DNA from: a virus | Direction: 5' to 3' (one strand) | IMG/VR virus record: IMGVR_UViG_3300029286_000037 | Location: 1 to 64,000 of that record | Length of the DNA stretch: 64,000 nucleotides | Part shown: piece after piece, positions 1-64,000 of the stretch | Layout: each line of letters starts with the position of its first letter | Position numbering within the stretch: the stretch's first letter is position 1 | The notes under the pieces: model-generated | Seen by the model: the letters and a program-made list of their open reading frames with translations, nothing else | Database searches by the model: none | What the model was told of the DNA's origin: nothing | Translations under genes and position numbers: made by a program

Positions 1-363
1 CCCAGACTCAAGATACCTGCCCTTCATGTATATCTTAACTTCCATCATAGGTATAAAGAAGGGGACTCTTGTACCATTTGGCATAGTAACATAATAGTCC
101 TCGTGCAAACCCTTATACATAGGGGCTACAATATCGATAGTCGCTCTTGAGGACCCCGGGGGAGATACTGCCGCGCTAACATTTACTGAGGTTATCCCGC
201 CCTTTACATCGATATCCTGAGTAGACTTAACTTCCATGGTGGACAAGATTCTTGATGTTAAAGCCCCATTTATTACCACAAAAGCATCAGGGGCTAACTT
301 AAGAACATTCCTTCGATAACTAAACTCTTTAAGAGTGAATAATCCCGATCTAACTGTTGCCAT
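1..363 (-). CDS. Baseplate/tail protein, 3' end cut by window edge
   Basis: The reading frame opens at the ATG on 363-361 and stays open to the window edge, giving about 121 residues beginning MATVRSGLFTLKEFSYRRN. The start overlaps the stop of the preceding gene by one base (TAATG), so translation is probably coupled. I do not recognise a family. The position directly after the tape measure and two baseplate-like genes makes a baseplate or tail role likely. The composition is beta-rich with no membrane segment in the visible part. The product name is positional inference; the open frame and coupling are seen directly. Confidence 0.7.
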   Translation of the reverse strand, partial: MATVRSGLFTLKEFSYRRNVLKLAPDAFVVINGALTSRILSTMEVKSTQDIDVKGGITSVNVSAAVSPPGSSRATIDIVAPMYKGLHEDYYVTMPNGTRVPFFIPMMEVKIYMKGRYLESG

Positions 364-1790
364 TAGCGCCCAACCTTAGGAAGAGGGAATGGAATTGGCG
401 ACTCGCTTGGGTGCTTAGCTACTAATACCATAAAATCCTTTTTAAAAGGAGACCCAGCTCTCTCAGCGTCCTTGTGCAGCACATTCCACATATTATCTAA
501 TATCGGAGAGCACTGCGTTTCTGCACAATCTAAATAATTTGGATTGCTTCCAATTATGCGTACCCCAAAGTCACAATGTTGTGGATACTTTCCATTATCA
601 GTTCCTTCTTTACCAATTATTGACCCTATCTCAACAGGATTACCTTTTACAAGGCTTATACTACTGGGGTCAAGGTGGAAGTACCGTACATAGATGGGAA
701 CGCCCTCCCACTCAGAGGTCACTATAATATAATTACACCCACCGTATGCAAAGTTAGGAGCAGTGACATAATTAACTATTCCCTTTGTTGCTGAGTACAC
801 CGTTGAGGTAGATGTCCTAAAATCTGCTTTAAACCCATGGCTTTCTTTATCTCTCCACCCACGAGTAATTCTGAAGGTGCCTTCCGCTATATTAGAGACA
901 CTTGCTTCCTCTTGCTTGCTAAAAAAATCTTCCTCTTCCCTATGTTCCATAACGGTGTACTCATAAGCTCTTGGACTCATTGGTGCTGGGAAATAGTTTT
1001 TGAGCTCATCTGCATCCAACCCTACAGTTTGTTCAAACCCTATATTAAAACCCTGCAAAGCTAGGTGGACGGCACCATCCTTATAGTTGTCATTCATTGA
1101 TATATGCCCCTCTATATCTTGGAGGTCAGTACCAAAGCTTGACACTATAAATTCAAAACTATATTCCATTCTATAGGGACTAGCTGCATCATCATTAAGG
1201 GTAAATGTACTGAATGACCCAATATATGTTGACCCATCATACTCTATCTTTATACTGTCCATCACATTTATAACACGGCTTGTACCGTCTTTAAACATGG
1301 TGGGGTTAGAGGCACCATCTAGAAAATACCAGCCGTTATTTTTAAACAACCCCATAAGGTCTATCAAGTTTATAAAACTAGGAGACCTTCTTCTGTATAG
1401 GTTTGTCAACCCACCTCTATTACCTGTGTAGAAATAAAAACCAGAAGATATCCCTGAAGCAGTTAGTGTCGCTTGCTGGTTCCCCCATGCAGAGTTTACC
1501 CAACCCTTTCGAGAATATGCCCCACTAACGAGTTGCTGTTGACCTATAGATAAATCTTTTGGATTGATAAAGAGGGTCAGCTTAGTTATATCTAGATTAG
1601 ACTTTGTATTGTATATCGATATAGAAAATTCCTTATAGTCACTTGGTACCTTTGCAGCGACCTTCCAGTTTACCATATCCTTATCAAGAGTATTATCTAC
1701 TACTGTATTAAAAAATAAACCGCCACCTTGTCTGGCGTAAAGCTCTGACAACGTATTCCTGGTGTTAGTTAGTACTTTTGAACTTATCAT
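363..1790 (-). CDS. Baseplate protein with degenerate C-terminal M23 (LytM-like) domain
   Basis: The N-terminal half (about residues 60-245) is paralogous to the upstream neighbour: it shares an INPKDL/TPNPNSL strand, a W-x8-WG segment, GLT..R and NNGWYF. The C-terminal part (about 315-425) looks like a lysostaphin-type M23 peptidase, with SHGFKADF, YFHLDP and a VKGNPVEIGSIIGKEGT stretch followed by QHCDFGVR. The usual HxxxD spacing is off by one and the terminal HxH is H-C-D, so zinc binding or activity may be altered. I chose the ATG at 1790: it overlaps the upstream stop as ATGA and has GGAAGG seven bases before it, whereas the ATG at 1805 lacks a ribosome site. Likely a virion-associated peptidoglycan-binding or cleaving baseplate component. 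Confidence 0.72.
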   Translation of the reverse strand: MISSKVLTNTRNTLSELYARQGGGLFFNTVVDNTLDKDMVNWKVAAKVPSDYKEFSISIYNTKSNLDITKLTLFINPKDLSIGQQQLVSGAYSRKGWVNSAWGNQQATLTASGISSGFYFYTGNRGGLTNLYRRRSPSFINLIDLMGLFKNNGWYFLDGASNPTMFKDGTSRVINVMDSIKIEYDGSTYIGSFSTFTLNDDAASPYRMEYSFEFIVSSFGTDLQDIEGHISMNDNYKDGAVHLALQGFNIGFEQTVGLDADELKNYFPAPMSPRAYEYTVMEHREEEDFFSKQEEASVSNIAEGTFRITRGWRDKESHGFKADFRTSTSTVYSATKGIVNYVTAPNFAYGGCNYIIVTSEWEGVPIYVRYFHLDPSSISLVKGNPVEIGSIIGKEGTDNGKYPQHCDFGVRIIGSNPNYLDCAETQCSPILDNMWNVLHKDAERAGSPFKKDFMVLVAKHPSESPIPFPLPKVGR

Positions 1791-2632
1791 ACCCCAACCT
1801 TCCATATAGTTTTTTCTGATTTAAAAACGGCACTATAGAGAAGTTTAAAAGGGCTGCTTGAATCATCTGTAATGTCAAATGATTCAAAATACCCTATACA
1901 GGTAACATAATCAAAACTTATTCGAGTATATAACCGCTCTCTTATCATCCCTTGCCTTGGATGCTGATTTAAAAAAGAAGGATTCTGTAACAGATACCTA
2001 TTTACCATAGCATAATCAAAAGAATCCTTACCACCGCCACGAGAGGTGGCCGCTGTGTACCCATTACCCTCTTGGTATAGATAGCCATTAGTTCTATAAA
2101 TGTCAACTAATGCTTTAAGGAACTTATATGCTTCGGAATAATTCCTACTTAATGATGTCAAACCTGTGTAGTTATTGTTATCCAACCGTGCATTAAACGA
2201 ATATGTTGATCCTGCAAAGTTTATAGTATCAAGTTCGTCTCCCCAGTGCTCCTCTACCCACCTAGTCATAGTATTATATCTATTTATTATCTTTGCAGAA
2301 CTAATAACCAGGGAATTAGGGTTTGGAGTGAGTTTCAAGGCCTCAATCCTCGACCCGTCCTCAAATTCAATAAGGGAGGTTACCATATTAGAATCTACAC
2401 AATCTATAATCATAGAGTTTTCATTCTGCACTCTTTTTACATACGGAGGGAATATCTCTAATACAGAAAATTTATTATCATAATCTTCATTTATCTTCCA
2501 GTTCTGAGTGGGACCGTATGCAGTAAGAACCGGTTCAGCGCCATTCTCCTCATAAGACTTACCCCGTGTAAGAGACGTGATATCTTTGAGAGTTGGTGTT
2601 ATGTTTGATACTGTTATTTTTTCAGCAGCCAT
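1787..2632 (-). CDS. Baseplate/tail protein, paralogue of the M23-bearing neighbour
   Basis: A 281-residue protein whose central part (WVEEHWGD, then GSTYSF, GLTSLSRNYSEAYKFL and IYRTNGYLY) aligns by eye with the next gene's N-terminal domain, as does the segment ending in DDSSSPFKLLYS. It lacks the peptidase extension. In tailed phages, genes straight after the tape measure commonly encode hub or baseplate proteins, so I infer that role. The stop overlaps the next start (ATGA), indicating tight coupling. No catalytic motif or membrane segment was seen. Confidence 0.68.
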   Translation of the reverse strand: MAAEKITVSNITPTLKDITSLTRGKSYEENGAEPVLTAYGPTQNWKINEDYDNKFSVLEIFPPYVKRVQNENSMIIDCVDSNMVTSLIEFEDGSRIEALKLTPNPNSLVISSAKIINRYNTMTRWVEEHWGDELDTINFAGSTYSFNARLDNNNYTGLTSLSRNYSEAYKFLKALVDIYRTNGYLYQEGNGYTAATSRGGGKDSFDYAMVNRYLLQNPSFLNQHPRQGMIRERLYTRISFDYVTCIGYFESFDITDDSSSPFKLLYSAVFKSEKTIWKVGV

Positions 2633-2640
2633 ATTAAAAA

Positions 2641-5600
2641 CTACCTTCTTTTCTGTTTATCAAAGTACATTCTCTCAAAAGCTTGTTCTATAGCCGGTCG
2701 TATGCTCCTCAAAAACTCATTTGGATCACCACTTACAGAACCTATGTTAATCTGCACTGGGATATTCGGAGCTTGAGAACCTATAGCCCCCTTTGAGCCT
2801 ATACTCTTCATCATCTCAGATGCAGCAGTTCCAGCAAAGGCACCTAAATCACCCCCAACCCCTGCAGACATACTTTTAGCATTTACTACAACATCACCCT
2901 TACTTAGGAGAGCGTACCCCCCAGATGCCGCTTTATAGTCCTTATTCTGTTTCACATTCTCAGTTGGAGCTAATGCAGGGGCGGGTGACACTACCGGTTT
3001 GACCTCTATCTTTATGTCATCGACGTCTGTCAGCTTTTTAAGAGCTTTATTACCGTCTTTTGTAAGATCTAGGATTGCTTTATTATTAGCAGCGGCATCA
3101 GTCTTAGAAGCAGTCTCATTCTTTTTCTGTAGAAACGCTATCTTATCCTCATATTTAGCTTTAGTGTCATATACTTCCTTAGCATAATCCACAGAACTCT
3201 GAGCAAAATCAGTCTGCTGGAATATATTCTTACCAGCACTTGCTCTTTTCCAAGCTTCATTTTTCTCTATTTTTTTGTCTAATTTTTTACGTTTTGCAAC
3301 AGAGTCTCCATCCGTACCCGTTATCTTATCGCGTTCTGTTTGTAAAAGTAATCCCCTGTTAACTTCTTTTTCAAACGATTTATAGTTTACATCCTTCTTA
3401 AAATCCTCTCTGCTCTTAACGCCTCCAGGAATGATCCCGGCGATCTTCTCTACAAATTTAAGAATAACACCAGCACTTTGTGCTGTAGAAACGGCTGCAT
3501 TTACCAATAACTTTTGAGGGTCACTTTTAGCTACCAGGTACTTCATGTTCTCTGAAGCTATCCCAAGAAATTCTTCAATAGTGGTACTACTTTTTGCAAT
3601 CTGAGTCATTCTTTTAGCTTGGTCTTCATCACTAGAATTTATAACAACTTGAGTAGGATTTAAATCAGCTGTGGCAAGATCTGATGAAGCATTCTTAGTT
3701 TTTTCATAACCGTCAACGAGTACCTTTGTAACTGTTGAGGGTAATTTAGAAAAATCATCTGCAATCTTACCCATATCTAAATGTATCCCACCTTTAGTGC
3801 CATAATCGGATAACTCATTCTTCAACTCTTTTATATCATAAGACCCTTTAGCGGAATACTTCTGTAAGATATCTGAAATACCTTTACGCTGCTTATCATC
3901 TAAGGTACTTACAGTGTCTTTCATGCTTAACGCCATGCTCTCTACTTGACCTTTGTACATCTTAGCGGTAGTCATAAAGGTCTGAGCTAAGTCTTCAGAC
4001 ATACCTGCAGTAGTCTTAAGATAAATACTTATCGCAGCTTGGTCCCCGGAAAAGATATCAAGTCCTGCGTCCTTCATCATTGTCTTAGAAAGGTTACCTA
4101 ATAAAGGCATGATCTGATCCGAAACAGCCCCTAAAGAAGCTGCAGCATCTTGAAGTCTACCTTTTTTAGAATTCTCTAACCCCTCTTTATTTATTACTTG
4201 TAATCTCTTCAAGGCGGTTATTTGTTCCTCTTCAGCAGAGATAGCCGACTTAATACTATCTACTTCTTCAGAACTCTTCGCATTACCTAAGTCTTTTTTC
4301 TTACCTTCAAGTGTCTTCTGATGGTTCTCCAAATCTTTATTTACTTTTTCAAGACCCTTAGAAAAAACCTTAGTATATTCGTCAACACCACCTGTTAAGT
4401 TCATAAAGGCAACTCTAGTAGTAAGATCCATATTCGAGAATAAACCGGTCAATTCCTGCGTAGACTTAGCAGCATCCTTAAATCCCATACCACCCTGCTG
4501 CTGAAAATTTTTCAAGATACCAGACGCGGTAGTCAAAAATTTCCCATAATAACTTACAGCCTCTGCAGCAGCATATGTCGCTTGGTAAAACTTCTGAGAC
4601 TGTATCCCGGCGATGGAGGCATCATAGGATAAGACTTTAAAACTTTCTGCAGCATCATCTACACTCGATTTTAAATCCACCATCTGTTCCCCGAGCATTG
4701 ACCCAGCCTCTTCCATAGAGACACCAAAATCAAAGGACACCTTAGATGCCTTATCAATCATCCCACCGTACCCGCCCTGCACCTTACTAAGCACCCCTTG
4801 AAGACTCATACCTGACTCAGAGATACTCTGAAACATCCCTACAATATCTTCTGATTTTAAACCAAGTTTCATATTCCTTTGCATGTCGAATATGGAATTT
4901 GTAAATGCTGTCATTGCCTTATCTATATCCCCCATTGCCACAGTGGGGCCCTGAAGTTTTTTAAAGGTCTTATTAAAACTTTTTAAAAACTTATCAAGAT
5001 CATTTACTACATTAGCCACAGCTGACACTGCTGAAATAAGGAGTCCTATCCACCCCAGCTTACCTAGAGAACCTAATGCAGTACCTAAATTCTTAAGCAT
5101 ATTAATAGGGCCCAAAGCCCCTTTACCTGTAGCAGCCATGACTTTATTTAACTTACCTAGCTCTTCTGAGGAGCCTTTATGTGATTTAACCGCGCCCATC
5201 TTTTCAGAAAAACCAGTCTTAGTACTAAAGATGGCTTTCAAATTTGCTATCTGATCACCCTTTAAACCTACAGCCTTCTTTGCCTCGGCTACATGAAGAG
5301 ATCTACCAGCTTCCTTCCCGGCATTTTTACTAGCCTTTTTTTGATCAACCTCTCCTGCTGCTTTACCTGTCAACTCATCAACCATGGGGGACAACTTTCG
5401 AGGTAACTTTTTCTTAATGTCATCCCCCTTCATTGCATGCATGGACTCAACATCCCCAAGCTCTGCCTTCAACTCCTCAGCATTATCCTTATCCATCTTC
5501 CCACTCTGCACCTGTATATCAAGTTGCTTTTTCAATAGGGAAGTACGCTGCTTAGTGAGATTATTTAATTCCTCAAAAGAACTGAATTTTACTTTATCTA

Positions 5601-6099
5601 AATCAGCCAAATCTTTAAAGGTACTTTGTAATTTTTTTGCACTACCTTTAAAGGCGTTAACTTCATCAACAGCACCAGTTAATGTCTTTCGATACCCCTT
5701 AACGGCAGCATCACTGCCTGCTATTTCTTGTTGTAGTTTTTTTAACTGAATATTATTTTTTTTAATTTCTGCATTATTCTTCTTAGTATCTTTTGATAAT
5801 GTCTTAGTAACGGCACTGAGAGCTTTTTTTGCCTTTACTTGAGCATTAAACTTTTTTACGGTTCTCTCCAAACCAACATAAGATGTCTTGATTACTTGCG
5901 TCAATTGCTCCTCTTTAGCCATATAGTCCTTTTGAGAGGTAGCAGCAGCGGACAAAGCATCGGTATACTTTCTCCTACTATTTACACTATACATAATAGT
6001 ATTATTTAGACTTTTCTCAACTTCCAATTGATTCAGAGTAGCACGTTTTAAAGCCTCAATCTTCTTTATCTCATCATCGATTTCTCTTAAGTTAGCCAT
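2641..6099 (-). CDS. Tail tape measure protein
   Basis: At 1152 residues it is the longest gene of the tail block, and it sits between probable tail chaperones and baseplate proteins, the usual tape-measure position. The first 250 residues are Lys/Glu/Leu-rich coiled coil. A hydrophobic stretch near residues 335-365 (LGKLGWIGLLISAVSAVANV) could insert in a membrane. Long helical segments follow. The C-terminus carries the tape-measure-like ASGGYALLSKGDVVVNAKS segment. It should set tail length and pass into the cell during injection. No lysozyme or peptidase motif was noticed inside. The start overlaps the upstream gene's end by eight bases. Confidence 0.9.
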   Translation of the reverse strand: MANLREIDDEIKKIEALKRATLNQLEVEKSLNNTIMYSVNSRRKYTDALSAAATSQKDYMAKEEQLTQVIKTSYVGLERTVKKFNAQVKAKKALSAVTKTLSKDTKKNNAEIKKNNIQLKKLQQEIAGSDAAVKGYRKTLTGAVDEVNAFKGSAKKLQSTFKDLADLDKVKFSSFEELNNLTKQRTSLLKKQLDIQVQSGKMDKDNAEELKAELGDVESMHAMKGDDIKKKLPRKLSPMVDELTGKAAGEVDQKKASKNAGKEAGRSLHVAEAKKAVGLKGDQIANLKAIFSTKTGFSEKMGAVKSHKGSSEELGKLNKVMAATGKGALGPINMLKNLGTALGSLGKLGWIGLLISAVSAVANVVNDLDKFLKSFNKTFKKLQGPTVAMGDIDKAMTAFTNSIFDMQRNMKLGLKSEDIVGMFQSISESGMSLQGVLSKVQGGYGGMIDKASKVSFDFGVSMEEAGSMLGEQMVDLKSSVDDAAESFKVLSYDASIAGIQSQKFYQATYAAAEAVSYYGKFLTTASGILKNFQQQGGMGFKDAAKSTQELTGLFSNMDLTTRVAFMNLTGGVDEYTKVFSKGLEKVNKDLENHQKTLEGKKKDLGNAKSSEEVDSIKSAISAEEEQITALKRLQVINKEGLENSKKGRLQDAAASLGAVSDQIMPLLGNLSKTMMKDAGLDIFSGDQAAISIYLKTTAGMSEDLAQTFMTTAKMYKGQVESMALSMKDTVSTLDDKQRKGISDILQKYSAKGSYDIKELKNELSDYGTKGGIHLDMGKIADDFSKLPSTVTKVLVDGYEKTKNASSDLATADLNPTQVVINSSDEDQAKRMTQIAKSSTTIEEFLGIASENMKYLVAKSDPQKLLVNAAVSTAQSAGVILKFVEKIAGIIPGGVKSREDFKKDVNYKSFEKEVNRGLLLQTERDKITGTDGDSVAKRKKLDKKIEKNEAWKRASAGKNIFQQTDFAQSSVDYAKEVYDTKAKYEDKIAFLQKKNETASKTDAAANNKAILDLTKDGNKALKKLTDVDDIKIEVKPVVSPAPALAPTENVKQNKDYKAASGGYALLSKGDVVVNAKSMSAGVGGDLGAFAGTAASEMMKSIGSKGAIGSQAPNIPVQINIGSVSGDPNEFLRSIRPAIEQAFERMYFDKQKRR

Positions 6100-7162
6100 T
6101 TATAAGATCCTTTATCTCAGGCTGTATAATCTTGGTACTTATTTTCCGTAAAACCCGCTCTTTCATCCCAGTACCTTCTTTATCTTCCATAAAAGGGCTG
6201 TCAGGCCTTACTTGCTTCTTCTGTTCTAATGCCCTCTGTAATTCGAATTCAGATATCGGTTTAGAAGGCTCAAGGAGATCCAGATCTGCTGCTGCTATCT
6301 TTTCCCTGTACGCCTTCTGCCTATCGTCAACACTCTTTTTAATATTATCTGCTTTTTGCTTTTGATTCTCTAACCACTGGTCAATGTACAAGTCATGCTT
6401 ATCTTTATCCCCAGTCATCTGCCTATAAAGCTCTTTTACAAGATCCTCACGGGAAGATAAAGGTGTAGTCCACATCTCTCTTTTTTTATTATTTTCATTG
6501 ACTCTCTCTCTATCAACCCCATACTTGAATATTTCATCTCTAAGTTCTTTAAGCTCTTGCGTGTGTGTCTCATAATTTTTTGACAGCACCTTAGCACTCT
6601 TATAATTTGAGGCACTAACTACAAGGAGGGTTAAATTTAACTCCCTCCCATATTCCTGCTCCTCATCTAGCTTCTTATTTATATGTATCCAGCTCTCAAC
6701 CACACTACTAATCCCAATAGCGTCTATACCCTTAAATCCTGTGTAGGTCGCTCTGTCATAAGGGTCCATTACCGACCACAGGTACCTTGACCTTGGTGAG
6801 TAACAAAATCCCTCCAGAAACTCTAAAGAGTCGATGTACGCCTGGTTTAATTCATTAAGAGCGTCAACTATTCTAAAAACCACTAATGCAGGAGATTTTT
6901 TATAAAATTTAACAATCTCTGCAAGGTTTTCATGTCGATACTCTATTAAATTGACCCCATCTATCGCTATGGTACAGTATGCTAAACTGAAAAAGTTTGT
7001 TTTACGTATATCCTTATCTGAACAAAAAAAACTCATCTGATGCATCTCTTTATCAGATATATCTTTTATTAATAGATCATGACCATTAATAGAAATTCTA
7101 ACAGATAAAAACCCGTAGGTAATTATCCGTTCAATGTTCGAATAGGCGTCTTCTACTTTCAT
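6092..7162 (-). CDS. Tail protein between chaperone-like gene and tape measure
   Basis: A 356-residue protein with a mixed N-terminal half and a charged, helical, Lys/Glu/Gln-rich C-terminal half (about 195-340). It begins four bases after the preceding stop. Genes in this slot are often tail assembly chaperones or baseplate hub assembly factors, so I infer a tail assembly role. No family motif was recognised. I looked for a programmed frameshift joining it to the upstream gene, as in lambda G/GT, and saw no canonical slippery heptamer near the junction. Confidence 0.6.
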   Translation of the reverse strand: MKVEDAYSNIERIITYGFLSVRISINGHDLLIKDISDKEMHQMSFFCSDKDIRKTNFFSLAYCTIAIDGVNLIEYRHENLAEIVKFYKKSPALVVFRIVDALNELNQAYIDSLEFLEGFCYSPRSRYLWSVMDPYDRATYTGFKGIDAIGISSVVESWIHINKKLDEEQEYGRELNLTLLVVSASNYKSAKVLSKNYETHTQELKELRDEIFKYGVDRERVNENNKKREMWTTPLSSREDLVKELYRQMTGDKDKHDLYIDQWLENQKQKADNIKKSVDDRQKAYREKIAAADLDLLEPSKPISEFELQRALEQKKQVRPDSPFMEDKEGTGMKERVLRKISTKIIQPEIKDLING

Positions 7163-7166
7163 GATT

Positions 7167-7724
7167 TTAGCCCTGAGCTACTTCATCATCTTTTTCTTCA
7201 ATTTTCGTGAAAACTATGGGAGACCCGTCAGGAGCACTCTCACCTTCTTCTTTAGCGGGCTCTTTAGATTCTACTTCGCTCTCTTTCTTATCCCGCTCTG
7301 CTTTTCTAGCCTCGGGGGTCTTAAACCATTTATACTCAACCTCGTTACTGAGCATTGTATCGATTTCATCCTTAAAATCAATGTACACCTCAAAAAGTTT
7401 TTCAATTATCTTAGGGGGAAGTTTTTTAAGGACTTCTCGGACGTATATCGATCTCTCCTTGGTCTCTATCTTCCCACCATTATCTATCTCGACAATTAAT
7501 GGTATGATTTCCCCGGCTATCTTTGTTAGAGCATATGATAAGACCTGTAATTTTGTCCTCTCATAAAAGGATAGGGCATTATCCTCTTCCTCAGGAATAG
7601 TGTTTATTAATTGGTCTTGCTCATATGTAAGTAATGAGATACCAAACGTTGTACGACCAATTGTAACATCTTTGGTATAGGTATAATTTTCTTCCAAAGA
7701 TTTAACTACATCAGATAATGACAT
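7167..7724 (-). CDS. Putative tail assembly chaperone
   Basis: A 185-residue, mostly helical protein with a strongly charged, probably disordered tail (Lys/Glu-rich from about 130). Its size, position between tail tube and tape measure, and acidic tail match tail assembly chaperones, although no diagnostic motif is visible. It is the first gene after an AT-rich 177-base gap and a terminator-like hairpin, so it probably starts a new transcript that includes the tape measure. Confidence 0.5.
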   Translation of the reverse strand: MSLSDVVKSLEENYTYTKDVTIGRTTFGISLLTYEQDQLINTIPEEEDNALSFYERTKLQVLSYALTKIAGEIIPLIVEIDNGGKIETKERSIYVREVLKKLPPKIIEKLFEVYIDFKDEIDTMLSNEVEYKWFKTPEARKAERDKKESEVESKEPAKEEGESAPDGSPIVFTKIEEKDDEVAQG

Positions 7725-7901
7725 GGCTGACTCCTTATATAAGATATATTTTTATTTACAAATAGAAAAAGATACAAGACGGGCTATACAGAAGAGGGAA
7801 GATATAAATCTTAAGATTTTATTTTATATGTATAGAAAAAAATGTAAGATATATTATGTTATTTATATGTAAAGTAAGTCTCCCTCTTGGAGACCCGACT
7901 C
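7725..7901 (-). promoter_or_regulatory. AT-rich leader upstream of the tape-measure operon
   Basis: This 177-base gap separates the tube gene from the chaperone-like gene. It holds the hairpin at 7878-7894, a near-duplicated AAGATATATT element (7741-7750 and 7846-7855) and the palindrome AATCTTAAGATT at 7807-7818. The 16-base promoter motif found elsewhere is not present in recognisable form. A promoter is expected here because the upstream unit appears to terminate, but I cannot place it. Confidence 0.4.
7878..7894 (-). terminator. Weak terminator hairpin after tail tube gene
   Basis: A six-base stem (GTCTCC/GGAGAC) with a five-base loop lies eight bases past the tube gene stop and is followed on the minus strand by AT-rich sequence without a clean T-run. 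Probable but weak intrinsic terminator. Confidence 0.45.
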
Positions 7902-8612
7902 TTAAACTGCCAAACCACCACTGGGTTTACCAGTAGACGATGCTCCCGTAATAATATTACTTTCCGGATTTGCTATTCTTGATATAGCATTCATATTGAA
8001 ATAGTCACCTGTTTCGATATAGTCTTCACTTGTGCTGGCAATGATATCTGTAACATTCACAGTAACATTCTCCTGTACAAGAGCTGCATCTGCAGCATAC
8101 GAAACACCATAGTCAGAAATCCAGCAACCTTCAAAGTACGTAAGGATAGCGTCAAGCTCTCCATTAATACCACCAACGGTCATACCAGGGGCATCCCCAC
8201 CCTTACCTAAGATAACCGCAGGAAGACGGCTAATAACAACTTCCTGTACAATATCAAAAGGCCATTTGTGGTGACGAAGCGATCTAACTATACCATCAAT
8301 ACCACCTTTATACCCAAAGACCTGAAAGATCATTGAGAGGTATTGGGCAGTACGGTTGATGCTTATAGTCATTGGCTCTGTAGCCCCAGGAACTAACTCA
8401 GCTACATGGTCTCCAAAACCGATACCACGAACAGGTTCAATGGTACGCGATTCAGAGGGGTCGAATGTAGAAAGGACCCCTATCTGAAAAGCGGTAGTTT
8501 GGTTTCCATCAGCCGGGATAGCGTAAATTTTATTTTTTGAACTTATGACCGAAGCGGTTTCGGGGGTTACCCCTAACCGATGGACATAAGTATCTCTATC
8601 TCTAGCTGCCAT
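7902..8612 (-). CDS. Tail tube protein
   Basis: A 236-residue protein transcribed two genes after the sheath, the usual sheath-tube order. It is beta-rich, beginning MAARDRDTYVHRLGV, with no membrane segment or enzyme motif. Features fitting a tube fold are the FQIGVLSTFDPSESRTIEP and GATEPMTISINRT strands, followed by a helix and a strand-rich C-terminal half. Size and gene order support the call. The only competing idea is a second sheath-associated protein. It would stack as rings inside the sheath. Confidence 0.75.
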   Translation of the reverse strand: MAARDRDTYVHRLGVTPETASVISSKNKIYAIPADGNQTTAFQIGVLSTFDPSESRTIEPVRGIGFGDHVAELVPGATEPMTISINRTAQYLSMIFQVFGYKGGIDGIVRSLRHHKWPFDIVQEVVISRLPAVILGKGGDAPGMTVGGINGELDAILTYFEGCWISDYGVSYAADAALVQENVTVNVTDIIASTSEDYIETGDYFNMNAISRIANPESNIITGASSTGKPSGGLAV

Positions 8613-8630
8613 AATAATTACTCCTTATAG

Positions 8631-9437
8631 TTAATTAGAAAAAAGTTTACTGAGTTCAGAAGCTTCATCAGCACCGAGCTCAAACTCATCCATAGAAGCC
8701 GAAAGCTCAATACCCTCTATGATTGAAGAAACGGGCTCTCTCTGTTGATCCTCTTTCTTTTCTTCATCTTTTGAACTTTCTTCAGCAGCATCTTTAGACT
8801 TCTCAGCTTTTTCTAAGGTCTTAATAGCTTTTGCTTTATCCTTCTTAATCTTGTCTGCTTTGATGTCAGCGATACTGGCATCCTTCTCGACTTTACCATG
8901 AGACTTCTCAACGATACCAGAATCCAAAGAGGTAGAAACATCTGGTACTTGCTCAGGTTTCAGAGTTGAAGCTTTTTCAGGAATGCCTTTATGTTTACCA
9001 TTAGGAACCTGGTTTGACTCAAGTTTCTTTCCTGTATCACAGCATACAGATTTTGTCATCCCGACTACATCACGAAGAAGATTGTCGACTACAGCTTTAG
9101 AAGCATCTTTACTCCAAAACATTCCTGCTGTTTTTTCAGAAGCTTCTACTGCCATTGGTATCCCCTCTTCTTTTTTAATTAATACTATTTTAGGCTCTGC
9201 ACCAGGAAGCCCCTCAGGACCCCCGACTGGGATAACCCCAGAGTCCATAGGCCCCTTACCACACATACAGGCCTCTGCTTCTTCTGTGAAATCAGAAGAT
9301 ATAACTCCTGTAAACTTGTCGTCAGACATCTTATTTAAGACATAGGACATAGCCTTAAGATCCCGATTATACGGTGTGTGACTGGCAAAGACTTCTGAGA
9401 GACCTTCCAATCTTTTTGCTAATGCTATACGATCCAT
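8631..9437 (-). CDS. Acidic/charged virion-associated protein
   Basis: A 268-residue protein between sheath and tube. The N-terminus (LAKRLEGLSEVFASHTPYN) is an amphipathic helix of a type repeated in several unrelated virion proteins here. The middle has a CMCGKGP segment, and the rest (about 170-235) is low-complexity Lys/Asp/Glu/Ala and probably disordered. A good ribosome site (AAGGAG) precedes the ATG. Function is not recognised; an assembly or internal head/tail protein is possible. Confidence 0.6.
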   Translation of the reverse strand: MDRIALAKRLEGLSEVFASHTPYNRDLKAMSYVLNKMSDDKFTGVISSDFTEEAEACMCGKGPMDSGVIPVGGPEGLPGAEPKIVLIKKEEGIPMAVEASEKTAGMFWSKDASKAVVDNLLRDVVGMTKSVCCDTGKKLESNQVPNGKHKGIPEKASTLKPEQVPDVSTSLDSGIVEKSHGKVEKDASIADIKADKIKKDKAKAIKTLEKAEKSKDAAEESSKDEEKKEDQQREPVSSIIEGIELSASMDEFELGADEASELSKLFSN

Positions 9438-9481
9438 ATCTAAATCTCCTTATGATAGTTTGTTTCTATTACAGTTTATGG

Positions 9482-12418
9482 TTAAAGACTCTGTCTCAAA
9501 TTCAAGGTCACCACAATCCAGTTCAATGGAAAAACAGGACTATAGTAAGCTTCTACATCAAGAGTACTAGGATCTTGATCATTCTGCTTTACAGTGATCC
9601 CTGTAAAATTCACAATGAGCTCTTTCTGTTTTAGCGATTTGAAATAAGATCCCAAAGCATCTTTAACCTGTGATTGAATCTTAGGAAGATTCTTCACACC
9701 GATGAATCGATCAAGAACTCTTCGCACACCCTGCTGAACAAAGTGCTTAACCTCAACGATTCTAGGATCGCGTGTCAAAGCGGTAGAGGTGTCCGAAGTA
9801 AGATAAAAAAGGATCTTTATAAATGGTGATTGCTCCTCGAGAACAGTACACCCGGCATTAGCAACAAGAGCTGCGCTGACGCTATCCAATCTCCGATATA
9901 GTCTCTTAAATCCTACGATCGTAGAATTGGTAAGAGGAGTAGCAATATCTGAAACAGGAGAAACATCCCGACCAGCCACTGCTGCAGCGATAATAGAACC
10001 GTCGACAACATACTCTACTTCATTTCCGTATGCATCAACTATCCCAACGATAGCACCGTCTGGGTATATAGGAGTAAGCTTCTCGGTCTTGAGGTTCTGA
10101 ACCATCTGAATCACTTGATCAGAGGTTGTCCCTATTGCAAAACCAATGATACTTGTTCTCTCACTCTTATAACGAATACTTGACTGTATTGCGTTTGAAG
10201 ACTTAAGATAGCTGATAACCTCTGGATTCGTGGTTAGGGACTGCATTAAAGCAGGTCTCAATCCATTAGGAAGAGGTACATTAAATGCATCGATACCTTC
10301 TATGTAATCTTGAACAGAGGCATCAGTTCCACCGACAGTACGTTTAACCTGCTTCAGAGCCACAGCCTGAGTCCCGTTTAAGAAAGCCAAGTTTGCAGCC
10401 AAAGTAAGTTTGTTGTTGATGTCAAGAGGTCCAAAGTACCGAACTACATCTCTCATGTTCGTTAAGAACTTAGCGGTATAGTCTGTCTTCTCTTTGTCAA
10501 AAGTAACATAGTACAGATCCCCGTTTGCTGGTTCAACACCGCTCTTATTGAATGTGTCAATAATGACAGTATCATCAGTAGTGTCTACTGAACCACCGCT
10601 TGTAGTGGAAACTGTGAGGTTAACACCTGGGATAACTCTTACTATGCTTGACGAAACAGTGATATAAAGCTGCTGAGTAGAATCTGATACGGTAGGATCA
10701 CCTATATCATATCTTACGATCGAACCTACACCAGGATTAAAAGCACCAGAATCATTTGAAAAGGTAACTCTGAAACCAGAAGTTGGGTCAATATAAGTTT
10801 TTCCTACATATCCAATATTCTTATTGTTGGCAGTTACAGACCCTGTTCTGCCCGGAAGAGTAAAGCCAGTACCATGAAAAGAGGTAACAGTGAAAGAACC
10901 ATCACCATGAAAAGTACAAGCAACTCTTTCTACAGAACCCTTAAGCGGATTGACTTGGAAGTTTGGAGAACCTGCCCCAGCATAAATAGGGGTAACAGTT
11001 CCACTGATGTATCTGACTTCCATGGCATTACCGCTGACTCTTGATGATATAGTGTACTTACCTACACTCGCACCACCGGGAACCTTATTAGTAAGAGTCC
11101 ACTTGTCATCAACAAGGTTATTCTCACGATACGTAACATAAACAATTTCTTGAAGAGCCTGTGATGGAGCTGCGGCAAGCGTAACTTGATTACCTTGAAT
11201 CTTGGTTACAGGCACTGCACCGGCAGTATAAGCTGCTGCCCAGTTTGCCCCGACGTAGGCTAAAATATCAGAAGGATCTTCTGTAGAAACTCCAAGTCCC
11301 GAACCATCAACCGGAGTTGAAGGCAGAGAAAAGACTTTATTGCTATTTAGGTTGACTTGTTCCCCATTAGCATTAGTTTGAATAACTCCACCAATAGTAA
11401 GGGGGTTTACTGGAGAACCTACCCGACCATAAACAAAAGTATCTGTTAATGATTCAGACACGTTATCAACAAGAGCCACAGCCCCTGCAGTATACAAACC
11501 CTGTGCAATATGGGAAGACTGTCCCCAATGGATCTGATTAGAACCTGCAAGAACGCAATCTTCACCGATGGAATAGTCATTTGTATCTTGACTCAAACCA
11601 GCTTTAACCAGTGCGTCCACAACAGCAGCAGGAAGGATGTCAAAAGTATCCTGCCAAAGATTCGTGAAGTATGTAACAGTCAGCGTAGAACCTATAGCCG
11701 GTGCAGTTGCAAGTGTGAATACTGCATCAGAACCGTTAAGGTGCGTTACTGCAACCTCTGCCCCATTTACCTTAACCTGAAAGACTCTCACTTGACGTTC
11801 GTACTCATCGCCAAGAACGAGTGGATCCGGATTATAAAGAATAGTGGTTACACCATTAATGTCTGTATCAACAGCTGATCTTCCGCCATTGTCCCCCTTA
11901 ACTATTCTTGAGTTGTGAACTTTAAAGTTGATTGAGGTCCCATCTACCTGAGTAGAAATAACTTCCTCTTCAACATAAGTATCACGACGTTTAAAATAGT
12001 AGTTAGCTCTTACTTCATCACCAACTTGTGGCAGCTGAACTAAGGTAACTTCCCCTGTTAAACCGTTTAAAGAGTTGACAGCAACATTCTGCCCATTAAC
12101 TGTAACGATAACACTACTTGGTGAAGTAGCTACTTTACCGCTTCCATCACCTGTTACAACAGGTTTATTTTGAATTACGAAAGAATTCTCCATACCTGTT
12201 GAAAACTGGCTGCTAACATCTTCGTCAAGAATAAGGTTATCAGAAATCGCTGATGACCCTCTTACCATTTCAAAGTTGCCAACTCTAACCGTTTCCGCAG
12301 ATACGCCAACAAAGGCTGGTATACGAATATCACCGGATGCTGTAACTCCAGCAGCCTCAGTGTTAGTCTTAACATATACACCAGGAAATACGAAACTTTC
12401 TAAAGGTCCCATAGCCAT
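9482..12418 (-). CDS. Tail sheath protein (unusually large)
   Basis: The C-terminal 280 residues contain the sheath-type core: DPRIVEVKHFVQQGVRRVLD, then a KNLPKIQSQVKDAL helix, and an ending in which a VEAYYSPVFPLNWI strand leads to LRQSL. The N-terminus (SFVFPGVYVKT) also matches sheath proteins. At 978 residues it is much longer than the roughly 400-700 usual. The extra length is beta-rich insertions carrying at least two copies of a module of the form VNG-x-V...LNG...FTL..AP..GS.LTVTY that also occurs in the neighbouring 476-residue tail protein. It forms the contractile sheath. The promoter motif lies 98 bases upstream. Confidence 0.92.
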   Translation of the reverse strand: MAMGPLESFVFPGVYVKTNTEAAGVTASGDIRIPAFVGVSAETVRVGNFEMVRGSSAISDNLILDEDVSSQFSTGMENSFVIQNKPVVTGDGSGKVATSPSSVIVTVNGQNVAVNSLNGLTGEVTLVQLPQVGDEVRANYYFKRRDTYVEEEVISTQVDGTSINFKVHNSRIVKGDNGGRSAVDTDINGVTTILYNPDPLVLGDEYERQVRVFQVKVNGAEVAVTHLNGSDAVFTLATAPAIGSTLTVTYFTNLWQDTFDILPAAVVDALVKAGLSQDTNDYSIGEDCVLAGSNQIHWGQSSHIAQGLYTAGAVALVDNVSESLTDTFVYGRVGSPVNPLTIGGVIQTNANGEQVNLNSNKVFSLPSTPVDGSGLGVSTEDPSDILAYVGANWAAAYTAGAVPVTKIQGNQVTLAAAPSQALQEIVYVTYRENNLVDDKWTLTNKVPGGASVGKYTISSRVSGNAMEVRYISGTVTPIYAGAGSPNFQVNPLKGSVERVACTFHGDGSFTVTSFHGTGFTLPGRTGSVTANNKNIGYVGKTYIDPTSGFRVTFSNDSGAFNPGVGSIVRYDIGDPTVSDSTQQLYITVSSSIVRVIPGVNLTVSTTSGGSVDTTDDTVIIDTFNKSGVEPANGDLYYVTFDKEKTDYTAKFLTNMRDVVRYFGPLDINNKLTLAANLAFLNGTQAVALKQVKRTVGGTDASVQDYIEGIDAFNVPLPNGLRPALMQSLTTNPEVISYLKSSNAIQSSIRYKSERTSIIGFAIGTTSDQVIQMVQNLKTEKLTPIYPDGAIVGIVDAYGNEVEYVVDGSIIAAAVAGRDVSPVSDIATPLTNSTIVGFKRLYRRLDSVSAALVANAGCTVLEEQSPFIKILFYLTSDTSTALTRDPRIVEVKHFVQQGVRRVLDRFIGVKNLPKIQSQVKDALGSYFKSLKQKELIVNFTGITVKQNDQDPSTLDVEAYYSPVFPLNWIVVTLNLRQSL

Positions 12419-12516
12419 GTGTCGTTCCCCTTTTTATACCGTAAATATTTTTTCATTGATCTTATTTATATTTAAAAGAATCTATATGTGATTTAAGTAT
12501 CTTATTTTTATGTATA

Positions 12517-12532
12517 TATTAAAAGAGTATTA
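12517..12532 (-). promoter_or_regulatory. 16-bp promoter motif before tail sheath
   Basis: On the minus strand the site reads TAATACTCTTTTAATA, two mismatches from the consensus TAATAATCTATTAATA. It lies 98 bases before the sheath start, farther than the other sites. Confidence 0.5.
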
Positions 12533-12558
12533 TCGAACGACACCTTGACCAAGCTAAC

Positions 12559-13038
12559 TTAACTCTCTGCTATAGAGCCCGATGAATCAAATTGTGGTAT
12601 ACCCTTCTTTACTCTTTCCGTTCTATGTTCCTGTAATGCCTCTGAAAACTCTTTTCTCACTGATCTTTCTTTATTATCCCCAAGATGCATTATCGGACTG
12701 TATTTGCCATCAGCATCTTTCGGAATGTTAAGCGCTTCTGGGGTCTTACCTTTCCATCTCTTCTGCTGGCGGGCTTCATATCTACCCTTCCACTTCGCAT
12801 CATACCCCTCCCACCGCTTCTCTGACGCTTTACCTACTACCATATCAATTTCTTTATTGGTAGCGATAGTGTCTCTTCTTGAATCAAGTTCACTATGTAC
12901 CCCAAAGGTAGAAGCTGGTTTGCGTATTGATAACTCCCCACAGAGCTTACACTTCTGATCCTTATCCCTATTGATATAGGAACTTAGCTCCTCAAACTCA
13001 TGACCACACTTACCACACTTGTATTCATATAATGGCAT
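12559..13038 (-). CDS. FmdB-type zinc ribbon protein (copy 1)
   Basis: The start MPLYEYKCGKCGHEFEEL with C8/C11 and C30/C33 (KCKLCG) is the FmdB regulatory-protein family zinc ribbon. The remaining residues are basic, Trp/Arg/Lys-rich and predicted helical (about 75-110). The family is small and its biochemical role is not settled. A second FmdB protein is encoded at 31314-31754. It stands alone between two copies of the promoter motif, so it is probably a single-gene transcript or read through into the sheath. Confidence 0.8.
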   Translation of the reverse strand: MPLYEYKCGKCGHEFEELSSYINRDKDQKCKLCGELSIRKPASTFGVHSELDSRRDTIATNKEIDMVVGKASEKRWEGYDAKWKGRYEARQQKRWKGKTPEALNIPKDADGKYSPIMHLGDNKERSVRKEFSEALQEHRTERVKKGIPQFDSSGSIAES

Positions 13039-13084
13039 AGAGACTCCTGTTCACATGTTATTTATTATCTAATAGTATTAACCG

Positions 13085-13100
13085 TATTAATAGATTATCA
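13085..13100 (-). promoter_or_regulatory. 16-bp promoter motif before FmdB copy 1
   Basis: Minus-strand sequence TGATAATCTATTAATA, one mismatch from the consensus, 46 bases before the ATG. Confidence 0.65.
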
Positions 13101-13144
13101 AAATTATCATCACTTCATGGGGGGCATCCTACTTACCTTAGATA

Positions 13145-14575
13145 TTACATATACCTCGGGTAACCTATTCTTGGGTAGGAGACTTCAAAGGGAACACTGT
13201 TAGGTCTTATACGCAGCTCAAGTATTCTACCTTGATTAGTCAAGATATAATCCTTTGAGCTTACTACCTGGTATATCTTTGTATCAAAGTCCACTATCTC
13301 TGTAAGAAACGGAATAAACTTTTTCCACTCAGTCATTATCTGGAGAGTTATCCCGTGGTGATAGTACAAATCCCCTGTATTCTCATCATACGGTTCTTCA
13401 GATTCCCCAGAAGGATCCATTTCTTCTATTGTCAAACCCTCATCAATCAACAATAAACGCCTATTACCCCATATGTCTTCTATAAGGTGGTCTGTTAAAT
13501 TCGCCAGCTGCTTCGGATCACGGGCTACCACATCAATCTCAAAGGACATCTTATAGTGACCACTATTCATATTAGCCACAGGTTCCCGCTGAGAATAAAC
13601 AAGGACAACAGCCTTATCTCCCACAGTTACCTGGTTACTAAAAGAAAGGATAATCCCAGGGAGGGCTTCGTTTATATAGTGGAACTCACTGGGGATAGTA
13701 AATGGACCTAAAGTTTCCCCAACCCATCTATATGTGGCATAAAGAGTATTATTGGTCTCAAGCGGGCTTAGGAAAGTGATAAGCCCAGTTTGATCTATTG
13801 TATAGTCAGTGCCCTTTTCCAAATAAAATTTATTACTGAGACTTGTCTTCTTTGTATACAAAGTATCAAAATCACCATATAAGTTACCGTGAACTAATTG
13901 AGCTGTTAACTCAGTGCCGGTAGTCCTTGCTATAACTTTTTCATCTTTAATAATATAAAAAGGATCAATAACAAATTCTGTAGGAGTGACTATCTCGATG
14001 TAGTATCTCCCAGGGGGGGTTAAGTTACTATAGTAATAAGATACTGTGAGCTGACTTCCAACGGTCGGAGCCATAGACAGAGCAAAGGTACCCGAAGCCC
14101 CATCTAAAAACTCAGGGAAGACTGTTTGACCGTTTAGTAAAACGGAGATCTGCCTAAAGTTATCTGCAAGAACTGTGTTATTATACCCTGACAAGACATG
14201 CTTTTTTGATACAGTGAAAAATCTATTCGTACCGACAGACGAAGTCCCTGATATCTGAGATGATAAATCTTCATTCTTTTGATACCCGGTTAGATTATTA
14301 AAATCTTCCCAAACCCATTCAAGAAAATTTCCCTCAAAATTTTCAGCACGTGCTTTAATCGTGTGACTCTTCAAAACACCAGCGTGATCATCAGCAGATA
14401 GCTTTATTCTAGATGAAGAGGCATTCTTAAGGACCACCCCAATCATAGGGCGCTCTTTGTATGGAAACTTGTGGTAAACTTCTACCTTATCCCGAAATAG
14501 CTGATGCCTTTGAACAGAACCTGTCAATTCATCCATAATACGGGATTTTACGACTCTTAATAAATTATTTTCCAT
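13145..14575 (-). CDS. Tail/baseplate protein sharing a module with the sheath
   Basis: A 476-residue beta-rich protein. Residues about 143-185 (SVLLNGQTVFPEFLDGASG then FALSMAPTVGSQLTVSYYYS) match the Ig-like module repeated in the sheath. A similar strand pattern occurs around 250-285 (DYTIDQTGLITFLSPLETNN). The C-terminal part has a HYKMSFEIDVVARDPKQLA helix-strand segment of the kind seen in tail completion and terminator-associated proteins. Its place next to sheath and tube supports a tail role. It could be a tail terminator or completion protein, but I would not assert that. Confidence 0.6.
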   Translation of the reverse strand: MENNLLRVVKSRIMDELTGSVQRHQLFRDKVEVYHKFPYKERPMIGVVLKNASSSRIKLSADDHAGVLKSHTIKARAENFEGNFLEWVWEDFNNLTGYQKNEDLSSQISGTSSVGTNRFFTVSKKHVLSGYNNTVLADNFRQISVLLNGQTVFPEFLDGASGTFALSMAPTVGSQLTVSYYYSNLTPPGRYYIEIVTPTEFVIDPFYIIKDEKVIARTTGTELTAQLVHGNLYGDFDTLYTKKTSLSNKFYLEKGTDYTIDQTGLITFLSPLETNNTLYATYRWVGETLGPFTIPSEFHYINEALPGIILSFSNQVTVGDKAVVLVYSQREPVANMNSGHYKMSFEIDVVARDPKQLANLTDHLIEDIWGNRRLLLIDEGLTIEEMDPSGESEEPYDENTGDLYYHHGITLQIMTEWKKFIPFLTEIVDFDTKIYQVVSSKDYILTNQGRILELRIRPNSVPFEVSYPRIGYPRYM

Positions 14576-14614
14576 ATTGTCTCTTTTACATTATTGATGT
14601 ATCAGTGTAAAAGC

Positions 14615-14630
14615 TATTAATCGATTATTA
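14615..14630 (-). promoter_or_regulatory. 16-bp promoter motif before the 476-residue tail protein
   Basis: Minus-strand TAATAATCGATTAATA, one mismatch from consensus, 39 bases before the ATG and just past the terminator of the previous unit. Confidence 0.68.
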
Positions 14631-14638
14631 AAAAAATA

Positions 14639-14668
14639 GGGGCTGGGAGAGACATTTCTCCCAGCCCC
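14639..14668 (-). terminator. Strong intrinsic terminator after actin-like gene
   Basis: A perfect 12-base GC-rich stem (GGGGCTGGGAGA and complement) with a six-base loop, followed on the minus strand by TATTTTTTAATAA. It ends the unit carrying the actin-like ATPase and lies just before the next promoter motif. Confidence 0.88.
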
Positions 14669-14676
14669 CTGCAGAA

Positions 14677-14698
14677 AACTGTTCTTTCGCAAACAGTT
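14677..14698. terminator. Second hairpin next to the main terminator
   Basis: AACTGTT/AACAGTT, a seven-base stem with an eight-base loop, followed by CTTTTTTAATTT on the plus strand. For the minus-strand transcript it is the first of two tandem hairpins. Its T-run is correct only for plus-strand transcription, so it may block antisense read-through. Confidence 0.5.
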
Positions 14699-14715
14699 CT
14701 TTTTTAATTTATGTA

Positions 14716-15726
14716 TTAGTCGTTCATTGCTGCAATGAGAAGTCCCTTAGCAACATCTGCTAAAGGGTCCGATGCCATACGTATTTCAGAAATATTAATT
14801 GGAAAACTATCCTGCTCTTTTTCAAATTCTTTTCTGAAAAATTCAAGGAAATTTTTAGCTTTTGTTGTCCCACCACTGATCACCCAGGGGATTTGATCGG
14901 GAAGCTCTATCTTGCCATTATCTTTTTTAAACTCTCTCTTTATACTGTCTATCACGTAATGTATAAGATTCTTGTAATAAACAATGATAGCTTCTCTTTC
15001 TCTTAGCTGTCTTGGGTCACCATCTGTTGGATCAAGGAGATTTACACCACGTTCCTTAATAGACATCAATCTGGTGGCGGTACTTCCTACAGCCTTTGCT
15101 GCAGATTGATCCACCCAATCACCACTTCTGCTTACACTAAAAGCCATACCGACCATGGTCTGAAAAACAAGAGCAGTATTTACCATACCAGCACCGAAAG
15201 AAGATGCAAGAGCGGTAAAGCCATCCATGCTGCAGTTTGAGTACACTATTGCTGCTGCCTCATTCATAGCAGTAGCCTTATACCCGAAAGACTCTACAAT
15301 TTTTTTGAACATTGCCTCATGGTAAATCACATCCATATCTTTATCTATGGATTTTGCAGGAACAGAAAAAAAGACAGATTCATTTTCAAACTTAGGAGAA
15401 CTGAGGATATTCTTTAAAAGAATTACAAGCATTCTTTCTGCATCATGCTCACCTGAAGATATTACACCCTGATTTAAAGGTCTTCGAACTTCTTTTTTTA
15501 GAAGATTTGCAACACTAAGAGCAGGTTCCCCTACTATGTAAATGTAATCTTTTTCCTGTACGTATGAAACACTGGACATTTTCAGCATATTGATAATTGA
15601 TTGATCCGCTTCTACGTCTAAAAAAGCATCACGAATGGATTTAATTTCTACAGACGCATCTTCATCTTTAAGATCTTTTGTAGCACTTACCAAAAAGCAA
15701 GTACCTATGTCAAGTCCAACACTCAT
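14716..15726 (-). CDS. Actin-like (ParM/Hsp70-fold) ATPase
   Basis: A 336-residue protein with the actin/Hsp70/ParM ATPase layout: a phosphate-1 motif at the N-terminus (SVGLDIGTCFLVSAT), a phosphate-2-like loop at about 173-183 (SSFGAGMVNTALVF) and an adenosine motif at about 278-290 (PWVISGGTTKAKNF). The Asp normally leading phosphate-2 (DxGxGT) is Ser here, so hydrolysis may be slow or absent. Length suits a ParM/AlfA-like filament former rather than full Hsp70. It is co-transcribed with the coiled-coil gene 15 bases upstream and lies among tail genes. It could move or position phage DNA, or act as a chaperone-like virion protein. The fold call is good; the role is open. Confidence 0.8.
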   Translation of the reverse strand: MSVGLDIGTCFLVSATKDLKDEDASVEIKSIRDAFLDVEADQSIINMLKMSSVSYVQEKDYIYIVGEPALSVANLLKKEVRRPLNQGVISSGEHDAERMLVILLKNILSSPKFENESVFFSVPAKSIDKDMDVIYHEAMFKKIVESFGYKATAMNEAAAIVYSNCSMDGFTALASSFGAGMVNTALVFQTMVGMAFSVSRSGDWVDQSAAKAVGSTATRLMSIKERGVNLLDPTDGDPRQLREREAIIVYYKNLIHYVIDSIKREFKKDNGKIELPDQIPWVISGGTTKAKNFLEFFRKEFEKEQDSFPINISEIRMASDPLADVAKGLLIAAMND

Positions 15727-15740
15727 ATATCCTCCTATAT

Positions 15741-16442
15741 TTATTTAGATTTTAATCTCAATTCTTTAAGTTTCCTTAAAGAGTCAGCCACGTTATCTCC
15801 GGAATTTATCGTTCTTACTTCCAAGTTAATATGGGAATTTGCATCCTCTACTCGAATACTCGGAACATAAATTTCTTCTTCTCTTCTGTACGCATCTTCC
15901 TTGATTGCAGAAGAATTACTGCTGGAGCTATTAGTTCCAGACCTACTAATAATTCCTTCTAGCTTCTCTAGAATACCCTCACTACTGTTTACAGCTATTT
16001 TTGCCTCAATACCTTTTAAAGCGTCTTGGATAAAGGATAGCCCGGTAGTTGCTGAATTACTTTCTAATTTTTCCAGTCTGTCTAAAATAACTAATAAAGC
16101 GTCGTTACTTTTTGATGAAGATTGATCTCTCAAACTTTTTTCCAAAATCTTAATTCGCTCTAATAAAATATCTACTTTTTGATCTGGAACAGATTCCTCA
16201 GTGGGAATCTCAGGGAGCAGCTCACTCTCAGAGGATACTATAGGAGTAATAGGATCAAAAGACCGTGTTGTGTCTTCTGATTTTTTAAGAACTATTAAGG
16301 CCCTTCTCTCGATAGCACGTTTTAAATCAACAGAATTTTCATACTGAATATCAGTATAATCCTTCTGTTGTTTATAGTATATGCAATCGTTAAGATCCTT
16401 AAGTTCTACCTTTTTTGGAGAGTTACCTATAACATAGAACAT
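15741..16442 (-). CDS. Coiled-coil protein paired with the actin-like ATPase
   Basis: A 233-residue protein with a small globular N-terminus (MFYVIGNSPKKVELKDLND, then a YTDIQYENSVDLKRAI segment), a heptad-rich middle (about 90-165: ILLERIKILEKSL, LDRLEKLESN, GILEKLEGI), a Ser-rich linker and a basic C-terminal helix (ADSLRKLKELRLKSK). It ends 15 bases before the actin-like gene in the same transcript. By analogy with plasmid partition operons it could be an adaptor or filament partner, but no DNA-binding motif is visible and this is inference. Confidence 0.6.
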   Translation of the reverse strand: MFYVIGNSPKKVELKDLNDCIYYKQQKDYTDIQYENSVDLKRAIERRALIVLKKSEDTTRSFDPITPIVSSESELLPEIPTEESVPDQKVDILLERIKILEKSLRDQSSSKSNDALLVILDRLEKLESNSATTGLSFIQDALKGIEAKIAVNSSEGILEKLEGIISRSGTNSSSSNSSAIKEDAYRREEEIYVPSIRVEDANSHINLEVRTINSGDNVADSLRKLKELRLKSK

Positions 16443-16485
16443 ATTTTATTATTTTATATAGATTTAAGTATAAAAACACACCAAA

Positions 16486-17418
16486 TTACATACTGTATTT
16501 TGCAACAGATATCCAAAAAGCATCACCTGCATCTTTAGGTATCTTTTCAAACTTTGGAACATCTTTTTTTGGTATCTCGACATTCTCATTGTCTGAATTA
16601 TCCTCAGTCCCATCTTCTGGAGCACCCTCAAGAGTATCCTCTGTAACGGTTTCTTCAGTAACTGGGTTCTCACCACTATTATCGGAATCACCCTCAGAAG
16701 GTGTTTCGCTCATTGGGTCTTCGCTCTCAGAAGGTTCGCTGTCTGGAGTACCGCTAATTGGGGACTCAATGTCAGATGTCTCACCGTCAGTTGGGGCATC
16801 ATTACCCATATCAGGAGTTTCTTCCATAGCAGGTTCACCGTCAGTTGGGGCATCTTCAGGAGTATCTTCCCCATCAGGAGTACCATCATAATCGGCAATC
16901 TCTGTTGTATCACTTGGATCTTTACTAACATCTTCGCCAGTGTCAGGAGTATCCTGCTCAACAGATGGAGGAGTGTCATTCTCAGAATCAGGGGCGACGT
17001 TCTCAGAGTCAGGAGTGCCCTCTTCACCTTCTGGGGCAGGAACTTCACCAACAGGAGCATTTGAAGGCTCACCGTCGTTTACTTCACCCTGTTGATCTAC
17101 TGGTTCAAAGATATCTGAACCGGTATCCTCTTCAGTATCTTCCGCTTCAACATAATACTTTTGGCTTGTCTCTGTGGGAACATATGCCATCTTACCACCA
17201 CATGCTAAACATGCGACCCCATCATTTACACTAACATTGGCAACACGTTTAACGTTGTGGCCTTCACCGGCAACCTTGCGCTTTGCATTTATGTCAGATA
17301 GTGATGCTGTATGATTACATGAATCACACACAAAATAGGTATTTTCTGCAGCTTCCTTCTCAAGCTTATCAGCTATTTTAAATAAGGTTTCAGCAGCAAA
17401 CTTTATATTAGATCCCAT
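16486..17418 (-). CDS. Zinc ribbon plus long acidic repeat protein
   Basis: The 310-residue product starts with an amphipathic helix (FAAETLFKIADKLEKEAAEN), then a four-Cys zinc ribbon (CDSC at about 26-29 and CLAC near 71-74). Next comes about 190 residues of Asp/Glu/Gly/Pro/Thr/Ser low-complexity sequence (GDPETPDxx-like units), and finally a short conserved-looking tail (FEKIPKDAGDAFWISVAKYS). The acidic part is expected to be disordered. A role in assembly, as a scaffold or in binding basic partners is possible. The promoter motif lies 48 bases upstream, so it heads a unit running through the actin-like gene. Confidence 0.65.
   Translation of the reverse strand: MGSNIKFAAETLFKIADKLEKEAAENTYFVCDSCNHTASLSDINAKRKVAGEGHNVKRVANVSVNDGVACLACGGKMAYVPTETSQKYYVEAEDTEEDTGSDIFEPVDQQGEVNDGEPSNAPVGEVPAPEGEEGTPDSENVAPDSENDTPPSVEQDTPDTGEDVSKDPSDTTEIADYDGTPDGEDTPEDAPTDGEPAMEETPDMGNDAPTDGETSDIESPISGTPDSEPSESEDPMSETPSEGDSDNSGENPVTEETVTEDTLEGAPEDGTEDNSDNENVEIPKKDVPKFEKIPKDAGDAFWISVAKYSM
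16786..16849. repeat. Direct repeats in the acidic domain
   Basis: The 19-base unit CACCGTCAGTTGGGGCATC occurs twice, about 46 bases apart, inside the acidic low-complexity region. It reflects recent internal duplication of the D/E/P/T repeat. Confidence 0.7.
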
Positions 17419-17466
17419 GAAAAAACTCCTTTGAGGCGAAAGAACTCCTGATATGTCTATATTCTA

Positions 17467-17482
17467 AATTAATAGATTATTA
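17467..17482 (-). promoter_or_regulatory. 16-bp promoter motif before the acidic repeat gene
   Basis: Minus-strand TAATAATCTATTAATT, one mismatch from consensus, 48 bases before the ATG. Confidence 0.68.
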
Positions 17483-17513
17483 CAATTAATATAGGATTGC
17501 TAACAAGGGTATT

Positions 17514-17834
17514 TTAAGCAAGTCCTTTAATCATCCAATTTCTATAAAAATTGGATATCTCTTTTTTACGTACTTTATGAACAATCATTATCAGATGATT
17601 TATTGCAAAATTATTATTAATCTCACTCTCAGAATAACGCAACACTATGGGGTATTTCGTATATAGTAATCTACTTTTATATTCATCAAGCTTCATACTT
17701 TTTATTGGGTCAGTGTATATGCACCTAGCCCCATGAAATGCTTCCCCATCACAGAGAATAACAAAGGTGCTACCATTAACCTTTAATTTTATATCTATTT
17801 CCAAAGGGATATACACACCAATATCCTCAGCCAT
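17514..17834 (-). CDS. Small unknown protein
   Basis: A 106-residue protein beginning MAEDIGVYIPLEIDIKLKVN, apparently beta-rich in the first half and basic at the end. It closes the baseplate unit with the zinc-finger gene 18 bases upstream. No family recognised and no membrane segment. It reads as a real gene from its length, tight spacing and lack of a better frame. Confidence 0.55.
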   Translation of the reverse strand: MAEDIGVYIPLEIDIKLKVNGSTFVILCDGEAFHGARCIYTDPIKSMKLDEYKSRLLYTKYPIVLRYSESEINNNFAINHLIMIVHKVRKKEISNFYRNWMIKGLA

Positions 17835-17852
17835 TATTTTATTCCAAATATT

Positions 17853-18554
17853 TTATTTAATTACCCCCTCTTTAAAAGCTACCCTTATCATGTTTACAAA
17901 GTTCAGTTCTAATTTTGAAGGGGTTATTTTATACCTGAAATTTAAGAATTTATTTAGCTTATTATATAAAGCTTTTAGTTTATTAAGTCTGACTTTATTC
18001 CTGTAGTATTCTTCACCCTTTTCCCTTGAAATATACTCTTTGATGTACTGCTGAGAAACGTTGAATTCTTTCATTAGGCTGGTAATCAGCACATCTTTAT
18101 CGCTCTCTATAATTGACTTGAATCTGGCATTAATATCCGCAGTTAATTTCTTTTCTTCTTCATTTCTTTTACTAGCTCTTTCTTCTTTGTTCTTTTCATT
18201 TCTATTAGTATCAAATAATTTCTGATTATCTTTAGCTACATTAGAACAATCTTCACATAAGGGCTTAGTATTGAACTTAGAGTAATACCCTACTACTTCT
18301 TTTTTACACCAAGAGCACTGTATCGCTTTTTTAACTTTAGCTATAATTTTTATTTTTTGTGCATTTTTACAAATTGAACATAGTACTTTATCCTTATTTC
18401 TATTATCTAACTTTCTACCACAGCTTATACATTTTTTAGGGACTATATTAGACAAAAAGTACTTTACGTGTTCTTCATCCTTAGCATTTCTAAAATGATT
18501 AGCAATCCCATGCTTAGTGAAAAAATCTTTAGAACATATTTTACATTTTTCCAT
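17853..18554 (-). CDS. Multi-zinc-finger protein, possible homing-type DNA-binding protein
   Basis: A 233-residue basic protein with clustered CxxC pairs in the first 90 residues: CKICSKDFFTKHGIANHFR (C2H2-like), CISCGRKL, CSICKNA, CSWCKKEV and CEDCSN. A charged coiled segment and a helical Lys-rich C-terminus follow. This resembles zinc-finger arms of phage homing nucleases and DNA-binding proteins, but no catalytic HNH or GIY motif was found. It sits between baseplate genes, where such inserts are common. DNA binding is likely; the rest is open. Confidence 0.55.
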   Translation of the reverse strand: MEKCKICSKDFFTKHGIANHFRNAKDEEHVKYFLSNIVPKKCISCGRKLDNRNKDKVLCSICKNAQKIKIIAKVKKAIQCSWCKKEVVGYYSKFNTKPLCEDCSNVAKDNQKLFDTNRNEKNKEERASKRNEEEKKLTADINARFKSIIESDKDVLITSLMKEFNVSQQYIKEYISREKGEEYYRNKVRLNKLKALYNKLNKFLNFRYKITPSKLELNFVNMIRVAFKEGVIK

Positions 18555-18558
18555 AATA

Positions 18559-19935
18559 CTAATACATTATCGATTCGAATGTAACGGTACGGCCCTTCAA
18601 TTGGTACTGTTCCGGTATCTCCGGTTTCCCTGTTATCGTTGGACTAGCATCTGAAGGCTTACTTGTACGATAAGCATTCCATGCTGCTGGAACACTTAAC
18701 CCACCATCTACCGAGACCGTATATCTCGGATCCTTTCTATCCAGTGGTGCCAACATAAAATGCTGCTGGTATATCGCCCCACGAGATCCTTGAGGATTAA
18801 CATGCGCGATAGATAGTCGGTCGTTATTCTGACGAATCACAAAATCTCGATCATTAAGTAGCGGATAGGGCCCAGTCCACGTTTGCCAATCATACGAAAT
18901 ATGAAGACCCATATCCATCAGCTGAACTGTTTTTTCAGTTTCAGGAGGAGCAATAATTATATCATAAGGCCCCTCATACCCACCTATGTAGCCTGTGCCG
19001 AAGCATAATTTACAGTCATTCTGCGCACTACGGTACTGCTCATCCCAACAAGGACAGCGCTCACCAGCCCATTTTCTTATAAAGAGCTTTACGCGTTCCC
19101 CACCTTGTTCCAGTATCCACCTATTACGTCGAATACTCTCCGCCCATATCCAATCTACTTTTTCCATGTCATAAAGGCTAACTGCACTAACTTCGGTAAG
19201 AGGAGTCTCAATCATTTCATCATTAGATTTTTGAACAGCTACGGTAGTACACTTATAATAAATTTTCCTATTTGCATCCAATTGGATATTGTTATTGATA
19301 TAAGTATACGAGACTCTTATCTCACCCCCACTACTTAAAATGGGGAGCACTGGCGGATCAAGTCTGTTAAACTGGTTATTATATGTTTGTTTGTTTATTA
19401 AGAAGATCTCACCAGTCTCACCCCTTACCTTAAATGCGGGGACTGTTTTAAAGGCTTCCAGAGACGTCGGACGAATATCAACCTTTACATGTTTAGGGTG
19501 ATTCGCTATTTCTCCATTTGTACCTGTAATGACCAGCGGTTTATTATATGTATGAACAACCCAATCACCGTTTGCATTAGTACCGGCTAATAACCTTCCA
19601 CCGGCTACCGGGTCTTCCTGATCTTCCCATACTTCCCTGGTCTCATCCCTGTAATAAAGGGCACCTATTGGAACAGTATTTAACTTAGTGTATGGGCCTT
19701 CAGGAGTATCGTACGCTCTATAAATATTTATACCTAAGACATTATAACCATTGTGTTCTATGTACTCTGCAGTAGAATCCCACCTTATATCAATTACACC
19801 AATAAGGTACGGGCTTGTGACATTTACATTTTTAGGACCTAAAGGAAGAGTAAGGGGTTTGTCACTATTCCATCTATAAGGCAGCTTAAAATCAGGCTTG
19901 CCATAATTATCGGTAAAATTCTGCGGATTAGTCAT
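18559..19935 (-). CDS. Baseplate/structural protein with zinc-knuckle insert
   Basis: A 458-residue protein that begins with an FN3-like region (IDIRWDSTAEYIEHNGYNVL, IYRAYDTPEGPYTKLN). Around 290-320 a Cys cluster, ERCPCWDEQYRSAQNDCKLC followed by FGTGY, resembles a DnaJ-type zinc knuckle (CxC...CxxCFGTG). The C-terminal third is beta-rich. Proteins with this layout occur in phage baseplate blocks. It lies between the beta-helix protein and the zinc-finger gene. It probably connects the baseplate to fibres; the exact role is not known to me. Confidence 0.65.
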   Translation of the reverse strand: MTNPQNFTDNYGKPDFKLPYRWNSDKPLTLPLGPKNVNVTSPYLIGVIDIRWDSTAEYIEHNGYNVLGINIYRAYDTPEGPYTKLNTVPIGALYYRDETREVWEDQEDPVAGGRLLAGTNANGDWVVHTYNKPLVITGTNGEIANHPKHVKVDIRPTSLEAFKTVPAFKVRGETGEIFLINKQTYNNQFNRLDPPVLPILSSGGEIRVSYTYINNNIQLDANRKIYYKCTTVAVQKSNDEMIETPLTEVSAVSLYDMEKVDWIWAESIRRNRWILEQGGERVKLFIRKWAGERCPCWDEQYRSAQNDCKLCFGTGYIGGYEGPYDIIIAPPETEKTVQLMDMGLHISYDWQTWTGPYPLLNDRDFVIRQNNDRLSIAHVNPQGSRGAIYQQHFMLAPLDRKDPRYTVSVDGGLSVPAAWNAYRTSKPSDASPTITGKPEIPEQYQLKGRTVTFESIMY

Positions 19936-19946
19936 TTATATTTCCC

Positions 19947-22358
19947 TTACAATTGTATCCCAGTAGCGCCTGTTATAGCAAAAGGTTTTTTTAATGTTAC
20001 TACCTTGCTAATACCTGTAGCACCAACTAATGAATCTGAAAAAACATTTATATTTAAAATTTTATCTATACCAAAGCCTGTATTAGTAGCTTGCATAACC
20101 CAGTTCGACAGATCCCCCGTTGAAAAAACATGGCTATAAGTCCCACGAAGGTATTTTCCATCAACAGAGATACTGAACTGGTTTCCCTTTATTATAAAAT
20201 TTACCTTTAAGTCAGAGAATACTTCATCAAGGGTGTGCGTACCAAGGACTACTTGGCTACTTACTTCATAGGTAACTCCGCCAGTATGGTACCCGTATGT
20301 TACCGCCATAAGTGCTCTGTTTATTTTTACATAGGCGCTATTATCATTATTTAATATTTTTATTACTAGGTTATCTGACTTGACAGTAATGAACAATTTA
20401 GCATCTATTCCGGAACTAAAATTAAACAACCCCATGACATTAGCAGGTGCCAAGAGACTGATACCATTCTTAGTAATCAGATAATCCCCTACCCCGGTCC
20501 AGGACCCATCTCTACCATTGCTATACAGAACACCATTAAGATCGATGTCTGAGTACTTCTCAACACCTATAAGGTGTGCTCCGGTGACTCCCCCAAAAGA
20601 AGGGTAGTATCCTGGTTCTACTAGGACATACTTGTTATTATCTTGAAGAGCCCTCCCAACCGTGCGGTAAGGGGATTCAAGAGTCCCTGTCCATGAGTCG
20701 TTACCATCTGGAGATATATATGTTAACCCTGTCTCAAACGTTGAGTGCGAGGGGTAAAATATAGCGGCATCATTTTTACTTTGGTTACCAACAATAATGG
20801 TACTATCACTCGAAATTATATTTTTTGTTCTGAATCTACTATAGCTTGACCCGCTATCGGGTATCTCATACAAACCAGTCTCACCGTTTTGAAAAGGAAC
20901 AAAATTTGTAGAGATAAATAAGTCATTTGCCCCAGCTCTCTGATACCCTCTATCTGGAGAAGCATACGGACCTGTCTCAGTTCCTGGATATGAAACATCA
21001 TACCCAAATTCTGACACATAATTTCCCATAGCAGTCTCTTGGGAATTAAATTCAAAAGCACCTATATCCCCCGTGACTCCCTGTATCCCTGTAGCACCCC
21101 TATGAAACAAATCAAAATCTATGTCACGATCGAAGGGGGTAACTTGACTTCTAGTGCCAGTATAAGCCGCAGTATAAGTTCCATCACCCTTTACTATGCC
21201 CATCTCACCATAGATATCATTCCACCGGTCTGAGTCACCTTTACCAATATTAGGGGAAGAAGCTTTTAATCTAAAGTTATTATTGCTAGGGTCCTCATAC
21301 ATTGCTGTTGAACCAATATTATCCATGCCGGTATCGCCCGTTGGAATAGCACCGCTCCACCAGACATCTACATTATCAAAATTATTATTTCTTATTTTTA
21401 CAGGAGTGTTTAAATAAATTCCAGGATTTATTGGAAATCCGACTTTACCTGAAATGCTATTTGAATCTACTCTGCTATTTTTATCACCGATGTTTTGTAA
21501 TCGGATTGCGTCTCCAGATTCAACATCCCCAGCCTCTGAGTACATTATCCTAACGACGTCCCCAACAACAAATTCACGCTCTAAACGAAGGCCTTGCCAG
21601 GATACCATAGACCCTGAGAACAGTACTGTGTAATCCGCCCCATAATTAAACGAGGGACCATCTACCACGTTGAATGCAACATCATACAGACCACCACCGG
21701 AGATAGACGCAAAGCCGGGGAGCTGCACCCTCATATAGAGGATATCAAAATCGTTTAAAGTCTTATATATTATCCTAAGATTTCTATCAGGATTAGCTAC
21801 CTGAGGTAAATCAAGAGCACCGTACACCGTATTCTTCCAGATATCCAACCGCTCTACAGTATTTACATCAATTGATCTTTGACCATTTGAAAAGAGGTTA
21901 GAACTTACGCACACTTCTTTTGCAGAAGATATTCTTATCGCCGATTTATAATCATTGAAAGAATTTCTATGCAGAGCTACATAATTTACAGAGTCTATCG
22001 CTACAGGGGTATCTACACTGTTAAACTTACATTCACGAACAATTAATGACCCTACACCTAAATTAGACGCGGAAAGACCTTTTGGTATGCTATTAAACGT
22101 CAGACCCTCAAAGAGGCCTTGAGCACCTGAGAGGGTTAAGCTGCCCACAACTGGTGAAGAACCGTAAGCAGCTTTAACTGTTATGTTCTTTGATATAGAT
22201 AAATCACCATATGAGGACCCACTACCAGTTTGTATAACAATAATCCCACCCTCATAAACCTTCGACAGGGCATAGGGTAGGGTTCTTACCGGTGAAACGA
22301 GTCCACCGGTATTTAAATCAGAACCATACAATGAGTCAACAAATACAGTGTACATCAT
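19947..22358 (-). CDS. Right-handed beta-helix fibre/spike protein
   Basis: The first 260 residues have repeating short strands and Asn/Ser ladders typical of a parallel beta-helix (ITVKAAYGSSPVVGSLTLSG, LIVRECKFNS, VALHRNSFNDY, VCVSSNLFSN, LDIWKNTVYG). A second YISPDGNDSWTG / YRTVGRALQD segment near 550 starts like another helix domain of the pectate-lyase type. A collagen-like GATGIQGVTGDIGAF stretch lies near 425, and FAITGATGIQL ends the protein. At 803 residues it is likely a host-binding or polysaccharide-degrading spike. Catalytic residues cannot be assigned. MM at the start leaves a one-codon uncertainty. Confidence 0.8.
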   Translation of the reverse strand: MMYTVFVDSLYGSDLNTGGLVSPVRTLPYALSKVYEGGIIVIQTGSGSSYGDLSISKNITVKAAYGSSPVVGSLTLSGAQGLFEGLTFNSIPKGLSASNLGVGSLIVRECKFNSVDTPVAIDSVNYVALHRNSFNDYKSAIRISSAKEVCVSSNLFSNGQRSIDVNTVERLDIWKNTVYGALDLPQVANPDRNLRIIYKTLNDFDILYMRVQLPGFASISGGGLYDVAFNVVDGPSFNYGADYTVLFSGSMVSWQGLRLEREFVVGDVVRIMYSEAGDVESGDAIRLQNIGDKNSRVDSNSISGKVGFPINPGIYLNTPVKIRNNNFDNVDVWWSGAIPTGDTGMDNIGSTAMYEDPSNNNFRLKASSPNIGKGDSDRWNDIYGEMGIVKGDGTYTAAYTGTRSQVTPFDRDIDFDLFHRGATGIQGVTGDIGAFEFNSQETAMGNYVSEFGYDVSYPGTETGPYASPDRGYQRAGANDLFISTNFVPFQNGETGLYEIPDSGSSYSRFRTKNIISSDSTIIVGNQSKNDAAIFYPSHSTFETGLTYISPDGNDSWTGTLESPYRTVGRALQDNNKYVLVEPGYYPSFGGVTGAHLIGVEKYSDIDLNGVLYSNGRDGSWTGVGDYLITKNGISLLAPANVMGLFNFSSGIDAKLFITVKSDNLVIKILNNDNSAYVKINRALMAVTYGYHTGGVTYEVSSQVVLGTHTLDEVFSDLKVNFIIKGNQFSISVDGKYLRGTYSHVFSTGDLSNWVMQATNTGFGIDKILNINVFSDSLVGATGISKVVTLKKPFAITGATGIQL

Positions 22359-22370
22359 AAATTTTAATTT

Positions 22371-22625
22371 CTACTTTGTGTATAACCAGCTTGGTTTTGA
22401 AGATATCCCGATGATACCACCACCGCCACCACCTCTTACTGTTGTGACAGGCTTACCCTCAGCCGAGCCATCTGTAAGATTTATTCCAGAGCTATTATCT
22501 ACTCTGTCCCCAAGAGGATTACCAAACTTTGTATCTGGAGACACCCCACTACCACCCGATAAGTTGCTGCTCGATGGTATCCCGTAAACGGGCTTTCCAG
22601 CGGTATCTAATGTTTGTTCTGCCAT
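22371..22625 (-). CDS. Small Gly-rich linker or fibre protein
   Basis: An 84-residue protein, Gly/Ser/Asn-rich, with a GGGGGGII run near residue 70 and no hydrophobic core. It is tightly packed between the beta-helix and lectin-like genes with an AAGGAG ribosome site. Possibly a short adaptor in the spike complex. No family recognised. Confidence 0.55.
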   Translation of the reverse strand: MAEQTLDTAGKPVYGIPSSSNLSGGSGVSPDTKFGNPLGDRVDNSSGINLTDGSAEGKPVTTVRGGGGGGIIGISSKPSWLYTK

Positions 22626-22650
22626 TTACTACTCCTTACAAAATAAAATT

Positions 22651-23238
22651 TTACAATTCTGTGGTTCGAGGGACAAAGATCCCTTTTTCGTTTTGCATAA
22701 TCTCATTTAGCCACTGTTGATGTAAGACCAACCCAGAGGAATACCTCCACCTGTACATCATGACCTCCTGCCAATCCCTGTACAGGTACGGGACCCAGAC
22801 ATTACCCCCACCCAACCTTGGAAATCTCGACCAAGCTATCGAGTAAAGCATACCATCTGTGTTAACACCATCTTCAGGTGGGCACTCTATACCGTCTATA
22901 TAATAGTGTACTTGCCCCTCACCGGTGCAAACATACGAGATCATGTGCCATTTTTTATCATCTAACGAAACACCTGTATACTGCTCAATAGGCTTAGACT
23001 CTGAGTTTGAAAACTGCAATTTATAGTCAGAATCTTTGTACCGTTTAATTTCAAATCTCATAGCCCTGTCAGATTCAACAACACCACTCATATCAGATAC
23101 TGCCAATAAAACCATAGGGTATTCATCAGGTATCTGGATATTAGAAATCCAACCAATACAAGTAAATGGCGTAGATTTCTTAATATGCATCGGAGCTACA
23201 TTTATATAATTACTTTTTACAAGAGATACTTCAGGCAT
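22651..23238 (-). CDS. LamG/concanavalin-like lectin-fold structural protein
   Basis: A 195-residue protein with a concanavalin A-like jelly-roll pattern: FTCIGWISNIQIP, FEIKRYKDSDYKLQFSN, then DDKKWHMISYVCTGEGQVHY and YIDGIEC. The KWHMISYV / YIDG pair is typical of LamG domains. It ends in a Trp-rich region. Likely a carbohydrate-binding baseplate or fibre component. It lies between the beta-helix protein and a 100-residue fibre-associated protein. Confidence 0.72.
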   Translation of the reverse strand: MPEVSLVKSNYINVAPMHIKKSTPFTCIGWISNIQIPDEYPMVLLAVSDMSGVVESDRAMRFEIKRYKDSDYKLQFSNSESKPIEQYTGVSLDDKKWHMISYVCTGEGQVHYYIDGIECPPEDGVNTDGMLYSIAWSRFPRLGGGNVWVPYLYRDWQEVMMYRWRYSSGLVLHQQWLNEIMQNEKGIFVPRTTEL

Positions 23239-23264
23239 AATATTCCTTAAAACTGTCTGTTGAC

Positions 23265-23567
23265 TTAGTAATTATAAACTACTCTCAAGTACAGTACTCC
23301 TGTTACCCCGTGAGCAGTGCTATTAAGTACGTTTTTGATGTCTGAGTTTACAAGATTAAAACACACAAGTGCTGTCGTACCTGCTGCATTCGCGTGTGTC
23401 ACACCAAAATCAATACCATATCGCTGCGCAGGACCATCGGTGGGATCTACCGCGATATCATACGCCCCATTTGGACCTGTAGTAGGGGCAGACCTTAACA
23501 GCTTAAGATCATTGGAACCTGGACCAACCATCCCCGTCAAACCAAAATATTCTACTTCTATTGACAT
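23265..23567 (-). CDS. Small structural protein of the fibre cluster
   Basis: A 100-residue beta-rich protein beginning MSIEVEYFGLTGMVGPG. It contains Thr-Gly turns like its neighbours and ends LYLRVVYNY. It may be an adaptor or tip in the fibre complex. No family assigned. Confidence 0.58.
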   Translation of the reverse strand: MSIEVEYFGLTGMVGPGSNDLKLLRSAPTTGPNGAYDIAVDPTDGPAQRYGIDFGVTHANAAGTTALVCFNLVNSDIKNVLNSTAHGVTGVLYLRVVYNY

Positions 23568-23595
23568 AGTATTCCTGCGTTATATTTTTAAGAGA

Positions 23596-24492
23596 TTAAG
23601 ACCAACCACCAGCCCCACCGCTTGCAAAGTTTCTTCGAGACTGAACCCCGGGTCGAGAGTATGGGCCCAAAGCACTGCTGATACCTACCCCGTATCTTGG
23701 TTGTTTCAATCCGATAGCTATTTTTATTGATCTTTTTGCCTGATCAAGAACCTTATCGTATTCATTTTCGAAAGAATCTTTCATAGATTGGTACTTTGAG
23801 GACTTCTCTAAATTTAAAGAAACACCGCTTATACTATAATCGTACTCATCTACTATCCAGTTAAGTGCAAGAGCACCGCAAGCTATTGAAGCTGCCTTCA
23901 AGAGCAGAACGGATCTCCACCTATCAGGTGTCTGGTTAAGAACTATGCCAGTTACTGGCGGTGCAGTATTAAAAAAGTCCACAGACATAAGCAAGTACTC
24001 ATATAATTCGTAATCTTCCCAGATAAACCCGAAAACCTGCGCCTGTGCTTGTATAAATTTCTCACTTGACGGTGGGCGAAATCTATAATTCCTATCCGGA
24101 TTATTATCTCTAAGAATGATTCGTAATCTTCTTATAAGGGCCTGCTCTGAGCTTACGCTTGTGATATCGGTCTTTACATCTTTAGCAACTATATTAAATT
24201 CTTGTACAACCTGTATGAGAGGAGAACCCGATTCTTCTCTAAAGTTCCAGCGAACAATCCAATCCCCTATATTAGAATCCAAGGGCATGGTAGTACTGAC
24301 ATAATACTGACCTACACCCATAGACGCGGGTATCTGGTCTGGAGCCCCTATAAGGACTTCCACACCTGAAGTATAATCAAATAGTGAGTATCGAATGTAG
24401 TATGGATCAGATAAATTCCCAATACTATCTCGTATCAATATCTTCAGATCTTCTTTATTAAGCGTTTGACCAGGGTAGTATGCTACAGACAT
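23596..24492 (-). CDS. Baseplate wedge-like protein with Ig-like N-terminus
   Basis: A 298-residue protein. The N-terminal 105 residues form a beta-sandwich-like domain (PYYIRYSLFDYTSGVEVLIG ... IGDWIVRWNFRE) that aligns by eye with the 134-residue protein at 24806-25210. The C-terminal part is helical (about 110-260) and ends in a Gly/Ser/Arg tail. Position in the baseplate cluster suggests a structural adaptor. Confidence 0.62.
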   Translation of the reverse strand: MSVAYYPGQTLNKEDLKILIRDSIGNLSDPYYIRYSLFDYTSGVEVLIGAPDQIPASMGVGQYYVSTTMPLDSNIGDWIVRWNFREESGSPLIQVVQEFNIVAKDVKTDITSVSSEQALIRRLRIILRDNNPDRNYRFRPPSSEKFIQAQAQVFGFIWEDYELYEYLLMSVDFFNTAPPVTGIVLNQTPDRWRSVLLLKAASIACGALALNWIVDEYDYSISGVSLNLEKSSKYQSMKDSFENEYDKVLDQAKRSIKIAIGLKQPRYGVGISSALGPYSRPGVQSRRNFASGGAGGWS

Positions 24493-24493
24493 C

Positions 24494-24700
24494 TTATATT
24501 CCTCGATCGATATTATTTAAATAACGATTCACCACATTTTTGACAGTATCTACTTTAAGAAATGAAAACTTCTTAAATTGCTCCTGAACAGCCGGGATAG
24601 TCTGCCCTGAGGCATCCTTCAAAAATTTGCCGTTCTCAGATCTTATAGCAGAAGCAATTCTGACCATATCTTTAAAAAGAGGGGTCTTCTTAATTTGCAT
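24494..24700 (-). CDS. Small helical protein heading the baseplate unit
   Basis: A 68-residue basic helical protein (FKKFSFLKVDTVKNVVNRYL). It starts 38 bases after a copy of the promoter motif, with GGAGAA before the ATG, and ends one base from the next start. It is the first gene of the long baseplate/fibre transcript. Function unknown. Confidence 0.6.
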   Translation of the reverse strand: MQIKKTPLFKDMVRIASAIRSENGKFLKDASGQTIPAVQEQFKKFSFLKVDTVKNVVNRYLNNIDRGI

Positions 24701-24738
24701 ATAACATTTCTCCCTATAGTATTATTATATAATATTTT

Positions 24739-24754
24739 TATTAATGCATTATTA
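24739..24754 (-). promoter_or_regulatory. 16-bp promoter motif before the baseplate unit
   Basis: Minus-strand TAATAATGCATTAATA, two mismatches from consensus, 38 bases before the ATG. The same 16-mer recurs exactly at 38119-38134. Confidence 0.68.
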
Positions 24755-24805
24755 ATTCCAAGGAGTATAAAGGAGGGCCCTTCAGAATAGAGGCTATAAA
24801 ATCGA

Positions 24806-25210
24806 TTAACTTAAAATCATGGAAGCAGAGATATCAGAATGATTTTCCATAGTCTGCTTAGATTGATGGACCCCGTCTGACGTGACAGAGAACTGTACTG
24901 AAGTCATTTGGACCAAAGAAGTTTCAGAAGTTTTACAATACCAGCGTATTTCATAGATACCAGTCTCCCAGTCCCCCTCAATAATAAAATTAGGTGTTAC
25001 TTTACCTGTAGCTATAACCTGCGGGAGTCTGTTTCGAGAACCTATGGGCACAAATAAGCCGGTACTTGGTTGTATGAACCCTACATCATACCTTACCCAG
25101 AAAGGGGTACAAGGAAAAGTTACCCCAGGCTGTGCGCTATAACTTCTAGCGTAAATATTAAAAACGAGGTCATTTTGTCCTACGCGATAATCTTGAGTAA
25201 AACTTTCCAT
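24806..25210 (-). CDS. Ig-like structural protein, paralogue of a baseplate gene
   Basis: A 134-residue beta-sandwich-like protein (PFWVRYDVGFIQPSTGLFVP, then IEGDWETGIYEIRWYC). The pattern PxxxRY...G...GDW...RW matches the N-terminal domain of the 298-residue protein. It is flanked by a terminator hairpin upstream and the promoter-bearing gap downstream, so it may be expressed alone. Structural role inferred. Confidence 0.6.
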   Translation of the reverse strand: MESFTQDYRVGQNDLVFNIYARSYSAQPGVTFPCTPFWVRYDVGFIQPSTGLFVPIGSRNRLPQVIATGKVTPNFIIEGDWETGIYEIRWYCKTSETSLVQMTSVQFSVTSDGVHQSKQTMENHSDISASMILS

Positions 25211-25228
25211 AAATTCTCCTCAAATAAA

Positions 25229-25255
25229 AAGGCTGATCTATTAAAAATCAGCCTT
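25229..25255 (-). terminator. Intrinsic terminator after the acidic 156-residue gene
   Basis: A nine-base stem AAGGCTGAT/ATCAGCCTT with a nine-base loop. The minus-strand tail is TTTTTATTTG. Confidence 0.78.
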
Positions 25256-25281
25256 ATCAATCTTGTATATGGTTTACGATA

Positions 25282-25752
25282 TTATTCCTCGTTATCATCT
25301 TCTTTGTCAGATTCCTCTATCTCAAGGACAAGCTCAACAGTAAACTTTATGGTTTTCTTGCCCTCATCAATATCGGGCATGTAATCTACCTGGTCTTCCC
25401 AAATGTAGTCATCAAAATCCTGATTCAAATCAGAAATATCGATACCGGAGTATTGATCTTTCAAAAAGTCAACAAGCTTAGGATTTATCATTTTTTTAAG
25501 ATCAGCCTCATGATCGTCAACCCAATCCTGAAGCATCCTATTAATGACCCTATAGCTATCCGGAGGAACACCCTCATAAGTTAAACATATATTAGCCCAT
25601 ACCTCTATGTTAGCTGAGAATTCCTCATCATTATTTTCTACTGAGTTTTCTTCATCAATGTCTATCTTATCAAAATCTATAAAAGAAGATTCCTTCAGCT
25701 TAAAATTTTCAGCAGCCTTCTTAGACATAAATTCAACAATAGAAGCTCTCAT
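25282..25752 (-). CDS. Acidic structural or assembly protein
   Basis: A 156-residue, strongly acidic protein (IDEENSVENNDEEF; ending EIEESDKEDDNEE) with a helical centre. It ends 26 bases before a terminator. The upstream gene ends two bases from its start, so the two are translationally coupled. No family recognised. Confidence 0.58.
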   Translation of the reverse strand: MRASIVEFMSKKAAENFKLKESSFIDFDKIDIDEENSVENNDEEFSANIEVWANICLTYEGVPPDSYRVINRMLQDWVDDHEADLKKMINPKLVDFLKDQYSGIDISDLNQDFDDYIWEDQVDYMPDIDEGKKTIKFTVELVLEIEESDKEDDNEE

Positions 25753-25754
25753 TT

Positions 25755-25955
25755 TTAAAACCCATGCTTAAGATTAGTGAAGTTCTCTGCATTTATACCG
25801 GTCACGCCCATATCCCATTTTACGGGTTGGAGTGTACCTACACCTGTGATGCCACCTGTTTCTGGAATTATCTTATCGATATTCATGTAGACATTTATAT
25901 CATACGGACCCATTGCAGGAGATATCGTTCTCATTTTACCTTGATAGACATCCAT
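25755..25955 (-). CDS. Small structural protein
   Basis: A 66-residue protein with Thr-Gly-rich turns (PETGGITGVGTL, MGVTGINAEN). I take the ATG at 25955, preceded by AGAGGG and lying just after the upstream stop. The longer frame from 26003 would overlap the DUF5659-like gene and lacks a ribosome site. Probably a minor fibre or baseplate part. Confidence 0.58.
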   Translation of the reverse strand: MDVYQGKMRTISPAMGPYDINVYMNIDKIIPETGGITGVGTLQPVKWDMGVTGINAENFTNLKHGF

Positions 25956-25963
25956 AATAAATA

Positions 25964-26251
25964 CTACCCTCTTTTTAGATCGTTCCCAATTATACTGGCA
26001 CAAAGTGACTTTAAGGACTTCACGTTATCAGCGTATGTCAGCGCGTCAACAGGGCACTGCCTCAAAAAATAAGCTGATTTAAGTTTCTCCACCACATCGG
26101 TTTCTTCAAAATAAAAATAAACCTTTTTTTGGTCCTTAGTGGTGTTTTTTATTTTACATCCTGAAGTAGCAAATAAAGCGGCAAGATAGAGGTCACAAGT
26201 CTTATACCCTTCACGAGTATAAATCAAATCCCCATGTATGTTATCATTCAT
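25964..26251 (-). CDS. DUF5659-like small protein
   Basis: A 95-residue protein whose order TCDLYLAALFATSGCKI, then VYFYFEETD, then a C-terminal VKSLKSLCASI matches the DUF5659 pattern found in phages. No enzymatic motif. Function is not established. Neighbours are baseplate genes. Confidence 0.62.
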   Translation of the reverse strand: MNDNIHGDLIYTREGYKTCDLYLAALFATSGCKIKNTTKDQKKVYFYFEETDVVEKLKSAYFLRQCPVDALTYADNVKSLKSLCASIIGNDLKRG

Positions 26252-26306
26252 TTTTAGGTAACCCTCAAAATTTTTATACTAAATCTTATTTCAATTTAAA
26301 ATTAAA

Positions 26307-26335
26307 GTCGCCGGGACCGTTATAGTCCCGGCGAC
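26307..26335 (-). terminator. Strong intrinsic terminator after the 141-residue gene
   Basis: A perfect 11-base GC-rich stem (GTCGCCGGGAC and complement) with a seven-base loop, followed on the minus strand by T-rich TTTAATTTTAAATT. It isolates the gene at 26364-26789 as its own unit. Confidence 0.88.
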
Positions 26336-26363
26336 ACTGTCTTCAATAAGTAACCCTTAGCTC

Positions 26364-26789
26364 TTACGCATTACCGTAATAGTAACCTGTTGACCCAGCA
26401 GCACCTGTTGAATACTTATCATTGGAAAGCTTATCCATGTAAGTATCGGTGAATCTTGAAGTACCGGTGTCGCCAATATCCTGACGTGGAACTTCATCAG
26501 CTGAAGTGTAACTACCTTCAGTAAGAACGAGCGGGGCACCATTACGTGCAGAAAAGGTAGCATTGCTGCTTGTTGTAGAGAAATACTTCAATACACCTTT
26601 TGCCATACTGAAAAGAACGTTGTCAGTAATTTGGAGAACTTTTGTCTCTCCCCACATAATATATTCATCTTGACCGCAATTGAAATTGCCTTCTTGTGCG
26701 CCACCAAGCTGACTTCTTTTATCTACGTCAGTAAAGTAAATCTTACCAACGTTTGTACCAAGGTACGCTACCCTAAGTGTATTAGCCAT
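26364..26789 (-). CDS. Abundant-type small virion protein, monocistronic
   Basis: A 141-residue protein beginning MANTLRVAYLGTNVGKIYF, Gly/Ser/Thr/Tyr-rich towards a C-terminus with Thr-Gly and Tyr repeats (STGYYYGNA). It has its own promoter motif 73 bases upstream and a strong terminator, an arrangement often used for high-copy structural proteins. No family recognised; fibre or baseplate decoration is possible. Confidence 0.62.
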   Translation of the reverse strand: MANTLRVAYLGTNVGKIYFTDVDKRSQLGGAQEGNFNCGQDEYIMWGETKVLQITDNVLFSMAKGVLKYFSTTSSNATFSARNGAPLVLTEGSYTSADEVPRQDIGDTGTSRFTDTYMDKLSNDKYSTGAAGSTGYYYGNA

Positions 26790-26862
26790 AAAAAGCCTCC
26801 CTTAAATTAAACCATACTGTTTGTATATAAAACCTTTTCAGGTATCTTCATTAAAGACCCCG

Positions 26863-26878
26863 TATTAAGAGATTATTA
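26863..26878 (-). promoter_or_regulatory. 16-bp promoter motif, minus arm of divergent pair
   Basis: Minus-strand TAATAATCTCTTAATA, one mismatch from consensus, 73 bases before the 141-residue gene. A plus-strand copy lies only 18 bases away. Confidence 0.66.
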
Positions 26879-26896
26879 ACTATCGTAATTATCTAT

Positions 26897-26912
26897 TAAT
26901 AATCTATTCAGA
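26897..26912 (+). promoter_or_regulatory. 16-bp promoter motif, plus arm before the glycosyltransferase island
   Basis: TAATAATCTATTCAGA on the plus strand, two mismatches from consensus, 41 bases before the RHH ATG. It is the only plus-oriented copy found and points at the only two-gene plus-strand operon. Confidence 0.6.
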
Positions 26913-26953
26913 GACATGAGTACAACCTACACACCTATTTACAGGGGAGATAC

Positions 26954-27130
26954 ATGGATAGAGTAAATTTTCACCTTACTGAGGGTGAGATACACGGATT
27001 GAAGGTCATATCTGACTTGACTGGGGTACCACGTGCCGAAATAATAAGACGCGCGGTCGACGATTATATCAATCGAAAAAAGTTTGAAGGTTTTACAGGA
27101 CTTGAGAATATCAAAGAGGTGTACGCATGA
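26954..27130 (+). CDS. Ribbon-helix-helix (RHH) regulator
   Basis: A 58-residue protein with an RHH layout: an N-terminal beta strand (MDRVNFHLTEGE), helix 1 (IHGLKVISDLTG) and a turn plus helix 2 (VPRAEIIRRAVDDYINR). A GGGGAGA site precedes the ATG by three bases. Its TGA overlaps the next ATG (ATGA), so it is translationally coupled to the glycosyltransferase and probably controls this island. It resembles the minus-strand RHH protein at 49016-49201, which also adjoins a plus-strand cassette. Confidence 0.75.
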   Translation: MDRVNFHLTEGEIHGLKVISDLTGVPRAEIIRRAVDDYINRKKFEGFTGLENIKEVYA

Positions 27131-30100
27131 AAACCTCAAACTACTTGCTTGGTTTAAATATTATTTGCGGTCCTGATGATAAAGATGTTTTGGACAGGTG
27201 TTTAAAAAGTTGTCAGGGAGGCTTATTTGATGAGATTGTAGTAACCCTTGCTATGGGTAATGAAGACCCAGAGATAAAGGCTTTAGCTGAGAGTTACGGG
27301 GCTAAAACATTTTTCTTCAAGTGGATCTCTGATTTCGGTGCTGCCAGAAACTTTTCTTTTAGTAAGAACACTTCCAAATACATTATGTGGCTGGATTCTG
27401 ATGATATCATAAAACCTTCGGAATATAAAAAGCTCTTGGACCTTAAACCAAAGATTAATACCTGGGACATTGTCGTTCTTAACTACGTTTATAGTCATGA
27501 TGAAAATGATGCCCCCGTATTAACACTTCCCAGAGAACGTATCGTAAAGAACTGTGCGCATATAAAGTGGCATGACCCTATCCACGAGTACATGAATCTT
27601 GATGTCCCACAGAATAAATTGCACCGTGAGAATATAAACATTGACCACTACAGAATCAGGATGCACAACCCCGCCCGTAATATTGAGGCACTTAAAAAAG
27701 TCTATGATGCAGGCGGATGCTCTGAAAGAATTAAATTCTATTACGGTAAAGAGTTGTCTGATTTCGGTATGTGGGAAAAAGCAATCGAGGTACTTGAGCC
27801 TTATATAAAAAAGGGTGCTGACTTTGCAGATAACCTTACAACAGCTTGCATCCGTTTATCCAAGTACTATTTTGATAAATCGGATTTCACTTCCGCAAAG
27901 ACGTACGCTTTAGAAGGTATCCGTTTTAATAGCATCTATGCTGAAAACTATGTCGTACTAGGGAACATCTTTGAATATGAAAAAGATTTTGACACTGCTG
28001 CTGCTTATTATTTGGAAGCGCTTAATAAGACGCTAGATGGTGGTATGTCTCAGATAGTTGACTATTACGGTTTCATTCCTGCAGCTAAATTAGCCCTACT
28101 GTACTATACGAAAAAAGAGTATGACAAGGGTATAAAGTTTTGCAACTTAGCTCTCAAACATAAGCCAGGTAACGAACAGATGGTTGCATTACAGAAGGTG
28201 ATAGACAACGAGGTAGCGAGACTATCAAAAGGAGCTCTGCTGCAGACACCGGATATCGAAAATTTGAAAGATTTTTTATCAAAATGTTCTTTCACTATGG
28301 ATATAAAAAATAATAATCTTGAATTCTGCGACATTCGTTTAAAGAAGATCGTGAATTTAAAGGTATCCTGGTTTATCCCCACATTAAATCTCAATGACCC
28401 CGGTGTCAGGATAAGAAGAAGTAATATCTGCTGTGAAATGCAAAAGATGGGGATAGAAAGTTCTATCATAACTAATTACTATGGAATAAATCCCTATGAA
28501 ATTAGAAACATGGTGGGAGACTCTTCTGTAGCAATCTTTACACAAATGAGTAAAGATGACTTAGAGATCATGAAGCACATTAATGCTTCAGGTATAAAAT
28601 GCGTCTTTGATCATTGTGAGGCTATTTTCAACTACCCCTTTCAGCGTGATTGTATGAATGAAGCAGATCTCATTACATGCTGTTCAACGAAGCTTATGGA
28701 GCTTACAAACGAACAGGGGTATACGCGTGCAGTAGTGCTTAAGGACGCTGTAGAAAAAACAGAAACCAATACCATTTACAGTGATAGGTATCCAAAACCC
28801 AAAGCTGTTTACATGGGCATGGGGGGCAACTCCTGGCTGGTTAATGATTGGTTAAAGGACACAATTGAGGAAGCTGGCTACGAATTAGTCACCATAACAG
28901 AATGGGACAATGCGACTAAACGTTGGAACCCAGAAACATGGGCAGAAGACATGCTAGAGTGTGACGTAGTACTCTGTCCTCAAAGAGTTGATGTCCAACC
29001 GGCAAAGAGCTCTGTAAAAGCAACTACTGCTATGGCACTCGGCTTACCTGTATTATGCTCCCCTCTTCAAGCCTATAAAGAGGTTGTAGTCTCTGGTGAG
29101 AACGGGTTTATCTGCGAGACAAAAGAAGAGTGGAAAGAAGCACTTATTAAATTGAAGGATAGCAATTTAAGAAGAATAATAGGTGAAGCTGGTAGAAAGT
29201 CAGTGGGGGAATACAGCTTAAGAGCTATTACAACACAGTGGCAGGAGAATCTTACTAAGCTAATTAATAATCAATTTGCTTTCCCAGAGCCTCCTGAGGT
29301 AGTTGATACAAAAGTTAGATCATTAGTTGATATTATTATCGCCAGCTATAATAACGTTGACTACTTGAAAATGTGTGTATCATCCATCCTTATGAATACC
29401 CTACACCCATTTCATATTATCATCTCAGATGGTGGGAGCGATAAAGAGACTTGGGAATATCTGTCAGCATTGAAGGGGATTACCGTTGTAGGCGACCCGG
29501 GGAAAAGGATGTCTTTTTCTGAAACATGTAATGCCGGTATACTTGCTTCGAACACTAAGTATTTTGTGATCCTGAATTCTGACGTCATAGTTTCAAAATG
29601 CTGGCTTACTAGCCTGGTACACAAAATGGAAACTGTAGATCGTTTAGCTTCTTGCGGTGTGCTTAGTAATTGTGATAGAGGCTGGCTGCATGATGCCCCG
29701 AATAAGCCTTCATACCCTATGCTCCTGGAGAAATCTAAGATAGATCTTCACCCCGCTATGAAGATCAACGAGATTAAACCACATGTAGAAGAACTTTATA
29801 AGTTTATGGAGGACTCTAATAAACAGCATAAGGGTGTCTTTGTGAAACAAGAATGGGTCGCAGCTTATGCCACTATCTTTGCACGTTGTGCCATAAATGA
29901 GGTAGGCCTTTTTGACCCCCTTTATAAGAATGGGTGTGAGGATCTTGACCTTATAGCACGGTTATCAAAGTTTGGGTATGCGACAGGACAGGCTATTGAT
30001 TCTTTTATATTCCACTTCGGCGGGATAAGTCGCATGGCATACCAGGATGAGAATCGAGAGTCCTATAACGAAGAAGACCGTGCAAACCATTTAAAGTACA

Positions 30101-31248
30101 AAAATAAGTGGGAAAAGCGTAGGGTAGTCATCTGGACAGGCCCCGCATGGGAGCCGTGGAATAAAGCCAAGGTAGATGAAGGTATGGCAGGTTCTGAGAC
30201 CTGGGCGTCATATCTAGCACGGGAGTTTGTCAAAAAAGGTTTTCAGACAACGATCTACAATGACCTACTTATTGAAGATAAAAATGGGACCCTCCTTGAC
30301 CCCGTTATGAATGAAGTAGGGGAAAAAATCGGGGATGTCATTTATCGAGACCATAAAAATCTTCAGTCTGATGTAGAATATGGAATAGTCGACTATTTCA
30401 TATCTTCCCGTTCTGTCGATCCTTTGAAAATGAATATCCATTCTTTGAGAAACTTTGTAATGATCCACGATGTCTGGTTATCACATGATAAGAAATTTGA
30501 CATTATGACCTGGCGAGTAGATAAGTACGCCTATTTGTCTGAGTGGCACAAAGAGTTCTTAATGCAGCATCACGGTCTTATAAGCGATAAGATGTTCCTC
30601 ACTGCAAATGGTCAGGATTTCGAACTTTATGCTGATGTAGATCGCTATGAAAAAAAGAATCAAGCAGTATACTCCTCAAGCCCAGATAGAGGGCTGTATC
30701 AACTTTTAAAGATGATGCCTTTGATTAGGAAAGAAGTACCAGACTTTGAACTAATCGTAGCATACGGGTTTTATAACTGGGAGACCATGGCACGTTCCCG
30801 TAATGATCTTGAAGGTCTAAGATTTATTGCGGAAATAAAAAGTCTTATGGAGCAGCCCGGGGTAAAATACGTTGGCAGAGTCAGCAAGAAAGAATTAGCT
30901 GAGTACGAAAAAGAATCTAAGGTATGGTTATACCCAACTTGGTTCTCTGAGACTTTCTGCATAACCGCCTGCGCAGCTGGGTTAGCTAAATGCGCTATTG
31001 TCGGTACTGACTTTGCTGGACTACAAACTACTGTAGGGTCTTCTGGTGTGCTTCTACCTCCTGATGGACTAAGTAGAAATGGTGAGTATCCTCAGCAGTA
31101 TATTGACAGTTTTGTTAAAGAGGCTGTAACAATGCTTTCTGATAAACAGTACCGACTTGAGTGGTCTGAAAAAGCATATAACAAAATGAAGATGTACAGT
31201 TGGGATAATATAGCTAGAGGTTGGATGAAGGAATTTGGTATAAAGTAA
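27127..31248 (+). CDS. Giant multi-domain glycosyltransferase (GT2-TPR-GTB-GT2-GT4)
   Basis: A 1373-residue protein. Residues 1-110 are a GT2 (WaaE-like) domain with WLDSDDII near 88. About 190-370 are TPR-like helical repeats. About 412-715 form a GT-B-like domain (CPQRVDVQPAKSSVKATTAM, GENGFICETKEEW). About 734-985 are a second GT2 (IIIASYNNVDYLKMCVSSIL, then VILNSDV and GCEDLDL). About 998-1373 are a GT4 (VVIWTGPAWEP, KVWLYPTWFSETFCITACAA). Such fusions make or transfer surface glycans. It might modify host envelope, phage fibres or DNA. No signal peptide, so cytoplasmic. It sits in a plus-strand island next to minus-strand fibre genes and ends at a strong hairpin. Confidence 0.88.
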   Translation: MKTSNYLLGLNIICGPDDKDVLDRCLKSCQGGLFDEIVVTLAMGNEDPEIKALAESYGAKTFFFKWISDFGAARNFSFSKNTSKYIMWLDSDDIIKPSEYKKLLDLKPKINTWDIVVLNYVYSHDENDAPVLTLPRERIVKNCAHIKWHDPIHEYMNLDVPQNKLHRENINIDHYRIRMHNPARNIEALKKVYDAGGCSERIKFYYGKELSDFGMWEKAIEVLEPYIKKGADFADNLTTACIRLSKYYFDKSDFTSAKTYALEGIRFNSIYAENYVVLGNIFEYEKDFDTAAAYYLEALNKTLDGGMSQIVDYYGFIPAAKLALLYYTKKEYDKGIKFCNLALKHKPGNEQMVALQKVIDNEVARLSKGALLQTPDIENLKDFLSKCSFTMDIKNNNLEFCDIRLKKIVNLKVSWFIPTLNLNDPGVRIRRSNICCEMQKMGIESSIITNYYGINPYEIRNMVGDSSVAIFTQMSKDDLEIMKHINASGIKCVFDHCEAIFNYPFQRDCMNEADLITCCSTKLMELTNEQGYTRAVVLKDAVEKTETNTIYSDRYPKPKAVYMGMGGNSWLVNDWLKDTIEEAGYELVTITEWDNATKRWNPETWAEDMLECDVVLCPQRVDVQPAKSSVKATTAMALGLPVLCSPLQAYKEVVVSGENGFICETKEEWKEALIKLKDSNLRRIIGEAGRKSVGEYSLRAITTQWQENLTKLINNQFAFPEPPEVVDTKVRSLVDIIIASYNNVDYLKMCVSSILMNTLHPFHIIISDGGSDKETWEYLSALKGITVVGDPGKRMSFSETCNAGILASNTKYFVILNSDVIVSKCWLTSLVHKMETVDRLASCGVLSNCDRGWLHDAPNKPSYPMLLEKSKIDLHPAMKINEIKPHVEELYKFMEDSNKQHKGVFVKQEWVAAYATIFARCAINEVGLFDPLYKNGCEDLDLIARLSKFGYATGQAIDSFIFHFGGISRMAYQDENRESYNEEDRANHLKYKNKWEKRRVVIWTGPAWEPWNKAKVDEGMAGSETWASYLAREFVKKGFQTTIYNDLLIEDKNGTLLDPVMNEVGEKIGDVIYRDHKNLQSDVEYGIVDYFISSRSVDPLKMNIHSLRNFVMIHDVWLSHDKKFDIMTWRVDKYAYLSEWHKEFLMQHHGLISDKMFLTANGQDFELYADVDRYEKKNQAVYSSSPDRGLYQLLKMMPLIRKEVPDFELIVAYGFYNWETMARSRNDLEGLRFIAEIKSLMEQPGVKYVGRVSKKELAEYEKESKVWLYPTWFSETFCITACAAGLAKCAIVGTDFAGLQTTVGSSGVLLPPDGLSRNGEYPQQYIDSFVKEAVTMLSDKQYRLEWSEKAYNKMKMYSWDNIARGWMKEFGIK

Positions 31249-31254
31249 CCTTAA

Positions 31255-31291
31255 TTTGTATAGGTAAGGACTTCTAACTTACCTATACAAA
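31255..31291. terminator. Bidirectional terminator between GT and FmdB genes
   Basis: A 14-base perfect stem (TTTGTATAGGTAAG and complement) with a nine-base loop, followed by ATTTTATTA on plus and AT-rich sequence on minus. It separates the converging glycosyltransferase and FmdB units. Confidence 0.82.
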
Positions 31292-31313
31292 ATTTTATTA
31301 AACACTGCAGATA

Positions 31314-31754
31314 CTATATGGCAGCTTCTTTAGCAGCTTTCCACTTTCGGTCATCGATACCAGATACTTTTGAGGTATTATTTTCTTTTGCAATATGTGT
31401 ATCAAAAGAAGAAGTACTCATACCCGCCTCAGAAGCTAACTTCTTAGCATCAGACCAGGTCCCTGTTTCTACTCCAGCAACGTTTGGCTGTAACTTAGGG
31501 CCTGAACCGTACCTCTCAATTTGACGCATTTCAAGCTCTGAGTTCTGCTTTCTTTTGTCCCGACTTATCTTATAAGTCTGTGCTTCAGTCCACTGTTTGA
31601 AAAGAAAACCACCATTAAAATTGCGGGAAATGAGTCGTTCCATCTTATCAGAAGACTTACAGTTGGAACACTGGATCTCAGGGTCTTCTTTGATAGAATG
31701 AACAACCTCATCAATAAAGCCACAAGAATTGCATTTGTAATCGTACGTAGGCAT
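31314..31754 (-). CDS. FmdB-type zinc ribbon protein (copy 2)
   Basis: The N-terminal ribbon MPTYDYKCNSCGFIDEVVHS with C8/C11 and C29/C32 matches the FmdB family, like the protein at 12559-13038. The C-terminal part is different, with a KKLASEAGMSTSSFDTHIAK helix-turn-like segment. It is the last gene of its unit, just before a terminator. Role unknown; both copies lie in structural operons, so an assembly function is possible. Confidence 0.78.
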   Translation of the reverse strand: MPTYDYKCNSCGFIDEVVHSIKEDPEIQCSNCKSSDKMERLISRNFNGGFLFKQWTEAQTYKISRDKRKQNSELEMRQIERYGSGPKLQPNVAGVETGTWSDAKKLASEAGMSTSSFDTHIAKENNTSKVSGIDDRKWKAAKEAAI

Positions 31755-31773
31755 AACTAACTCCTATTTAATT

Positions 31774-32079
31774 TTATAATAGATTTAATTTTAATTTGAA
31801 AGATTCATGTCGATTTATAAAGATGAATCCGTTTTCTCTTACTGACGGAAGGTATTTCAAATAAGCGGTTCTAAACATTCCTATACCTTGGTGCACATAG
31901 TCAAAGACCACTTCGTTAGGAAATGCCAGCACAAACTTTTTCATTAAGCCTGGATTTGCGTAGATAAGCCCAACTACATCGTCTTGAAACTCAATGTAGT
32001 GAAAAGCGCACTCGATAGCCTTTACAAAAAGGTCCTTATCGAATTCCATGGTGTACGTAGGTATTTCATCCATTGACAC
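31774..32079 (-). CDS. Small unknown protein
   Basis: A 101-residue, probably alpha/beta protein (MSMDEIPTYTMEFDKDLFVK, hydrophobic core, basic end KLKLNLL). It is tightly spaced between the FmdB and SWIM-finger genes. No family recognised. Confidence 0.55.
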   Translation of the reverse strand: MSMDEIPTYTMEFDKDLFVKAIECAFHYIEFQDDVVGLIYANPGLMKKFVLAFPNEVVFDYVHQGIGMFRTAYLKYLPSVRENGFIFINRHESFKLKLNLL

Positions 32080-32096
32080 TCCATATTATATGATAT

Positions 32097-33692
32097 TTAT
32101 TTTATCGCCGGTTGAACCGTCGATGGTCGTTTCATTCTTTCAGGGTGCTTTACTTTCTTAGGCTCCTTTAACCCATATTGAGTTACCTTCTTGGGACTCT
32201 TAACATCCTCACTTGGGGCTTCCTCTTCATCCTTATCGTCTTCAGGAGGCTTTGTCCCAGGCATATCTATCTTGCCTGTACCCTTTCCCTCTTCCTCAAT
32301 GTTTTCAGGAGTACTCTGTGGTTCAACACCACTTTCTGATTGAACAACATTCTCCATCATTTCATACCCAGTATTGACTAAAACTGAGGAGATGTGTTCA
32401 CCCTTTTTTCGCTTAAGATACGCTTCCTCTATAAGGATGAAGAACACTCTCTCCGGGTACATCGCAAATTCCTTGAGAGACTTAAGCTTCTGCTCATCAG
32501 TTCTTGGGAACCATGTATTGTAAAACCAGTCAATAACCGCTGGAGTAACGCTCTCCCTATTGAAATAGGCAGGTACTTTTGGAGAAGAACTTAGTAATTT
32601 ATCTTTTATGTCCTTTTCCGTAAATGGAAATTTCATTAGATTTTTCCACACGTCTTTATTCATAATCTTAGACGGAGGTGCTGATATAGGATACTTTTTA
32701 TAGTGAATCTCTATTGGAGTATTCTTGACATCATCAAAAACTGCTAAGATATGTTTACAAACTCTGGAATTTAACCCTCTTCCTGGATTATTCTTTCCCT
32801 TTGGATATCGAGTACTAACTGACTTGGTGTACTGATCCTGGGAACGAGGGGCCGTAAGATCAGGCTTAAAAGCTGGCATATACATATAACCATCACGCAC
32901 AGCATAATATTGAGCACCACTGTATAAAAAAGATGGACAGGTGCAACCAATATGTACCGGATAATCTACATACTTAGAAGCCGGTTTCTCATCATCTCGT
33001 AAAAATTGTAGATATACGTTATGAGCACCGTGCTCAGACCCCGGGGAACTTACCTTGAAGATAAATAGCCCATGCTCAAACTGATTGGGATTATTTTTAT
33101 TAGTCCATACAGCTTGACACTTCTCAGCGCGTTGAAGCTTTAAGTCATTCTTGTAATGAAAATCCTTATCCACTATGTCGCCCAATGTGGCAGCGACCTT
33201 ATTTCTCATAATAAACTCATAGAAATCAGAACCAGGGATCGTAAACCCTGCTAAGAGTTCCTTAGGAATAACTCCAGAGGCACATCTCTTTCGAGTAAGA
33301 CTCATAGCGGGCCCTTGCTCATCTTCATCCTGAGTAAAGTCCTGCTCCTGTGACTTAGCCCACTCCTCTAATACCCCGCCTTCACTGAATATCCTTGGGA
33401 AATTAAAGTACCCCTCTTGGGTAGGTTCTGATATAACATTTTCGAATGGTGGAGAGTCCTTCTGATCTTTTGGGGCATCAGAAGGACTTTCATAGTCATA
33501 AGGATTAGTTGTATTAAATGAGGTATCTAAATGCTTTTTATTCTTTAGCATATCAAGAACCGGATTATCTGGTATAACCATAGGTTTGGATTTACCGTCT
33601 AGATACTCCATCCATGACTTATTCATGTCAGGAGGATTGTCTCCAGGTTCTTCAAAATACCTCGCTAAAACTCTTCTAACCCTTTGATCCAT
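32097..33692 (-). CDS. Virion-associated protein with SWIM-type zinc finger
   Basis: A 531-residue protein. A CxC (IGCTCPSFLYSGAQYY, near 249) and a later CxH (RVCKHILAVFDDV, near 309) form the SWIM zinc-finger pattern CxC..CxH. The N-terminal 90 residues and the last 90 (Pro/Glu/Lys-rich) look disordered. SWIM fingers bind DNA or protein. Neighbours suggest a structural or DNA-management role in the head. It ends near a string of small genes and starts two bases after the upstream stop. Confidence 0.65.
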   Translation of the reverse strand: MDQRVRRVLARYFEEPGDNPPDMNKSWMEYLDGKSKPMVIPDNPVLDMLKNKKHLDTSFNTTNPYDYESPSDAPKDQKDSPPFENVISEPTQEGYFNFPRIFSEGGVLEEWAKSQEQDFTQDEDEQGPAMSLTRKRCASGVIPKELLAGFTIPGSDFYEFIMRNKVAATLGDIVDKDFHYKNDLKLQRAEKCQAVWTNKNNPNQFEHGLFIFKVSSPGSEHGAHNVYLQFLRDDEKPASKYVDYPVHIGCTCPSFLYSGAQYYAVRDGYMYMPAFKPDLTAPRSQDQYTKSVSTRYPKGKNNPGRGLNSRVCKHILAVFDDVKNTPIEIHYKKYPISAPPSKIMNKDVWKNLMKFPFTEKDIKDKLLSSSPKVPAYFNRESVTPAVIDWFYNTWFPRTDEQKLKSLKEFAMYPERVFFILIEEAYLKRKKGEHISSVLVNTGYEMMENVVQSESGVEPQSTPENIEEEGKGTGKIDMPGTKPPEDDKDEEEAPSEDVKSPKKVTQYGLKEPKKVKHPERMKRPSTVQPAIK

Positions 33693-33694
33693 TT

Positions 33695-34912
33695 TTAGAC
33701 TTCCGATAATAAATCATTAAGATCTAGTTCCATGTCATCACCCGATGATTGCTCACCAAGTATATCTGCAACAGTATCCTCACCAGAGGATATAACCGCT
33801 ACAGGATCTTCATAGTCGTTATTCGATGAGAACTGTACCTCACCGGCATCGATATCCCCTGAGGCACCCACAGTAACCCTTGAAATTATACCATCCTCAG
33901 ACTGAACACTTGAGGCCTTATCGCGGGTCACCTTACTTATAATAACAGCCTCTTGACCGTCAGTACTAATTACAGTGCCTTTAAATACAGGCTTCTGCTC
34001 GACAGGTGTCGCGGCAGGTTTTTGTGCTACAGGAGCTTTTTTAACCGGTGATTGGGTAGTTCCCTTTTTTACCGGTTTCTTCTTAGCAACGGCTGCTGTT
34101 TTCTTAACAGCGCTCTGAGACACAAGCTGAGATTGTGTACTAGAACCAACTGCTGTAGTTTGTTTTGCAGGATAGGATGTCTGACCTACCTCTACTTCAT
34201 TCTCAGCTACAGTGCTGTGCTCAACGGCTTTGCTTGTAGATGATTTATCGGAAGAAGTCTTTTTAAAGACTACCCCGGACGCTTCATAATCGATTGTAAG
34301 TTTTTTGTTTTCTTGAGGAGCTACGGTTACTCCAGAATAGTTAGTCTCTTTGGTTACCTGACCTTCACGAGATATGATAGTACTTTTCTTTACATTATCA
34401 GGACCAATTTCCACACTATTTTTATTAGTGTCGGGGGAGCCTTCAATGACAGATACTTTTCTAACCACATCATCATCACTGTTGATAACACGGACTTCTT
34501 TTCTGGCATCGTCCAGATCACTGGTTACTTCTCTTACCCCATTAACGATCTTGACCTCAGGTGTCTTATCATAAGTTTTTAGCAGGGCATGGATGCTGTC
34601 ACTGGGAGGATTCTTTATCCCAACAACTGGGTCAGAAGGATAATCACTGTGCTCAACCACTCTTCCGCCGGTGGCATTACGTGGAGACTGTGCCGACTGC
34701 TTCCCTGCAACCTTAACCACGGCATCTGATGGAGTAAGCCATTCACCAATTACTTTTGTTAATGATCGTGCAGTTCCTTTTTCCCCTTGGAACACAAGAT
34801 TAAGACCGTCAAATTCAAGAGTTTCTCCTCTTTTCACGTATATAGAGGTTTTACCGTTGTCCATACTCATTGAAAAATCCTGAATTGCGGTGTACTTTTT
34901 TAACTCTGACAT
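33695..34912 (-). CDS. Large low-complexity virion protein
   Basis: A 405-residue protein with a folded-looking N-terminus (about 1-65: KYTAIQDFSMSMDNGKTSIY, VIGEWLTPSD), then long Ser/Thr/Val/Lys/Pro-rich stretches (KKTAAVAKKKPVKKGTTQSP) and an acidic end (DMELDLNDLLSEV). It may be a disordered internal head or baseplate-linker protein. No enzyme motif. Confidence 0.55.
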   Translation of the reverse strand: MSELKKYTAIQDFSMSMDNGKTSIYVKRGETLEFDGLNLVFQGEKGTARSLTKVIGEWLTPSDAVVKVAGKQSAQSPRNATGGRVVEHSDYPSDPVVGIKNPPSDSIHALLKTYDKTPEVKIVNGVREVTSDLDDARKEVRVINSDDDVVRKVSVIEGSPDTNKNSVEIGPDNVKKSTIISREGQVTKETNYSGVTVAPQENKKLTIDYEASGVVFKKTSSDKSSTSKAVEHSTVAENEVEVGQTSYPAKQTTAVGSSTQSQLVSQSAVKKTAAVAKKKPVKKGTTQSPVKKAPVAQKPAATPVEQKPVFKGTVISTDGQEAVIISKVTRDKASSVQSEDGIISRVTVGASGDIDAGEVQFSSNNDYEDPVAVISSGEDTVADILGEQSSGDDMELDLNDLLSEV

Positions 34913-34955
34913 ACCTGCATCTCCTTTAAGATGTTATTAGTATTTAATCTGAATT

Positions 34956-36236
34956 TTATATATCTAATGGTAACTTTTTTTCTTCACTATCACCATTAGA
35001 GAAAGCGATACTATCTACTGTAAATGTTTTCCCCTTGAATGTTTCATCACCAACAAACTTATCGCCTGCACCCTTTTTTACGTAGGATATAGTGACATGT
35101 GGTTTATAGGTAGGAAAGGAATTTTCATTATCAATTTTTTTAGCAAGATCATAGTGTAATCTTTCCAGAACACCTGATTCTACCTCAATTTTAAGGACAT
35201 CATACTCTTTTTTATCCTTGAAGACATTTATAAGCCCAAGACGTACTTTGAAGGGTTTTATCTTTGAAATAACCCGGGCAGTCTCTGCAGGGTCGCTGTC
35301 GACAATACCGTATAGAACAGTAACGTGGATGTCATCTTCTCGCCCCTTTGACCCACCACCCTCAGTGTAAAGTGCTTTACTCTTTATATTATCCTCACCC
35401 CATTTCATAATGGACTTTGAGATACCTTCAGGTAAATTTACTTTTGTACATGAGAACTCATACTTCATATTTTTTTTAGCAAATTTTCTTCTTATGTAAC
35501 TATGGGAACCACTATCGTATGAAAAAACGATGGAATCAGGATTTCTTCTTGAATATATTCTATTAACAGCTTCTATGTTACTGAAAAGTCTTAAGGCCTT
35601 AAGTTCCTGCTCACGATGACCCTCATCAAGATCCTTTATATTAAAAGTACTAAAAGACGATACGTTATTATCAAATTTGGGAATCTTAACTGTTTCCCCA
35701 TTAAGAATGTCTTTGACAACCTTGGTAATGGACTCATTATCTAATTTTTCAAAGTTAAGATCTATCGAATTAATGTTTTCGGTTGAGTTAGGGGTTAGAA
35801 AGTACGGGAGGGCTTCTTTTGAAAGGAGCTCTACATACTTTCTTATTTTTAAGCCGATACTCTCTCGCGTAGTAGACTTTGTCTTATTTAGAAACTTTCT
35901 TAAACTATCCATATTATCAAATTCCTTAATCAAGTTATCTCGTCTCCCAATAAGTTCAAGAAAAGCCTTTTCCCGAGCAGACTGCTTCCCACCCTTATAA
36001 AAAATGATATAATCAGAATTTAGCATACCAGCTACCTCTTTATACGTATTGGTAGCCGGGTCATAGTTTTTATCAAACGGATCTATTAAATAAAGATCCT
36101 TACCAAACTCTTTCTCAAGATCCTTACGCCAAGAGTTATCTGTACAGTCCCCACCAAGAAATATAACAGGAACTTTAGACTTGGATGCTTTGAGAATATC
36201 CTTATTTGATAAAAAAGAAGTAATTAAACGGATCAT
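34956..36236 (-). CDS. Nucleoside deoxyribosyltransferase-like / 2H phosphoesterase fusion
   Basis: A 426-residue protein. Residues 20-110 resemble a nucleoside 2-deoxyribosyltransferase-like Rossmann fold (PVIFLGGDCTDNSWRKDLE, YLIDPFD, then SDYIIFYKGGKQSAREKAF). A middle region with EQELKALRLFSNIEAVNRIY follows. The C-terminal 170 residues form a 2H phosphoesterase (2'-5' RNA ligase superfamily) with HVTVLYG near 305 and HVTISYV near 377, the paired HxT motifs. The fold calls are good. The substrate could be a cyclic oligonucleotide, an RNA end, or ADP-ribose-type ends; this is inference. It lies with lysis-type genes in a late unit. Confidence 0.78.
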   Translation of the reverse strand: MIRLITSFLSNKDILKASKSKVPVIFLGGDCTDNSWRKDLEKEFGKDLYLIDPFDKNYDPATNTYKEVAGMLNSDYIIFYKGGKQSAREKAFLELIGRRDNLIKEFDNMDSLRKFLNKTKSTTRESIGLKIRKYVELLSKEALPYFLTPNSTENINSIDLNFEKLDNESITKVVKDILNGETVKIPKFDNNVSSFSTFNIKDLDEGHREQELKALRLFSNIEAVNRIYSRRNPDSIVFSYDSGSHSYIRRKFAKKNMKYEFSCTKVNLPEGISKSIMKWGEDNIKSKALYTEGGGSKGREDDIHVTVLYGIVDSDPAETARVISKIKPFKVRLGLINVFKDKKEYDVLKIEVESGVLERLHYDLAKKIDNENSFPTYKPHVTISYVKKGAGDKFVGDETFKGKTFTVDSIAFSNGDSEEKKLPLDI

Positions 36237-36260
36237 ATCAGCTGCATCTTTCTTGACATA

Positions 36261-36524
36261 TCATTCATCAGTTTTTTGAGTGCCACTGTCCTGAGGGGTG
36301 CCTGTTGTACTTTTACTTTCTGAAAAAGTCTGGGCAGATTTCATACCTAAAACACCCGCTATAAGTAATGCCTCTGATGCACCTAAGGAGATAAAAATAC
36401 CACCACGCACCATAGATAATACATTATGGGCTATGAAGACACCAATGACAGATACCACAACTATAAAAGTTGAGAATCGCATCATACTCACCTTACCATC
36501 AGGACCCTTAAACATCTCAAACAT
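36261..36524 (-). CDS. Holin-like membrane protein
   Basis: An 87-residue protein with two hydrophobic segments (about 18-38, FIVVVSVIGVFIAHNVLSMV, and about 43-62, FISLGASEALLIAGVLGM) and a polar C-terminal tail. The N-terminus (KGPDGKVSMMRFSTFIV) resembles small phage holin-type proteins that begin with a charged, Met-Arg leader. It adjoins the 2H phosphoesterase gene and a metallopeptidase unit. Two-segment topology fits a class II holin, but no functional proof is visible. Confidence 0.6.
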   Translation of the reverse strand: MFEMFKGPDGKVSMMRFSTFIVVVSVIGVFIAHNVLSMVRGGIFISLGASEALLIAGVLGMKSAQTFSESKSTTGTPQDSGTQKTDE

Positions 36525-36533
36525 AAGATTTCC

Positions 36534-37388
36534 TTAAGATTTAAGTTTGCTTATCTCAGCGTTAGATGCCTTATCGGACTTAGTGACCAGGGCGATTATT
36601 TTTTCTACGGCACCTTCTTCAGATAACTCTTCTGAATGGACCTTATCCATGATCTCAGATTCTTCTTTCTCAAAGTTTTTAACTATTAAAAGAATATTCT
36701 CGTGGATACCTATAAGCTTCTTGATGTTCCCTCTAAAAGCAGTGGCTGAGTCACTCTTTTCATACACCTTTTCAATACTGGGTATTGAATGCATCTCATC
36801 TGTTTCGTTTGCAACTTTATCATACTCATTTACTGCAGAAGCCAGTTTACTGACAAGTAGGGTGTATCCAAGCTTATCAAGACTCTCAGATATGCTGGCT
36901 AACTTGCTCCTTAAAACATTTCTTCGATCCAAACCTTGACCTAGTGGGGAAGAGATCTCTCCCTGATTATTTGTCTGTTCAATAAGGGGGGCTAAAAACT
37001 TTTTTACACTTGCATCTCCCTTACTGTACTGATCTGTAAGTCTTTCAGCGGTTAGTACCCCTGTTTTGATCCCAGTTAAGAGCTCTTCACGTGTCTGTGG
37101 TTTATCCATACCCCATAGGGTTATCTTTTCTTTTCCGGAAACTGGATCCAATGTGATAACAGGTTCCCCTCTTTTAGCAAAAGGAACTTTAACATTAGGA
37201 TCAGTTGGGGAGTGAGACACATCAGGAAAAGGCATATGTGGCTGACGGGGAGTTCTTTCAAAAGCTCTTGATAAAGGTAGGGCATTGAATACCGCGTCCT
37301 TCACCTGAGAAACATCAGAGGCTTCTTTACCTAAACCCTTTGTATTAAGGGTCTCAATTACTTTATCGAACTTTTTAGAATAACTCAT
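36534..37388 (-). CDS. Unknown helical virion protein
   Basis: A 284-residue, mostly helical protein. Residues about 160-200 (LASISESLDKLGYTLLVSKL) carry the amphipathic helix-pair motif seen in several other proteins here. The N-terminal part is polar with Pro-rich PFPDVSHSPTDPN. It overlaps the start of the metallopeptidase unit by four bases (37385-37388) and so is translationally coupled. No enzyme motif. Confidence 0.58.
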   Translation of the reverse strand: MSYSKKFDKVIETLNTKGLGKEASDVSQVKDAVFNALPLSRAFERTPRQPHMPFPDVSHSPTDPNVKVPFAKRGEPVITLDPVSGKEKITLWGMDKPQTREELLTGIKTGVLTAERLTDQYSKGDASVKKFLAPLIEQTNNQGEISSPLGQGLDRRNVLRSKLASISESLDKLGYTLLVSKLASAVNEYDKVANETDEMHSIPSIEKVYEKSDSATAFRGNIKKLIGIHENILLIVKNFEKEESEIMDKVHSEELSEEGAVEKIIALVTKSDKASNAEISKLKS

Positions 37389-38104
37389 CTTTTTCCGCCT
37401 TTAACATATTTCTTAATAAGCTTATCAAAGTAAGCTATTTTATTCTTCGGTAAGTAGCTAAGTGCCCCGGCGACATAATAAGAAAAACTATCCGCCCAGT
37501 CATCCCAGGGATTTCTCTTTGCATAAAACCTTGTAAATTTTGCATAGGGGGAGTAGTAATACTCACCAATCAACTCTGGAGAACCTTTCTCGCAGATATG
37601 CACCCTTTTAAGTCCCACTTTAGGGTACTTAGACCACCCAGAAAGACTTAACCAATCCTCTTTAAGGGATAGGTCCCCATCTTCCCCCTGAAATTCATCC
37701 CACCCATGCCCAAGCTCGTGATAGAGCGTTTGGTCAAATTTATTAAGGATGGAACCATTATCCGGGTCGATTATAATTTTCGGATCTTTTAATAACTGGT
37801 CATTTAAAACCAGAGTATTGTTAATGTATTTACCGTGATTAGGGTAATACTCTTTAGAAGGGCCCAGGTCATCGAATGACAGGGACTTTACTCCACACAT
37901 TCTGACTAGTTCTGGATTTAACCTCTGCAGACTTTCAAATAGAGTAGTTAAACACTCCGGGCTTGCTTTAGAATCAATATCGATCCCGTATATCTCCTTA
38001 ATTCCGGAGGATACACTGGAGTTACGACTATATTCTTCTAAGTCGACAGCAATTTTTCGTACACGATTAATAACATCTGTAGAATTATATTTTTTAGTCA
38101 TCAT
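37385..38104 (-). CDS. HELGH zinc metallopeptidase
   Basis: The motif TLYHELGHGWDEF (about 124-136) is the HExxH zinc site. A later NPWDDWADSFSYYVAG (about 195-210) could supply a third acidic ligand, as in gluzincins. The rest is alpha/beta with no signal peptide. It may be a virion or late-acting peptidase, for example in head maturation, host entry or lysis. The promoter motif is only 14 bases upstream of the annotated ATG, with no clear ribosome site, so a downstream start (the second Met) or a leaderless-type mRNA is possible. Confidence 0.75.
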   Translation of the reverse strand: MMTKKYNSTDVINRVRKIAVDLEEYSRNSSVSSGIKEIYGIDIDSKASPECLTTLFESLQRLNPELVRMCGVKSLSFDDLGPSKEYYPNHGKYINNTLVLNDQLLKDPKIIIDPDNGSILNKFDQTLYHELGHGWDEFQGEDGDLSLKEDWLSLSGWSKYPKVGLKRVHICEKGSPELIGEYYYSPYAKFTRFYAKRNPWDDWADSFSYYVAGALSYLPKNKIAYFDKLIKKYVKGGKR

Positions 38105-38118
38105 GATCTAATAAAAAA

Positions 38119-38134
38119 TATTAATGCATTATTA
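38119..38134 (-). promoter_or_regulatory. 16-bp promoter motif before the metallopeptidase unit
   Basis: Minus-strand TAATAATGCATTAATA, identical to the copy at 24739-24754, 14 bases before the ATG and directly after a hairpin terminator. Confidence 0.65.
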
Positions 38135-38149
38135 TTGGCAATAAAGCAA

Positions 38150-38176
38150 AGGGGTCGAGATTGACTCCCGACCCCT
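38150..38176 (-). terminator. Terminator after the 250-residue gene
   Basis: An eight-base GC-rich stem AGGGGTCG/CGACCCCT with an eleven-base loop. The minus-strand tail is T-containing (TTGCTTTATT) but not a clean run. A 32-base C/A-rich stretch precedes it. Confidence 0.65.
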
Positions 38177-38220
38177 CCACTCACACACCAACCACCAACC
38201 AACCAAAAGGTATCTTAGTA

Positions 38221-38973
38221 TTAATGAGGCAAATTATCCCTATCAGTTTGTACTCTTGTGTCACTAGAATTAAAAGGGATTTCACCGGATCGAACTAGCT
38301 TATCACGGAGACTTACACCGCCGTGCATAATATCCCCTTCCAACTTCTTTTTACCATCGGTATAAGTAATTAGTCGGGCAGTGTTTCCAAAGGCATCCTT
38401 AAGTTCCTCAACATTTTTTACGGATTTAGCAGCTTCTCCAGGTTTCTGGGAATTCTGAGAATCATCTACAGTAAGGCTGTCTTGAAAACGTGATTTTTGG
38501 TGCATTGCTTCCTGTTTATGGTAATTTTCCATAACGATTGCAAAACTTTTTGGATCACCTTTTTCAAGCTGTTTTAAATCATTAACAGAATATGTTATAG
38601 TCCCGCCCTGTGGAGCGTTGATTGTAATCGGTTTGCCCTTAGCAGCTACCTCTGAAAGGAATGAAGAGGCGAGTACCATAGCCAACATAGCCAGAGATCT
38701 TATCCTTGGACTGACTCCCATGGCTTCCTTATCTTCCATTCCCCCTACAGAAGGAGTATTCAGGTACTTTGCAACTATCTCCGCAGAGTTCTGTGCATTA
38801 AGGGTGATCCCTAACTCCCTAGCCATCTGAATTGCCTCTGGAGAAAAAGTACTCATAGCTTCCAGGGTATCTGCTATTTTATCAAGAGCAAGAGCCTCTT
38901 TAGCATACCCGGAAGATTCAATACTATTAGCTATATTATCGAGAGCATTAGCCAATTTTAAATAACTTAACAT
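38221..38973 (-). CDS. Unknown protein with N-terminal amphipathic helix pair
   Basis: A 250-residue protein. The N-terminal 40 residues are LKLANALDNIANSIESSGYA then KEALALDKIADTLEAM, two near-repeats of an L..IA..LE amphipathic helix. A similar motif is at the start of other virion proteins here. The rest is polar with a short hydrophobic stretch near 90-105. It has a promoter motif 60 bases upstream and a terminator downstream, so it is likely a single-gene unit. Function unknown. Confidence 0.6.
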   Translation of the reverse strand: MLSYLKLANALDNIANSIESSGYAKEALALDKIADTLEAMSTFSPEAIQMARELGITLNAQNSAEIVAKYLNTPSVGGMEDKEAMGVSPRIRSLAMLAMVLASSFLSEVAAKGKPITINAPQGGTITYSVNDLKQLEKGDPKSFAIVMENYHKQEAMHQKSRFQDSLTVDDSQNSQKPGEAAKSVKNVEELKDAFGNTARLITYTDGKKKLEGDIMHGGVSLRDKLVRSGEIPFNSSDTRVQTDRDNLPH

Positions 38974-39033
38974 TATAATCCCCTGTGTAATGGTGATTTG
39001 ATGGGTATAATCCCCTTAATGATTATAAATAAA

Positions 39034-39049
39034 TATTAAAAGAATATTA
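39034..39049 (-). promoter_or_regulatory. 16-bp promoter motif before the 250-residue gene
   Basis: Minus-strand TAATATTCTTTTAATA, two mismatches from consensus, 60 bases before the ATG. It is the closest relative of the sheath copy at 12517-12532. Confidence 0.55.
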
Positions 39050-39159
39050 AAAAATATTTCCTATTATTTCTATTAGTACTTTAAGTTATTTCCCAATAGC
39101 CCAGAAACCATCTACAAAAATTATAGACTCTAAATATCTTATGGTAAAACTAGGTTTAA

Positions 39160-39178
39160 AAAAGTATATTAATATTAG
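39160..39178 (+). promoter_or_regulatory. Plus-strand promoter-like box before the exported protein gene
   Basis: AAAAGTATATTAAT (39160-39173), followed by ATTAG. The 14-base box is shared with 49502-49515, upstream of the other plus-strand exported protein gene. It lies 26 bases before the ATG at 39200. The TATATT part could serve as a -10 element. Confidence 0.5.
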
Positions 39179-39199
39179 ACACACTAACAAGGAGATTAT

Positions 39200-39697
39200 A
39201 TGTTTTGCAAGTTTTCAAGAATTATAGCACTTTCAGTCCTCGTGTTAACCGTATGTAGCTTCTCAAAGGACGCTCTTAGTAACTATGACAACCATAAGAG
39301 CCTATACACGAGTAGCAAGTTGAATCCTTTCTATCTTGGGCCTATTTTTTCAACGGGTGCGGCTATGAAAGAGATAAATAGGTACATAGCAGATATGTCC
39401 CCAGAAAATATTGGGAAGTTTGAATCAAATAATCTCACGCTTATCGATACAGTAAATCAGGTGTTCTCTTTCAAAAAGGTAAAGTCTTATAAAGTCTCAC
39501 AAAAAGGGGAATCTTTCCCAATACTTTACATGAAAAGCACACTGAATAATGAGAAGTATGAATTAATAGTGGAGATAAAGGAAGGTTCGAACTATGACCG
39601 TATTATCAAAATATTTAAGGATGGTGTGCAAATCACTATGATCTTATGTGTCGACAACAATAACATCATCCAGAAGAAAGCTCCAACCAATATTTAA
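39200..39697 (+). CDS. Small exported (possibly lipoprotein) moron protein
   Basis: A 165-residue protein with a signal-type N-terminus (positive K/R start, then IIALSVLVLTVCSF). The LTVC could be a lipobox, though Val at -1 is unusual. The mature part is alpha/beta with no recognised domain. AAGGAG precedes the ATG. It is the only plus-strand gene in this area and lies between the capsid and 250-residue units, typical of a moron gene expressed independently. It may alter the host envelope, for example in superinfection exclusion; this is inference. Confidence 0.7.
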   Translation: MFCKFSRIIALSVLVLTVCSFSKDALSNYDNHKSLYTSSKLNPFYLGPIFSTGAAMKEINRYIADMSPENIGKFESNNLTLIDTVNQVFSFKKVKSYKVSQKGESFPILYMKSTLNNEKYELIVEIKEGSNYDRIIKIFKDGVQITMILCVDNNNIIQKKAPTNI

Positions 39698-39718
39698 AAA
39701 TCAGGCAGAAATAAAAAA

Positions 39719-39740
39719 AGCCCGACCAAAAGGCCGGGCT
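39719..39740 (-). terminator. Intrinsic terminator after major capsid protein
   Basis: AGCCCG/CGGGCT stem with a ten-base loop, followed on the minus strand by seven T (complement of AAAAAAA at 39713-39719). It can also stop plus-strand transcripts from the exported-protein gene less efficiently. Confidence 0.85.
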
Positions 39741-39765
39741 AAACTCTCAACAATACCCGTAAAAA

Positions 39766-40653
39766 TTAGCGAGCTATTTTTACTCTGGTAATTGCCAATG
39801 GGTTATGACAACCAATACCCAAGTTTTCGAATACTGAGAAACCAATACGACGTGCTTTTGGATCATCGGCACTAAGTACTGTGAGTTCAGTTCTTACTGG
39901 GATACGACCGAAAAATTCTGGTTCTGCGCAAACGTAAGCATAACCAGGGTTAACTTTTCTGCTAACAATGATCTGAGCACCCCAAACGGTACCAAGAAGA
40001 CCACTCTTGAGCAATGTTCCCTGAGTTTCGATATCAAGAACGTCACGTCCCCATTTTCTGATGTCTGCGAAATCCAGAGCATTCATGAAAATACGAGCAA
40101 CGCGAAGATCATGTGTCTCGATACGTGCGAAAGCATCGATCAGGTTCGCAGGAGTAAGAGGAGCAACGGCATTGATCTGTGCATTCACATATGCGCTTCC
40201 GATGTTATCGAAACCGAACTGTGAAACTGCGTCCATGACATCAAAAGCACGTGCATCTTCAGCAGCCTGGATCTGAGCCTTTGCTAAGTCCTGTGCTCTC
40301 TCAATAAGATCAAAACGGCGTTCTTTGATCTGAGTAAGAGGAAGCTCTGGGTTCGATGCTATTTCGAAAAGAGGGAATATCACACGGCGAGGTTTTGTGA
40401 TCGCCAGAATGTTTTCACCTTCTTCTCCGACAACGAAAGCTGTTACGTTAGGATCTTTGTCGTAAATTGGCAGTGCGCCATCTGGCAACTGCTCTACGAG
40501 AAAAGCCTTACGAGCAACTGACGTGTAATCTCTACGAAGACGTAAAGGCTGTATCATAGAAGCAGCAAGCTTCGCACGACCAGCAGCAGTCTTGATGTAA
40601 TCTCCGATGATCTGTTGTTTCAGTTCATTGGAAATTGCGTTTGTACCTTCCAT
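39766..40653 (-). CDS. Major capsid protein (HK97 fold)
   Basis: A 295-residue protein that matches the common phage major-capsid pattern: LVEQLPDGALPIYDKDP, a DLIERAQDLAKAQIQAAEDA helix, the ETHDLRVARIFMNALDFADI segment, GAQIIVSRKVNPGYAYVC and EPEFFGRIPVRTELTVLS. It has no long N-terminal scaffold domain; a separate acidic scaffold-like gene and protease-like gene lie upstream. It builds the head shell. It has a strong ribosome site (AAGGAGG) and is followed by a good terminator, as expected for a highly expressed gene. Confidence 0.9.
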   Translation of the reverse strand: MEGTNAISNELKQQIIGDYIKTAAGRAKLAASMIQPLRLRRDYTSVARKAFLVEQLPDGALPIYDKDPNVTAFVVGEEGENILAITKPRRVIFPLFEIASNPELPLTQIKERRFDLIERAQDLAKAQIQAAEDARAFDVMDAVSQFGFDNIGSAYVNAQINAVAPLTPANLIDAFARIETHDLRVARIFMNALDFADIRKWGRDVLDIETQGTLLKSGLLGTVWGAQIIVSRKVNPGYAYVCAEPEFFGRIPVRTELTVLSADDPKARRIGFSVFENLGIGCHNPLAITRVKIAR

Positions 40654-40766
40654 TTTAAAATCCTCCTTAAAAGTTTCTTGAGCGCTCTTTGTTTTTCTCA
40701 GTTACGGCATCTTCACGGCTTAAACTATTTCCATTTGTGCACCAGTAAAGGTGCAACAAAGTAGAA

Positions 40767-41327
40767 TTAGGAAAGCTGAATAACCATAAAGGGATCTGTT
40801 GCACTCGGAGCAATAAGGACAATACCTACGATAATCGAAGCGCTGTCCGCAACATTTGTGAACAGGCCATTCTGTGAACAATACAGAGCTTTACCAGGAA
40901 TGAAAGTGAGTGGTGTACTTCCGTCCTGTCCGTATGTTTCATACAGGTCTGTTGAGAACACAGTACCAGAACCCATAAGATATGGACCTTTACCGGATCC
41001 AACACCTGAGCTCGATTCAAAAGGATAACCAACAGCATTATTAATCGCAACACCAACAGGGCGATTAGTAAGAACTGTGTTTGCCACGTCTGTACCGGTA
41101 CATGCGACGATTGTTCCGCTTACTGCACCAACACTAACGATTTGACCAGCAAGAATACCTTTTGGAGTATCAGCACTAAGACGAGTGTTCGCCTTAGATT
41201 GATCGTTTGCACCAAAATTGTCTCTTGTAAGTCCAGCGTCGGTCAGATTCATAAGGGTATTCATTGTCACGCGATAGAGGATATTTAAACCTCTGTCTGG
41301 GGCAATTCCGCTTCCTTCACCTAACAT
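40767..41327 (-). CDS. Capsid decoration/stabilisation-like protein
   Basis: A 186-residue beta-rich protein, Gly/Ala/Thr-rich (KGILAGQIVSVGAVSGTIVA, VGVAINNAVGYPF), located directly before the capsid gene in the transcript, the usual place of gpD-type decoration proteins. The strand pattern is compatible with that fold. A strong ribosome site AAAGGAGG precedes the ATG. The call rests mainly on position and composition. Confidence 0.55.
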   Translation of the reverse strand: MLGEGSGIAPDRGLNILYRVTMNTLMNLTDAGLTRDNFGANDQSKANTRLSADTPKGILAGQIVSVGAVSGTIVACTGTDVANTVLTNRPVGVAINNAVGYPFESSSGVGSGKGPYLMGSGTVFSTDLYETYGQDGSTPLTFIPGKALYCSQNGLFTNVADSASIIVGIVLIAPSATDPFMVIQLS

Positions 41328-41419
41328 CTTGAACCTCCTTTAAAGTGACACCCAATCCCTATCAAGTTTTTAGGGCGGGTAGATATCGTTGAAATCTTAT
41401 CTCGATATTCTATAACAAA

Positions 41420-41441
41420 CACTCCCCTTATCGGGGAAGTG
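41420..41441 (-). terminator. Weak terminator/attenuator before decoration gene
   Basis: CACT-CCCC / GGGG-A-AGTG, a bulged eight-base stem with a short loop, followed on minus by TTTGTTATAGAATA. No long T-run, so termination may be partial. Confidence 0.4.
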
Positions 41442-41456
41442 CGCTATACGTATTAA

Positions 41457-42401
41457 TTAAAAAATCGAACTTACATCAGGTGCTGAAGACCATAGACTTG
41501 ACAAGTCATTTGATCCGCTTGAAGAAGCTTCCTTCTTAACCATACCAGAAAGTTTTGAAGCACCTTTCTTAATGGGAGAAGGCATAACACCACTGAAAAT
41601 CTGATCAAGGAGACTTGAATCAGAAGCTTCAACTTCTTCTTCATCTTTCTTAGCATCAGCAGAAGCATCTTTCTCTTCTTTGTCATCTTCATCAGAATCA
41701 GCAGAAGCATCCTTCTCTTCATCTTCCTTAACTTCTTTTTCAAGATCTTCAGCTGCTTTTTTCAGACTAGCAAGCTTTTCTTTCTTTTTCTTGAGATCGA
41801 AGGCATGAGGGTCATTCTGACCAGCTTCTTTATCAGACTTTTCTTTGTCATCATCTTTATCTTTGTCATCAGAAGCATCTTTTTCAGACTTTTCTTTTGC
41901 TTCTTCATCTTCATCTTTCTCTTCAGCAGATTCACCGGCAGCTTTTGCAATCATCATAGCAAGGCTTTCCTGATTTGAAAGAGTAGCGTTAAGGCCATCT
42001 TCAGGAAGGTGCATAAGAATGCCAGCTTGTTTTTCGATAATGGCGTCTGTCGCACCGGGGAGCATTCTCTGAGAAGCAATGATAGCTTTTACAGCTTTCT
42101 CTTCAAGTCTACGGGCACTTGCGATAGCTTCTGTTGCAGCATGTTTATCGATAAGGGGAGCATGTCCTGTCTCTTCACGTTTCTGATCATCCTTTGCAGG
42201 ATTATCTTTATTGACACCTTCATTCCATGTCTCAGAATCACCCTTTGCATATTCACCGATAGCGGGATCGTTCTTTGAATGGCCTGTATCATTCATATCG
42301 TATGGATCATTGGCGATTCCAGAACCTTTATCCACAACCTGGGCTCCTGGCTTTGACTTCATATCAGCAGCCGTTCTTGTAGTTAAGCGTTCACGAGACA
42401 T
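41457..42401 (-). CDS. Acidic scaffold-like head protein
   Basis: A 314-residue protein with a structured N-terminal half (LPEDGLNATLSNQESLAMMI) and a very acidic Asp/Glu/Lys middle (about 155-255, with repeated EKDASAD units). It ends in a conserved-looking helix before SIF. It lies between the putative protease and the capsid, typical of scaffold or core proteins. The N-terminus MSRERLTTRTAADMKS shares RLTTRxAA with the 215-residue gene at 59364-60011. Likely an assembly scaffold; not certain. Confidence 0.62.
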   Translation of the reverse strand: MSRERLTTRTAADMKSKPGAQVVDKGSGIANDPYDMNDTGHSKNDPAIGEYAKGDSETWNEGVNKDNPAKDDQKREETGHAPLIDKHAATEAIASARRLEEKAVKAIIASQRMLPGATDAIIEKQAGILMHLPEDGLNATLSNQESLAMMIAKAAGESAEEKDEDEEAKEKSEKDASDDKDKDDDKEKSDKEAGQNDPHAFDLKKKKEKLASLKKAAEDLEKEVKEDEEKDASADSDEDDKEEKDASADAKKDEEEVEASDSSLLDQIFSGVMPSPIKKGASKLSGMVKKEASSSGSNDLSSLWSSAPDVSSIF

Positions 42402-42470
42402 GTTGGTCCTCCTGTGTCAATTTATTTATGAAGTTCTATTGAACTTAAGTTATTTCAGTGAAAAAACAGA

Positions 42471-42486
42471 TATTAGTAGATTATTA
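42471..42486 (-). promoter_or_regulatory. 16-bp promoter motif before the scaffold-capsid unit
   Basis: Minus-strand TAATAATCTACTAATA, one mismatch from consensus, 69 bases before the scaffold-like gene. It should drive scaffold, decoration and capsid. Confidence 0.68.
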
Positions 42487-42502
42487 CAAAACGATATTTT
42501 TA

Positions 42503-44116
42503 CTATTCAAAATTGGATAAAATCTTAGCCCACTTAGCTAATTTTCTACTTTCATATTGAGTTGGTTTACGTCCTATTTCCACTATCATTTCTGTGAAAA
42601 AAGGAAGCATCCCAGTTGAAGAAAGCTTTACCCTAGATAGTGTCTTGACAGCATCTGTACCTACAGGTTTGTCAGACGCATTCTTATCAATAAAGTGTAA
42701 AATTCCTAAGACATCATCACGAGTATACCCATACTTTTTAAATTGCTTCCAATTCTTTAAAGTAGAAAGTATCATGAGACCGTTATACAAACGATCATTA
42801 TTTGCCGTCTTTGCTGAAGCGAGTACTTTATTAAAACCTGCTGATTTACTTACCAAGTTATCGTTAGAAGATGTTTCGTCATCAGTAGGGCGTTGACTAC
42901 CATCATTCTTAGCCTGCTCCTTCATAATCTCTCTGCGCATCTGATTAAGAACTTGCCGCTTTACCATATCCTTTACTTCATTCACAGTAGCGTCATCTTT
43001 AGGCTCGTTTATCTGTGGTTCCTGAGCCATCGCTGGATCCGCACCACCTAAACCACCTGGAGCAGCCATCGCTGGATCCGCAGCTGGAGCAGCACCGCCT
43101 GCATCCCCTAAAGAATCAGCAGGAGGGGCGGCATCTTCAACAGGAGGAGTATCTACCGCTAAAGGTTTATCAGACTCTGCAGGAGCCTCTGGGAAGCTGA
43201 AGTCATCCTTTGGAGGTGCCGGAGCATCTCCTTCAGCAGCTTCAAGGTCCCTTACTATTTCTTTTGCACTTTGAGACGCAGCCTTCAGGTACATACCAGG
43301 CATGTATTCAAAGGAAGGCATAGCAACAGCCTTTTGAATCTTATCAGAAAGATCTACCTCAAAAGGTAGAACCTTGTTAAGTACCGCCCCCTCAAATGCA
43401 GGTTTGCGCACCCAACTACCATCTATAAATTTGCAGCTGTCTGGATCATCCGTTGACCCGCAAAGTTCTGCTACAATTCTTTTTACGCCATTATCATCGT
43501 AGAAGTAATTACCTTTAAAAAATCTTACATGTTTGCATGACTGAGATTCATCTTCTGCGGATCTACCGCATTGAGTACATATGCTGTACTTAATCAAACA
43601 GCCCATAGAAACAGCGGAGTATTCTCCGGATTGAATTTTTGCGATTAAATCAGTATGCTTCTTATTTGTTGCAATAAGAATGTCTACATACATCGTAGTA
43701 AGGTCATTGCCATGGGAATCTTTTGCAAAAGGAACTTCCCTCAAGGCAACATCGATAATCTTCCCTTTAGATAACTCAGGGATTTGAACATGTTCAACAA
43801 AGTTATCAGCACCGAGAAAACTCTTTGAAGCTACCTTCAAAAGGTTTCTTTCCCAACTATCCCCATTGTTATTTACAAAGATTGAATACTCAGGTTTGAT
43901 CAGATAATTACTTTTTGGGTTCGAAGGCTCTGCTAAGTCGACATCTACGGACGCCATAATAGTAACATGGCTCAATAGCCATTTTGAAGGATCAAATTGA
44001 GCTATAACACTCTTAGCAACAACGACTCTACCTTTAGGTACCACGTTGTCTACCCATTTACCTGGGCAGACAACTTTTGTTACTACTGCAGCATGTCCAA
44101 ACTTAAGCATTGCCAT
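42503..44116 (-). CDS. Putative head maturation protease with scaffold-like tail
   Basis: A 537-residue protein. The first 260 residues fit head-protease-like proteins: LLSHVTIMASVDVDLAEPS, FVEHVQIPELSKGKIIDVAL, and a Ser motif in EYSAVSMGCLIKYSICTQCG, where His and Ser could form the catalytic pair. A Cys4-type zinc site follows (CTQCGRS...SCKH). The rest (about 285-420) is Ala/Pro/Asp low complexity, then a basic helix (VKDMVKRQVLNQMRREIMKE), consistent with a scaffold tail. It lies before scaffold and capsid genes. Protease assignment is probable, not proven. Confidence 0.6.
   Translation of the reverse strand: MAMLKFGHAAVVTKVVCPGKWVDNVVPKGRVVVAKSVIAQFDPSKWLLSHVTIMASVDVDLAEPSNPKSNYLIKPEYSIFVNNNGDSWERNLLKVASKSFLGADNFVEHVQIPELSKGKIIDVALREVPFAKDSHGNDLTTMYVDILIATNKKHTDLIAKIQSGEYSAVSMGCLIKYSICTQCGRSAEDESQSCKHVRFFKGNYFYDDNGVKRIVAELCGSTDDPDSCKFIDGSWVRKPAFEGAVLNKVLPFEVDLSDKIQKAVAMPSFEYMPGMYLKAASQSAKEIVRDLEAAEGDAPAPPKDDFSFPEAPAESDKPLAVDTPPVEDAAPPADSLGDAGGAAPAADPAMAAPGGLGGADPAMAQEPQINEPKDDATVNEVKDMVKRQVLNQMRREIMKEQAKNDGSQRPTDDETSSNDNLVSKSAGFNKVLASAKTANNDRLYNGLMILSTLKNWKQFKKYGYTRDDVLGILHFIDKNASDKPVGTDAVKTLSRVKLSSTGMLPFFTEMIVEIGRKPTQYESRKLAKWAKILSNFE
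43028..43083. repeat. Short direct repeat in the protease gene
   Basis: GCCATCGCTGGATCCGCA occurs twice (about 38 bases apart) and encodes the duplicated ADPAMA segments of the low-complexity linker. Confidence 0.75.
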
Positions 44117-44152
44117 TATAATACACCCTTACTCGTTTTGATTTCTGCACAA

Positions 44153-44710
44153 CTACTCAGTGCGAACATCTTTATAAATCTTACTTATCGCTGAACGCAT
44201 AAACCCATCAGAGCACGTCTTACTATATGACGGGTATAGGCTCTGATAAGCTTGTATGTCTGTCAGACCTTTATTTAAACAGGAGACTACATCACAAGCC
44301 AGCTTATCTACAACGTCATGAGCAAAGCTTCCCGCCACTTTAGAAGCCATCTTGGAAATACGTTCCTCAGAAGCTTCCTTAGATACTATACCCTTTGCCA
44401 TTTTTTTGACTTGATCACGAAGAGTACCATAGTTCTTTTCAGATATGATCGAATCATAATTTTCATAACCCGTATCTTCAGTTACTGGAGATGTCCCCAT
44501 AAAAGGTGTGATCAGAATAAGTTCTGTAGGATCTTTCTGCTGGTTCCCGCCAATAGGAAAATCTACATACACCTTATTTATAGCGGGACAAACCTCTGTC
44601 ACCACGCCAACATAAGGGGAAATAGACTTCTCACTGGTGAACCACTTAACCTGGTCCCCTACTTTATAAGATTCTGCTGACCCTGATGGATTAGGATATA
44701 AACCTGCCAT
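44153..44710 (-). CDS. Head-module protein with SH3-like N-terminus
   Basis: A 185-residue protein. The N-terminal 60 residues (YKVGDQVKWFTSEKSISPYV, then VYVDFPIGG) look like an SH3/KOW-type beta barrel. The C-terminal part is helical with basic and Cys residues (KLACDVVSCLNKGLTDIQ). It lies in the head gene order between a zinc-ribbon protein and the protease. No firm family. Confidence 0.55.
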   Translation of the reverse strand: MAGLYPNPSGSAESYKVGDQVKWFTSEKSISPYVGVVTEVCPAINKVYVDFPIGGNQQKDPTELILITPFMGTSPVTEDTGYENYDSIISEKNYGTLRDQVKKMAKGIVSKEASEERISKMASKVAGSFAHDVVDKLACDVVSCLNKGLTDIQAYQSLYPSYSKTCSDGFMRSAISKIYKDVRTE

Positions 44711-44728
44711 GACAATTATCCTTTCACC

Positions 44729-45301
44729 TTACTTCATGATCTTATAAGGAAGACTTGAGGCATCCTTACCAAGCTGATTTTTCTTGAACTTATCTTTAAG
44801 CTCAGTACTTGTGTCAGTATTATATTCCTTCATAAAAGGCTCATCACTGTTTGTATCACGAGCACCGGCACGAAAAAACTGTTTCATATAGGCTTCATCC
44901 CCATCACACTCAAGGGTTGAAGCTTCTTTTTTACCTTCGAGAACATCTGATACGCGATCGATTTCAAAGGCAAGTTTCATAAGTTGTGGGTCATTTTGAC
45001 TTTCAAGAAGACCAGCGATTTCATCCAGAGATGCAGCCACTTTTAATGCAGCTTCTTTTTTCTTGGAATCATCCTTTTTGTCATCTTTCTTATCTTCTTT
45101 TTTACCAGTATTTATCTTCTTTTTACATTTCAGACAATAACCGGTATTCTTAAGAACTTTACCCTTACAAGTAGGGCAGGTAATCATTTCAGCTTTACCA
45201 GCTTCTTTATCCATAGGTTCACCTTCACCGGCGAGAACTTCCAAAGCAGCCAGCTTAGCACGTGTGGCTTCAATCTCTTTTGCAATAATTGCTTTATCCA
45301 T
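44729..45301 (-). CDS. Zinc ribbon head-module protein with amphipathic helix pair
   Basis: A 190-residue protein with a four-Cys ribbon (CPTCKGKVLKNTGYCLKCKK, about 42-61), a Lys/Asp-rich linker and a helix pair (VAASLDEIAGLLESQ, KLAFEIDRVSDVLEG) similar to motifs in other virion proteins here. It is embedded in the head operon. It may bind DNA or partner proteins during assembly. Function not known. Confidence 0.6.
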   Translation of the reverse strand: MDKAIIAKEIEATRAKLAALEVLAGEGEPMDKEAGKAEMITCPTCKGKVLKNTGYCLKCKKKINTGKKEDKKDDKKDDSKKKEAALKVAASLDEIAGLLESQNDPQLMKLAFEIDRVSDVLEGKKEASTLECDGDEAYMKQFFRAGARDTNSDEPFMKEYNTDTSTELKDKFKKNQLGKDASSLPYKIMK

Positions 45302-45343
45302 TAAAATCCTCCTTAAAAATCCTGTATCTAAATGTTAAGAATG

Positions 45344-45757
45344 TTATAGGTTACCTAAGATAAGGGCGTATGTGGACGCATTAATCTTATTTGCATACTT
45401 ACCGTCATCCAGTGTAGCAATAGCTCTAGTTAGAGCATCTTCATTAGCCACCCCTGCGTCATACTCTTTCATAGCGGCATCAACAATCTTACGAGCATGT
45501 TTTGATATCGCCTGAAGATCCTCATCCCTTATGTCGTACTGAGTACGAGGCATAATAGCGGCCTCTGTACTGAGATCACCCCGGGGAACCATAGCCTCTA
45601 TTACAGTCTTACCATTCTCATTATGAAAAAGGTTACGTGCGCTGAAAAGAATCTCTGGGTGGTTCTTCAATAAGTTCTTAGCTTTTTCTTGAACAGATTC
45701 TTTTTCTTTATCGCCGGGCTTCACTTTAAGACTTTTTTTATCTTCAGTTTTTGACAT
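45344..45757 (-). CDS. Head-module protein, function unknown
   Basis: A 137-residue, largely helical protein with a charged N-terminal tail and a compact second half (LQAISKHARKIVDAAMKEYD, ALTRAIATL). It is the first gene after the promoter motif at 45804 and probably begins the protease unit. No family recognised. Confidence 0.58.
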   Translation of the reverse strand: MSKTEDKKSLKVKPGDKEKESVQEKAKNLLKNHPEILFSARNLFHNENGKTVIEAMVPRGDLSTEAAIMPRTQYDIRDEDLQAISKHARKIVDAAMKEYDAGVANEDALTRAIATLDDGKYANKINASTYALILGNL

Positions 45758-45803
45758 AAAAATCCTTAATAATTGTAATCACAAGAAGTTATTAGTATTC
45801 TAA

Positions 45804-45819
45804 TATTAATACATTATTA
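45804..45819 (-). promoter_or_regulatory. 16-bp promoter motif inside the head block
   Basis: Minus-strand TAATAATGTATTAATA, one mismatch from consensus, 46 bases before the 137-residue gene. It overlaps the stop codon of the preceding gene. Confidence 0.62.
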
Positions 45820-46125
45820 AAAATCGTTTTTACTAGACAAGAACTTGTCGACTACACTCTTGGTAGATATCTTACTAGCTTCCCCAGCAAAGCGGTCACT
45901 GCTGTAGTATTGCTCAGTAAGAGCCCTCTCCATATCATGCTTAAAAATCTCCAGATCATTACGTAATTCCATAGCTTTCGCACGGATTCTCGTAAGAGGC
46001 TCGATAAAATCCTTACCGTAGTTTTCAATCTTAATCTTCCTATTATCAATAAGCTCATTAACGCTTACAATCGCGCTATCAATGATTTCTACTTGTGCTA
46101 CAAGTTCTTTTGGTGGCTTCTGCAT
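45817..46125 (-). CDS. Small helical head-module protein
   Basis: A 102-residue, helical protein (MQKPPKELVAQVEIIDSAIV, IRAKAMELRNDLEIF). It lies between the 118-residue disordered gene and the promoter motif that overlaps its stop. A head-tail connector or scaffold helper is possible. No family recognised. Confidence 0.55.
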   Translation of the reverse strand: MQKPPKELVAQVEIIDSAIVSVNELIDNRKIKIENYGKDFIEPLTRIRAKAMELRNDLEIFKHDMERALTEQYYSSDRFAGEASKISTKSVVDKFLSSKNDF

Positions 46126-46142
46126 ATAAATTCTCCTTTTAT

Positions 46143-46499
46143 CTAACCTTTAAATTTTTTCTTATATGTACTCTTCATACCATCAGTTTCTTTATCCTTA
46201 CCCTCTGCCCTGTAGTTATGCATATAATCCTTCATGAGTCCGGTCTTTGTCTCTGAATTCCACTTTTTCTTATGATCGGGCAGTTCCCTTGGTCTTCTCT
46301 GCTCTGGCGCAGCCGTAGGACCAATCTTTGTACCTAAGGCAGGAGCAACCGGTTTTTTATTTTTTAAAGGTGCGGATTGCTCTCCCGTAGAAGTATCCTC
46401 TAACATCTTCCTATCACCTATCCCAGAATAAGAAGGGGTATTATCCCGTTCTATAAGGGAGGCTAGTTTCCGTATTTCATCATGAACTGAAGTTAACAT
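46143..46499 (-). CDS. Disordered head-module protein
   Basis: A 118-residue protein. The start TSVHDEIRKLASLIERDN is an amphipathic helix like those in other virion proteins here; the rest is Pro/Lys/Asn-rich and likely disordered with a basic end (KSTYKKKFKG). It lies directly downstream of the portal gene. Function unknown. Confidence 0.55.
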   Translation of the reverse strand: MLTSVHDEIRKLASLIERDNTPSYSGIGDRKMLEDTSTGEQSAPLKNKKPVAPALGTKIGPTAAPEQRRPRELPDHKKKWNSETKTGLMKDYMHNYRAEGKDKETDGMKSTYKKKFKG

Positions 46500-46502
46500 A
46501 CT

Positions 46503-48434
46503 TTATTTCCCACCGGACAAGTACTCAGCTATCTTATCCAATTTCTCAGGGTTTTTTAGAACTATGGACATCAATTTTGTTACAGCAGCCTGTCGTTTAC
46601 TATTTAAATTACTGGAAGAGAATCTGGCACCGCCAAGACCGCCCCCAAGACCACCGTCCATACCACCATCTTCTCCAGGAGGAGGTGGCGGTAGAGGATC
46701 AAGATTCATGTACTCAGCAAGCCTATCTGTTACTGAGAACTTCTCTACCAGAGACTGCCCTGCAGCGGTATAGACATTTGCCATAAGCTGATTGAATGCA
46801 AAGTCATTAACAGTGAATAAATCAGCTTCAATCTTTTTACGGGTAGATATTGGATCAATATTGAGCATCTCAAGGATCACATCAATTGATATTGATCCTT
46901 TATTATATAACTGCATAGCCTGATCAAAGAAGGTATCGTTATCCTTAATAGCAAGGCGAGTAAAGCTCAGCTTAGGGTATATAAGTTTTTCTCTACCGTA
47001 TTTATCCTTTTCTACAAAACCTTTTTTACGAGCTACAGGTTTAAACAAGTAATCTTCGACATACTCCTGTAGAAGTTCCCGGAATAATAGGTATTGAGTA
47101 TTCAGGATTTCAAGGGTCATCCGGTTACCGGCATATGTGCCTTCACCTGTTAAAATCTCACGGGTCACACCAAGCCCAGCAAAAAGAGAGTTCTCTATAT
47201 GATCATACTCACTTGAAAGCTCAAGAAGACGACCATTAGAACCCATTTCTTCCCAATGAACTTCATAGTTGGCGATAATGGAAAAATCTGGATCCACAAG
47301 AGCTAAATCAACCTGCTCCCGTAAATTCTCAACGTCTACATCAGATAACTCTTCTGCCCACACCACTCTTATAGGGGTCATGTGCCGGGAAGCTATCTGG
47401 GACTGTGCCTGACGAAGTTTGTCCTGAAGTAAAAGAGAGTTAATACACCGTTCAAGGATAGAAACACCAAGAGTCTCGTATTGACTCTTTCTACGAGCCA
47501 GGTGATGGACATAAGACCCACTGTACGGATCAGTATCCAGAGCAATGCTTCCATTATTCTCAAGATCTCTCGAAAGACTCGTGGGCAACCTGGGCTGTGC
47601 TTCTTTTTCATTTGGATTATTAGGAGAGTACGAAGGGTCCTGCGTACCTAAAATACTTTTTCTTGTTTCAGGATCCGGAATAAATTCTATTAGACTCTCA
47701 TCAGAAAAAGGAATCTTTTTAATTCTAACTTGGTCCGGAGGAAGTATAATTAACTTTCTCCACCCCTTATAATTTGGGTCTTTATCAATGATATTAAATT
47801 CAGTATAAAGCCTCTCAGCTTCCTTTTTCCCGAATTCTTTCAACTCTGCTACACGAGCTTCACCCGTTTTATCTCCCTCATTATAATCATATGGGCTATG
47901 GTCTTCTGCATAAGTAAAACAGTTTCCCAGAAGGTGGTACTCATGGCTTATCTCAAGTAATGTTTTGAATAGCTTAGTCTCGCTACACATCTCTAAGAAA
48001 AAGTCATATACGTAATCTACTTGCTCTTGATTTTTACCATGAGGCTTCTCGAGTCGGATCTTAGAAAGGGGGAGAGTCGAGTGAAGATCAAGAGCTTGAC
48101 CTACAAACTCATTTGCATTATAAAAATGACGGTACCATGCCCGGCGTTCACGTAGATTCTGTGGTTTTTCCAGAAAGTCAGTAGATAGTTGTGGCGAATA
48201 AAAGTTTCCTTGGCTACTCTCTGATTGCCCACCATTACCATAACCCCCTCCACCGGAGAAAGCTGAACGAGTATTAAACCCGAGACTACTCGTAGTAGCA
48301 TACTTTTTAAGTTTCCGGACTGCTATTTCTTTATCAGTCAACTTTGATGAAGCTTTGATATTGTCACCGTTTTTCACGACAGCAGCAGTCTTAGACCTTA
48401 CGACAGTCTTAGTACGAGTTTCGTCTTTGTTCAT
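46503..48434 (-). CDS. Portal protein
   Basis: A 643-residue protein with the portal layout: the WYRHFYNANEFVGQALDLHS segment leading to LPLSKIRLEKP, a central crown/wing region, and a conserved GLGVTREILTGEGTYAGNRM segment with LEILNTQYLLFRELLQEYVE and DYLFKPVARKKGF near residues 420-475. The C-terminal tail is Pro/Gly-rich, then helical. It forms the 12-subunit ring at the head vertex for DNA packaging. It lies between two small head genes and the downstream head operon, with the terminase farther upstream. Confidence 0.9.
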   Translation of the reverse strand: MNKDETRTKTVVRSKTAAVVKNGDNIKASSKLTDKEIAVRKLKKYATTSSLGFNTRSAFSGGGGYGNGGQSESSQGNFYSPQLSTDFLEKPQNLRERRAWYRHFYNANEFVGQALDLHSTLPLSKIRLEKPHGKNQEQVDYVYDFFLEMCSETKLFKTLLEISHEYHLLGNCFTYAEDHSPYDYNEGDKTGEARVAELKEFGKKEAERLYTEFNIIDKDPNYKGWRKLIILPPDQVRIKKIPFSDESLIEFIPDPETRKSILGTQDPSYSPNNPNEKEAQPRLPTSLSRDLENNGSIALDTDPYSGSYVHHLARRKSQYETLGVSILERCINSLLLQDKLRQAQSQIASRHMTPIRVVWAEELSDVDVENLREQVDLALVDPDFSIIANYEVHWEEMGSNGRLLELSSEYDHIENSLFAGLGVTREILTGEGTYAGNRMTLEILNTQYLLFRELLQEYVEDYLFKPVARKKGFVEKDKYGREKLIYPKLSFTRLAIKDNDTFFDQAMQLYNKGSISIDVILEMLNIDPISTRKKIEADLFTVNDFAFNQLMANVYTAAGQSLVEKFSVTDRLAEYMNLDPLPPPPPGEDGGMDGGLGGGLGGARFSSSNLNSKRQAAVTKLMSIVLKNPEKLDKIAEYLSGGK

Positions 48435-48437
48435 ATA

Positions 48438-48755
48438 TTAATCCTTCAATATTTTATCTAATTCTCTTACTAGCGCATCTTCTTCATTAATATCAAACCC
48501 AGATAAATCTGAGACTTTTGAAATAAAACCCGTAGCTGATTTAACCATAGTAAGGTTTTTCTTACAGATATAAGACAGTCTCTGAAAGTCTTCTAATCCT
48601 GCAATGTTATTATTATTGTGCCTGTATTCCGTTTGAAATCTATTTTGCACATCTTTCTCTAATTCAGTATAGAGAGCTAAATACCCTTGTAAGTCTTTTA
48701 ACATTTTCTTTCGCATAGCATTTACATCTGATATATTTTTATTTAGATCTGACAC
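48438..48755 (-). CDS. Small helical protein between portal and RHH genes
   Basis: A 105-residue protein with heptad-like helices (MRKKMLKDLQGYLALYTELE, ICKKNLTMVKSATGFISKVS). It ends four bases before the portal start. Possibly a portal partner or small terminase-like factor, but nothing specific is visible. Confidence 0.55.
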   Translation of the reverse strand: MSDLNKNISDVNAMRKKMLKDLQGYLALYTELEKDVQNRFQTEYRHNNNNIAGLEDFQRLSYICKKNLTMVKSATGFISKVSDLSGFDINEEDALVRELDKILKD

Positions 48756-48760
48756 AACAA

Positions 48761-48964
48761 TTACTCCTGTTTTCCAGATTCCGGAGGCACTTGTCCTTCA
48801 GAAAAATCCCTGAGGACCTTCATAATACTTTTACTTGGTACTTTTTTACGCATATCACTGATAGTCCCTGGAGGGTTCATATTTGGGGTGTCATCAGGAG
48901 AGACCCTATGTTCATAATACCCGACCCCCTGTTGCTCTTCTTCATTACCAAGTTCTCCAGGCAT
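48761..48964 (-). CDS. Small disordered protein
   Basis: A 67-residue protein, Glu/Pro/Gly/Gln-rich (GNEEEQQGVGYYEHRVSPDD), with no hydrophobic core. It begins 38 bases after a promoter motif and is the first gene of the portal transcript. Unknown. Confidence 0.5.
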   Translation of the reverse strand: MPGELGNEEEQQGVGYYEHRVSPDDTPNMNPPGTISDMRKKVPSKSIMKVLRDFSEGQVPPESGKQE

Positions 48965-49002
48965 AATATTCCCTTTATTTGTAGAGTATAGTTAACTACC
49001 CA

Positions 49003-49018
49003 TAATAACAGATTATTA
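49003..49018 (-). promoter_or_regulatory. 16-bp promoter motif before the portal unit
   Basis: Minus-strand TAATAATCTGTTATTA, two mismatches from consensus, 38 bases before the 67-residue gene, overlapping the stop codon of the RHH gene. Confidence 0.55.
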
Positions 49019-49201
49019 GTCTAAGGCTACTTTAACTTCATTATCCTGAACTATCTCAACCTTTGTAATCTTCTTCCCGGATTCAAGATACCTATCCATT
49101 ATCCTACGAATAAGTTCAGACTTTGGAATCCCTAAAGATTCAGCTTCACTCTTAAGTGCATTTTTTTGTCGTTCAGTGACACTAATTAATATCTTCTCCA
49201 T
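49016..49201 (-). CDS. Ribbon-helix-helix regulator
   Basis: A 61-residue RHH protein: strand MEKILISVTERQ, helix NALKSEAESLG, then IPKSELIRRIMDRYLESG, followed by a short beta tail. It should bind DNA as a dimer. Its leader contains the palindrome ATATCT-GTT-AGATAT (49234-49248) between the promoter motif and the start, a likely autoregulatory operator. It adjoins a plus-strand cassette, as does the other RHH gene at 26954. Confidence 0.78.
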   Translation of the reverse strand: MEKILISVTERQKNALKSEAESLGIPKSELIRRIMDRYLESGKKITKVEIVQDNEVKVALD

Positions 49202-49233
49202 AAACTTCCTTTTTCATATGTTATGTCTATGAT

Positions 49234-49248
49234 ATATCTGTTAGATAT
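49234..49248. promoter_or_regulatory. Palindromic operator candidate in RHH leader
   Basis: A perfect 6-3-6 palindrome, ATATCT GTT AGATAT, 33-47 bases before the RHH ATG and eight bases downstream of the promoter motif. RHH dimers usually bind such pairs. Confidence 0.5.
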
Positions 49249-49256
49249 GACAGTCG

Positions 49257-49272
49257 TATTAATAGATTATTA
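49257..49272 (-). promoter_or_regulatory. 16-bp promoter motif before the RHH gene (exact consensus)
   Basis: Minus-strand TAATAATCTATTAATA, the reference copy, 55 bases before the RHH ATG. Confidence 0.7.
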
Positions 49273-49326
49273 TATATTTATTTAGGACCACGTTCTTGTA
49301 CGAGGTAAATGTGAAGCAATGCCTTG

Positions 49327-49355
49327 TTGAAAACCGCTTAAAATTAGTGTATACT
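49327..49355 (+). promoter_or_regulatory. Sigma-70-type promoter on the plus strand
   Basis: TTGAAA (49327-49332), a spacer of exactly 17 bases, and TATACT (49350-49355), close to the bacterial housekeeping consensus. Predicted start near 49362. No reading frame follows it directly, only the hairpin element at 49417-49446. Confidence 0.65.
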
Positions 49356-49361
49356 TACTCC

Positions 49362-49446
49362 AGAACGGTCCTTATCGCTTGTTCTTTGACACACCAAACA
49401 GCGCAACTAAAATCTACTGCCCCACGCAAGCGGGGATGATTTTTTC
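49362..49446 (+). ncRNA. Candidate small RNA with solitary type I-E CRISPR-repeat-like element
   Basis: An about 85-base transcript is predicted from the sigma-70 promoter. It begins with a short stem (AGAAC 49362-49366 / GTTCT 49381-49385) and ends in CTGCCCCACGCAAGCGGGGA (49417-49436) followed by TGA and a T-run. The CCCCACGC..GCGGGGATGA core resembles type I-E CRISPR repeats. The stem is four GC pairs plus one, with an A-C mismatch. With only one copy and no spacers it is not an array. It could be an RNA anti-CRISPR of the solitary-repeat type, or just a small RNA with an intrinsic terminator. Confidence 0.4.
49420..49446 (+). terminator. Hairpin plus T-run ending the small RNA
   Basis: CCCC/GGGG stem around an eight-base ACGCAAGC, then ATGATTTTTTC. 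It works as an intrinsic terminator in addition to its repeat-like look. Confidence 0.55.
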
Positions 49447-49476
49447 AAAATTTTATCTTTTTTAACTTTCTTCAGA

Positions 49477-49515
49477 TTGTTTGTTGTAAAACTCGTTCTA
49501 TAAAAGTATATTAAT
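49477..49515 (+). promoter_or_regulatory. Plus-strand promoter before the LamG gene
   Basis: TTGTTT (49477-49482), 16-base spacer, TATAAA (49499-49504), overlapping the AAAAGTATATTAAT box (49502-49515) also found before the exported protein at 39200. Confidence 0.5.
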
Positions 49516-49553
49516 TATGTAGAGCAATTAATAACCTTAAAATGGAGAATTTT

Positions 49554-50687
49554 ATGAGCAAGCTGACCCGAACACTGACCATCGCGTTGACCACCGTAGC
49601 CCCCTTGTTTGCACAGATCCCGACTAATGGATTAGTAGCCTGGTTTCCATTCAACGGAAATTCTAGTGATGAAAGTGTAAGTGGGATTAAGATCGACTCT
49701 GCTGCTGCCGGAAGTCCAACTCTTGCTGCCGACCGTAATGGTGTTGCTAAAGCTGCATATGCATTTAATGGAAGTCGACAAGCTTTCAAGGCCCTTGAGA
49801 CAAATAAGCTTCCTTCAGGTAACTCTAATTTCACGATTAATGCTTGGGCTCTTAAAACAATGTCGGGGACACCTCGTACAATAGCAAGCTGGGGCACAGA
49901 CACAGTAGGACAAAGTAAAGAAATAGTATTTTACCATAATACAAGGTCTTCAGATTTATACCTTGGGATCACTAATGGTGTCGACACGATTGAATCTAAA
50001 ATAGATCCTAAAGTATACTCAGCTTGGATGCAGTTATCTGTAACCTTTAGTTCTGGGAGTGTGAAATTATTTCTAAATGGAAATCTACTTACCTCAAAGA
50101 CAATGACATTTAATGTTCAAGCAGGCAGTGTCTTTGGTATCGGCACAGATTGGTATTCAGCAAATGGTGGAACTAACTTTTTTGGTGGATCTTTAGATGA
50201 TATCTCAATTTATAACAGAACACTTACAGACCAAGAAATAACGTACATGTATACTTGTAAATCGACAAAAAACGCAGCACCAGCGATTACATCAGTAGCT
50301 CCTACCAGTGTAAAGGCTCTTTCATCTTACAGCTACATAGTGATCGCTTCTGATGTTGATAATCAGGCTGTAACAGTATCCTTTTCAAAAAACCCTAGTG
50401 GCATGGTTATTACAGGTAATAAGATTACTTGGACACCAACTAATGCTCAAGCAGGTAAAAATCAGGTGACGATCGTTGCAAAAGACGCTATGGGAGATTC
50501 AACAATTCAGACTATTGAGATCACCGTTGAACCTGTTACCTCAGTGATTTCAAAGAATGTGACAAGTAAGATCTCCTTAAACACAGTAGCTGCAGTGTCC
50601 TACAGTCTTAATGGTAGAGCATGTCAGAAAAATAATACCAGAGGATTAATCTTAAGTAATGGAGTTAAAAGATTTTCAGTAAAATAA
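49554..50687 (+). CDS. Secreted LamG/Ig-like protein with sorting-domain-like C-terminus
   Basis: The ATG at 49554 has GGAG six bases upstream, so I prefer it to the ATG at 49542; it gives a signal peptide (MSKLTRTLTIALTTVAPLFA). Next comes a LamG-type jelly roll (about 25-225: GLVAWFPFNGNSSDES, MQLSVTFSSGSVKLFLNG, DDISIYNRTLTDQEI), then an Ig-like domain (ITSVAPTSVKALSSYSYIVI ... NPSGMVITGNKITWTPT). The C-terminal SYSLNGRACQKNNTRGLILS resembles a type IX sorting domain, which would place it on the surface of an FCB-group host. It is on the plus strand, 377 residues, closed by a bidirectional terminator. Likely host-derived moron; surface role inferred. Confidence 0.78.
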   Translation: MSKLTRTLTIALTTVAPLFAQIPTNGLVAWFPFNGNSSDESVSGIKIDSAAAGSPTLAADRNGVAKAAYAFNGSRQAFKALETNKLPSGNSNFTINAWALKTMSGTPRTIASWGTDTVGQSKEIVFYHNTRSSDLYLGITNGVDTIESKIDPKVYSAWMQLSVTFSSGSVKLFLNGNLLTSKTMTFNVQAGSVFGIGTDWYSANGGTNFFGGSLDDISIYNRTLTDQEITYMYTCKSTKNAAPAITSVAPTSVKALSSYSYIVIASDVDNQAVTVSFSKNPSGMVITGNKITWTPTNAQAGKNQVTIVAKDAMGDSTIQTIEITVEPVTSVISKNVTSKISLNTVAAVSYSLNGRACQKNNTRGLILSNGVKRFSVK

Positions 50688-50717
50688 AGAAAAGGGGGTT
50701 TTTACCCCCTTTTCTTT
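50686..50717. terminator. Bidirectional terminator between LamG and fibre genes
   Basis: A 13-base stem AAAGAAAAGGGGG and complement, six-base loop, with T-rich tails on both strands. It serves both converging genes and overlaps the LamG stop. Confidence 0.9.
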
Positions 50718-53700
50718 TATGATTGATAATAACCTATATACGTTTTACCTATCAAATTTGCCATCTTACCTGTTCCCTCTGGTAAGATACACAGATCAAG
50801 ACTCCACTCACCACTATAAATCTGTTCTAAGTTCGTTCCCACATGTACCCGATTCTGCTTTACCAGTCTCGGGTATAGCACAACTTTCCAACTAACAAAT
50901 TCAGCCCCATTCTGTTTATTCTGCCAATCAAACGGAATTGAATTAAAGTCTTGTATAACATTCTCATATGGGGTGAACAGGGCGGTAGATTTATACCCAT
51001 TATCATCTGAAATTTCTGTAGTATATTGCCACCACATACTCTTAGGGATATACAACCCTACAGCTTTATCAATACTATAAATTGATGGTGCGGATGCATT
51101 AGTATCTATAAAATCAGCACGAACATTAACAATGAAGTTATCAACACCATATCGATTCCCCTCAGGGTACCAATCAATATTAACCCCACCATCACGGTTC
51201 CTGAAATATGGACTTGTAAAATAATATTTGTTAATGACACTCGCTGCCGGAATACCATCAATAGGATCATAATTATACCCCGACCATTCAATATGAAGGG
51301 ACCCTAATGATGCCACCCTAATACGCTCACACCGCAACTTTTTGTATTTAGCAATAGATATATCTTCTACTACAATTTCATTCGGTGAACTACCTGTAGA
51401 CGCGGTGAGGTCATTAAATTGATCCTCGAGATATGTGACATTGTCAAAAGCCCACCTGCCCTGAATAACGTCAGATGGGGCAGCATAGTAAGCCTTTATG
51501 GTCTCATCATAATAGACCTGCGGAGCAGTAACTCCAGGATAATCCAACCCACTACTATTATCAATATAAATTCGTTTTGTGCTTGTAAACTTTTTCTCTC
51601 GGAGGATGATCTGATTGTTCTGGTAATCCTCACCATTAGTAGCATCAGCTACACGCCCAATAACCGTGATATTAGATGGGTCTGCAATATCCTGATTACC
51701 TTCAGGAGCCTCAGCCCCTACAAAACGCAGAGCCTTAACCTCAAGAACATCATTGATAAGTACTCGACCCTGCACCTGCAACTGGTAATCGGTATTAACC
51801 TCTGTGATCGGACCAACACCCAGATACTGTGACTGAAAATACTTACTAGTAGAGATATTCCCATTTAGTTCAAGGGAAACATCCGAATAGTTTCCTTTTC
51901 CATCCGAGAAATCAATAACAAACTTTTTAAATTTCTCCGTGTCTGCTACATTACGATTATCCACTAAGTGCAATCCGAAAGGAGTATCAGCACTTCCAGG
52001 TGTCCCACCGATAAAAGCCGATACCTTTGTGTCCTTAAGGTTGGTGAATCTCAAAGCACCCATAAGATAGTTATCTACATCAGTACCTCTTACGGTAAGC
52101 TCATTAGCCATCCCCTTACCTTTGACATAAAGATTAAGGTCACTATCAGCCGCTTTCAAAGTTTCATAGACGACATTTGCACCAGGACCGAATGAAGCAC
52201 CTTCCTTAAAGTACCCTTTTCTATCACAGGTGATATTGTTCTTTACATACAAGTTCTGGACATTTGCAAAGTTGAATATCTGCTCATTGGCATAGATAGT
52301 TCCATAGACATACACATCATCTCTGAACATTGTGGTCGGAGAAAATGTCACTCTGTTCAACAACCCGTTACCATTAAAGTAAACATCACCGTTGAATAGC
52401 CACCCATCAACAGCTTCCCCAAGATCAAGCTTTGCAAACTTTATATCAAGAAAATCCCCACCGAAGCTTCCAGAACCATAATAATGGTACCGGGTAAAAC
52501 CGATTTCTACCGCTGTAATGCCTCTTGTGACTTTGAAAGATTCTATAGCCTCAAGTTTTATAGGGTCATCACCTTTTACCAGATCCTTAAAAATAATACG
52601 ACCGTGCTGATCACCAGACATACCTGTATAACCAAAAGGATCTTCGACAATCTGTACACCATACCCCATACCAGTCACACCAACTTCAGTACCTTCTGTC
52701 GTATGCTCTGTGTACTGGTATACTCTTGTGTAAGGCATCCCTGTGAGCCCCTGATTCGGATCGGCAGGAAACCCGACATTACTAAGGATATGCGCCCTAA
52801 TCTCCTCTATACCTTCCCACCCGCCAGCAGCCAGCGTCACATCACCGGTTATGATAGTACTATCCTCTAATCGAACACGGTACTCAACTTTATCCCCGGT
52901 AAGAATCGAATCATTAAGTGGGGAGGGTAGCCCTAATAAGGAACAACTCGATAAGAAGGCTACGTTTATCCCCATACCATATAAACTTTGAACATCTCGA
53001 TCGTAGTTTTCTCCGATATCCCCGATAGTAAATACTCGAGTACCTTCAGCGTCAAAAGCTTCATAAGCCACCTGCCCGCCGGTATACCCATAAGCACTTA
53101 CCCCGGTCTCCCCATAAACTGCGACACCTCTTTTAAAAACAACTATCGCTGCAGCACCGGTTACGCCACCTAATTCTTGTGGTATACCTGTGAAGCCTAT
53201 AAGGGCGGGAGTCTCTCGTGAAACAATCTCAGGGAGTTTCCAAGTTCTACCGAACATTTCCCGCTCGACATAGACATCTTTTTTAACCAGGAGGTGATCA
53301 TTTACTTGGACAGACCCGTTAGCTTCAAGGAGGATATTGATGCCAGTCTCCCCATGCAATCCGTCATTATATCGATCTGTGTTCCATATTGGATCTGGTT
53401 GGGCACGCCCGGGAGTGACGGTATTGAGCCCCACTCTACCTTTATGGTCGACAGCAATGTAGTTTTCCACATTTCCATTTTGGATGCCTTTAATGAGCAC
53501 TGTACTGGACCCAGTTACACCATCAAAGTTAGTGACCGCCAGTATAGACTTACCTGTCTCACCTCTATGTATGACGCTTAGTGTGTCTGAGTACCCGCGT
53601 ACCCCTGTTACACCAGTTTCACCGTATCCTATCATGACTTGTCGTGCAGATACCTGCTTAGCTATCATCTCGCCGGTACTGAGCCCCACGGGGCCTGTCT

Positions 53701-54763
53701 CTAAGGAAATCAAGCCGGTATCATGACCGAGCATCAGCCCGCCCATCATAAACTTTCCATCGTTATCCAAAACACGGGGTGTTACAGAATCACTATTGAA
53801 TGCTTCAGTACCTAGTCCCATATTTAAGCCGGTAGCAAAAGCACCCTCATCGATAAGGCCATTTGGAAACTGTGGATAGAATCCGTCCAGATTTTTATCT
53901 GCAAGATTATCTACACTGTACCCACCATGTGTAATCCGGTAAGTGATCTCTTCAAGAGAGCAGATTCTTTTGTTATAAAGACTGAGTAAATCAACGATAG
54001 TATCGTCTGTAATAATATCTGAATGCGCTGTGCGATATATTGCAGCTATCGGTATGTTGTAGGTATTGTCCGTAGGAAGGGAATCTTCACTAAGGTTAGA
54101 CCCCAGGAATTCATAGTGGTCAAAGATATTCTTATCTACAGGATCACTCCAGCCCTCTCTTACACGGATATCAATAACAGCTCTTAACCTGTTGGCAGTT
54201 TCAGTCCCTACGATAGGATTTTTAAGATTGCTGTCCCGATAGACATCTGAATCAGAGCCTGTACCTGCAGAAACCTCCCTAAAATGAAGGCTTACGTACA
54301 CTATATCAATACGATCATCTGAAGGTGTAGATATAGCTGGGATGTGTGACAAGGTCTTTGATTTGTCTACTTCAGTATGAAGATCAATATTATCTGTGGG
54401 GTACATTTGAAATTTATATTCAAGATCCCCTGTTAAGAAGGTGTAGAATCCCTTAGCATAAAGAACAGCCGGGTTATCTAAACTAACTCCTCCGGAAACT
54501 TTAAAGTTATTTTGCGTATCTGTAGCCTGTTTTACTCTAAAGGCTTCAGCGGTACTAAAAGTTCCAGAAAATTTATTGCTAGGGGAAGCTACGTCACCAT
54601 AAACTCTCTGAATACCTCGACGCACTTGGTCCAAAAGACCAATACCCATGTTCCTAATCTCATCATCAAGTATGGGCTTGTTCTTTTGAGCCCATGTATA
54701 ATAATAGCGGTTGTGTTCATCATATACGATCACATCAGAATATAAGCCATGTTTTCCTGACAT
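50717..54763 (-). CDS. Large fibre/structural protein
   Basis: A 1348-residue protein directly after the terminase in the transcript. It is beta-rich with many Thr-Gly turns (GETGVTGVRGYSDTLSVIHR, GFTGIPQELGGVTGAAAIVV, QGLTGMPYTRVYQYTEHTTE), long Gly/Asn/Asp-rich strands and a C-terminal domain ending in LIGKTYIGYYQS. The N-terminal 120 residues look like an attachment region (DEIRNMGIGLLDQVRRGIQR). Likely a tail or neck fibre. No enzymatic motif. It shares the Thr-Gly signature with the beta-helix and small fibre proteins. Confidence 0.72.
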   Translation of the reverse strand: MSGKHGLYSDVIVYDEHNRYYYTWAQKNKPILDDEIRNMGIGLLDQVRRGIQRVYGDVASPSNKFSGTFSTAEAFRVKQATDTQNNFKVSGGVSLDNPAVLYAKGFYTFLTGDLEYKFQMYPTDNIDLHTEVDKSKTLSHIPAISTPSDDRIDIVYVSLHFREVSAGTGSDSDVYRDSNLKNPIVGTETANRLRAVIDIRVREGWSDPVDKNIFDHYEFLGSNLSEDSLPTDNTYNIPIAAIYRTAHSDIITDDTIVDLLSLYNKRICSLEEITYRITHGGYSVDNLADKNLDGFYPQFPNGLIDEGAFATGLNMGLGTEAFNSDSVTPRVLDNDGKFMMGGLMLGHDTGLISLETGPVGLSTGEMIAKQVSARQVMIGYGETGVTGVRGYSDTLSVIHRGETGKSILAVTNFDGVTGSSTVLIKGIQNGNVENYIAVDHKGRVGLNTVTPGRAQPDPIWNTDRYNDGLHGETGINILLEANGSVQVNDHLLVKKDVYVEREMFGRTWKLPEIVSRETPALIGFTGIPQELGGVTGAAAIVVFKRGVAVYGETGVSAYGYTGGQVAYEAFDAEGTRVFTIGDIGENYDRDVQSLYGMGINVAFLSSCSLLGLPSPLNDSILTGDKVEYRVRLEDSTIITGDVTLAAGGWEGIEEIRAHILSNVGFPADPNQGLTGMPYTRVYQYTEHTTEGTEVGVTGMGYGVQIVEDPFGYTGMSGDQHGRIIFKDLVKGDDPIKLEAIESFKVTRGITAVEIGFTRYHYYGSGSFGGDFLDIKFAKLDLGEAVDGWLFNGDVYFNGNGLLNRVTFSPTTMFRDDVYVYGTIYANEQIFNFANVQNLYVKNNITCDRKGYFKEGASFGPGANVVYETLKAADSDLNLYVKGKGMANELTVRGTDVDNYLMGALRFTNLKDTKVSAFIGGTPGSADTPFGLHLVDNRNVADTEKFKKFVIDFSDGKGNYSDVSLELNGNISTSKYFQSQYLGVGPITEVNTDYQLQVQGRVLINDVLEVKALRFVGAEAPEGNQDIADPSNITVIGRVADATNGEDYQNNQIILREKKFTSTKRIYIDNSSGLDYPGVTAPQVYYDETIKAYYAAPSDVIQGRWAFDNVTYLEDQFNDLTASTGSSPNEIVVEDISIAKYKKLRCERIRVASLGSLHIEWSGYNYDPIDGIPAASVINKYYFTSPYFRNRDGGVNIDWYPEGNRYGVDNFIVNVRADFIDTNASAPSIYSIDKAVGLYIPKSMWWQYTTEISDDNGYKSTALFTPYENVIQDFNSIPFDWQNKQNGAEFVSWKVVLYPRLVKQNRVHVGTNLEQIYSGEWSLDLCILPEGTGKMANLIGKTYIGYYQS

Positions 54764-54776
54764 TTTTTAGTCCTAT

Positions 54777-56645
54777 CTAAAAAGATCTCATTCCGCGATT
54801 ACCCATCCCAGAATATCGTGCTGATGGGCGGTTCAGTGTCGCCTTATTAAACTCTGACTTTCGTAACATACGAGCCATCCGTATATGTCCGATTGCAGCT
54901 GTATTTATTATGTTATGTGTAAACGATTTATCCCGATACTCATGTGCTAGATAGATCATACGAGCTAAGCTATCACTCAAATCGTCATGTTCACCCTCTC
55001 TTTGGGGGGCTTCAACCCTGATTATATATTTAGATTTTTGTTGTGCTTGTAAAGTCAGCAATTCAGCTACAAGTTCAGAGTCTGTTGACCGGATACCTTT
55101 AACATAAGTCTCGTTACCTTCCGGGAGTCTTAATGTTGAGGATAACAAACAACTAAGGAGCATCTGGTACACTGTTGAGTTGAGACTGTCATTGAAATGT
55201 CTCGCCTCAAACTGTTTAAAACCCATCTTATGCAGTTTGGGTTCCATAGTCATATCATAATACTGATCAAGCAGACCCTTTGCTATATAAAATTTACTTG
55301 TGAATGAAGCAATCCATTCCACCATCTCATCGGGCTCAAAATAGTTTTTACCTTCATCAGAGGCGTAGCGGACACCATGGTAGTCTACTTCAAGTTTATC
55401 TAACTTTACCCCATCTACCACATCTTGGACCCAGTGTCCAATAGTAATAGCGGTACCATCCTTCTTTAAACCTAAGTCAATGCCCATAAAATGTGGCACT
55501 CTATAAGTGCTACGTTCTTTTATTCTAAGGCCTGGTATAACATTTTTACGGACGATATCAGGATCATCTATCCATCCGAATAATTGATCACTGAACTGTG
55601 CCCCATACTCAGACTTAAAGGATATTGAATTCGCCTTATAAGTATTTTTAAGGAATTGAGTAGACATTTCCGGATCGATCTCCCATGTAGGAGCCTGCAT
55701 CATAAACAGATCCTCATTATCATCCTCAAAAGCACGTTCATACTCACTATAAAACTTACCAGATTTTGGACCTGGAGAAGAAAGGCATATAATTTTACCG
55801 TCTGGTGTTCCATCAGGTTTCTTAAACTTTGCCACAGAAGGGGTTGCTGCTTTATAAATCGCCCCATCATTTCTATCTTTTGTACTAACTACATTAGTCG
55901 TCTTTTCATCTGCAAAAAAGAATGCCATCTCATCAAGTGCTACAACAATGTTACCAGGACCTCGAAGGCCCTTTGCACTACAAGGAGCTACACGTATCGT
56001 TATAGAGGCTAAACCCTTCGGACCGTATTTATCCAAATCACGCTGAGTGCGTAAATTAACATACTGCTGTGTGGGTTTACTTCTAAACTTCCTGAAAAAC
56101 TCCGACCGCTCGATATGTCCTACTATTTTTGTAAAGAGCTCTGAGGCAGTCTCCTTACTGGTAGATATACAAGTGACTTTGATAGGGTCTTCTGGCATAA
56201 TCTGATAGTATTCTTGCGGACAATACTTATTTAATAATTTGTAAACCTCATATGTTATTATACAAGATGTTATGGTACTTTTTCCGGCTCTTCTACCGCA
56301 AACCAAAACCATATTAGGACAAAGTTTTCCTGGTTCGTAGATTCTACCAAGACGCCCCTCATTAAACAGATACATCATGTATTCTTGTTCATTAAAGCGG
56401 TAAAGCTCTTTTTCATTGAACTGGTCGTTTATTATGATATCCCTTTTTGAAGAGTTATCTAATTCAAGACCATAGTACCCCTTAATGATGAAGCGCTGCG
56501 CCGGGTACAGCCCCGGAACATCAGAACTACACCCCATAGCAAGACCCCATGGAGCAGTAACGAACTCCATAATATCTTTATCTAAATAGTCCTTATTATC
56601 TATCTTTGATGTGATAACCTTGGAACAAAGCTCGGATAAACTCAT
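54777..56645 (-). CDS. terL: Terminase large subunit
   Basis: A 622-residue ATPase-nuclease. Walker A is CGRRAGKST (about 114-122), Walker B is VALDEMAFFF (about 235-244), and a C-terminal RNase H-like nuclease has acidic residues in MGIDLGLKKDG (about 385), KGLLDQYYDMT and EGEHDDLSDSLARM (about 548). It powers DNA packaging into the prohead through the portal and cuts concatemers. Gene order is unknown 252-residue gene, terminase, fibre. The gene starts two bases after the upstream stop. Confidence 0.93.
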   Translation of the reverse strand: MSLSELCSKVITSKIDNKDYLDKDIMEFVTAPWGLAMGCSSDVPGLYPAQRFIIKGYYGLELDNSSKRDIIINDQFNEKELYRFNEQEYMMYLFNEGRLGRIYEPGKLCPNMVLVCGRRAGKSTITSCIITYEVYKLLNKYCPQEYYQIMPEDPIKVTCISTSKETASELFTKIVGHIERSEFFRKFRSKPTQQYVNLRTQRDLDKYGPKGLASITIRVAPCSAKGLRGPGNIVVALDEMAFFFADEKTTNVVSTKDRNDGAIYKAATPSVAKFKKPDGTPDGKIICLSSPGPKSGKFYSEYERAFEDDNEDLFMMQAPTWEIDPEMSTQFLKNTYKANSISFKSEYGAQFSDQLFGWIDDPDIVRKNVIPGLRIKERSTYRVPHFMGIDLGLKKDGTAITIGHWVQDVVDGVKLDKLEVDYHGVRYASDEGKNYFEPDEMVEWIASFTSKFYIAKGLLDQYYDMTMEPKLHKMGFKQFEARHFNDSLNSTVYQMLLSCLLSSTLRLPEGNETYVKGIRSTDSELVAELLTLQAQQKSKYIIRVEAPQREGEHDDLSDSLARMIYLAHEYRDKSFTHNIINTAAIGHIRMARMLRKSEFNKATLNRPSARYSGMGNRGMRSF

Positions 56646-56647
56646 TA

Positions 56648-57406
56648 CTAGTCTTTCCCGTAATAAATACGTTCAGCATTTTTTTCAAAGTTATCAAAAG
56701 ATTTGGCTAATTCAGTAAAGAAGATGTCTTCATATTGAACTGGAATATTTACTTTACCAAATGTCTTTTGGATAGTCTCGAGAAAGTATTTAAGCACCTT
56801 CTGGAAAGCTTCCCCATGAAAGTCAACTTTACCTGAGACATTGTCCTTCTTTAATCTTTCCTGTTCTATTATGGTTTCAACAAGATGTTTGAGTATCTTA
56901 ATTCTCTTTAAGCTTGAGTCTGATAGGTCTTCACCCGTTCCCCAATGCTCATTTCTAAAAGCCTTTATGTAGGCGGCTTCCTCAGCTATCTCTTCCATGA
57001 CAACTTTTAGGATAGTGCTGTTGGGCTTATTATCCCTAAGGACACCTAATAGCTTGTCATTTTCGGCGGGGTTAGCCATAGCCTTATTTAGAGGGCTACC
57101 GGGCATAAGATTTATGCCCATAACACCCGTAGAAACATTTCTCAAAACTGCAGAAGGAGTCGTTTCAGAGGGGGCGGTAAATACCTCCGTCTCTTCTTTT
57201 AAGATCTGCTTATTCAGCTCTCTCTCAGCTTCTTTTCGTACATCATCCATGAAACCGGTATCTACTTGAAGAATATCTTTAGGTGGGGGTGGAGCTGCTC
57301 CACGAGAAACAGTATCTTCATCCCCCAACAAAAAGTTCACGAGGTCATGTTCATGATCCACGAGGATTTCTTCTTCAAAAACATCAATAGGTTTTCTTTT
57401 TCCCAT
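56648..57406 (-). CDS. Unknown protein before terminase; small-terminase candidate
   Basis: A 252-residue protein: polar N-terminal half with Pro-rich GAAPPPPKDI, a helical middle and C-terminal half (EEIAEEAAYIKAFRNEHWGT, LKHLVETIIEQERL). It directly precedes the large terminase and is coupled to it. Position allows a small-terminase role but no HTH is evident, so this is a low-grade guess. Confidence 0.5.
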   Translation of the reverse strand: MGKRKPIDVFEEEILVDHEHDLVNFLLGDEDTVSRGAAPPPPKDILQVDTGFMDDVRKEAERELNKQILKEETEVFTAPSETTPSAVLRNVSTGVMGINLMPGSPLNKAMANPAENDKLLGVLRDNKPNSTILKVVMEEIAEEAAYIKAFRNEHWGTGEDLSDSSLKRIKILKHLVETIIEQERLKKDNVSGKVDFHGEAFQKVLKYFLETIQKTFGKVNIPVQYEDIFFTELAKSFDNFEKNAERIYYGKD

Positions 57407-57457
57407 ATCAAGTACTCCATAAGATCTTCTTATTTTATGTTATATTGGTCTGATAGC

Positions 57458-59362
57458 TTAAAACAAATGGCTATCAATACCCTCACTGCCCATTTCAACA
57501 TCCATATCCCCTGAAGCTTTTTCCTGCATGTTATCCAGGGCTATATTCATACCAGAACCAAAAGGATCCGACATGTCATACTTCTGATTAAGGTCTTCTC
57601 GTTCCTCATCAGGATTATCCTTTAATAGGACTTTCTTTGTGACATCCTCTATAACATTCTCAGTTCCAGTAGCACACTTGATATCGAAGAAAGCCTTGTC
57701 GAGAGCCATTCCACCAAAAAAGTCAGTAGATTGTTTAATGCAACTTGAAGCACCCTTAAGGACACATTCAGTGCATTTCTCTGTAGGCTTAATTGAGGCA
57801 GTTCTACTGAGATCATATCTCTCAGAAGTACATTTCGATAAGCAATCAGCACTTACAGTAGGCATACTTGATAAGACCTTACGGATCATACCAACAGCTT
57901 CAGTAGTACCCATCATTGAAGCGACTCTATCTTCAATAAGATCGATCCCTACACCGGCTTCAATAGCTTTTACTACACCCTGCTTAATAACAACCTGGTC
58001 CATGGCTTTTTTAGTTACCACAGGAGCATAAGTCCCCTGCACACCACCAGTACGGACTTCTTTCTTATACTGTAAGGAGGCATCAAAGGCTTCCTTTATA
58101 ATGTTCAAGCTGCTGTCCCCGGCGATAACTTTATTCAAAAGACCCTGAGAAGTGCTGGAAGCGATTCTATTACCCGACTGAAGATCCTTGATGTAGCTAA
58201 ATGCTACCTTCTTATCAAGTTTACCATCTCTTGGAAGCTCAGAGCATCCCGTAGCGCTTGCAACCTTTGCAAGAGTTGTATCAAACTCATGGGAGCGGTA
58301 CGACTGAACAACATAGAGCGGGTTGGTGCTGGCATTCTTAATTGCACATATAGCGTCTTCAGGAGTTTTATAATAGGAGACATCTACATAGATATTCCCA
58401 AGTATCCCTTGAAGTCCGGCTACTTTTGCGATCTCTTCAGCATACTTAGAGATGTCTGTTGAGGAAAACTTCTGACGAATGCTCTCTTTAAGAGCTTCCC
58501 CGGCTTTTCCCTTTAGTAATTGATCCTGCATGTATGCAAGAATGGGTCGTGCAGAAAAGAATCTATGTAAAGAGGCTTGTTTCTTCTGCTCTGAAGCATT
58601 TTTTTCCAGTTGAGCTGAAAAATCTTGTTGCATTTTTACAGGGTCAGCTGCAGCGGCATACTTGACTTCAGCAGGTTCCTGTTGCTCGGGTTGTTTTAAG
58701 AAAGCTTCTCGAAGATTATCTTTAGAGGTAATCGTATCAGAAGCATTTATCACCCCAGCGATACGGAGATGGCTGGTATACTCACTAAGAATATGGTCTG
58801 AGTAGTCCATGGCTTCCAGGGATCTCTTATTGAGTTCTTTGCAAAAACCGTTATGATGTGAAGAGCATACTTTGCGAGAAGGATTACCAACAACGTACTT
58901 AGCAGTCCGGATCCTGTTTTTACCCAATATCACTGCAGCTTCATGACAGCTATCAAATGGTGTGAGATCTATGTAAACATTGCCTAGGAGACCCTGCTCT
59001 GCAGCGAGTTTTACAAGTTCTTCTTTTGCAGCATAGATGAGTTCTGGCATGTACAAACTTGACAGTCTGTCTGCAAGCTGTTTCCCTGTTGAACCAAGCA
59101 TCATTTCTTTCTTAGCCTGTTTCACTACACCAGCGATGTCTTCCTGAGAAGCTTTCTTAGCGTTTACGCCGCCCCTTATAGACGAGTTAGAGACAAGGCG
59201 GGTACTTTCCTGGTTAGTGTGCGTCCAAGCCTTTTGAAGCTGCGGGAGAGCTTCTACAGGGAACTCTGAAGGGATATTCTCCTTCGAAAGGACTAACCAA
59301 TCCAAATCAGGTACCTGGGCTAAGCTCTTATCGGGTTCTATTGAATTTCCAATCGCATCCAT
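57458..59362 (-). CDS. Virion protein with internal duplication
   Basis: A 634-residue protein with two similar segments (QGLLGNVYIDLTPFDSCHEA near 125, and QGILGNIYVDVSYYKTPEDA near 320) that look like a duplicated alpha/beta domain, plus Cys-rich segments (DCLSKCTSERYDL, KCTECVLKGASSC) near 530-550. I take the ATG at 59362, preceded by AAGGAG about ten bases away; the longer frame starting at 59395 overlaps the upstream gene and lacks such a site. It may be an internal virion or head-assembly protein. No family assigned. Confidence 0.62.
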   Translation of the reverse strand: MDAIGNSIEPDKSLAQVPDLDWLVLSKENIPSEFPVEALPQLQKAWTHTNQESTRLVSNSSIRGGVNAKKASQEDIAGVVKQAKKEMMLGSTGKQLADRLSSLYMPELIYAAKEELVKLAAEQGLLGNVYIDLTPFDSCHEAAVILGKNRIRTAKYVVGNPSRKVCSSHHNGFCKELNKRSLEAMDYSDHILSEYTSHLRIAGVINASDTITSKDNLREAFLKQPEQQEPAEVKYAAAADPVKMQQDFSAQLEKNASEQKKQASLHRFFSARPILAYMQDQLLKGKAGEALKESIRQKFSSTDISKYAEEIAKVAGLQGILGNIYVDVSYYKTPEDAICAIKNASTNPLYVVQSYRSHEFDTTLAKVASATGCSELPRDGKLDKKVAFSYIKDLQSGNRIASSTSQGLLNKVIAGDSSLNIIKEAFDASLQYKKEVRTGGVQGTYAPVVTKKAMDQVVIKQGVVKAIEAGVGIDLIEDRVASMMGTTEAVGMIRKVLSSMPTVSADCLSKCTSERYDLSRTASIKPTEKCTECVLKGASSCIKQSTDFFGGMALDKAFFDIKCATGTENVIEDVTKKVLLKDNPDEEREDLNQKYDMSDPFGSGMNIALDNMQEKASGDMDVEMGSEGIDSHLF

Positions 59363-59363
59363 G

Positions 59364-60011
59364 TTATTTATCTCCTTTTGATAGATTTGCCACAATTCTT
59401 TTACTAAGGACAGAAGCTACTTTATCCTTAACGTTCCCATTAATAAGGTCGCCATATCTCTTAAGGGCATCTACCTCAAAAGAGTTTACGACATCCTTAG
59501 GATCAATATCTTCCAAAGGAGGCTTAGCTTCTCCGGAAGGAAGTGCTGTATCAGCTCCGCCTTCTCCAGGTACTATCTCTTCGACTTCCTTTACTTCCTC
59601 TTCAACAATTTCATTCTCGTTCTTAACTTTCTTTTTCTCAACGTCACTCAAACCCCATTTGGGATTAGTGAGTTCATCAGCAAGGGTATCTGTGACATCT
59701 GATAAGTCTGTGATAGCACTGCTGATCTTTAGCTTCATATCCTTAAATGGCATAATAAAACCACGACCGCCCAGCATACCATCGGGGGTAATCTCAGAAC
59801 CCCGAAGAATTGACAAGTCCTTCATAGCTGAGATCATTGTACCTAATGAGACATTGATATTGTGAAGAGCCTTCTTAAGGACATTGGCCTTTGACGGGTC
59901 ATAATCAAAATTATCGATATGTCTTTTCAGTTCACCTTTATTACCAGTGTCCTTTTTACTCTCAGCAATCTTTGTTGCAGCTAATCGCGTGGTTAACCGG
60001 GTTCGTTCCAT
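59364..60011 (-). CDS. Head-associated protein with RLTTR N-terminus
   Basis: A 215-residue protein with a helical N-terminal half (KALHNINVSLGTMISAMKDL), a Glu/Val-rich acidic linker (about 130-160) and a helical end. The start MERTRLTTRLAATKI shares RLTTRxAA with the scaffold-like protein at 41457-42401, possibly a targeting or cleavage tag. Function unknown. Confidence 0.58.
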   Translation of the reverse strand: MERTRLTTRLAATKIAESKKDTGNKGELKRHIDNFDYDPSKANVLKKALHNINVSLGTMISAMKDLSILRGSEITPDGMLGGRGFIMPFKDMKLKISSAITDLSDVTDTLADELTNPKWGLSDVEKKKVKNENEIVEEEVKEVEEIVPGEGGADTALPSGEAKPPLEDIDPKDVVNSFEVDALKRYGDLINGNVKDKVASVLSKRIVANLSKGDK

Positions 60012-60016
60012 TTTAT

Positions 60017-60682
60017 TTATCCTTTAATTGGTTCGCCAGAGTTATCAAAAAGTCTCTTTATCTGAACGTTTCCATCTTTATCAGAATCAATCGCCCATAA
60101 ATCATGAGTACACTTGTGGATCAATTGGTTACTTCCGATACGGTCAAAGGAGAAAAGATCATCAAGGCTTGCAACCTTCATTCTGTTCTCATCAAGAAAT
60201 GGATCGATACCATTCTCGGAAGCTACTGACACAATAGAAGCGGATTTTATTGTTTGTTGAAGATTTCTAAAAACACCATTAACAATACTGCTTTCATAAC
60301 CACCACCCGCAAGTTTTAAGCTCACTGCTTTTACAGCCAATTCATATTTATCTGACATAGAAGCACTCCTGTTATCTATATTAAAACCCGGACATCTTTT
60401 ATCATAAGTTTTAGGGAAATCTGCACACTGCGCCGGTTTAAAGTCCCACACAGAGCACTTGTTATCCTCAAGAAAGACGCACTCTTTAGTATCTGGCTTA
60501 TTTATCAATACAACTTTAGCTTTATCCTTAGTTGTATAGTCTTCTACAAATTTTTCATGAGATAGAGACTTATGATTACTCAAAGTGTCTATATCTTTTT
60601 GGGTTAAAACTACAACGCCTTCCCATTTACAGCACGCACCGCACTTAACACACTCAAAATCTTTTCCATCTATAGTTCTCAT
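60017..60682 (-). CDS. YkgJ-type Cys-cluster protein
   Basis: The N-terminal CVKCGACC (residues 11-18), then ECVFLEDNKCSVWDFKPAQC (about 67-86) and RCPGFN follow the YkgJ family Cys-cluster pattern, which probably binds zinc or an iron-sulfur cluster. The C-terminal 110 residues (to 221) are an extra helical and mixed region. Its role in a phage is not known. It sits in the head/terminase transcript. Confidence 0.75.
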   Translation of the reverse strand: MRTIDGKDFECVKCGACCKWEGVVVLTQKDIDTLSNHKSLSHEKFVEDYTTKDKAKVVLINKPDTKECVFLEDNKCSVWDFKPAQCADFPKTYDKRCPGFNIDNRSASMSDKYELAVKAVSLKLAGGGYESSIVNGVFRNLQQTIKSASIVSVASENGIDPFLDENRMKVASLDDLFSFDRIGSNQLIHKCTHDLWAIDSDKDGNVQIKRLFDNSGEPIKG

Positions 60683-60684
60683 AG

Positions 60685-61116
60685 TTAACTTCTAAATGGG
60701 TTGACGTTAAGCTCATCGGGATCAAAACCAATTGTATCTCTATTCTCATTTAATCCGTCAGGTGTGGTGCTATCATTCATAGGTTCCCCCTGAACATTTT
60801 CAAAGGGACTCCCAAAATTTGTCTCAGTTACGGGCTTGGTATCTTTATCATTCCAGTCAACGGGGTCAGGTCTCTCCCCTTGTCGACGGATATCCTCTTC
60901 GTTTTTGCATCTGTCTTTTTTATCGAGATCATTATATAAACTGGGGGTACCATCACCAATCTCACTGCTATCCTCTTCAGGCTCAGTCTGCTGCTGATAA
61001 TATGGGATATTCATGTAGGGGGAATCACCGGAGTAATTCTCATCAACCATCATGGCTAGTTTTTTTATACGATCGGAGAGGCTAACAAGCATACCATACC
61101 CACCCAAGGATAACAT
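60685..61116 (-). CDS. Disordered protein heading the terminase unit
   Basis: A 143-residue protein. After an amphipathic helix (LVSLSDRIKKLAMMVDENYS) it is polar, Asp/Glu/Pro/Asn-rich and probably disordered. Start is uncertain: the ATG at 61116 is in frame with another at 61092, and neither has a strong ribosome site. It follows the promoter motif by 34 bases and leads the terminase transcript. Function unknown. Confidence 0.55.
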   Translation of the reverse strand: MLSLGGYGMLVSLSDRIKKLAMMVDENYSGDSPYMNIPYYQQQTEPEEDSSEIGDGTPSLYNDLDKKDRCKNEEDIRRQGERPDPVDWNDKDTKPVTETNFGSPFENVQGEPMNDSTTPDGLNENRDTIGFDPDELNVNPFRS

Positions 61117-61150
61117 TACTGATAAAAGTAAAACCTATGTGAGGGTATAG

Positions 61151-61166
61151 TATTAGGAGATTATTA
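61151..61166 (-). promoter_or_regulatory. 16-bp promoter motif before the terminase unit
   Basis: Minus-strand TAATAATCTCCTAATA, two mismatches from consensus, 34 bases before the ATG. Confidence 0.62.
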
Positions 61167-61171
61167 AAATA

Positions 61172-61798
61172 TTAGCAGATCTTACTTATTCTTACTTTGT
61201 ATCCGCGATCAAAGTGGGGAAGGACTACTTCATGCATCATGTACAAATTATCCCGGACGTATATAAGTAACTTCGAGCAAACAGCTAGGTCACCATTTCC
61301 TCTTTTATGCTTTTTTAGGCGTTCAATAAAACGTTCAAACTTATGCCGTATTTTAACCTGAGTCATCTTACCACCGTCTTTAAGGCGGTATTTAGCATTG
61401 AGCAACTCTGCAGTCTTTGACTGACACGTAGTTTCAATCATGGTAGTAATCAGGCTTATCTCAAATTCGCTAAAGTGGGGCTTTAGCACCACTTCAATAG
61501 CTTCATTGAGCTTTGGCATGTCTCTAAGAAATCGAAGTCTCTTACCAGCACGGGACAGCCTGTGGGAGATCGCCCCTTGAGTGACAGAAAATATCTCAGC
61601 GATCTCTTTCTGCTTTTTATCCATATAGTAATAGAGATTGATAAGATCACGTTCTTTACTGGGCAATCTATCCAGAAAAGGGATAAAATCATCGTATGAT
61701 AGGTTATTCTCTTCCTGATCATAAAAGAAGTTTTTCTCATCCGAGAATCTATTCTCAAGCTCTGTCGGATCCATGCTTTTATACATAATCTTATTCAT
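61172..61798 (-). CDS. Sigma-70 region-4-like transcription factor
   Basis: A 208-residue protein from the ATG at 61798, which has AGGAGG five bases upstream; the frame also allows an earlier ATG at 61822 overlapping the nuclease gene. Residues about 40-90 (LPSKERDLINLYYYMDKKQK, EIAEIFSVTQGAISHRLSRA) are a sigma-70 region-4 HTH. A second helical HTH-like region follows at about 120-160 (SKTAELLNAKYRLKDGGKMT). No region 2 was seen, so it is not a full sigma factor and may work as a co-activator or in a split sigma. It lies directly before the promoter-marked structural transcript. Confidence 0.75.
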   Translation of the reverse strand: MNKIMYKSMDPTELENRFSDEKNFFYDQEENNLSYDDFIPFLDRLPSKERDLINLYYYMDKKQKEIAEIFSVTQGAISHRLSRAGKRLRFLRDMPKLNEAIEVVLKPHFSEFEISLITTMIETTCQSKTAELLNAKYRLKDGGKMTQVKIRHKFERFIERLKKHKRGNGDLAVCSKLLIYVRDNLYMMHEVVLPHFDRGYKVRISKIC

Positions 61799-61814
61799 AA
61801 GGCCTCCTATATAT

Positions 61815-62744
61815 TTAGTCAAAAAGGGAAAATGACTCTACCTTAACCGCAGCTCTTGGGTCAGAATACCGAATATTTAGAGATGAGGAGAAAATATCAA
61901 TGATATTGTCTGGATTGATCGATCTTATTTCGTACTTACCGAATAATTCTGAAATGTTCTTTTTATCAAAAGAGCTACTATCACAAACTATCGAATCGAG
62001 ACTTCTATTAAGTTCTGTGATTTTAAAGTTGGTCGCCACCCTCTCCTTACCCTCTATCATAGAGCCTAATTGGAATTCTGTGAGTTTAACTTCAAGGAGG
62101 TTGTCATACACACCCTTAACTGTTTCGAAGCTATTTACAAGATTTGCTAAAATTTTTCGGGGAACACGACTTACACCCGTAATATTATCACCGGGATCTC
62201 CATCAAAACTTCTATAGCAAGCCAATTTCTCTGGAGGTACCCCAAACTGTTCCTTTACCGCTTGTTCATCATAAAATTTTTCAGGATTGAGACCAACCTT
62301 GGGCTTAAAAACAATAATTTTACCGTTCTTAACTAATTGTAGTAAATCCTTATCATTGGAATACAGCATGACAGTCCCATCTTCTGCACTGTACTTCACT
62401 GCTAAGGAAGCTAGAACATCATCAGCCTCTTGCCCTTCCATAAAATACTGGTCTACACCAGCATTCCTAAGGAAAGCCTGAATATCGGGTATCTGGCCCA
62501 TCACAGTCTCTGAAAGGCTTGTCCTACCTGCTTTATAGTCTGATTGTAAGGCTTTCTTGAACTCAGGCTTCCTATCCCATACTACCTCTATTTTGTATCC
62601 ACGGTACTTCTTTTTAAGAGCAAAGATAGTTCTTATAAACCCGTAAAACATTCCTGAGTAAAGGCCTGCGCCAGTCTTTAACTCAAAGTTTGCATTGTGG
62701 GCACGATGTACCAAGTTTAGAGCGTCTATAAGGAAGTAATTCAT
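61815..62744 (-). CDS. FEN-type 5'-3' exonuclease (RNase H-like)
   Basis: A 309-residue nuclease with FEN/PolA-N motifs: LIDALNLVHRAH (residues 5-16), WDRKPEFKKAL, QEADDVLASLA (about 103-113), YSNDKDLLQLV (about 128-138) and GDPGDNITGV (about 180-189), which supply the two-metal acidic residues and the HhH region. It would remove RNA primers and flaps in phage DNA replication, like T4 RNase H or T5 exonuclease. It is the only clear replication gene in the window, between NusG-like and sigma-like genes. Confidence 0.9.
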   Translation of the reverse strand: MNYFLIDALNLVHRAHNANFELKTGAGLYSGMFYGFIRTIFALKKKYRGYKIEVVWDRKPEFKKALQSDYKAGRTSLSETVMGQIPDIQAFLRNAGVDQYFMEGQEADDVLASLAVKYSAEDGTVMLYSNDKDLLQLVKNGKIIVFKPKVGLNPEKFYDEQAVKEQFGVPPEKLACYRSFDGDPGDNITGVSRVPRKILANLVNSFETVKGVYDNLLEVKLTEFQLGSMIEGKERVATNFKITELNRSLDSIVCDSSSFDKKNISELFGKYEIRSINPDNIIDIFSSSLNIRYSDPRAAVKVESFSLFD

Positions 62745-62753
62745 ATTTTATCT

Positions 62754-63413
62754 CTATTTTATAGTGAGGTTAATAAAACTTATGGGGGCTTCGATTATCC
62801 TGGTAGAATACTGAAATCTAACTATGGCTATTAGATTTTTTCTATCTACGGATAATACTTCACCTTCAAGGTTACTGAAGGTGCCAATTTTAGGTATAAC
62901 TATTTGTTTCTTCTTGGGAATTCGTTCTCTGAGCTTTAGCTTTAATTCCTGCTTAAGTTCATTGATCTTCACACCAAGTATTTTTACAACTTCCCGTTTT
63001 TTCTTCATAGGACCCTTAATGTGTTCACTATGATAAGAATCAGGGTACCTGAGGATATGGTCTGTGGCTCGGACAAAAAAGTATCCCTCAAATAAAATTA
63101 GAGAGACCACTTTATCTTTGATCTGTTCCTTATAAAAGGGTACAAAATACTCCGTATCAGGCCCAAACATCACACCAATGCGATGCTCAATAGCCTCAGA
63201 GTGTTCATCAAAGGACACGTCTTCGACGAGTTCCATAATAACCCAGAAAGATTTCGGATCTACTTTTTTATTCGTATAACCCACAGAATTTTTTGATATT
63301 ATTAATTCTGTTGAAGGTTGTTCTTCTTTTACATTAGTACTTTTTTCTTTTTTCTGTTGAGAAACTTTCTTGGATTTTTTTAAACTAAATCCTGTCAGGC
63401 TCAATGTTACCAC
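62754..63413 (-). CDS. NusG-like (NGN+KOW) transcription factor
   Basis: A 219-residue protein. A polar N-terminus is followed by an NGN-like domain (about 56-140: SFWVIMELVEDVSF, EYFVPFYKEQIKDKVVSLIL, FEGYFFVRATDH, matching the ...P.YKE...PGYVFV pattern). A basic linker (KLRERIPKKKQIVI) leads to a KOW domain (about 176-219: IGTFSNLEGEVLSVDRKNLI, AIVRFQYSTRIIEAPISFIN). This is the NusG/RfaH architecture. It should travel with RNA polymerase and control pausing or termination. The overlap with the upstream gene indicates a translationally coupled operon. Confidence 0.78.
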   Translation of the reverse strand: MVTLSLTGFSLKKSKKVSQQKKEKSTNVKEEQPSTELIISKNSVGYTNKKVDPKSFWVIMELVEDVSFDEHSEAIEHRIGVMFGPDTEYFVPFYKEQIKDKVVSLILFEGYFFVRATDHILRYPDSYHSEHIKGPMKKKREVVKILGVKINELKQELKLKLRERIPKKKQIVIPKIGTFSNLEGEVLSVDRKNLIAIVRFQYSTRIIEAPISFINLTIK

Positions 63414-63999
63414 CGATTATCTGAGTAAATTGCTCTTTTGAAAGCTTACTCTTTTTAAGTTGATCAGGCACAACTGACGATGTATCCGGTCCCCAAACTT
63501 TAGAAACCGTCTCCGTCACTTTCTCATTTTTTTCAGACTGAAGCTTACGTAATTTTATACCACGCATCTTATCGTCTTTTTCCCATGGTTGGAGAGTTTT
63601 ATCATCTAAGATTTCTCTACCTTCATCCTGGTTTTTTGTGCTCTTTTTTACCTGATTAACTTCTTCCGGAACATCAAACGCCTTAAACTTAAAGCCCCCC
63701 TTCAAGAACTTATAGTGGAGTATTAACAGATCGGACTGAAACATTGTCACATCATTCAATCTATTTTTATTTAGAATATAATCGAGCATCTCAAATAGAA
63801 CATTCCCGAAACCATGCCTCAAGGATTGTACTATACTGTTATAATTGGCGCTTTCAAAAACAATCCCACTTAAGCTTTTTAATGAATCATTCAACAGTCT
63901 GAGAATTGATTCATAAATTTGTCTGACATCCATACTACTAATAAGTTTGTCTGCTATTTTTATTGCAGCGCTTAAGTCGGTGGGGAGGGCAAGTAACAT
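63385..63999 (-). CDS. Unknown protein, 5' end at window edge
   Basis: At least 204 residues, helical, with a basic Lys-rich second half (MRGIKLRKLQSEKNEKVTET). The visible ATG at 63999 is the edge of the window, so the true start may lie outside. It overlaps the NusG-like gene by 29 bases and thus probably belongs to the same operon. No family recognised. Confidence 0.5.
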   Translation of the reverse strand: MLLALPTDLSAAIKIADKLISSMDVRQIYESILRLLNDSLKSLSGIVFESANYNSIVQSLRHGFGNVLFEMLDYILNKNRLNDVTMFQSDLLILHYKFLKGGFKFKAFDVPEEVNQVKKSTKNQDEGREILDDKTLQPWEKDDKMRGIKLRKLQSEKNEKVTETVSKVWGPDTSSVVPDQLKKSKLSKEQFTQIIGGNIEPDRI

Positions 64000-64000
64000 A

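Follow-up and report, generated by a model that had tools for sequence, protein, structure and literature searches.

The stretch of DNA analysed here (the window) is 64,000 nt long, covering positions 1 to 64,000 of the IMG/VR virus record IMGVR_UViG_3300029286_000037, and coordinates are those of the window unless another record is named. Two adjacent ORFs on the minus strand, both found where an earlier note on this DNA had placed them, code for a 336-aa actin-like ATPase of the volactin (PF25216) family (14716..15726) and for a 233-aa partner or putative adaptor (15741..16442), which has an N-terminal domain of ~54 aa, a coiled coil, a C-terminal YVP...LRKLKELR motif, and a helix at residues 218-232. 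The partner ORF and the actin ORF are separated by 14 nt, with a Shine-Dalgarno-like GGAGG ahead of the actin ORF, and an intrinsic terminator (14638..14669, minus strand), made of a 13-pair stem and then ATTTTTTT, lies 3′ of the actin gene. These features agree with the shared transcript that the earlier note had claimed, co-transcription itself being predicted from the sequence.

The pair is surrounded by virion genes on the same strand. Downstream lie a 476-aa conserved tail-block protein that is terminator-like by position (13145..14575), an FmdB-type zinc-ribbon protein (12559..13038; PF09723, E=1.6e-12), the tail sheath protein (9482..12418; phrog_2839, E=6.8e-22, and PF17482), and a tube-like protein assigned by its position after the sheath (7902..8612). 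Upstream lies a connector-like virion protein of 458 aa (18559..19935) with weak matches to PHROG virion structural families. The location in a tail block, as the earlier note had it, is thus confirmed.

No Rfam RNA was found in the 12-20 kb part of the window. A second FmdB-type zinc-ribbon protein is encoded at 31314-31754; the first one is a fixed component of the tail block, placed immediately ahead of the sheath. At 34956-36236 there is a protein with a 2′-5′ RNA ligase/Acb1-like domain (PF13563, 7e-9; PF23474, 6.7e-8), which is a possible anti-CBASS factor, and at 27127-31248, on the plus strand and so opposite to most structural genes, a protein of 1373 aa that contains TPRs and several glycosyltransferase domains.

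The actin-like protein and its phosphate-2 serine

The 336-aa ORF is a full-length member of the volactin family: it matches the Pfam Volactin profile over its entire length (1-321/321, E=1.5e-63) with 215.7 bits against a curated cut-off of 35 bits. Its PF06723 (MreB_Mbl) score of 22 bits lies under the 27-bit cut-off and its TIGR00904 score is 16.7 bits where 365.75 are required; with these scores, and with Ser176 in place of Asp, the protein falls outside MamK/MreB. PHROGs holds no family for it, and no relative of solved structure was found by sequence search. The AlphaFold model (pLDDT 92.6, pTM 0.89) has the four-subdomain actin fold with its nucleotide cleft. Among solved structures it is closest to the MamK double filament 5ljv (Z 29.3, rmsd 3.0, 298 residues); BeeR, MreB (Z 26), and actin (Z 25) come next, and closterovirus Hsp70s are also among the matches. 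The earlier note's reading of an actin-like ATPase is upheld by this fold and by the family match, and where the note had named a closer match to a non-actin fold as a refuting outcome, the nearest fold was of the actin type.

Both motifs that the earlier note had listed are present, the phosphate-1 LDIGT at residues 5-9 and the adenosine motif SGGTT at residues 284-288, together with GDWVD and a catalytic-type Glu, E156 (NEAAAIVY). Comparison with relatives of 90-91% identity gave a dN/dS of 0.04, indicating strong purifying selection. At the position of the phosphate-2 Asp of other actins there is a serine, S176, within SSFGAGMVN (phosphate-2 motif SFGAGMVN), which conforms to the Ser-type pattern S-x-G-x-G-M-x-N. 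The earlier note was right about this replacement, but the serine turns out to be a hallmark of the family rather than the mark of a degenerate site. In a motif alignment of relatives, 85 from phages and 95 from cells, in which readable columns were counted, the Ser is invariant (85/85 phage and 94/94 cellular sequences, including haloarchaeal volactins and bacterial members), the connect-1 Glu is likewise invariant, and DxGT, GGT, and GDW[IV]D show little or no variation. Because the Ser is constant across the family, the reading of the protein as a degenerate ATPase was rejected.

The same change is published for Mad28, which carries Ser for the phosphate-2 Asp, forms ATP-gamma-S-dependent polymers in vitro and filaments in cells, and has been described with an SxGxG phosphate-2 and an xExx connect-1 motif (PMC10653835). 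Mad28 probably belongs to the same family as the phage actin and archaeal volactin. Since Mad28 forms filaments with the same Ser and probably shares the family, the "undescribed filament" proposed in the earlier note falls within a described filament family, that of volactin; what appears to be undescribed is the phage tail-block form and its adaptor, and searches of the open-access literature on volactin, Mad28, jumbo, huge and mega phages, and phage actins found no account of a phage tail-block actin system. By analogy with these relatives, we infer that the 336-aa protein may bind ATP through the standard actin cleft and form filaments.

Relatives, tail-block context, and losses

Scans of IMG/VR yielded 480 relatives, and the 80 best were retained; INPHARED contributed two records, from uncultured phages of 485 and 595 kb. 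The phage relatives lie mainly on large contigs of uncultured phages, up to 619 kb, and all 20 large phage records examined (183-619 kb) carry the family, usually in single copy. Cellular relatives come from haloarchaea, Omnitrophota, Planctomycetota, Magnetococcales, and others; one nominally "bacterial" match (L010) is a piece of a phage tail block. In the tree, the phage copies form one clade (support 100/97), which also holds the ambiguous MAG contig L011, and MamK is separate (100/100). A divergent phage copy (L009), from the 595-kb phage LR756511, falls outside the main phage clade. This actin has neither a partner nor a detected sheath, and therefore the family is not always tail-linked; around its gene (12001-13020 of L009) no sheath, partner, or connector was detected, and the next protein has a charged, coiled-coil-like stretch. 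It is possible that this divergent phage volactin represents a second acquisition.

Other arrangements were also observed. The 297-kb record IMGVR_UViG_3300025141_000016 has two actin copies (L114 and L137), one in a sheathless block and the other on a sheath-bearing stretch, reflecting either two tail modules or a chimeric assembly. At 4378-6498 of locus L007, from the 258-kb contig IMGVR_UViG_3300005965_000002, a LAGLIDADG-type intein lies in the actin phosphate-2 loop, directly 3′ of the conserved Ser; inteins often insert in essential nucleotide-binding sites. Tandem pairs of volactin-family genes occur in Omnitrophota contigs (L015, L019-L021, L026-L028, L030-L033, L035, and L036).

Gene order was compared in 84 phage loci, which are mutually related, include a few duplicates, and are all metagenomic, many of them fragments. 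The order is connector-like protein, (a protein of ~180 aa), partner, actin, 476-aa terminator-like protein, zinc ribbon, sheath, and tube. The partner is 5′ of the actin on the same strand in 79/84 loci, directly abutting it in 49; the terminator-like protein is 3′ of the actin in 72/84, the zinc ribbon is present in 72/84 and the connector-like protein in 66/84, and the sheath follows downstream in 71/84. Contig ends account for some of the missing genes, and other cases belong to a sheathless group. The actin's pairwise distances are correlated with those of the tail proteins (Mantel r 0.76-0.86, with 0.86 for the connector-like protein), the tail proteins giving 0.83-0.91 among themselves. 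A single clade, a fixed position, and co-varying distances led us to reject a recent cargo gene. The sheathless group, including a 205-kb contig, retains connector, partner, and actin, and in most cases the tube gene as well. A sheath-specific role was rejected on these grounds; because actin and partner persist beside a tube gene without a detected sheath, what they are linked to is the tail as a whole.

Blocks were also sampled in the reverse direction, drawn by their connector-like or terminator-like protein irrespective of actin, and the actin was present in 59/68 and 54/58 of them, respectively. Among ten actin-negative contigs checked, a family member was found elsewhere in the record only in L216, which is rearranged, and a 536-kb actin-negative contig had none anywhere in its record. 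Mapped on a connector-like protein tree, the missing actins require seven changes, and supported branches force six of these. The actin has thus been lost in about seven lineages and is therefore not essential to tails.

The coiled-coil partner

The adjacent 233-residue coiled-coil protein reported in the earlier note is a real, conserved partner. Its coiled coil is predicted at residues 88-168, its N-terminal domain (residues 1-54; 16281..16442, minus strand) is modelled with a pLDDT of about 97, and its dN/dS is 0.11-0.13 against the phages used for the actin comparison. Comparison with solved structures gave weak matches only (best Z 4.0), no match to a DNA-binding family was found in the partner, and it is absent beside the cellular volactin copies. 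A full-length HMM drifted on frame-shadow ORFs; profiles of the divergent partner groups were therefore compared with one another, and this second check showed the N-terminal domain to be common to them (P=1.2e-14; controls negative). This domain resembles small phage proteins of unassigned role, among them phage G gp158 and also a DUF2635 protein. In phage Mu, a DUF2635 gene presumably stands just ahead of the sheath gene. The gp158 locus was considered as a possible actin system and rejected, the two genes 3′ of gp158 being unlike actins when read by eye.

The other end of the protein follows the actin. A C-terminal FIP...ALKxLR motif (in the window, residues about 194-233; 15744..15863, minus strand) is present in 162 of the 164 actin-positive blocks with a partner; the remaining two end in tails with FIP or YVP, apparently divergent versions of the motif. 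Five distinct actin-negative contigs retain the N-terminal domain, and the motif is found in none of them (0/5; Fisher p=2e-8, relatedness of the sequences being ignored). Among the about seven losses of actin, four separate ones kept the N-terminal domain and lost the C-terminal motif, and the partner was not found in the other three. The simplest reading of these patterns is that the N-terminal domain serves the tail and the C-terminal motif serves the actin, so that the partner apparently links actin to tail: the correlated loss points to actin binding through the C-terminal motif, and the N-terminal domain is the putative tail-binding part. Four loss events are a small sample, and a shared third factor can also produce a correlated loss of actin and motif.

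A candidate tail-linked filament system and its known counterparts

Our analysis suggests that these phages use actin filaments of their own to handle tails or virions in the host cell. The reading we prefer, to which we assign a probability of about 0.52, is that the phage encodes a volactin-type actin filament system that is linked to the tail and has the partner as its adaptor. Actin and partner would be made late, together with the structural genes, as the 14-nt gap and the terminator imply. The 336-aa protein, with ATP in its cleft, would assemble into a filament, and the N-terminal domain of the partner would dock on the nascent tail or head-tail connector while its coiled coil drives oligomerisation and the conserved helix and motif at its C-terminus bind the actin. 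The filament could then tether, position, or gather tails or virions in the cell, handling its cargo much as ParM-ParR handles plasmids and MamK or Mad28 handles magnetosomes, the cargo here being the tail; it would aid the assembly or packing of large virions and not be strictly required. More specific forms of this reading are tentative. It is conceivable, though we would not bet on it, that an adaptor residing on the tail recruits filaments of the volactin type to sort, align, or pack tails or virions, which would be the first cytoskeleton dedicated to virion tails. Equally tentative is the joint proposal that the tail is the cargo of a cytoskeleton whose actin is near-universal in one large tailed-phage lineage. 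The position in the tail block could also reflect late timing only.

The rival explanation that we take most seriously, under which the earlier note's virion chaperone would also fall, is a virion-assembly factor or a virion component: the actin-fold ATPase, as a monomer or short oligomer, would serve the growing tail or neck as a nucleotide switch, would be brought there by the partner, and might remain part of the virion. The tail-block context and the adaptor data speak for it as well, the phosphate-2 change could favour slow hydrolysis, and the closterovirus HSP70 homologue, an actin-fold ATPase tied to the virion tail, is a distant precedent. However, the nearest relatives, volactin and Mad28, form filaments, the solved fold that comes nearest is that of the MamK filament and not Hsp70, and a substrate-binding domain is absent here; we regard this explanation as unlikely. 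The pair might instead segregate or position replicating phage DNA in the manner of ParM-ParR-parC or the prophage AlpC-AlpA, with the partner as a DNA-binding adaptor, given that the phage actins known so far (AlpC) position DNA and that a two-gene operon with an adaptor would suit such a task. It is an improbable role for a partner that matches no DNA-binding family and whose N-terminal domain resembles small phage-genome proteins, in a pair embedded in, and co-evolving with, tail genes rather than replication genes. A takeover of the host late in infection, in which the phage protein would poison a volactin/MreB-type cytoskeleton of the cell or turn it to another use such as keeping cells large, would suit the MreB-like fold and the relatives in bacteria and archaea but is very improbable for a single old phage clade, as opposed to repeated host captures, that sits in the tail block and is coupled to a partner there.

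Two kinds of phage cytoskeleton are known so far, PhuZ, a tubulin by which capsids are moved, and the ParM-like actins, whose cargo is DNA; the earlier note's remark that tail genes are an unusual place for a phage cytoskeletal ATPase is borne out. If the tail-linked filament system is real, it would be a third kind, in which a volactin/Mad28-type actin is coupled to the tail module, and it would bring together the archaeal, bacterial, and phage members of an actin family that has received little study. The system predicts that a C-terminal partner peptide of roughly 40 residues binds the actin, and it is relevant to the organisation of very large virions inside cells; in PhiPA3, bouquet positioning is independent of PhuZ (PMC9067925).

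The PhuZ spindle of nucleus-forming jumbo phages is likewise a cytoskeleton of very large phages that moves virion parts. However, PhuZ has a tubulin fold and the window's protein an actin fold, and no tubulin was found in the 20 large phage records that carry this actin (0/20), so the protein is not PhuZ-like. With ParM-ParR and with AlpC-AlpA, a prophage actin-adaptor system for DNA (PMC4446434, PMC5539076), the pair shares a plasmid or phage origin and the joint coding of an actin and a small adaptor, but in those systems the adaptor binds DNA, the actin is of another family, and the genes lie outside the tail genes. MamK offers the closest solved fold and a filament with adaptor proteins, whereas its phosphate-2 is Asp-type and it is 18% identical in sequence. 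Mad28 of deep-branching magnetotactic bacteria, which localises magnetosome chains alongside coiled-coil proteins (PMC12748827), has the Ser-type phosphate-2, judged from the published motif; a candidate Mad28, which belongs to the family and is encoded close to mamK in a genome of magnetotactic type, is 33% identical to the phage actin and is preceded by predicted coiled-coil ORFs. The cargo of Mad28 is the magnetosome chain, while the genes in the window lie in a phage morphogenesis block and not in a magnetosome gene cluster. The closest counterpart is volactin (VolA) of Haloferax volcanii, which forms dynamic filaments in vivo and has a role in cell shape (PMC10869688). The phage protein is homologous to it over the full length, with about 35% identity to a Haloferax member and the same phosphate-1, connect-1 Glu, Ser-type phosphate-2, GDW[IV]D, and GGT motifs; unlike the volactin gene, the phage gene lies in a tail block, where it has a partner of its own.

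Follow-up and report, generated by a model that had tools for sequence, protein, structure and literature searches.

The window, a stretch of 64,000 nucleotides of viral DNA, encodes a 1373-residue glycosyltransferase (GT) with four GT domains, whose gene is conserved within the virion block of a huge-phage lineage about which little is known. We lean toward the view that it acts as a late, cytosolic protein GT that draws on the host's nucleotide sugars to assemble a short glycan on a virion protein; the protein acceptor, the virion target, the order of the sugars, the late timing and the role of an accompanying RHH protein are all what we infer. To our knowledge, few phages are known to glycosylate their virions, and it is rare for the enzymes involved to have been linked to an acceptor. 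With a four-GT enzyme that belongs to the core genes of a huge-phage lineage and exists in ten natural variants, this question can be tested.

A Conserved Glycosyltransferase Gene in the Virion Block

The cassette consists of two overlapping genes:

26954-27130, plus strand: RHH (CopG-type) DNA-binding protein gene, 58 aa (Pfam PF01402)
27127-31248, plus strand: four-domain glycosyltransferase gene, 1373 aa, ATGA overlap with the RHH ORF

Nine related phage contigs were retrieved via a neighboring gene and not via the enzyme, giving 10 copies of the locus including the window. The enzyme is full-length and lies between the same two genes in all nine related contigs, with 53-77% identity, and its divergence tracks that of its neighbors (r 0.75-0.96). 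Because the gene holds the same position in every relative found through the neighbor and diverges along with its surroundings, it is not the accessory island that an earlier note on this DNA had described. The enzyme is under purifying selection as judged from its coding sequence; between the relatives L002 and L003, the first four modules give dN/dS values of 0.05-0.11. Genes for a capsid-like protein, scaffold, protease and portal lie on one side of the GT gene and the tail sheath gene on the other. Phages also carry host-modifying genes in the virion block, and location is no proof of virion acceptors.

In the window, the cassette is flanked by an FmdB-type zinc-ribbon gene and a gene for a 141-aa protein, and it is oriented against these neighbors. 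The fibers that were thought to adjoin it are not there: some 4.6 kb separate the cassette from the nearest fiber or spike candidate (803 aa, DUF1565, 19947-22358). A search of 50,697 named phage records gave no match for either the 141-aa or the 531-aa neighbor. Among the 10 copies, the cassette is flipped against both flanks in the window only, and this orientation is all that is peculiar to the window's phage. An invertible (phase-variable) cassette was considered, and no inverted repeat of at least 9 nt is common to both borders; thus, neither site-specific inversion nor a repeat-driven assembly flip is supported.

The 58-aa protein matches the Pfam RHH_1 profile with 27.4 bits (cut-off 20.5), and a 4-nt ATGA overlap, exact in its ORF coordinates, joins its ORF to the GT ORF. 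The RHH gene is present in seven of the 10 copies and the overlap is kept in all seven, which bears out the proposed coupling of the two genes. Since RHH proteins frequently serve as antitoxins and the two ORFs overlap, the pair might be read as a toxin-antitoxin-like addiction module. We give this reading hardly any credence, as the enzyme persists in three relatives (L012-L014) in which the RHH gene was not detected, and the large gene is conserved with the catalytic motifs of biosynthetic GTs. Probably, the RHH protein tunes transcription of the RHH-GT unit.

Promoter-Like Motif and Palindrome

Three sequence elements border the cassette:

26863-26878, minus strand: promoter-like motif for the 141-aa gene, back to back with the plus-strand copy
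26886-26901, plus strand: promoter-like motif TAATTATCTATTAATA, sole plus-strand copy at ≤1 mismatch
31255-31291, no strand: perfect palindrome with 14-nt arms after the GT stop codon, a putative element

The motif TAATAATNNNTTAATA occurs in 34 copies at ≤2 mismatches against 8.25 expected, a number reached in 0 of 100 shuffles. At ≤1 mismatch, there are 13 copies on the minus strand and the single plus-strand copy at 26886, which lies 53 nt upstream of the RHH start. Hence, the suggestion that the cassette is driven by a plus-oriented copy of its own is upheld for what is a promoter-like element. In relatives, too, the RHH gene is preceded by this motif (7762 in both L002 and L003, 7756 in L004, and also in L016), and the cassette shares it with the virion-block genes. 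The palindrome is a putative bidirectional terminator or RHH operator, and a similar one is found in the RHH leader of L002 and L003.

Domain Architecture and Catalytic Motifs

Two stretches of the large ORF match Pfam Glycos_transf_2 (E 1e-27, 97.3 bits against a cut-off of 23.3) and two match Glycos_transf_1 (E 2e-18), and there are TPR matches too; therefore, the chain contains four GT domains plus TPR. An ORF of 1373 aa with these domains is no chance ORF, and the order of GT2, TPR, GT-B, GT2 and GT4 modules read earlier from the letters is confirmed:

27148-27666, plus strand: GT2 domain 1, residues 8-180; invariant D90-x-D92-D93 and H153-E154
27667-28311, plus strand: TPR/helical-repeat domain, residues 181-395; Pfam TPR, all-helical in the AF2 model
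28312-29292, plus strand: middle GT-B domain, residues 396-722; GT4-like, EX7E glutamates absent
29314-30111, plus strand: GT2 domain 2, residues 730-995; invariant N817-S-D819 and E938-D939
30124-31245, plus strand: C-terminal GT4 domain, residues 1000-1373; E1275 invariant, second EX7E Glu replaced by Ala

The earlier note had named the loss of catalytic Asp or Glu from all four domains as an argument against its proposal. We looked for such a loss and found the catalytic motifs of both GT2 domains (DXDD and HE; NSD and ED) invariant in all 10 copies, despite differences of up to 49% among these, the second GT2 being the most conserved domain of the enzyme. E1275 of the C-terminal GT4 is likewise kept in all copies, and the second glutamate of its EX7E motif in six of the 10, with Ala in the window. 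In the middle GT-B domain both EX7E glutamates are missing from every copy, although fold and profile match; this domain probably serves as a scaffold or binds the acceptor. One relative's enzyme bears a C-terminal methyltransferase fusion, which is typical of glycan capping.

Inteins at the Catalytic Motifs

The GT genes of the relatives have been repeatedly invaded by inteins exactly at catalytic motifs. The L003 intein interrupts DXD in the first GT2 at a point that corresponds to window position 27390/27391, after W88; those of L004, L015, L016 and L017 interrupt EX7E in the last GT4, at a point equivalent to 30957/30958, before C1278. The Pfam Intein_splicing model is matched at or over its cut-off by L003 (35.8 bits) and L017 (43.1), and L004 (33.2) falls just under 35.8; models of the intein N- and C-termini are over cut-off for L003 and the C-terminal model for L004. 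C...HN/C splice residues can be read in all five, L015 and L016 being assigned by sequence only. Because the inteins lie inside DXD and EX7E, it may be that only the spliced enzyme is active. The inteins mark catalytic sites that matter and might offer splicing-based control of a GT. A survey of mycobacteriophage inteins places them mostly in DNA-modification or nucleotide-metabolism proteins and does not mention glycosyltransferases (PMC5050341). The L004 copy is in addition split within the middle GT-B domain by an HNH-like ORF. No group I or II intron was matched in L002-L004 at the Rfam gathering score; therefore, this ORF looks free-standing and divides the gene into two ORFs.

Possible Function in Virion Protein Glycosylation

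The N-terminal GT2-TPR half bears a weak resemblance, in sequence and model, to the protein glycosyltransferases GmaR and SunS. For residues 16-176, the best PDB sequence match is the flagellin GlcNAc-transferase GmaR (E 3e-10), with SunS/ThuS also among the next of kin. In a Foldseek search with the AF2 model of residues 1-728, SunS/ThuS rank at the top, followed by the TPR-containing protein O-glycosyltransferases SPY/OGT; the latter superpose with an rmsd of about 20 Å, so the likeness holds domain by domain only and OGT membership is not claimed. For the second GT2, the best Foldseek match is K4 chondroitin polymerase (K4CP), alongside the polypeptide GalNAc-T2.

We propose that the N-terminal GT2 and the TPR scaffold would dock a protein of the phage, with a structural protein of the virion as the likeliest candidate, and attach the first sugar; the second GT2, together with the C-terminal GT4, may then extend it to a short oligosaccharide. 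The sugars would come from the host's cytosolic nucleotide sugars, with no lipid carrier involved. No NTP_transferase was matched in six large relatives and thus the donors must come from the host, although these records are fragments and therefore weak evidence on sugar-nucleotide genes. A bolder version, which we regard as a doubtful though serious possibility, is that a single phage polypeptide forms a complete cytosolic glycan assembly line, starting on a virion protein and building, with no lipid carrier, a chain of three or more sugars, with an output that depends on splicing in the relatives.

An enzyme with a GmaR-like N-terminus might instead modify a host protein (flagellin, pilin or another surface or regulatory protein), thereby altering motility or blocking a receptor. 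GmaR glycosylates flagellin (PMC9638930), and among bacteria, Firmicutes commonly encode relatives of the N-terminus. We nevertheless consider a host protein target unlikely: its gene carries the virion genes' promoter motif and is fixed in their block, short homologs adjoin capsid genes in unrelated small phages, and no flagellin-like ORF was recognized near 80 bacterial homologs in a motif search, itself a weak test.

Remodeling of host surface polysaccharides for superinfection exclusion, as first proposed, is less likely still. The second GT2 and the GT4 do resemble the polysaccharide builders K4 chondroitin polymerase, MshA and PimA, and jumbo-phage GT clusters have been linked to outer polysaccharides (review, PMC7824862). 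However, the enzyme is a single core gene as opposed to these sporadic, polymorphic clusters, and an extra GT2 cluster of that type is found in L002's contig only, far from the GT gene. The enzyme lacks a membrane-like segment, as nothing strongly hydrophobic emerged in a 19-residue scan (maximum hydropathy 1.55), and no flippase, polymerase or acyltransferase was found adjoining the gene. With neither a membrane anchor (hydropathy ≤1.55) nor an annotated adjoining flippase, it also differs from Gtr-type serotype conversion (GtrA/GtrB).

Glycosylation of phage DNA is a well-known role of phage GTs that hypermodify bases (T4; Pyle et al., 2024, as cited in PMC12619734), and we regard it as very improbable here. 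Thymidylat_synt (thymidylate-synthase/hydroxymethylase) had no match in the six large relatives, whose records may be fragments, while controls were positive. The TPR and the GmaR/SunS-like module are unlike T4 DNA glucosyltransferases, which also counts against DNA as the acceptor.

The evidence thus favors virion proteins of the phage itself as targets of glycosylation over host-surface remodeling, given the N-terminal half like that of protein GTs, the short homologs near capsid and tail genes, the virion-block motif and the lack of a membrane segment or flippase. The two functions in the earlier note fare accordingly: modification of the phage's own particle gains support, with fibers as acceptor unsupported, and host-surface remodeling recedes.

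Comparison With Known Systems

In Listeria, GmaR (637 aa) transfers O-GlcNAc to flagellin and also serves as the MogR anti-repressor, having an anti-repressor domain at its C-terminus (PMC9638930); it shares the N-terminal GT2 followed by TPR. In the window enzyme, three further GT domains take the place of the anti-repressor domain, and regulation may, unlike in GmaR, use the separate RHH protein. The peptide S-glycosyltransferases SunS/ThuS also combine a GT2 with a helical repeat; SunS is prophage-derived. The window enzyme is much larger, scores far below the cut-off of the SunS family equivalog (TIGR04195; 25.3 bits, cut-off 350) and, unlike SunS/ThuS, has no recognized bacteriocin gene nearby. 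K4 chondroitin polymerase and other multi-GT chains likewise hold at least two GT domains per chain, but K4 chondroitin polymerase is a polysaccharide polymerase without TPR.

Phage glycoproteins have precedents in the jumbo phage XacN1 (PMC5852040) and in mycobacteriophages, where glycans on capsid and tail tube are cited in PMC11256854 and PMC12619734. The mycobacteriophage GTs (Che8; Freeman et al., 2023) are likewise phage-encoded but are separate genes, whereas the window has one chain.

Closest in layout are short phage GT2-TPR-GT4 proteins of about 740-760 aa (UOF78238 of MW202524; L028, L033, L044), which are collinear with residues 1-365 and 1000-1373 and do without the middle GT-B and second GT2. 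These two domains look as if they had been inserted in the lineage of huge phages. In small phages, the genes for such short homologs follow that of the major head protein at a distance of a few genes and lie beside tail-fiber or tail genes.

A glycosyltransferase gene of a huge phage

The window takes up almost the whole of an uncultivated virus record (64,866 bases) and represents part of the genome of a huge contractile-tailed phage. It encodes a recognisable terminase, portal, head protease, scaffold and tail sheath, and has a weak capsid match at 39766-40653. The nearest tail sheaths belong to a 485-kb uncultured phage, the 309-kb Tunturiibacter phage Tunturi_5 and Bacillus phage G, and the contigs of relatives reach up to 258 kb. 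The cassette considered here consists of two ORFs:

26954-27130, plus strand: RHH ORF (small CopG-type DNA-binding protein), RHH_1 over the Pfam cut-off
27127-31248, plus strand: multi-domain glycosyltransferase ORF of 1373 aa (the enzyme), with an ATGA overlap with the RHH ORF

The coordinates proposed in the earlier note match these called ORFs exactly, and the coupling that it describes takes the form of the ATGA overlap. Its domain content (GT2, GT-B/GT4-like, TPR, RHH) is borne out by a Pfam profile search, which finds GT2 and GT1/GT4-like stretches, two of each, along with TPR repeats in the enzyme, and by PHROGs, in which glycosyltransferase families match along the whole chain. The promoter-like motif TAATAATNNNTTAATA is strongly enriched in the window (34 versus 8.25 expected); at ≤1 mismatch, 13 copies lie on the minus strand and a single one on the plus strand. 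The latter, at 26886, precedes the RHH gene and is the plus-oriented copy proposed for the cassette. The sole inaccurate point of that description is the placing of fibres next door.

Further plus-strand ORFs in the otherwise minus-strand virion block lie at 39200-39697 and 49542-50687, the latter with a weak match to a virion-protein family. Two FmdB-like zinc-ribbon genes are found on the minus strand, by the tail sheath (12559-13038) and by the enzyme (31314-31754). A palindrome with the core TATAGGTAAG...CTTACCTATA, a candidate operator, attenuator or terminator, follows the glycosyltransferase stop in the window (31255-31291) and sits between promoter motif and RHH start in the related loci L002 (7785-7813) and L003.

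Conservation across relatives

The query used to gather relatives from viral contigs was the neighbouring 141-aa gene (window 26364-26789) and not the enzyme. All nine obtained carry a complete enzyme (53-77% identity), and in eight it is flanked, as in the window, by the FmdB-type gene on one side and the 141-aa gene on the other; in the ninth (L004/L011) a reversal is confined to the upstream block. Enzyme divergence tracks that of seven neighbouring genes pairwise (r 0.75-0.96). Over the first four modules, the L002-L003 pair has a dN/dS of 0.05-0.11. Seven of the ten copies of the locus include the RHH gene, each time with the ATGA overlap. Hence, the enzyme is a core gene of the lineage and not the island previously supposed, which makes it more interesting. 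It has the same direction as both flanking genes in eight relatives. The window is the only case in which the cassette opposes the genes on either side, and its borders there share no inverted repeat of 9 nt or more.

Domain resemblances and catalytic motifs

Among solved structures, GmaR (Listeria flagellin GlcNAc-transferase) and the peptide S-glycosyltransferases SunS/ThuS are nearest to the N-terminal domain by sequence. A structure predicted for residues 1-728 (pLDDT 84.5) resembles SunS/ThuS first, then SPY/OGT and GT4 enzymes, and one for residues 729-1373 (pLDDT 74) K4 chondroitin polymerase, polypeptide GalNAc-transferases, MshA and PimA. The bacterial genome-scan matches listed cover mainly the GT2-TPR part and come from Firmicutes. 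Many small phages encode a ~740-residue protein collinear with residues 1-365 and 1000-1373, and these short GT2-TPR-GT4 genes lie a short way downstream of the gene for the major head protein, next to tail-fibre and tail genes. Because of this collinearity, the huge-phage enzyme looks like a GT2-TPR-GT4 protein with an inserted GT-B and GT2 pair, the direction of change being the one we infer. In one relative (L013) the enzyme bears a C-terminal methyltransferase, a common glycan-capping activity. A gene after the enzyme in another (L012:5602-6204) has a DPPW motif, noted by eye, and resembles adenine methyltransferases of the MT-A70 type.

An alignment of ten enzyme copies shows D90, D92, D93 and H153-E154 to be invariant in the first GT2, as are N817-S-D819 and E938-D939 in the second GT2, which is better conserved than any other module (40% invariant columns). 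Within the C-terminal EX7E motif, E1275 likewise does not vary, and its partner is Ala in the window and Glu in six copies. Both EX7E glutamates of the middle GT-B are absent from all ten. Since catalytic residues are kept, at least two of the four domains, and probably three, would be active enzymes; activity of the middle GT-B is doubtful.

Inteins and HNH-like insertions

Several relatives carry insertions in or beside the enzyme gene:

L003:8265-9432: intein with LAGLIDADG domain, first GT2, metal site (YIMW^C...HN^CDSDD)
L004 (12520-13840), L015, L016, L017: inteins, last GT4, EX7E motif (ETF^C...HN^CITA), near residue 1278
L004:9634-10379: HNH-like ORF (154 aa) splitting the enzyme gene inside the middle GT-B into ORFs of 558 and 1260 aa
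L003:13265-14000: HNH-like ORF (215 aa) right after an enzyme gene with replaced 3' end

The L003 intein lies exactly at the DXD motif and the other four exactly at EX7E; in L017 the preceding residue is Q. The HNH labels come from sequence inspection, Pfam giving no match. The 1260-aa half in L004 begins at a start codon of its own, preceded by a promoter-like motif, and Rfam finds no intron at the split. The last domain of L003 diverges from L002 far more than the remainder of the enzyme, and part of the former C-terminus (NIFKEYSWGNIAYKWLDVLGVKK) is left over beyond the HNH-like ORF; the 3'-end replacement thus looks homing-linked. In the L004 contig (IMGVR_UViG_3300028837_003833, 84299-87149) the tail sheath gene, too, is interrupted and reads as two ORFs; a homing insertion or a sequencing frameshift may be the cause.

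Putative function and comparison with known systems

Six large relatives yielded no match to sugar-nucleotide pyrophosphorylase or thymidylate-synthase families, and in four of them the enzyme is the only GT2 protein. Together with the lack of a membrane-like segment, the virion-block position and the motif, the missing family matches favour a soluble late enzyme that would draw on host nucleotide sugars; DNA glycosylation is less likely. The earlier note had offered two roles, one on host surface glycans and one on the phage's fibres. Remodelling of host surface polysaccharide is the less likely, whereas position, motif and predicted solubility favour glycosylation of the phage's own virion protein, the most likely candidate for a protein acceptor, which the TPR may dock as suggested for GmaR (PMC9638930). 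Modification of a host protein, likewise a protein acceptor, remains the main rival to this putative virion-protein glycosyltransferase. Separately, the L002 contig (IMGVR_UViG_3300046703_000335) has several more proteins with GT2 matches clustered at 27.7-35.5 kb, possibly a surface-glycan locus; the records of most other relatives lack these GT2 genes.

Virion glycosylation has precedents in the capsid and tail-tube glycans of mycobacteriophages, cited in PMC11256854 and PMC12619734, and in the glycoproteins of XacN1 (PMC5852040). A mycobacteriophage intein survey reports insertions adjoining conserved motifs in DNA-modification or nucleotide-metabolism proteins and leaves glycosyltransferases unmentioned (PMC5050341). 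The enzyme falls within the GT2 and GT4 superfamilies, both already known, and outside the SunS family; distinctive are its architecture, its lineage-wide conservation in a virion block, and inteins that in relatives sit at two of the catalytic motifs.

Follow-up and report, generated by a model that had tools for sequence, protein, structure and literature searches.

A 426-residue protein encoded by an uncultured phage joins a nucleoside 2-deoxyribosyltransferase (NDT)-like domain to a C-terminal 2H phosphoesterase domain, and its gene occupies a slot downstream of the major capsid gene (Table 1). The window, i.e. the whole stretch of DNA that was analysed, comprises 64,000 of the 64,866 bases of the virus record and includes a head and tail module. 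The presumed catalytic residues of both domains are conserved among relatives and the gene is under purifying selection. We tentatively propose that this late-region protein is packaged and injected, and that its two nucleotide-cleaving sites would dismantle a host nucleotide signal. Degradation of an immune signal, as suggested earlier from the bare DNA (hereafter the sequence-only reading), is plausible for this protein.

Table 1. Features of the NDT-2H gene and its surroundings (positions refer to the window).
Feature	Position	Strand	Remarks
NDT-like + middle domain + 2H phosphoesterase fusion	34956..36236	-	426 aa, ATG start
NDT-like (Nuc_deoxyri_tr2) domain	35877..36179	-	residues 20-120; motifs FLGG, NxWR, DPxD, NxYxE
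Putative NDT catalytic motif [ST]xxE	35970..35981	-	S86-A-R-E89, start of helix after strand 3
Low-confidence linker with basic amphipathic helix	35769..35876	-	residues 121-156; pLDDT 38-56 mostly, high dN/dS
Middle domain	35487..35768	-	residues 157-250
2H phosphoesterase domain	34959..35465	-	residues 258-426
First HxT	35319..35327	-	H304-V-T306, family signature GRED just before
Second HxT	35091..35099	-	H380-V-T382
Terminase	54777-56645		
Portal	46503-48434		
Protease-like	42503-44116		
Scaffold	41457-42401		weak match
Major capsid protein	39766..40653	-	PHROG 2522 E 7e-54
Zincin-like metallopeptidase candidate (HELGH)	37385..38104	-	239 aa; motif in sequence, Pfam matches weak
Fast-evolving helical protein	36534..37388	-	284 aa; 4-base overlap with zincin stop
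Small membrane protein	36261..36524	-	87 aa
Repetitive protein	33695..34912	-	405 aa, syntenic
Protein with weak SWIM-like Cys/His cluster	32097..33692	-	531 aa, syntenic
Tail sheath	9482-12418		

Domain layout and conservation of the fusion

The sequence-only reading had called an NDT-like fold at the N-terminus and, from paired HVT motifs (HVTVLYG, residues 304–310; HVTISYV, residues 380–386), a 2H phosphoesterase at the C-terminus. Profile and structure matches bear out both calls, which missed the middle domain, a conserved stretch that matched no family in a Pfam search and that is missing from the orthologues L011 and L050. The full-length AlphaFold2 model reached a pLDDT of 79 and a pTM of 0.44. 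The same NDT-2H fusion is present in seven other uncultured phages (L002, L006, L044/L010, L045, L046, L011 and L050; L044 and L010 are the same contig, and L029 is a fragment of L011). The fusions of L002 and L006 show 62–63% identity, and those of L011 and L050 carry an additional N-terminal segment. Comparison of L002 with L006 yielded dN/dS ratios of 0.19 for the NDT part, 0.09 for the middle part and 0.16 for the 2H part, and thus all three parts are maintained by purifying selection.

GTDB genomes contained no bacterial homologues of the NDT part, and a search of these genomes with the 2H part returned two contigs of one Phycisphaeraceae MAG; neither the plasmid search nor PADLOC gave a match. 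Neither an NDT nor a 2H domain is present in LR745208, the phage with the most similar capsid protein, so that an origin of the gene at the root of this capsid lineage need not be assumed.

The 2H domain between RNA phosphodiesterases and Acb1

Members of the 2H superfamily have two HxT motifs ~70–80 residues apart in a two-lobed fold, which is what the window protein displays (H304/T306 and H380/T382). The best Pfam score of the domain was obtained with 2_5_RNA_ligase2 (PF13563; 36.3 bits, cut-off 27) and the best PHROG match was PHROG 755 (E 6.5e-13), whose name ‘RNA ligase’ goes back to ‘2'-5' RNA ligase’, whereas the window protein has no ligase domain. In an alignment of 24 rows, 23 of which contain the 2H domain, the HxT pair and a GRE[DEN] signature ahead of the first histidine are kept in 23/23 relatives. 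Loss of the second histidine in homologues, which the sequence-only reading had named as evidence against its own proposal, was thus looked for and is absent. Together with a structural match at Z 16.5, these results firmly place the C-terminal domain in the 2H superfamily.

In a structure search, the model of residues 258–426 matched drCPDase at Z 16.5, LigT at Z about 15.5 and Acb1 (7t26) at Z 13.2; that is, the modelled domain is structurally closer to CPDase/LigT than to Acb1. RNA 2',3'-CPDases, LigT and Usb1 are all among its best matches, raising the question of whether the 2H domain acts on RNA, either as a 2',3'-cyclic phosphodiesterase cleaning RNA ends or as a Usb1-like nuclease damaging host RNA, with the NDT-like domain binding or depurinating nucleic acid. 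The likeness to RNA 2',3'-cyclic phosphodiesterase/LigT covers both the top structural matches (Z 15–16.5) and the top Pfam score, and extends to the equivalog model TIGR02258 (E 2e-7), whose cut-off of 65.7 bits is however not reached (30.8 bits); the window protein also differs from these enzymes by its extra domains. An RNase role has been suggested for MuF-fused 2H domains by Iyer et al. 2017 (PMC5512222). On the other hand, the neighbouring proteins scanned contained neither an RNA ligase nor a kinase domain, polyvalent 2H domains have never been seen with RNA ligases (PMC5512222), and an NDT partner would be unexpected for an RNA-repair enzyme. All in all, we regard RNA-end processing or RNA attack as doubtful, yet as nearly as likely as the dismantling of a signal.

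The phage anti-CBASS enzyme Acb1 provides the second point of reference, and comparison with Acb1 and NDT structures, proposed in the sequence-only reading as a check, returned matches to both (7t26 as above; 4mcj at Z 8.0). The window protein shares with Acb1 (PF23474; PMC9117128) the 2H fold and the HxT pair, and its 2H domain scores above the Pfam cut-off (32.8 bits, cut-off 27). In a sequence alignment, Y259, F339 and F374 align with the base-stacking aromatics Y12, W74 and F107 of Acb1, which would put aromatics at three of the four stacking positions. However, the lid tryptophan (W147 in Acb1), which both compared T4-type Acb1 or Acb1-like proteins carry near their C-termini, has no counterpart: none of the 23 family members has a tryptophan in its C-terminal 20 residues. 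Hence, we do not assign the protein to Acb1, and cyclic dinucleotides are not a substrate favoured by homology. Further differences from Acb1 are the GRED signature before the first HxT, the fusion to NDT and the location of the gene among capsid genes. The protein may nevertheless act in an Acb1-like manner, and an anti-CBASS function is possible.

The NDT-like domain and its putative active site

The window protein itself matches Nuc_deoxyri_tr2 (PF15891) weakly (domain E 0.001; 19.8 bits, cut-off 30), and the orthologues L044 (31.7 bits) and L046 (31.0 bits) exceed the cut-off. In the full model, the NDT part matches the NDT structures 4mcj and 6qai at Z 8.0, a value that by itself may reflect a common fold arrangement, so that the sequence matches of the relatives are the stronger support for the assignment. 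Modelled as a single domain, the NDT part came out worse than within the full model (pLDDT 67; best Z 7.1), and for this reason our fold claim relies on the relatives' Pfam scores and on the full model.

The motifs FLGG, NxWR, DPxD, NxYxE and [ST]xxE are kept in 11/11 NDT relatives, and a helix spanning residues 87–96 starts at [ST]xxE in the model. As the canonical stand-alone Nuc_deoxyri_tr2 proteins of huge phages (L055, L057, L058 and L059) have TxxE or CxxE at this place, E89 rather than E94 is likely to be the catalytic glutamate; the register relies on this motif and on where the helix begins, since the MAFFT alignment is ambiguous there. E94 is ruled out because relatives have D, K or T at this position; E89 never varies. 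The fold, the FLGG loop, NxWR and [ST]xxE are shared with Nuc_deoxyri_tr2, DNPH1, MilB and YtoQ. In contrast to the Nuc_deoxyri_tr2 family, the window domain is shorter, lacking part of the canonical C-terminal segment, the glycine after the catalytic glutamate is replaced, and the domain is fused to 2H.

It could be argued from the weak profile match, the replaced glycine and the partly missing C-terminal segment that 2H is the sole enzyme and that the NDT-like domain is inactive, serving as nucleotide binder or assembly part. L051 and similar loci, which have NDT alone among the tagged genes described below, would fit such a role, maybe that of an adaptor. We nevertheless consider an inactive domain unlikely, as [ST]xxE, FLGG, NxWR and NxYxE are invariant in 11 sequences and purifying selection on NDT is about as strong as on 2H. 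Still less probable, in fact only a slim chance, is an offensive effector whose injected NDT-like domain destroys NAD+ or host DNA bases while 2H processes the products: toxic effectors with an NDT fold do exist, such as the NDT-like effector of retron Eco1, whose phage defence is linked to NAD+ hydrolysis (PMC12405507), AbiJ-NTD fusions are predicted to attack DNA bases (PMC3710099) and one tagged cluster includes a possible ART gene, but loss of NAD+ early in infection would hurt the phage too.

Genomic context, and proposed packaging and function

Downstream of the capsid gene, the window encodes a 250-aa protein, the HELGH zincin-like candidate, the helical protein, the small membrane protein, NDT-2H, the repetitive 405-aa protein and the SWIM-like protein. 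In 7/7 orthologous loci, the genes for the zincin-like, NDT-2H, 405-aa and SWIM-like proteins occur in this order, and three of these loci have the capsid gene within reach; tblastn recognised the helical and membrane proteins in some of these loci, not in all. By capsid, the relatives are LR745208 (73.5%), Tunturi_5 (48%) and Bacillus phage G (41%), and the best terminase matches are also LR745208 and Tunturi_5. Several loci have large genes between the capsid and zincin-like genes that are absent from the window (L006:1379-4114, L002:60-2642 and L050:667-2790), which by eye resemble homing endonucleases and methyltransferases. Elsewhere in the window, a 1373-aa protein conserved in the lineage, with several glycosyltransferase and TPR matches, is encoded on the strand opposite to its neighbours (27127-31248, +); its L006 orthologue (L006:11230-13272) seems to be split by an intein-like insertion, which is missing from the window copy. 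A protein beginning SVGLDIGTCF and reminiscent of actin-like ATPases is encoded among the tail genes (14716-15726, -; relative in L052, 12008-12277).

Among the close relatives of the 2H domain, L039 is fused to MuF (PF04233, 3e-11), L037 to a prohead (head maturation) protease (PHROG 207, 5e-23), and L003 is encoded between TerL and portal. In Tunturi_5, 2H is part of a 1362-aa polyvalent protein together with SprT-like metallopeptidase (slightly below its cut-off), ART-PolyVal and GNAT domains, and the gene is flanked by orthologues of the window genes 23596-24492 and 18559-19935. The corresponding slot in L049, L051 and L052 is filled by small tagged genes. They encode a HELGH protein that weakly matches GNAT, a possible ART and unknown proteins, as well as NDT, which either stands alone or is fused behind another tagged part. 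The tag, MKHLAxIQxEFLKxA, is the only region over which these mostly unrelated proteins match each other, i.e. their first 15–17 residues, and is often followed by KWDDLSxxxQKxYLKRHPKSKRK. A scan of IMG/VR detected it in 11 stretches of 7 contigs ahead of differing domains; tagged proteins are located at L049:4465-6411, L051:5465-6369, L052:4163-6276 and L082-L092. In T4, internal proteins are loaded by means of N-terminal capsid targeting sequences some 10 residues long (PMC9026906), and by analogy the 15-residue tag may serve in packaging or targeting. The window protein shows a vague likeness to it at its N-terminus, a degenerate version at best. Three window genes contain a loose LRKIA-like motif, which was not counted as a tag because the pattern had been picked after looking.

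Similar leaders were noticed in other genomes. Stand-alone 2H relatives (L017, L018, L022, L028, L030, L034 and L038) have FKQFLxxE-like N-termini resembling T4 capsid-targeting sequences. In the huge phage LR756508 (L004:4205-14511), the genes on either side of a stand-alone 2H gene begin with MKLKxLLxE-like leaders of the same kind, several carry LYRG or IFRG stretches suggestive of ART folds with no Pfam match, and a DNA polymerase gene lies immediately downstream of the 2H gene. In LR745208 (L063), two otherwise distinct genes (18716-19120 and 26343-27398) have the common leader MTTLRSKLIRLAHxxPxLRPxLLPLLKEA. A distant 2H match in Bacillus phage G (W04, 169496-169816) lies outside the head module.

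Given the capsid-side slot, the MuF and protease fusions, the polyvalent protein of Tunturi_5 and the shared tags, NDT-2H is probably a polyvalent-type effector, packaged in the virion and injected. Polyvalent proteins with 2H domains, including MuF and portal fusions with no RNA ligase partners, were described by Iyer et al. 2017 (PMC5512222), who predicted the 2H domains to act on RNA as RNases or on nucleotide signals. Like these proteins, NDT-2H is encoded among virion genes and contains 2H, and its relatives include fusions with MuF, with prohead protease, or with SprT-like, ART and GNAT domains together. A polyvalent protein combines several enzymatic domains that are unrelated to each other; the NDT-like and 2H domains form such a combination, a borderline one since both handle nucleotides. 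The window protein differs in that it has three domains only, its NDT-like partner is absent from that study, and the zincin-like candidate is a separate gene with two genes in between.

According to the signal-dismantling proposal, the protein would reside in the virion and enter the cell along with the DNA, so that a signal could be destroyed at the onset of infection. The 2H domain, using H304/T306 and H380/T382, would open a phosphodiester beside a ribose 2'-OH by metal-free acid-base chemistry, as in 2',3'-cyclic phosphodiesterases and Acb1, and the NDT-like domain, with E89 as putative nucleophile, would cut a nucleotide or an NAD-derived molecule at its N-glycosidic bond. Jointly, both domains may dismantle a cyclic oligonucleotide, a 2'-5' oligonucleotide or an ADP-ribose derivative. 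A more detailed scenario, which we rate as a long shot, is that 2H linearises a cyclic or 2'-5' signal and the NDT-like domain then strips the base, barring its rebuilding. In this scenario the protein would be one of a group of injected effectors, some of them bearing the 15-residue tag as a modular packaging signal at the N-terminus, and the phage lineage that encodes them would be that of the relatives of Bacillus phage G and Tunturi_5.

Counter-nucleotide and RNA repair roles have been assigned to 2H in two related surveys, one on jumbo phages and one on viral NAD-ADPr systems. Deoxyribosyltransferases are mentioned neither in these two surveys nor in Iyer 2017, and a literature search pairing ‘deoxyribosyltransferase’ with ‘2H phosphoesterase’, in which subscription papers were thinly covered, found no report. 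Thus, 2H polyvalent proteins and NDT effectors are known in kind, and their pairing appears to be undescribed so far. If our proposal is true, phages carry signal-destroying nucleotide enzymes inside the particle, ready before phage gene expression, and a single effector pairs phosphodiester with N-glycosidic cleavage. The conserved slot and the N-terminal tag would then offer a direct route to further effectors of this packaged type among large uncultured phages, and would also make it possible to test the tag as a signal for loading proteins into heads.

Follow-up and report, generated by a model that had tools for sequence, protein, structure and literature searches.

Does a huge phage carry a NusG-family gene of its own, and if so, what does it do with it? 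The question is raised by a 219-residue ORF near the end of a 64,000-nucleotide stretch of viral DNA, positions 1 to 64,000 of IMG/VR record IMGVR_UViG_3300029286_000037 (hereafter the window), which the original prediction read from sequence motifs as NGN plus KOW domains. Single-sequence searches with this protein found no match in Pfam, PHROGs or the PDB, tblastn against 50,697 phage records found none either, and a scan for close relatives and an exonuclease scan each returned nothing. With single-sequence searches blank, the motif reading had evidently caught what such searches miss.

Using the terminase of the window as bait we collected related viral contigs, and a terminase profile then yielded 80 loci of large phages; most of the records are fragments. 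A profile of 34 relatives of the window protein matches solved NusG structures in the PDB across NGN and KOW alike (E = 1.4e-13 for Thermotoga, 2.3e-7 for E. coli). Among these relatives, 23 of 34 match the Pfam NusG family and 24 of 34 match KOW at E <= 0.1, and 32 of 34 match phrog_6386, "transcription antiterminator", a profile to which the window protein shows no match of its own. The AF2 model of the window protein has a pLDDT of 84 overall, mostly above 90 across the NGN and KOW domains, with the KOW domain folded as a beta-barrel. Its best Foldseek matches are NusG, RfaH and Spt5, VIA places it with the same families, and its KOW domain superposes on the C-terminal domain of E. coli NusG (2jvv) with an rmsd of 1.3 Å over 56 residues (VIA). 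Whole-chain TM-scores are low (0.23–0.37), for which a hinge between the two domains is the probable cause; taken singly, the domains superpose closely. Structural alignments to bacterial NusG show 12–18% identity. The predicted architecture is thus borne out both by the 34-member profile and by the AF2 model, in which the NGN fold is present at mostly >90 pLDDT: the ORF encodes a real, divergent NusG-family protein with NGN and KOW domains.

The ORF lies on the minus strand, and its reading is as originally given. Its coding span (62757–63413) begins at a GTG at 63413 and ends before a stop codon at 62754–62756, and the start codon is uncertain, being either this GTG or a TTG three codons on. 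The start overlaps the end of dnaX, an overlap also present in L006, the locus that carries a syntenic homolog (35% identity over 206 aa, E = 2e-40), and the record of 64,866 bases contains a single NusG copy. The FEGYFFV core is residues 108–114, where the NGN strand motif ends. The sequence that was described as C-terminal, FSNLEGEVLSVD, is present, at residues 179–190 inside the KOW domain and not at the extreme C-terminus. The first approximately 50 residues contain 11 K/R against 4 D/E and have AF2 pLDDT values of about 43–63; in the model this lysine-rich extension falls outside the NGN domain, and the L006 homolog carries a similar one. The features of the locus are listed in Table 1.

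Table 1. The NusG-family gene, its parts and its neighbors, in window coordinates
Feature	Coordinates	Strand	Basis
Phage NusG-family gene (219 aa)	62754..63413, stop included	(-)	ORF listing, profile, AF2, Foldseek
Lysine-rich N-terminal extension, predicted disordered (residues 1-50)	63264..63413	(-)	Low pLDDT, K/R excess
NGN domain (residues about 55-163)	62925..63251	(-)	NusG profile match, AF2 pLDDT mostly >90, VIA match to RfaH NGN 8pen
KOW domain, beta-barrel (residues 166-219)	62757..62918	(-)	Profile, AF2, VIA to E. coli NusG CTD 2jvv
Clamp loader (DnaX-like), C-terminal part	63385..63999	(-)	Runs past window, overlaps NusG start
5'-3' exonuclease / flap endonuclease (FEN), 309 aa	61815..62744	(-)	PF02739 E 1.3e-35; record's only FEN
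SFSLFD tail of FEN, C-terminal, candidate sliding-clamp-binding motif	61818..61835	(-)	Conserved [FY]SLF end in window's clade
Sigma-region-4-like transcription factor	61172..61822	(-)	PF04545 E 6.6e-12; phrog_351 sigma factor E 3.9e-13
Small conserved gene of block	60685..61116	(-)	Homologs in L002, L006
CxxCxxCC metal-binding protein of block	60017..60682	(-)	PF03692 E 1.7e-10; synteny
Conserved gene of block	59364..60011	(-)	Synteny
Conserved gene of block	57458..59395	(-)	Synteny
Conserved gene just before terminase	56648..57406	(-)	Synteny
Terminase large subunit	54777..56645	(-)	Bait for collecting related phages

When an iterative profile was run over the ORFs of the 80 loci, most of those with sufficient upstream sequence yielded the NusG gene (E < 1e-40), and in dozens of huge-phage loci (E < 1e-40) it lies beside dnaX and the sigma-like gene. 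Of 42 related contigs searched as whole records, 38 carry it. NusG is therefore a core gene of this huge-phage lineage, and the expectation that phage NusG-like proteins are uncommon stands for phages generally, as the blank tblastn search indicates, and fails within the lineage. A distant copy is present in the cultivated Tunturiibacter jumbo phage Tunturi_5, whose gp25 matches the lineage profile, is annotated "transcription antiterminator" and is encoded directly after a clamp loader gene. A homolog in L042 (5642–6379) has an extra C-terminal region that is winged-helix-like in appearance.

The gene order around NusG recurs as well: clamp loader, NusG, FEN (where present), the sigma-region-4-like gene, the CxxC protein, three conserved genes and terminase. 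Wherever a locus extends that far, NusG almost always adjoins DnaX and the sigma-like gene. The clamp loader homolog in L006 (86–1438) matches PF13177 (E = 8e-30), and in the record that holds the window the clamp loader match continues to about position 64731; in the window the FEN gene starts 9 bases past the NusG stop codon. We made several side observations on genes of this block. The L006 terminase ORF (8363–11602, 1,079 aa) has a long intein-like insertion after about residue 122, with splice-like ends and conserved flanks, and the DnaX-like ORF of L011 (1886–3352, LR745208.1) has a long, intein-like N-terminal insertion. Tunturi_5 gp346 (L008, 21754–22485) is annotated "exonuclease", yet it matches the sigma-like profile of the lineage and, weakly, Pfam antitermination Q; the annotation may be wrong.

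Which polymerase might such a protein act upon? The 24 records searched yielded neither an RNAP beta nor a beta' subunit, while 14 of 14 controls were positive, so the host polymerase is probably the target. A search for a T7-type polymerase (PF00940) gave no match in the records but none in any control genome either and is uninformative. By alignment, key positions of the hydrophobic RNAP-binding patch are retained: W57, P92, F108 and Y111 correspond to W9, P45, F65 and Y68 of E. coli NusG. A serine occupies the KOW position aligned with E. coli NusG F165, a Rho/S10 contact in that species, so coupling to the ribosome or to Rho in the E. coli manner should not be assumed.

Considering the computed homology, NGN-plus-KOW fold, lineage conservation, gene order and the fusion described below, we put at roughly 70% the probability that the protein is a divergent NusG-family elongation or antitermination factor for the host RNAP, and in relatives physically linked to the action of a nuclease. 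The NGN domain would dock onto the clamp helices of the host enzyme's beta' subunit, and the phage NusG would keep that enzyme from pausing or terminating along long phage transcripts. It may also displace the host NusG and with it Rho-dependent silencing, a step suggested by the loss of F165 from the KOW domain. The same pairing of retained RNAP-contact residues with a lost Rho/S10 residue would suit a takeover decoy, a protein that mainly bars host NusG from RNAP and thereby stops Rho-dependent silencing of phage genes and shuts down host transcription; a pure blocker, however, would not need the KOW domain that is conserved here, and the gene is grouped with those for replication and packaging, not in an early takeover region, and we consider a decoy unlikely.

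The original prediction also named RfaH, a specific antiterminator that would suit long operons with internal terminators. This would mean an autoinhibited KOW domain and a recruitment confined to ops-like pause sites in particular phage operons. The NGN–KOW fold and the appearance of RfaH among the structural matches fit such a protein, but the lineage profile is nearer to NusG (33.7 bits for E. coli NusG, 15.6 bits for RfaH) and we dropped RfaH as the better label. The KOW domain is predicted as a beta-barrel rather than the autoinhibitory alpha-helical hairpin, with the qualification that AF2 may show one state of a fold-switcher. Strong terminator-like intercistronic hairpins do lie between co-directional minus-strand genes elsewhere in the window (14638–14669, 25229–25255, 26307–26335 and 41419–41442), in keeping with an RfaH-like role, whereas the NusG gene cluster has no strong ones, and terminator-like sites there are as frequent as chance predicts (7 vs 7.2). 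The picture of operons with internal terminators thus holds for a few places in the window and not for the cluster itself; those few hairpins are the one observation favoring operon-specific antitermination, which is possible. Nor did we find a recurrent ops-like element in the 64-kb window, where a direct ops search presupposes a known host. Taken together, the RfaH identity was not upheld, and an RfaH-like mode of action seems to us distinctly improbable.

The only notable repeat in the window is a promoter-like 27-mer, TAAAACTNGNTNTANAAAAGTATATTA, with two plus-strand copies (39145–39171 and 49487–49513), each just upstream of a plus-strand gene (at 39200 and 49542); the pattern was built from these same two copies, and shuffles gave none. 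Also on the plus strand, in a mostly minus-strand region, is a large gene (27127–31248) that encodes TPR repeats along with glycosyltransferase domains of families 1 and 2.

In ten contigs of sister phages, NusG and FEN form a single ORF of about 590–690 aa, with a predicted helical linker of ~150 residues between them. Pfam recognized 5'-nuclease domains in both of two fused proteins searched and NusG/KOW in one; an AF2 model of a fusion has confident end domains, including the FEN fold, and a poorly predicted linker, and Foldseek on that model recognized flap endonucleases and NusG. In the NusG tree the fused proteins make up one clade that includes one unfused member, L078, whose NusG ORF (838–1788) retains the extra C-terminal region corresponding to the linker of the fusions and is directly followed by FEN as a separate ORF. 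The simplest reading of a single fused clade with such a member is one fusion and one later split, L078 resembling a split fusion or a frameshift. Between two related fusions, dN/dS in the three parts is about 0.04, 0.10 and 0.05, ratios that are rough because dS is near saturation; all three parts are under strong purifying selection.

Every searched record that bears a FEN has exactly one, either fused to NusG or directly after it; in the window phage it is separate. A FEN match is missing in 11 of the 24 records searched, and in about half of the lineage NusG stands without a FEN beside it, so the link to FEN is inessential to the role of NusG. In the window's clade the FENs end in a conserved [FY]SLF. 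Of 2,649 ORFs, 16 carry this tail; all 16 are FENs, with some phages represented twice. By its sequence this tail resembles clamp-binding motifs; the family A polymerase lacks it at its end, and a clamp role for it stays an inference. The C-terminal "LLxxFF" of the fused proteins was also considered as a clamp motif and was dropped, since it sits in the last FEN helix.

Within the elongation-factor reading, NusG may work jointly with the single 5'-nuclease of the phage. In the window phage FEN would do so as the separate product of the adjacent gene, bearing a candidate clamp-binding tail of its own; in the sister clade it is tied covalently to NusG through the helical linker, so the nuclease would ride on RNA polymerase and might clear away R-loops or 5' flaps at sites where transcription meets replication. 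That NusG and the only FEN form one functional unit in this way, a nuclease on RNAP that clears such structures at encounters between the two processes, we offer tentatively, as a possibility well short of even. Similarly doubtful is a rival reading in which coupling is the main function, NusG linking RNAP to the phage replisome (clamp loader, clamp and FEN) with FEN resolving collisions or R-loops. The conserved company of clamp loader, FEN and sigma-like factor, the fusion, and the clamp-motif-like tail in the unfused clade all point that way, but neither neighborhood nor fusion proves contact, and both the records without a FEN match and the polymerase end without the tail speak against it.

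The NusG-family assignment is solid and ordinary in kind; the setting is unusual and informative. No other transcription factor family is, to our knowledge, universally conserved as NusG is, and a NusG that is core to a huge-phage lineage is a natural experiment in what the protein must keep and what it may lose. A study of H. pylori prophages mentions a NusG-like regulator (PMC11321410). The NusG/RfaH papers examined for mentions of phages or viruses do not discuss phage-encoded members. Literature on NusG together with a flap endonuclease in phages was not found in a search that reached few subscription papers. We found no earlier report of the NusG–FEN fusion, which would be, as far as we know, the first covalent link between an RNAP elongation factor and a flap nuclease. 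It is the part most worth experiment and opens phage transcription–replication conflict to direct tests with purified proteins.

How does this protein compare with known systems? Among those that tie host RNAP to a phage sigma factor and a clamp, the closest is the T4 late-transcription module, in which gp33, gp55 and gp45 bring together the host polymerase, a sigma-like factor and the replisome's sliding clamp (PMC2988020, PMC7892883). The resemblance would be one of role, with the clamp contact here inferred, and unlike the phage protein gp33 is not a NusG. PHROG 6386 shares its "transcription antiterminator" annotation with Tunturi_5 gp25 and is matched by nearly all relatives in the profile, whereas the fused NusG–FEN form is absent from the family description. 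With RfaH and other NusG paralogs (LoaP, UpxY) the protein shares the NGN fold and a mobile-element context that suits an antiterminator. In the comparison, which was run with RfaH, the lineage profile scored RfaH below NusG, and the phage protein has no predicted helical KOW domain and a gene that is core to its lineage and not operon-linked. With bacterial NusG (E. coli, Thermotoga, Aquifex) it shares the order of NGN and KOW, the aromatic W of strand 1, the VP and F-x-G-Y motifs and the beta-barrel KOW domain, and it differs from them in its lysine-rich N-terminal extension, the loss of F165 and the position of its gene beside a clamp loader and a FEN.
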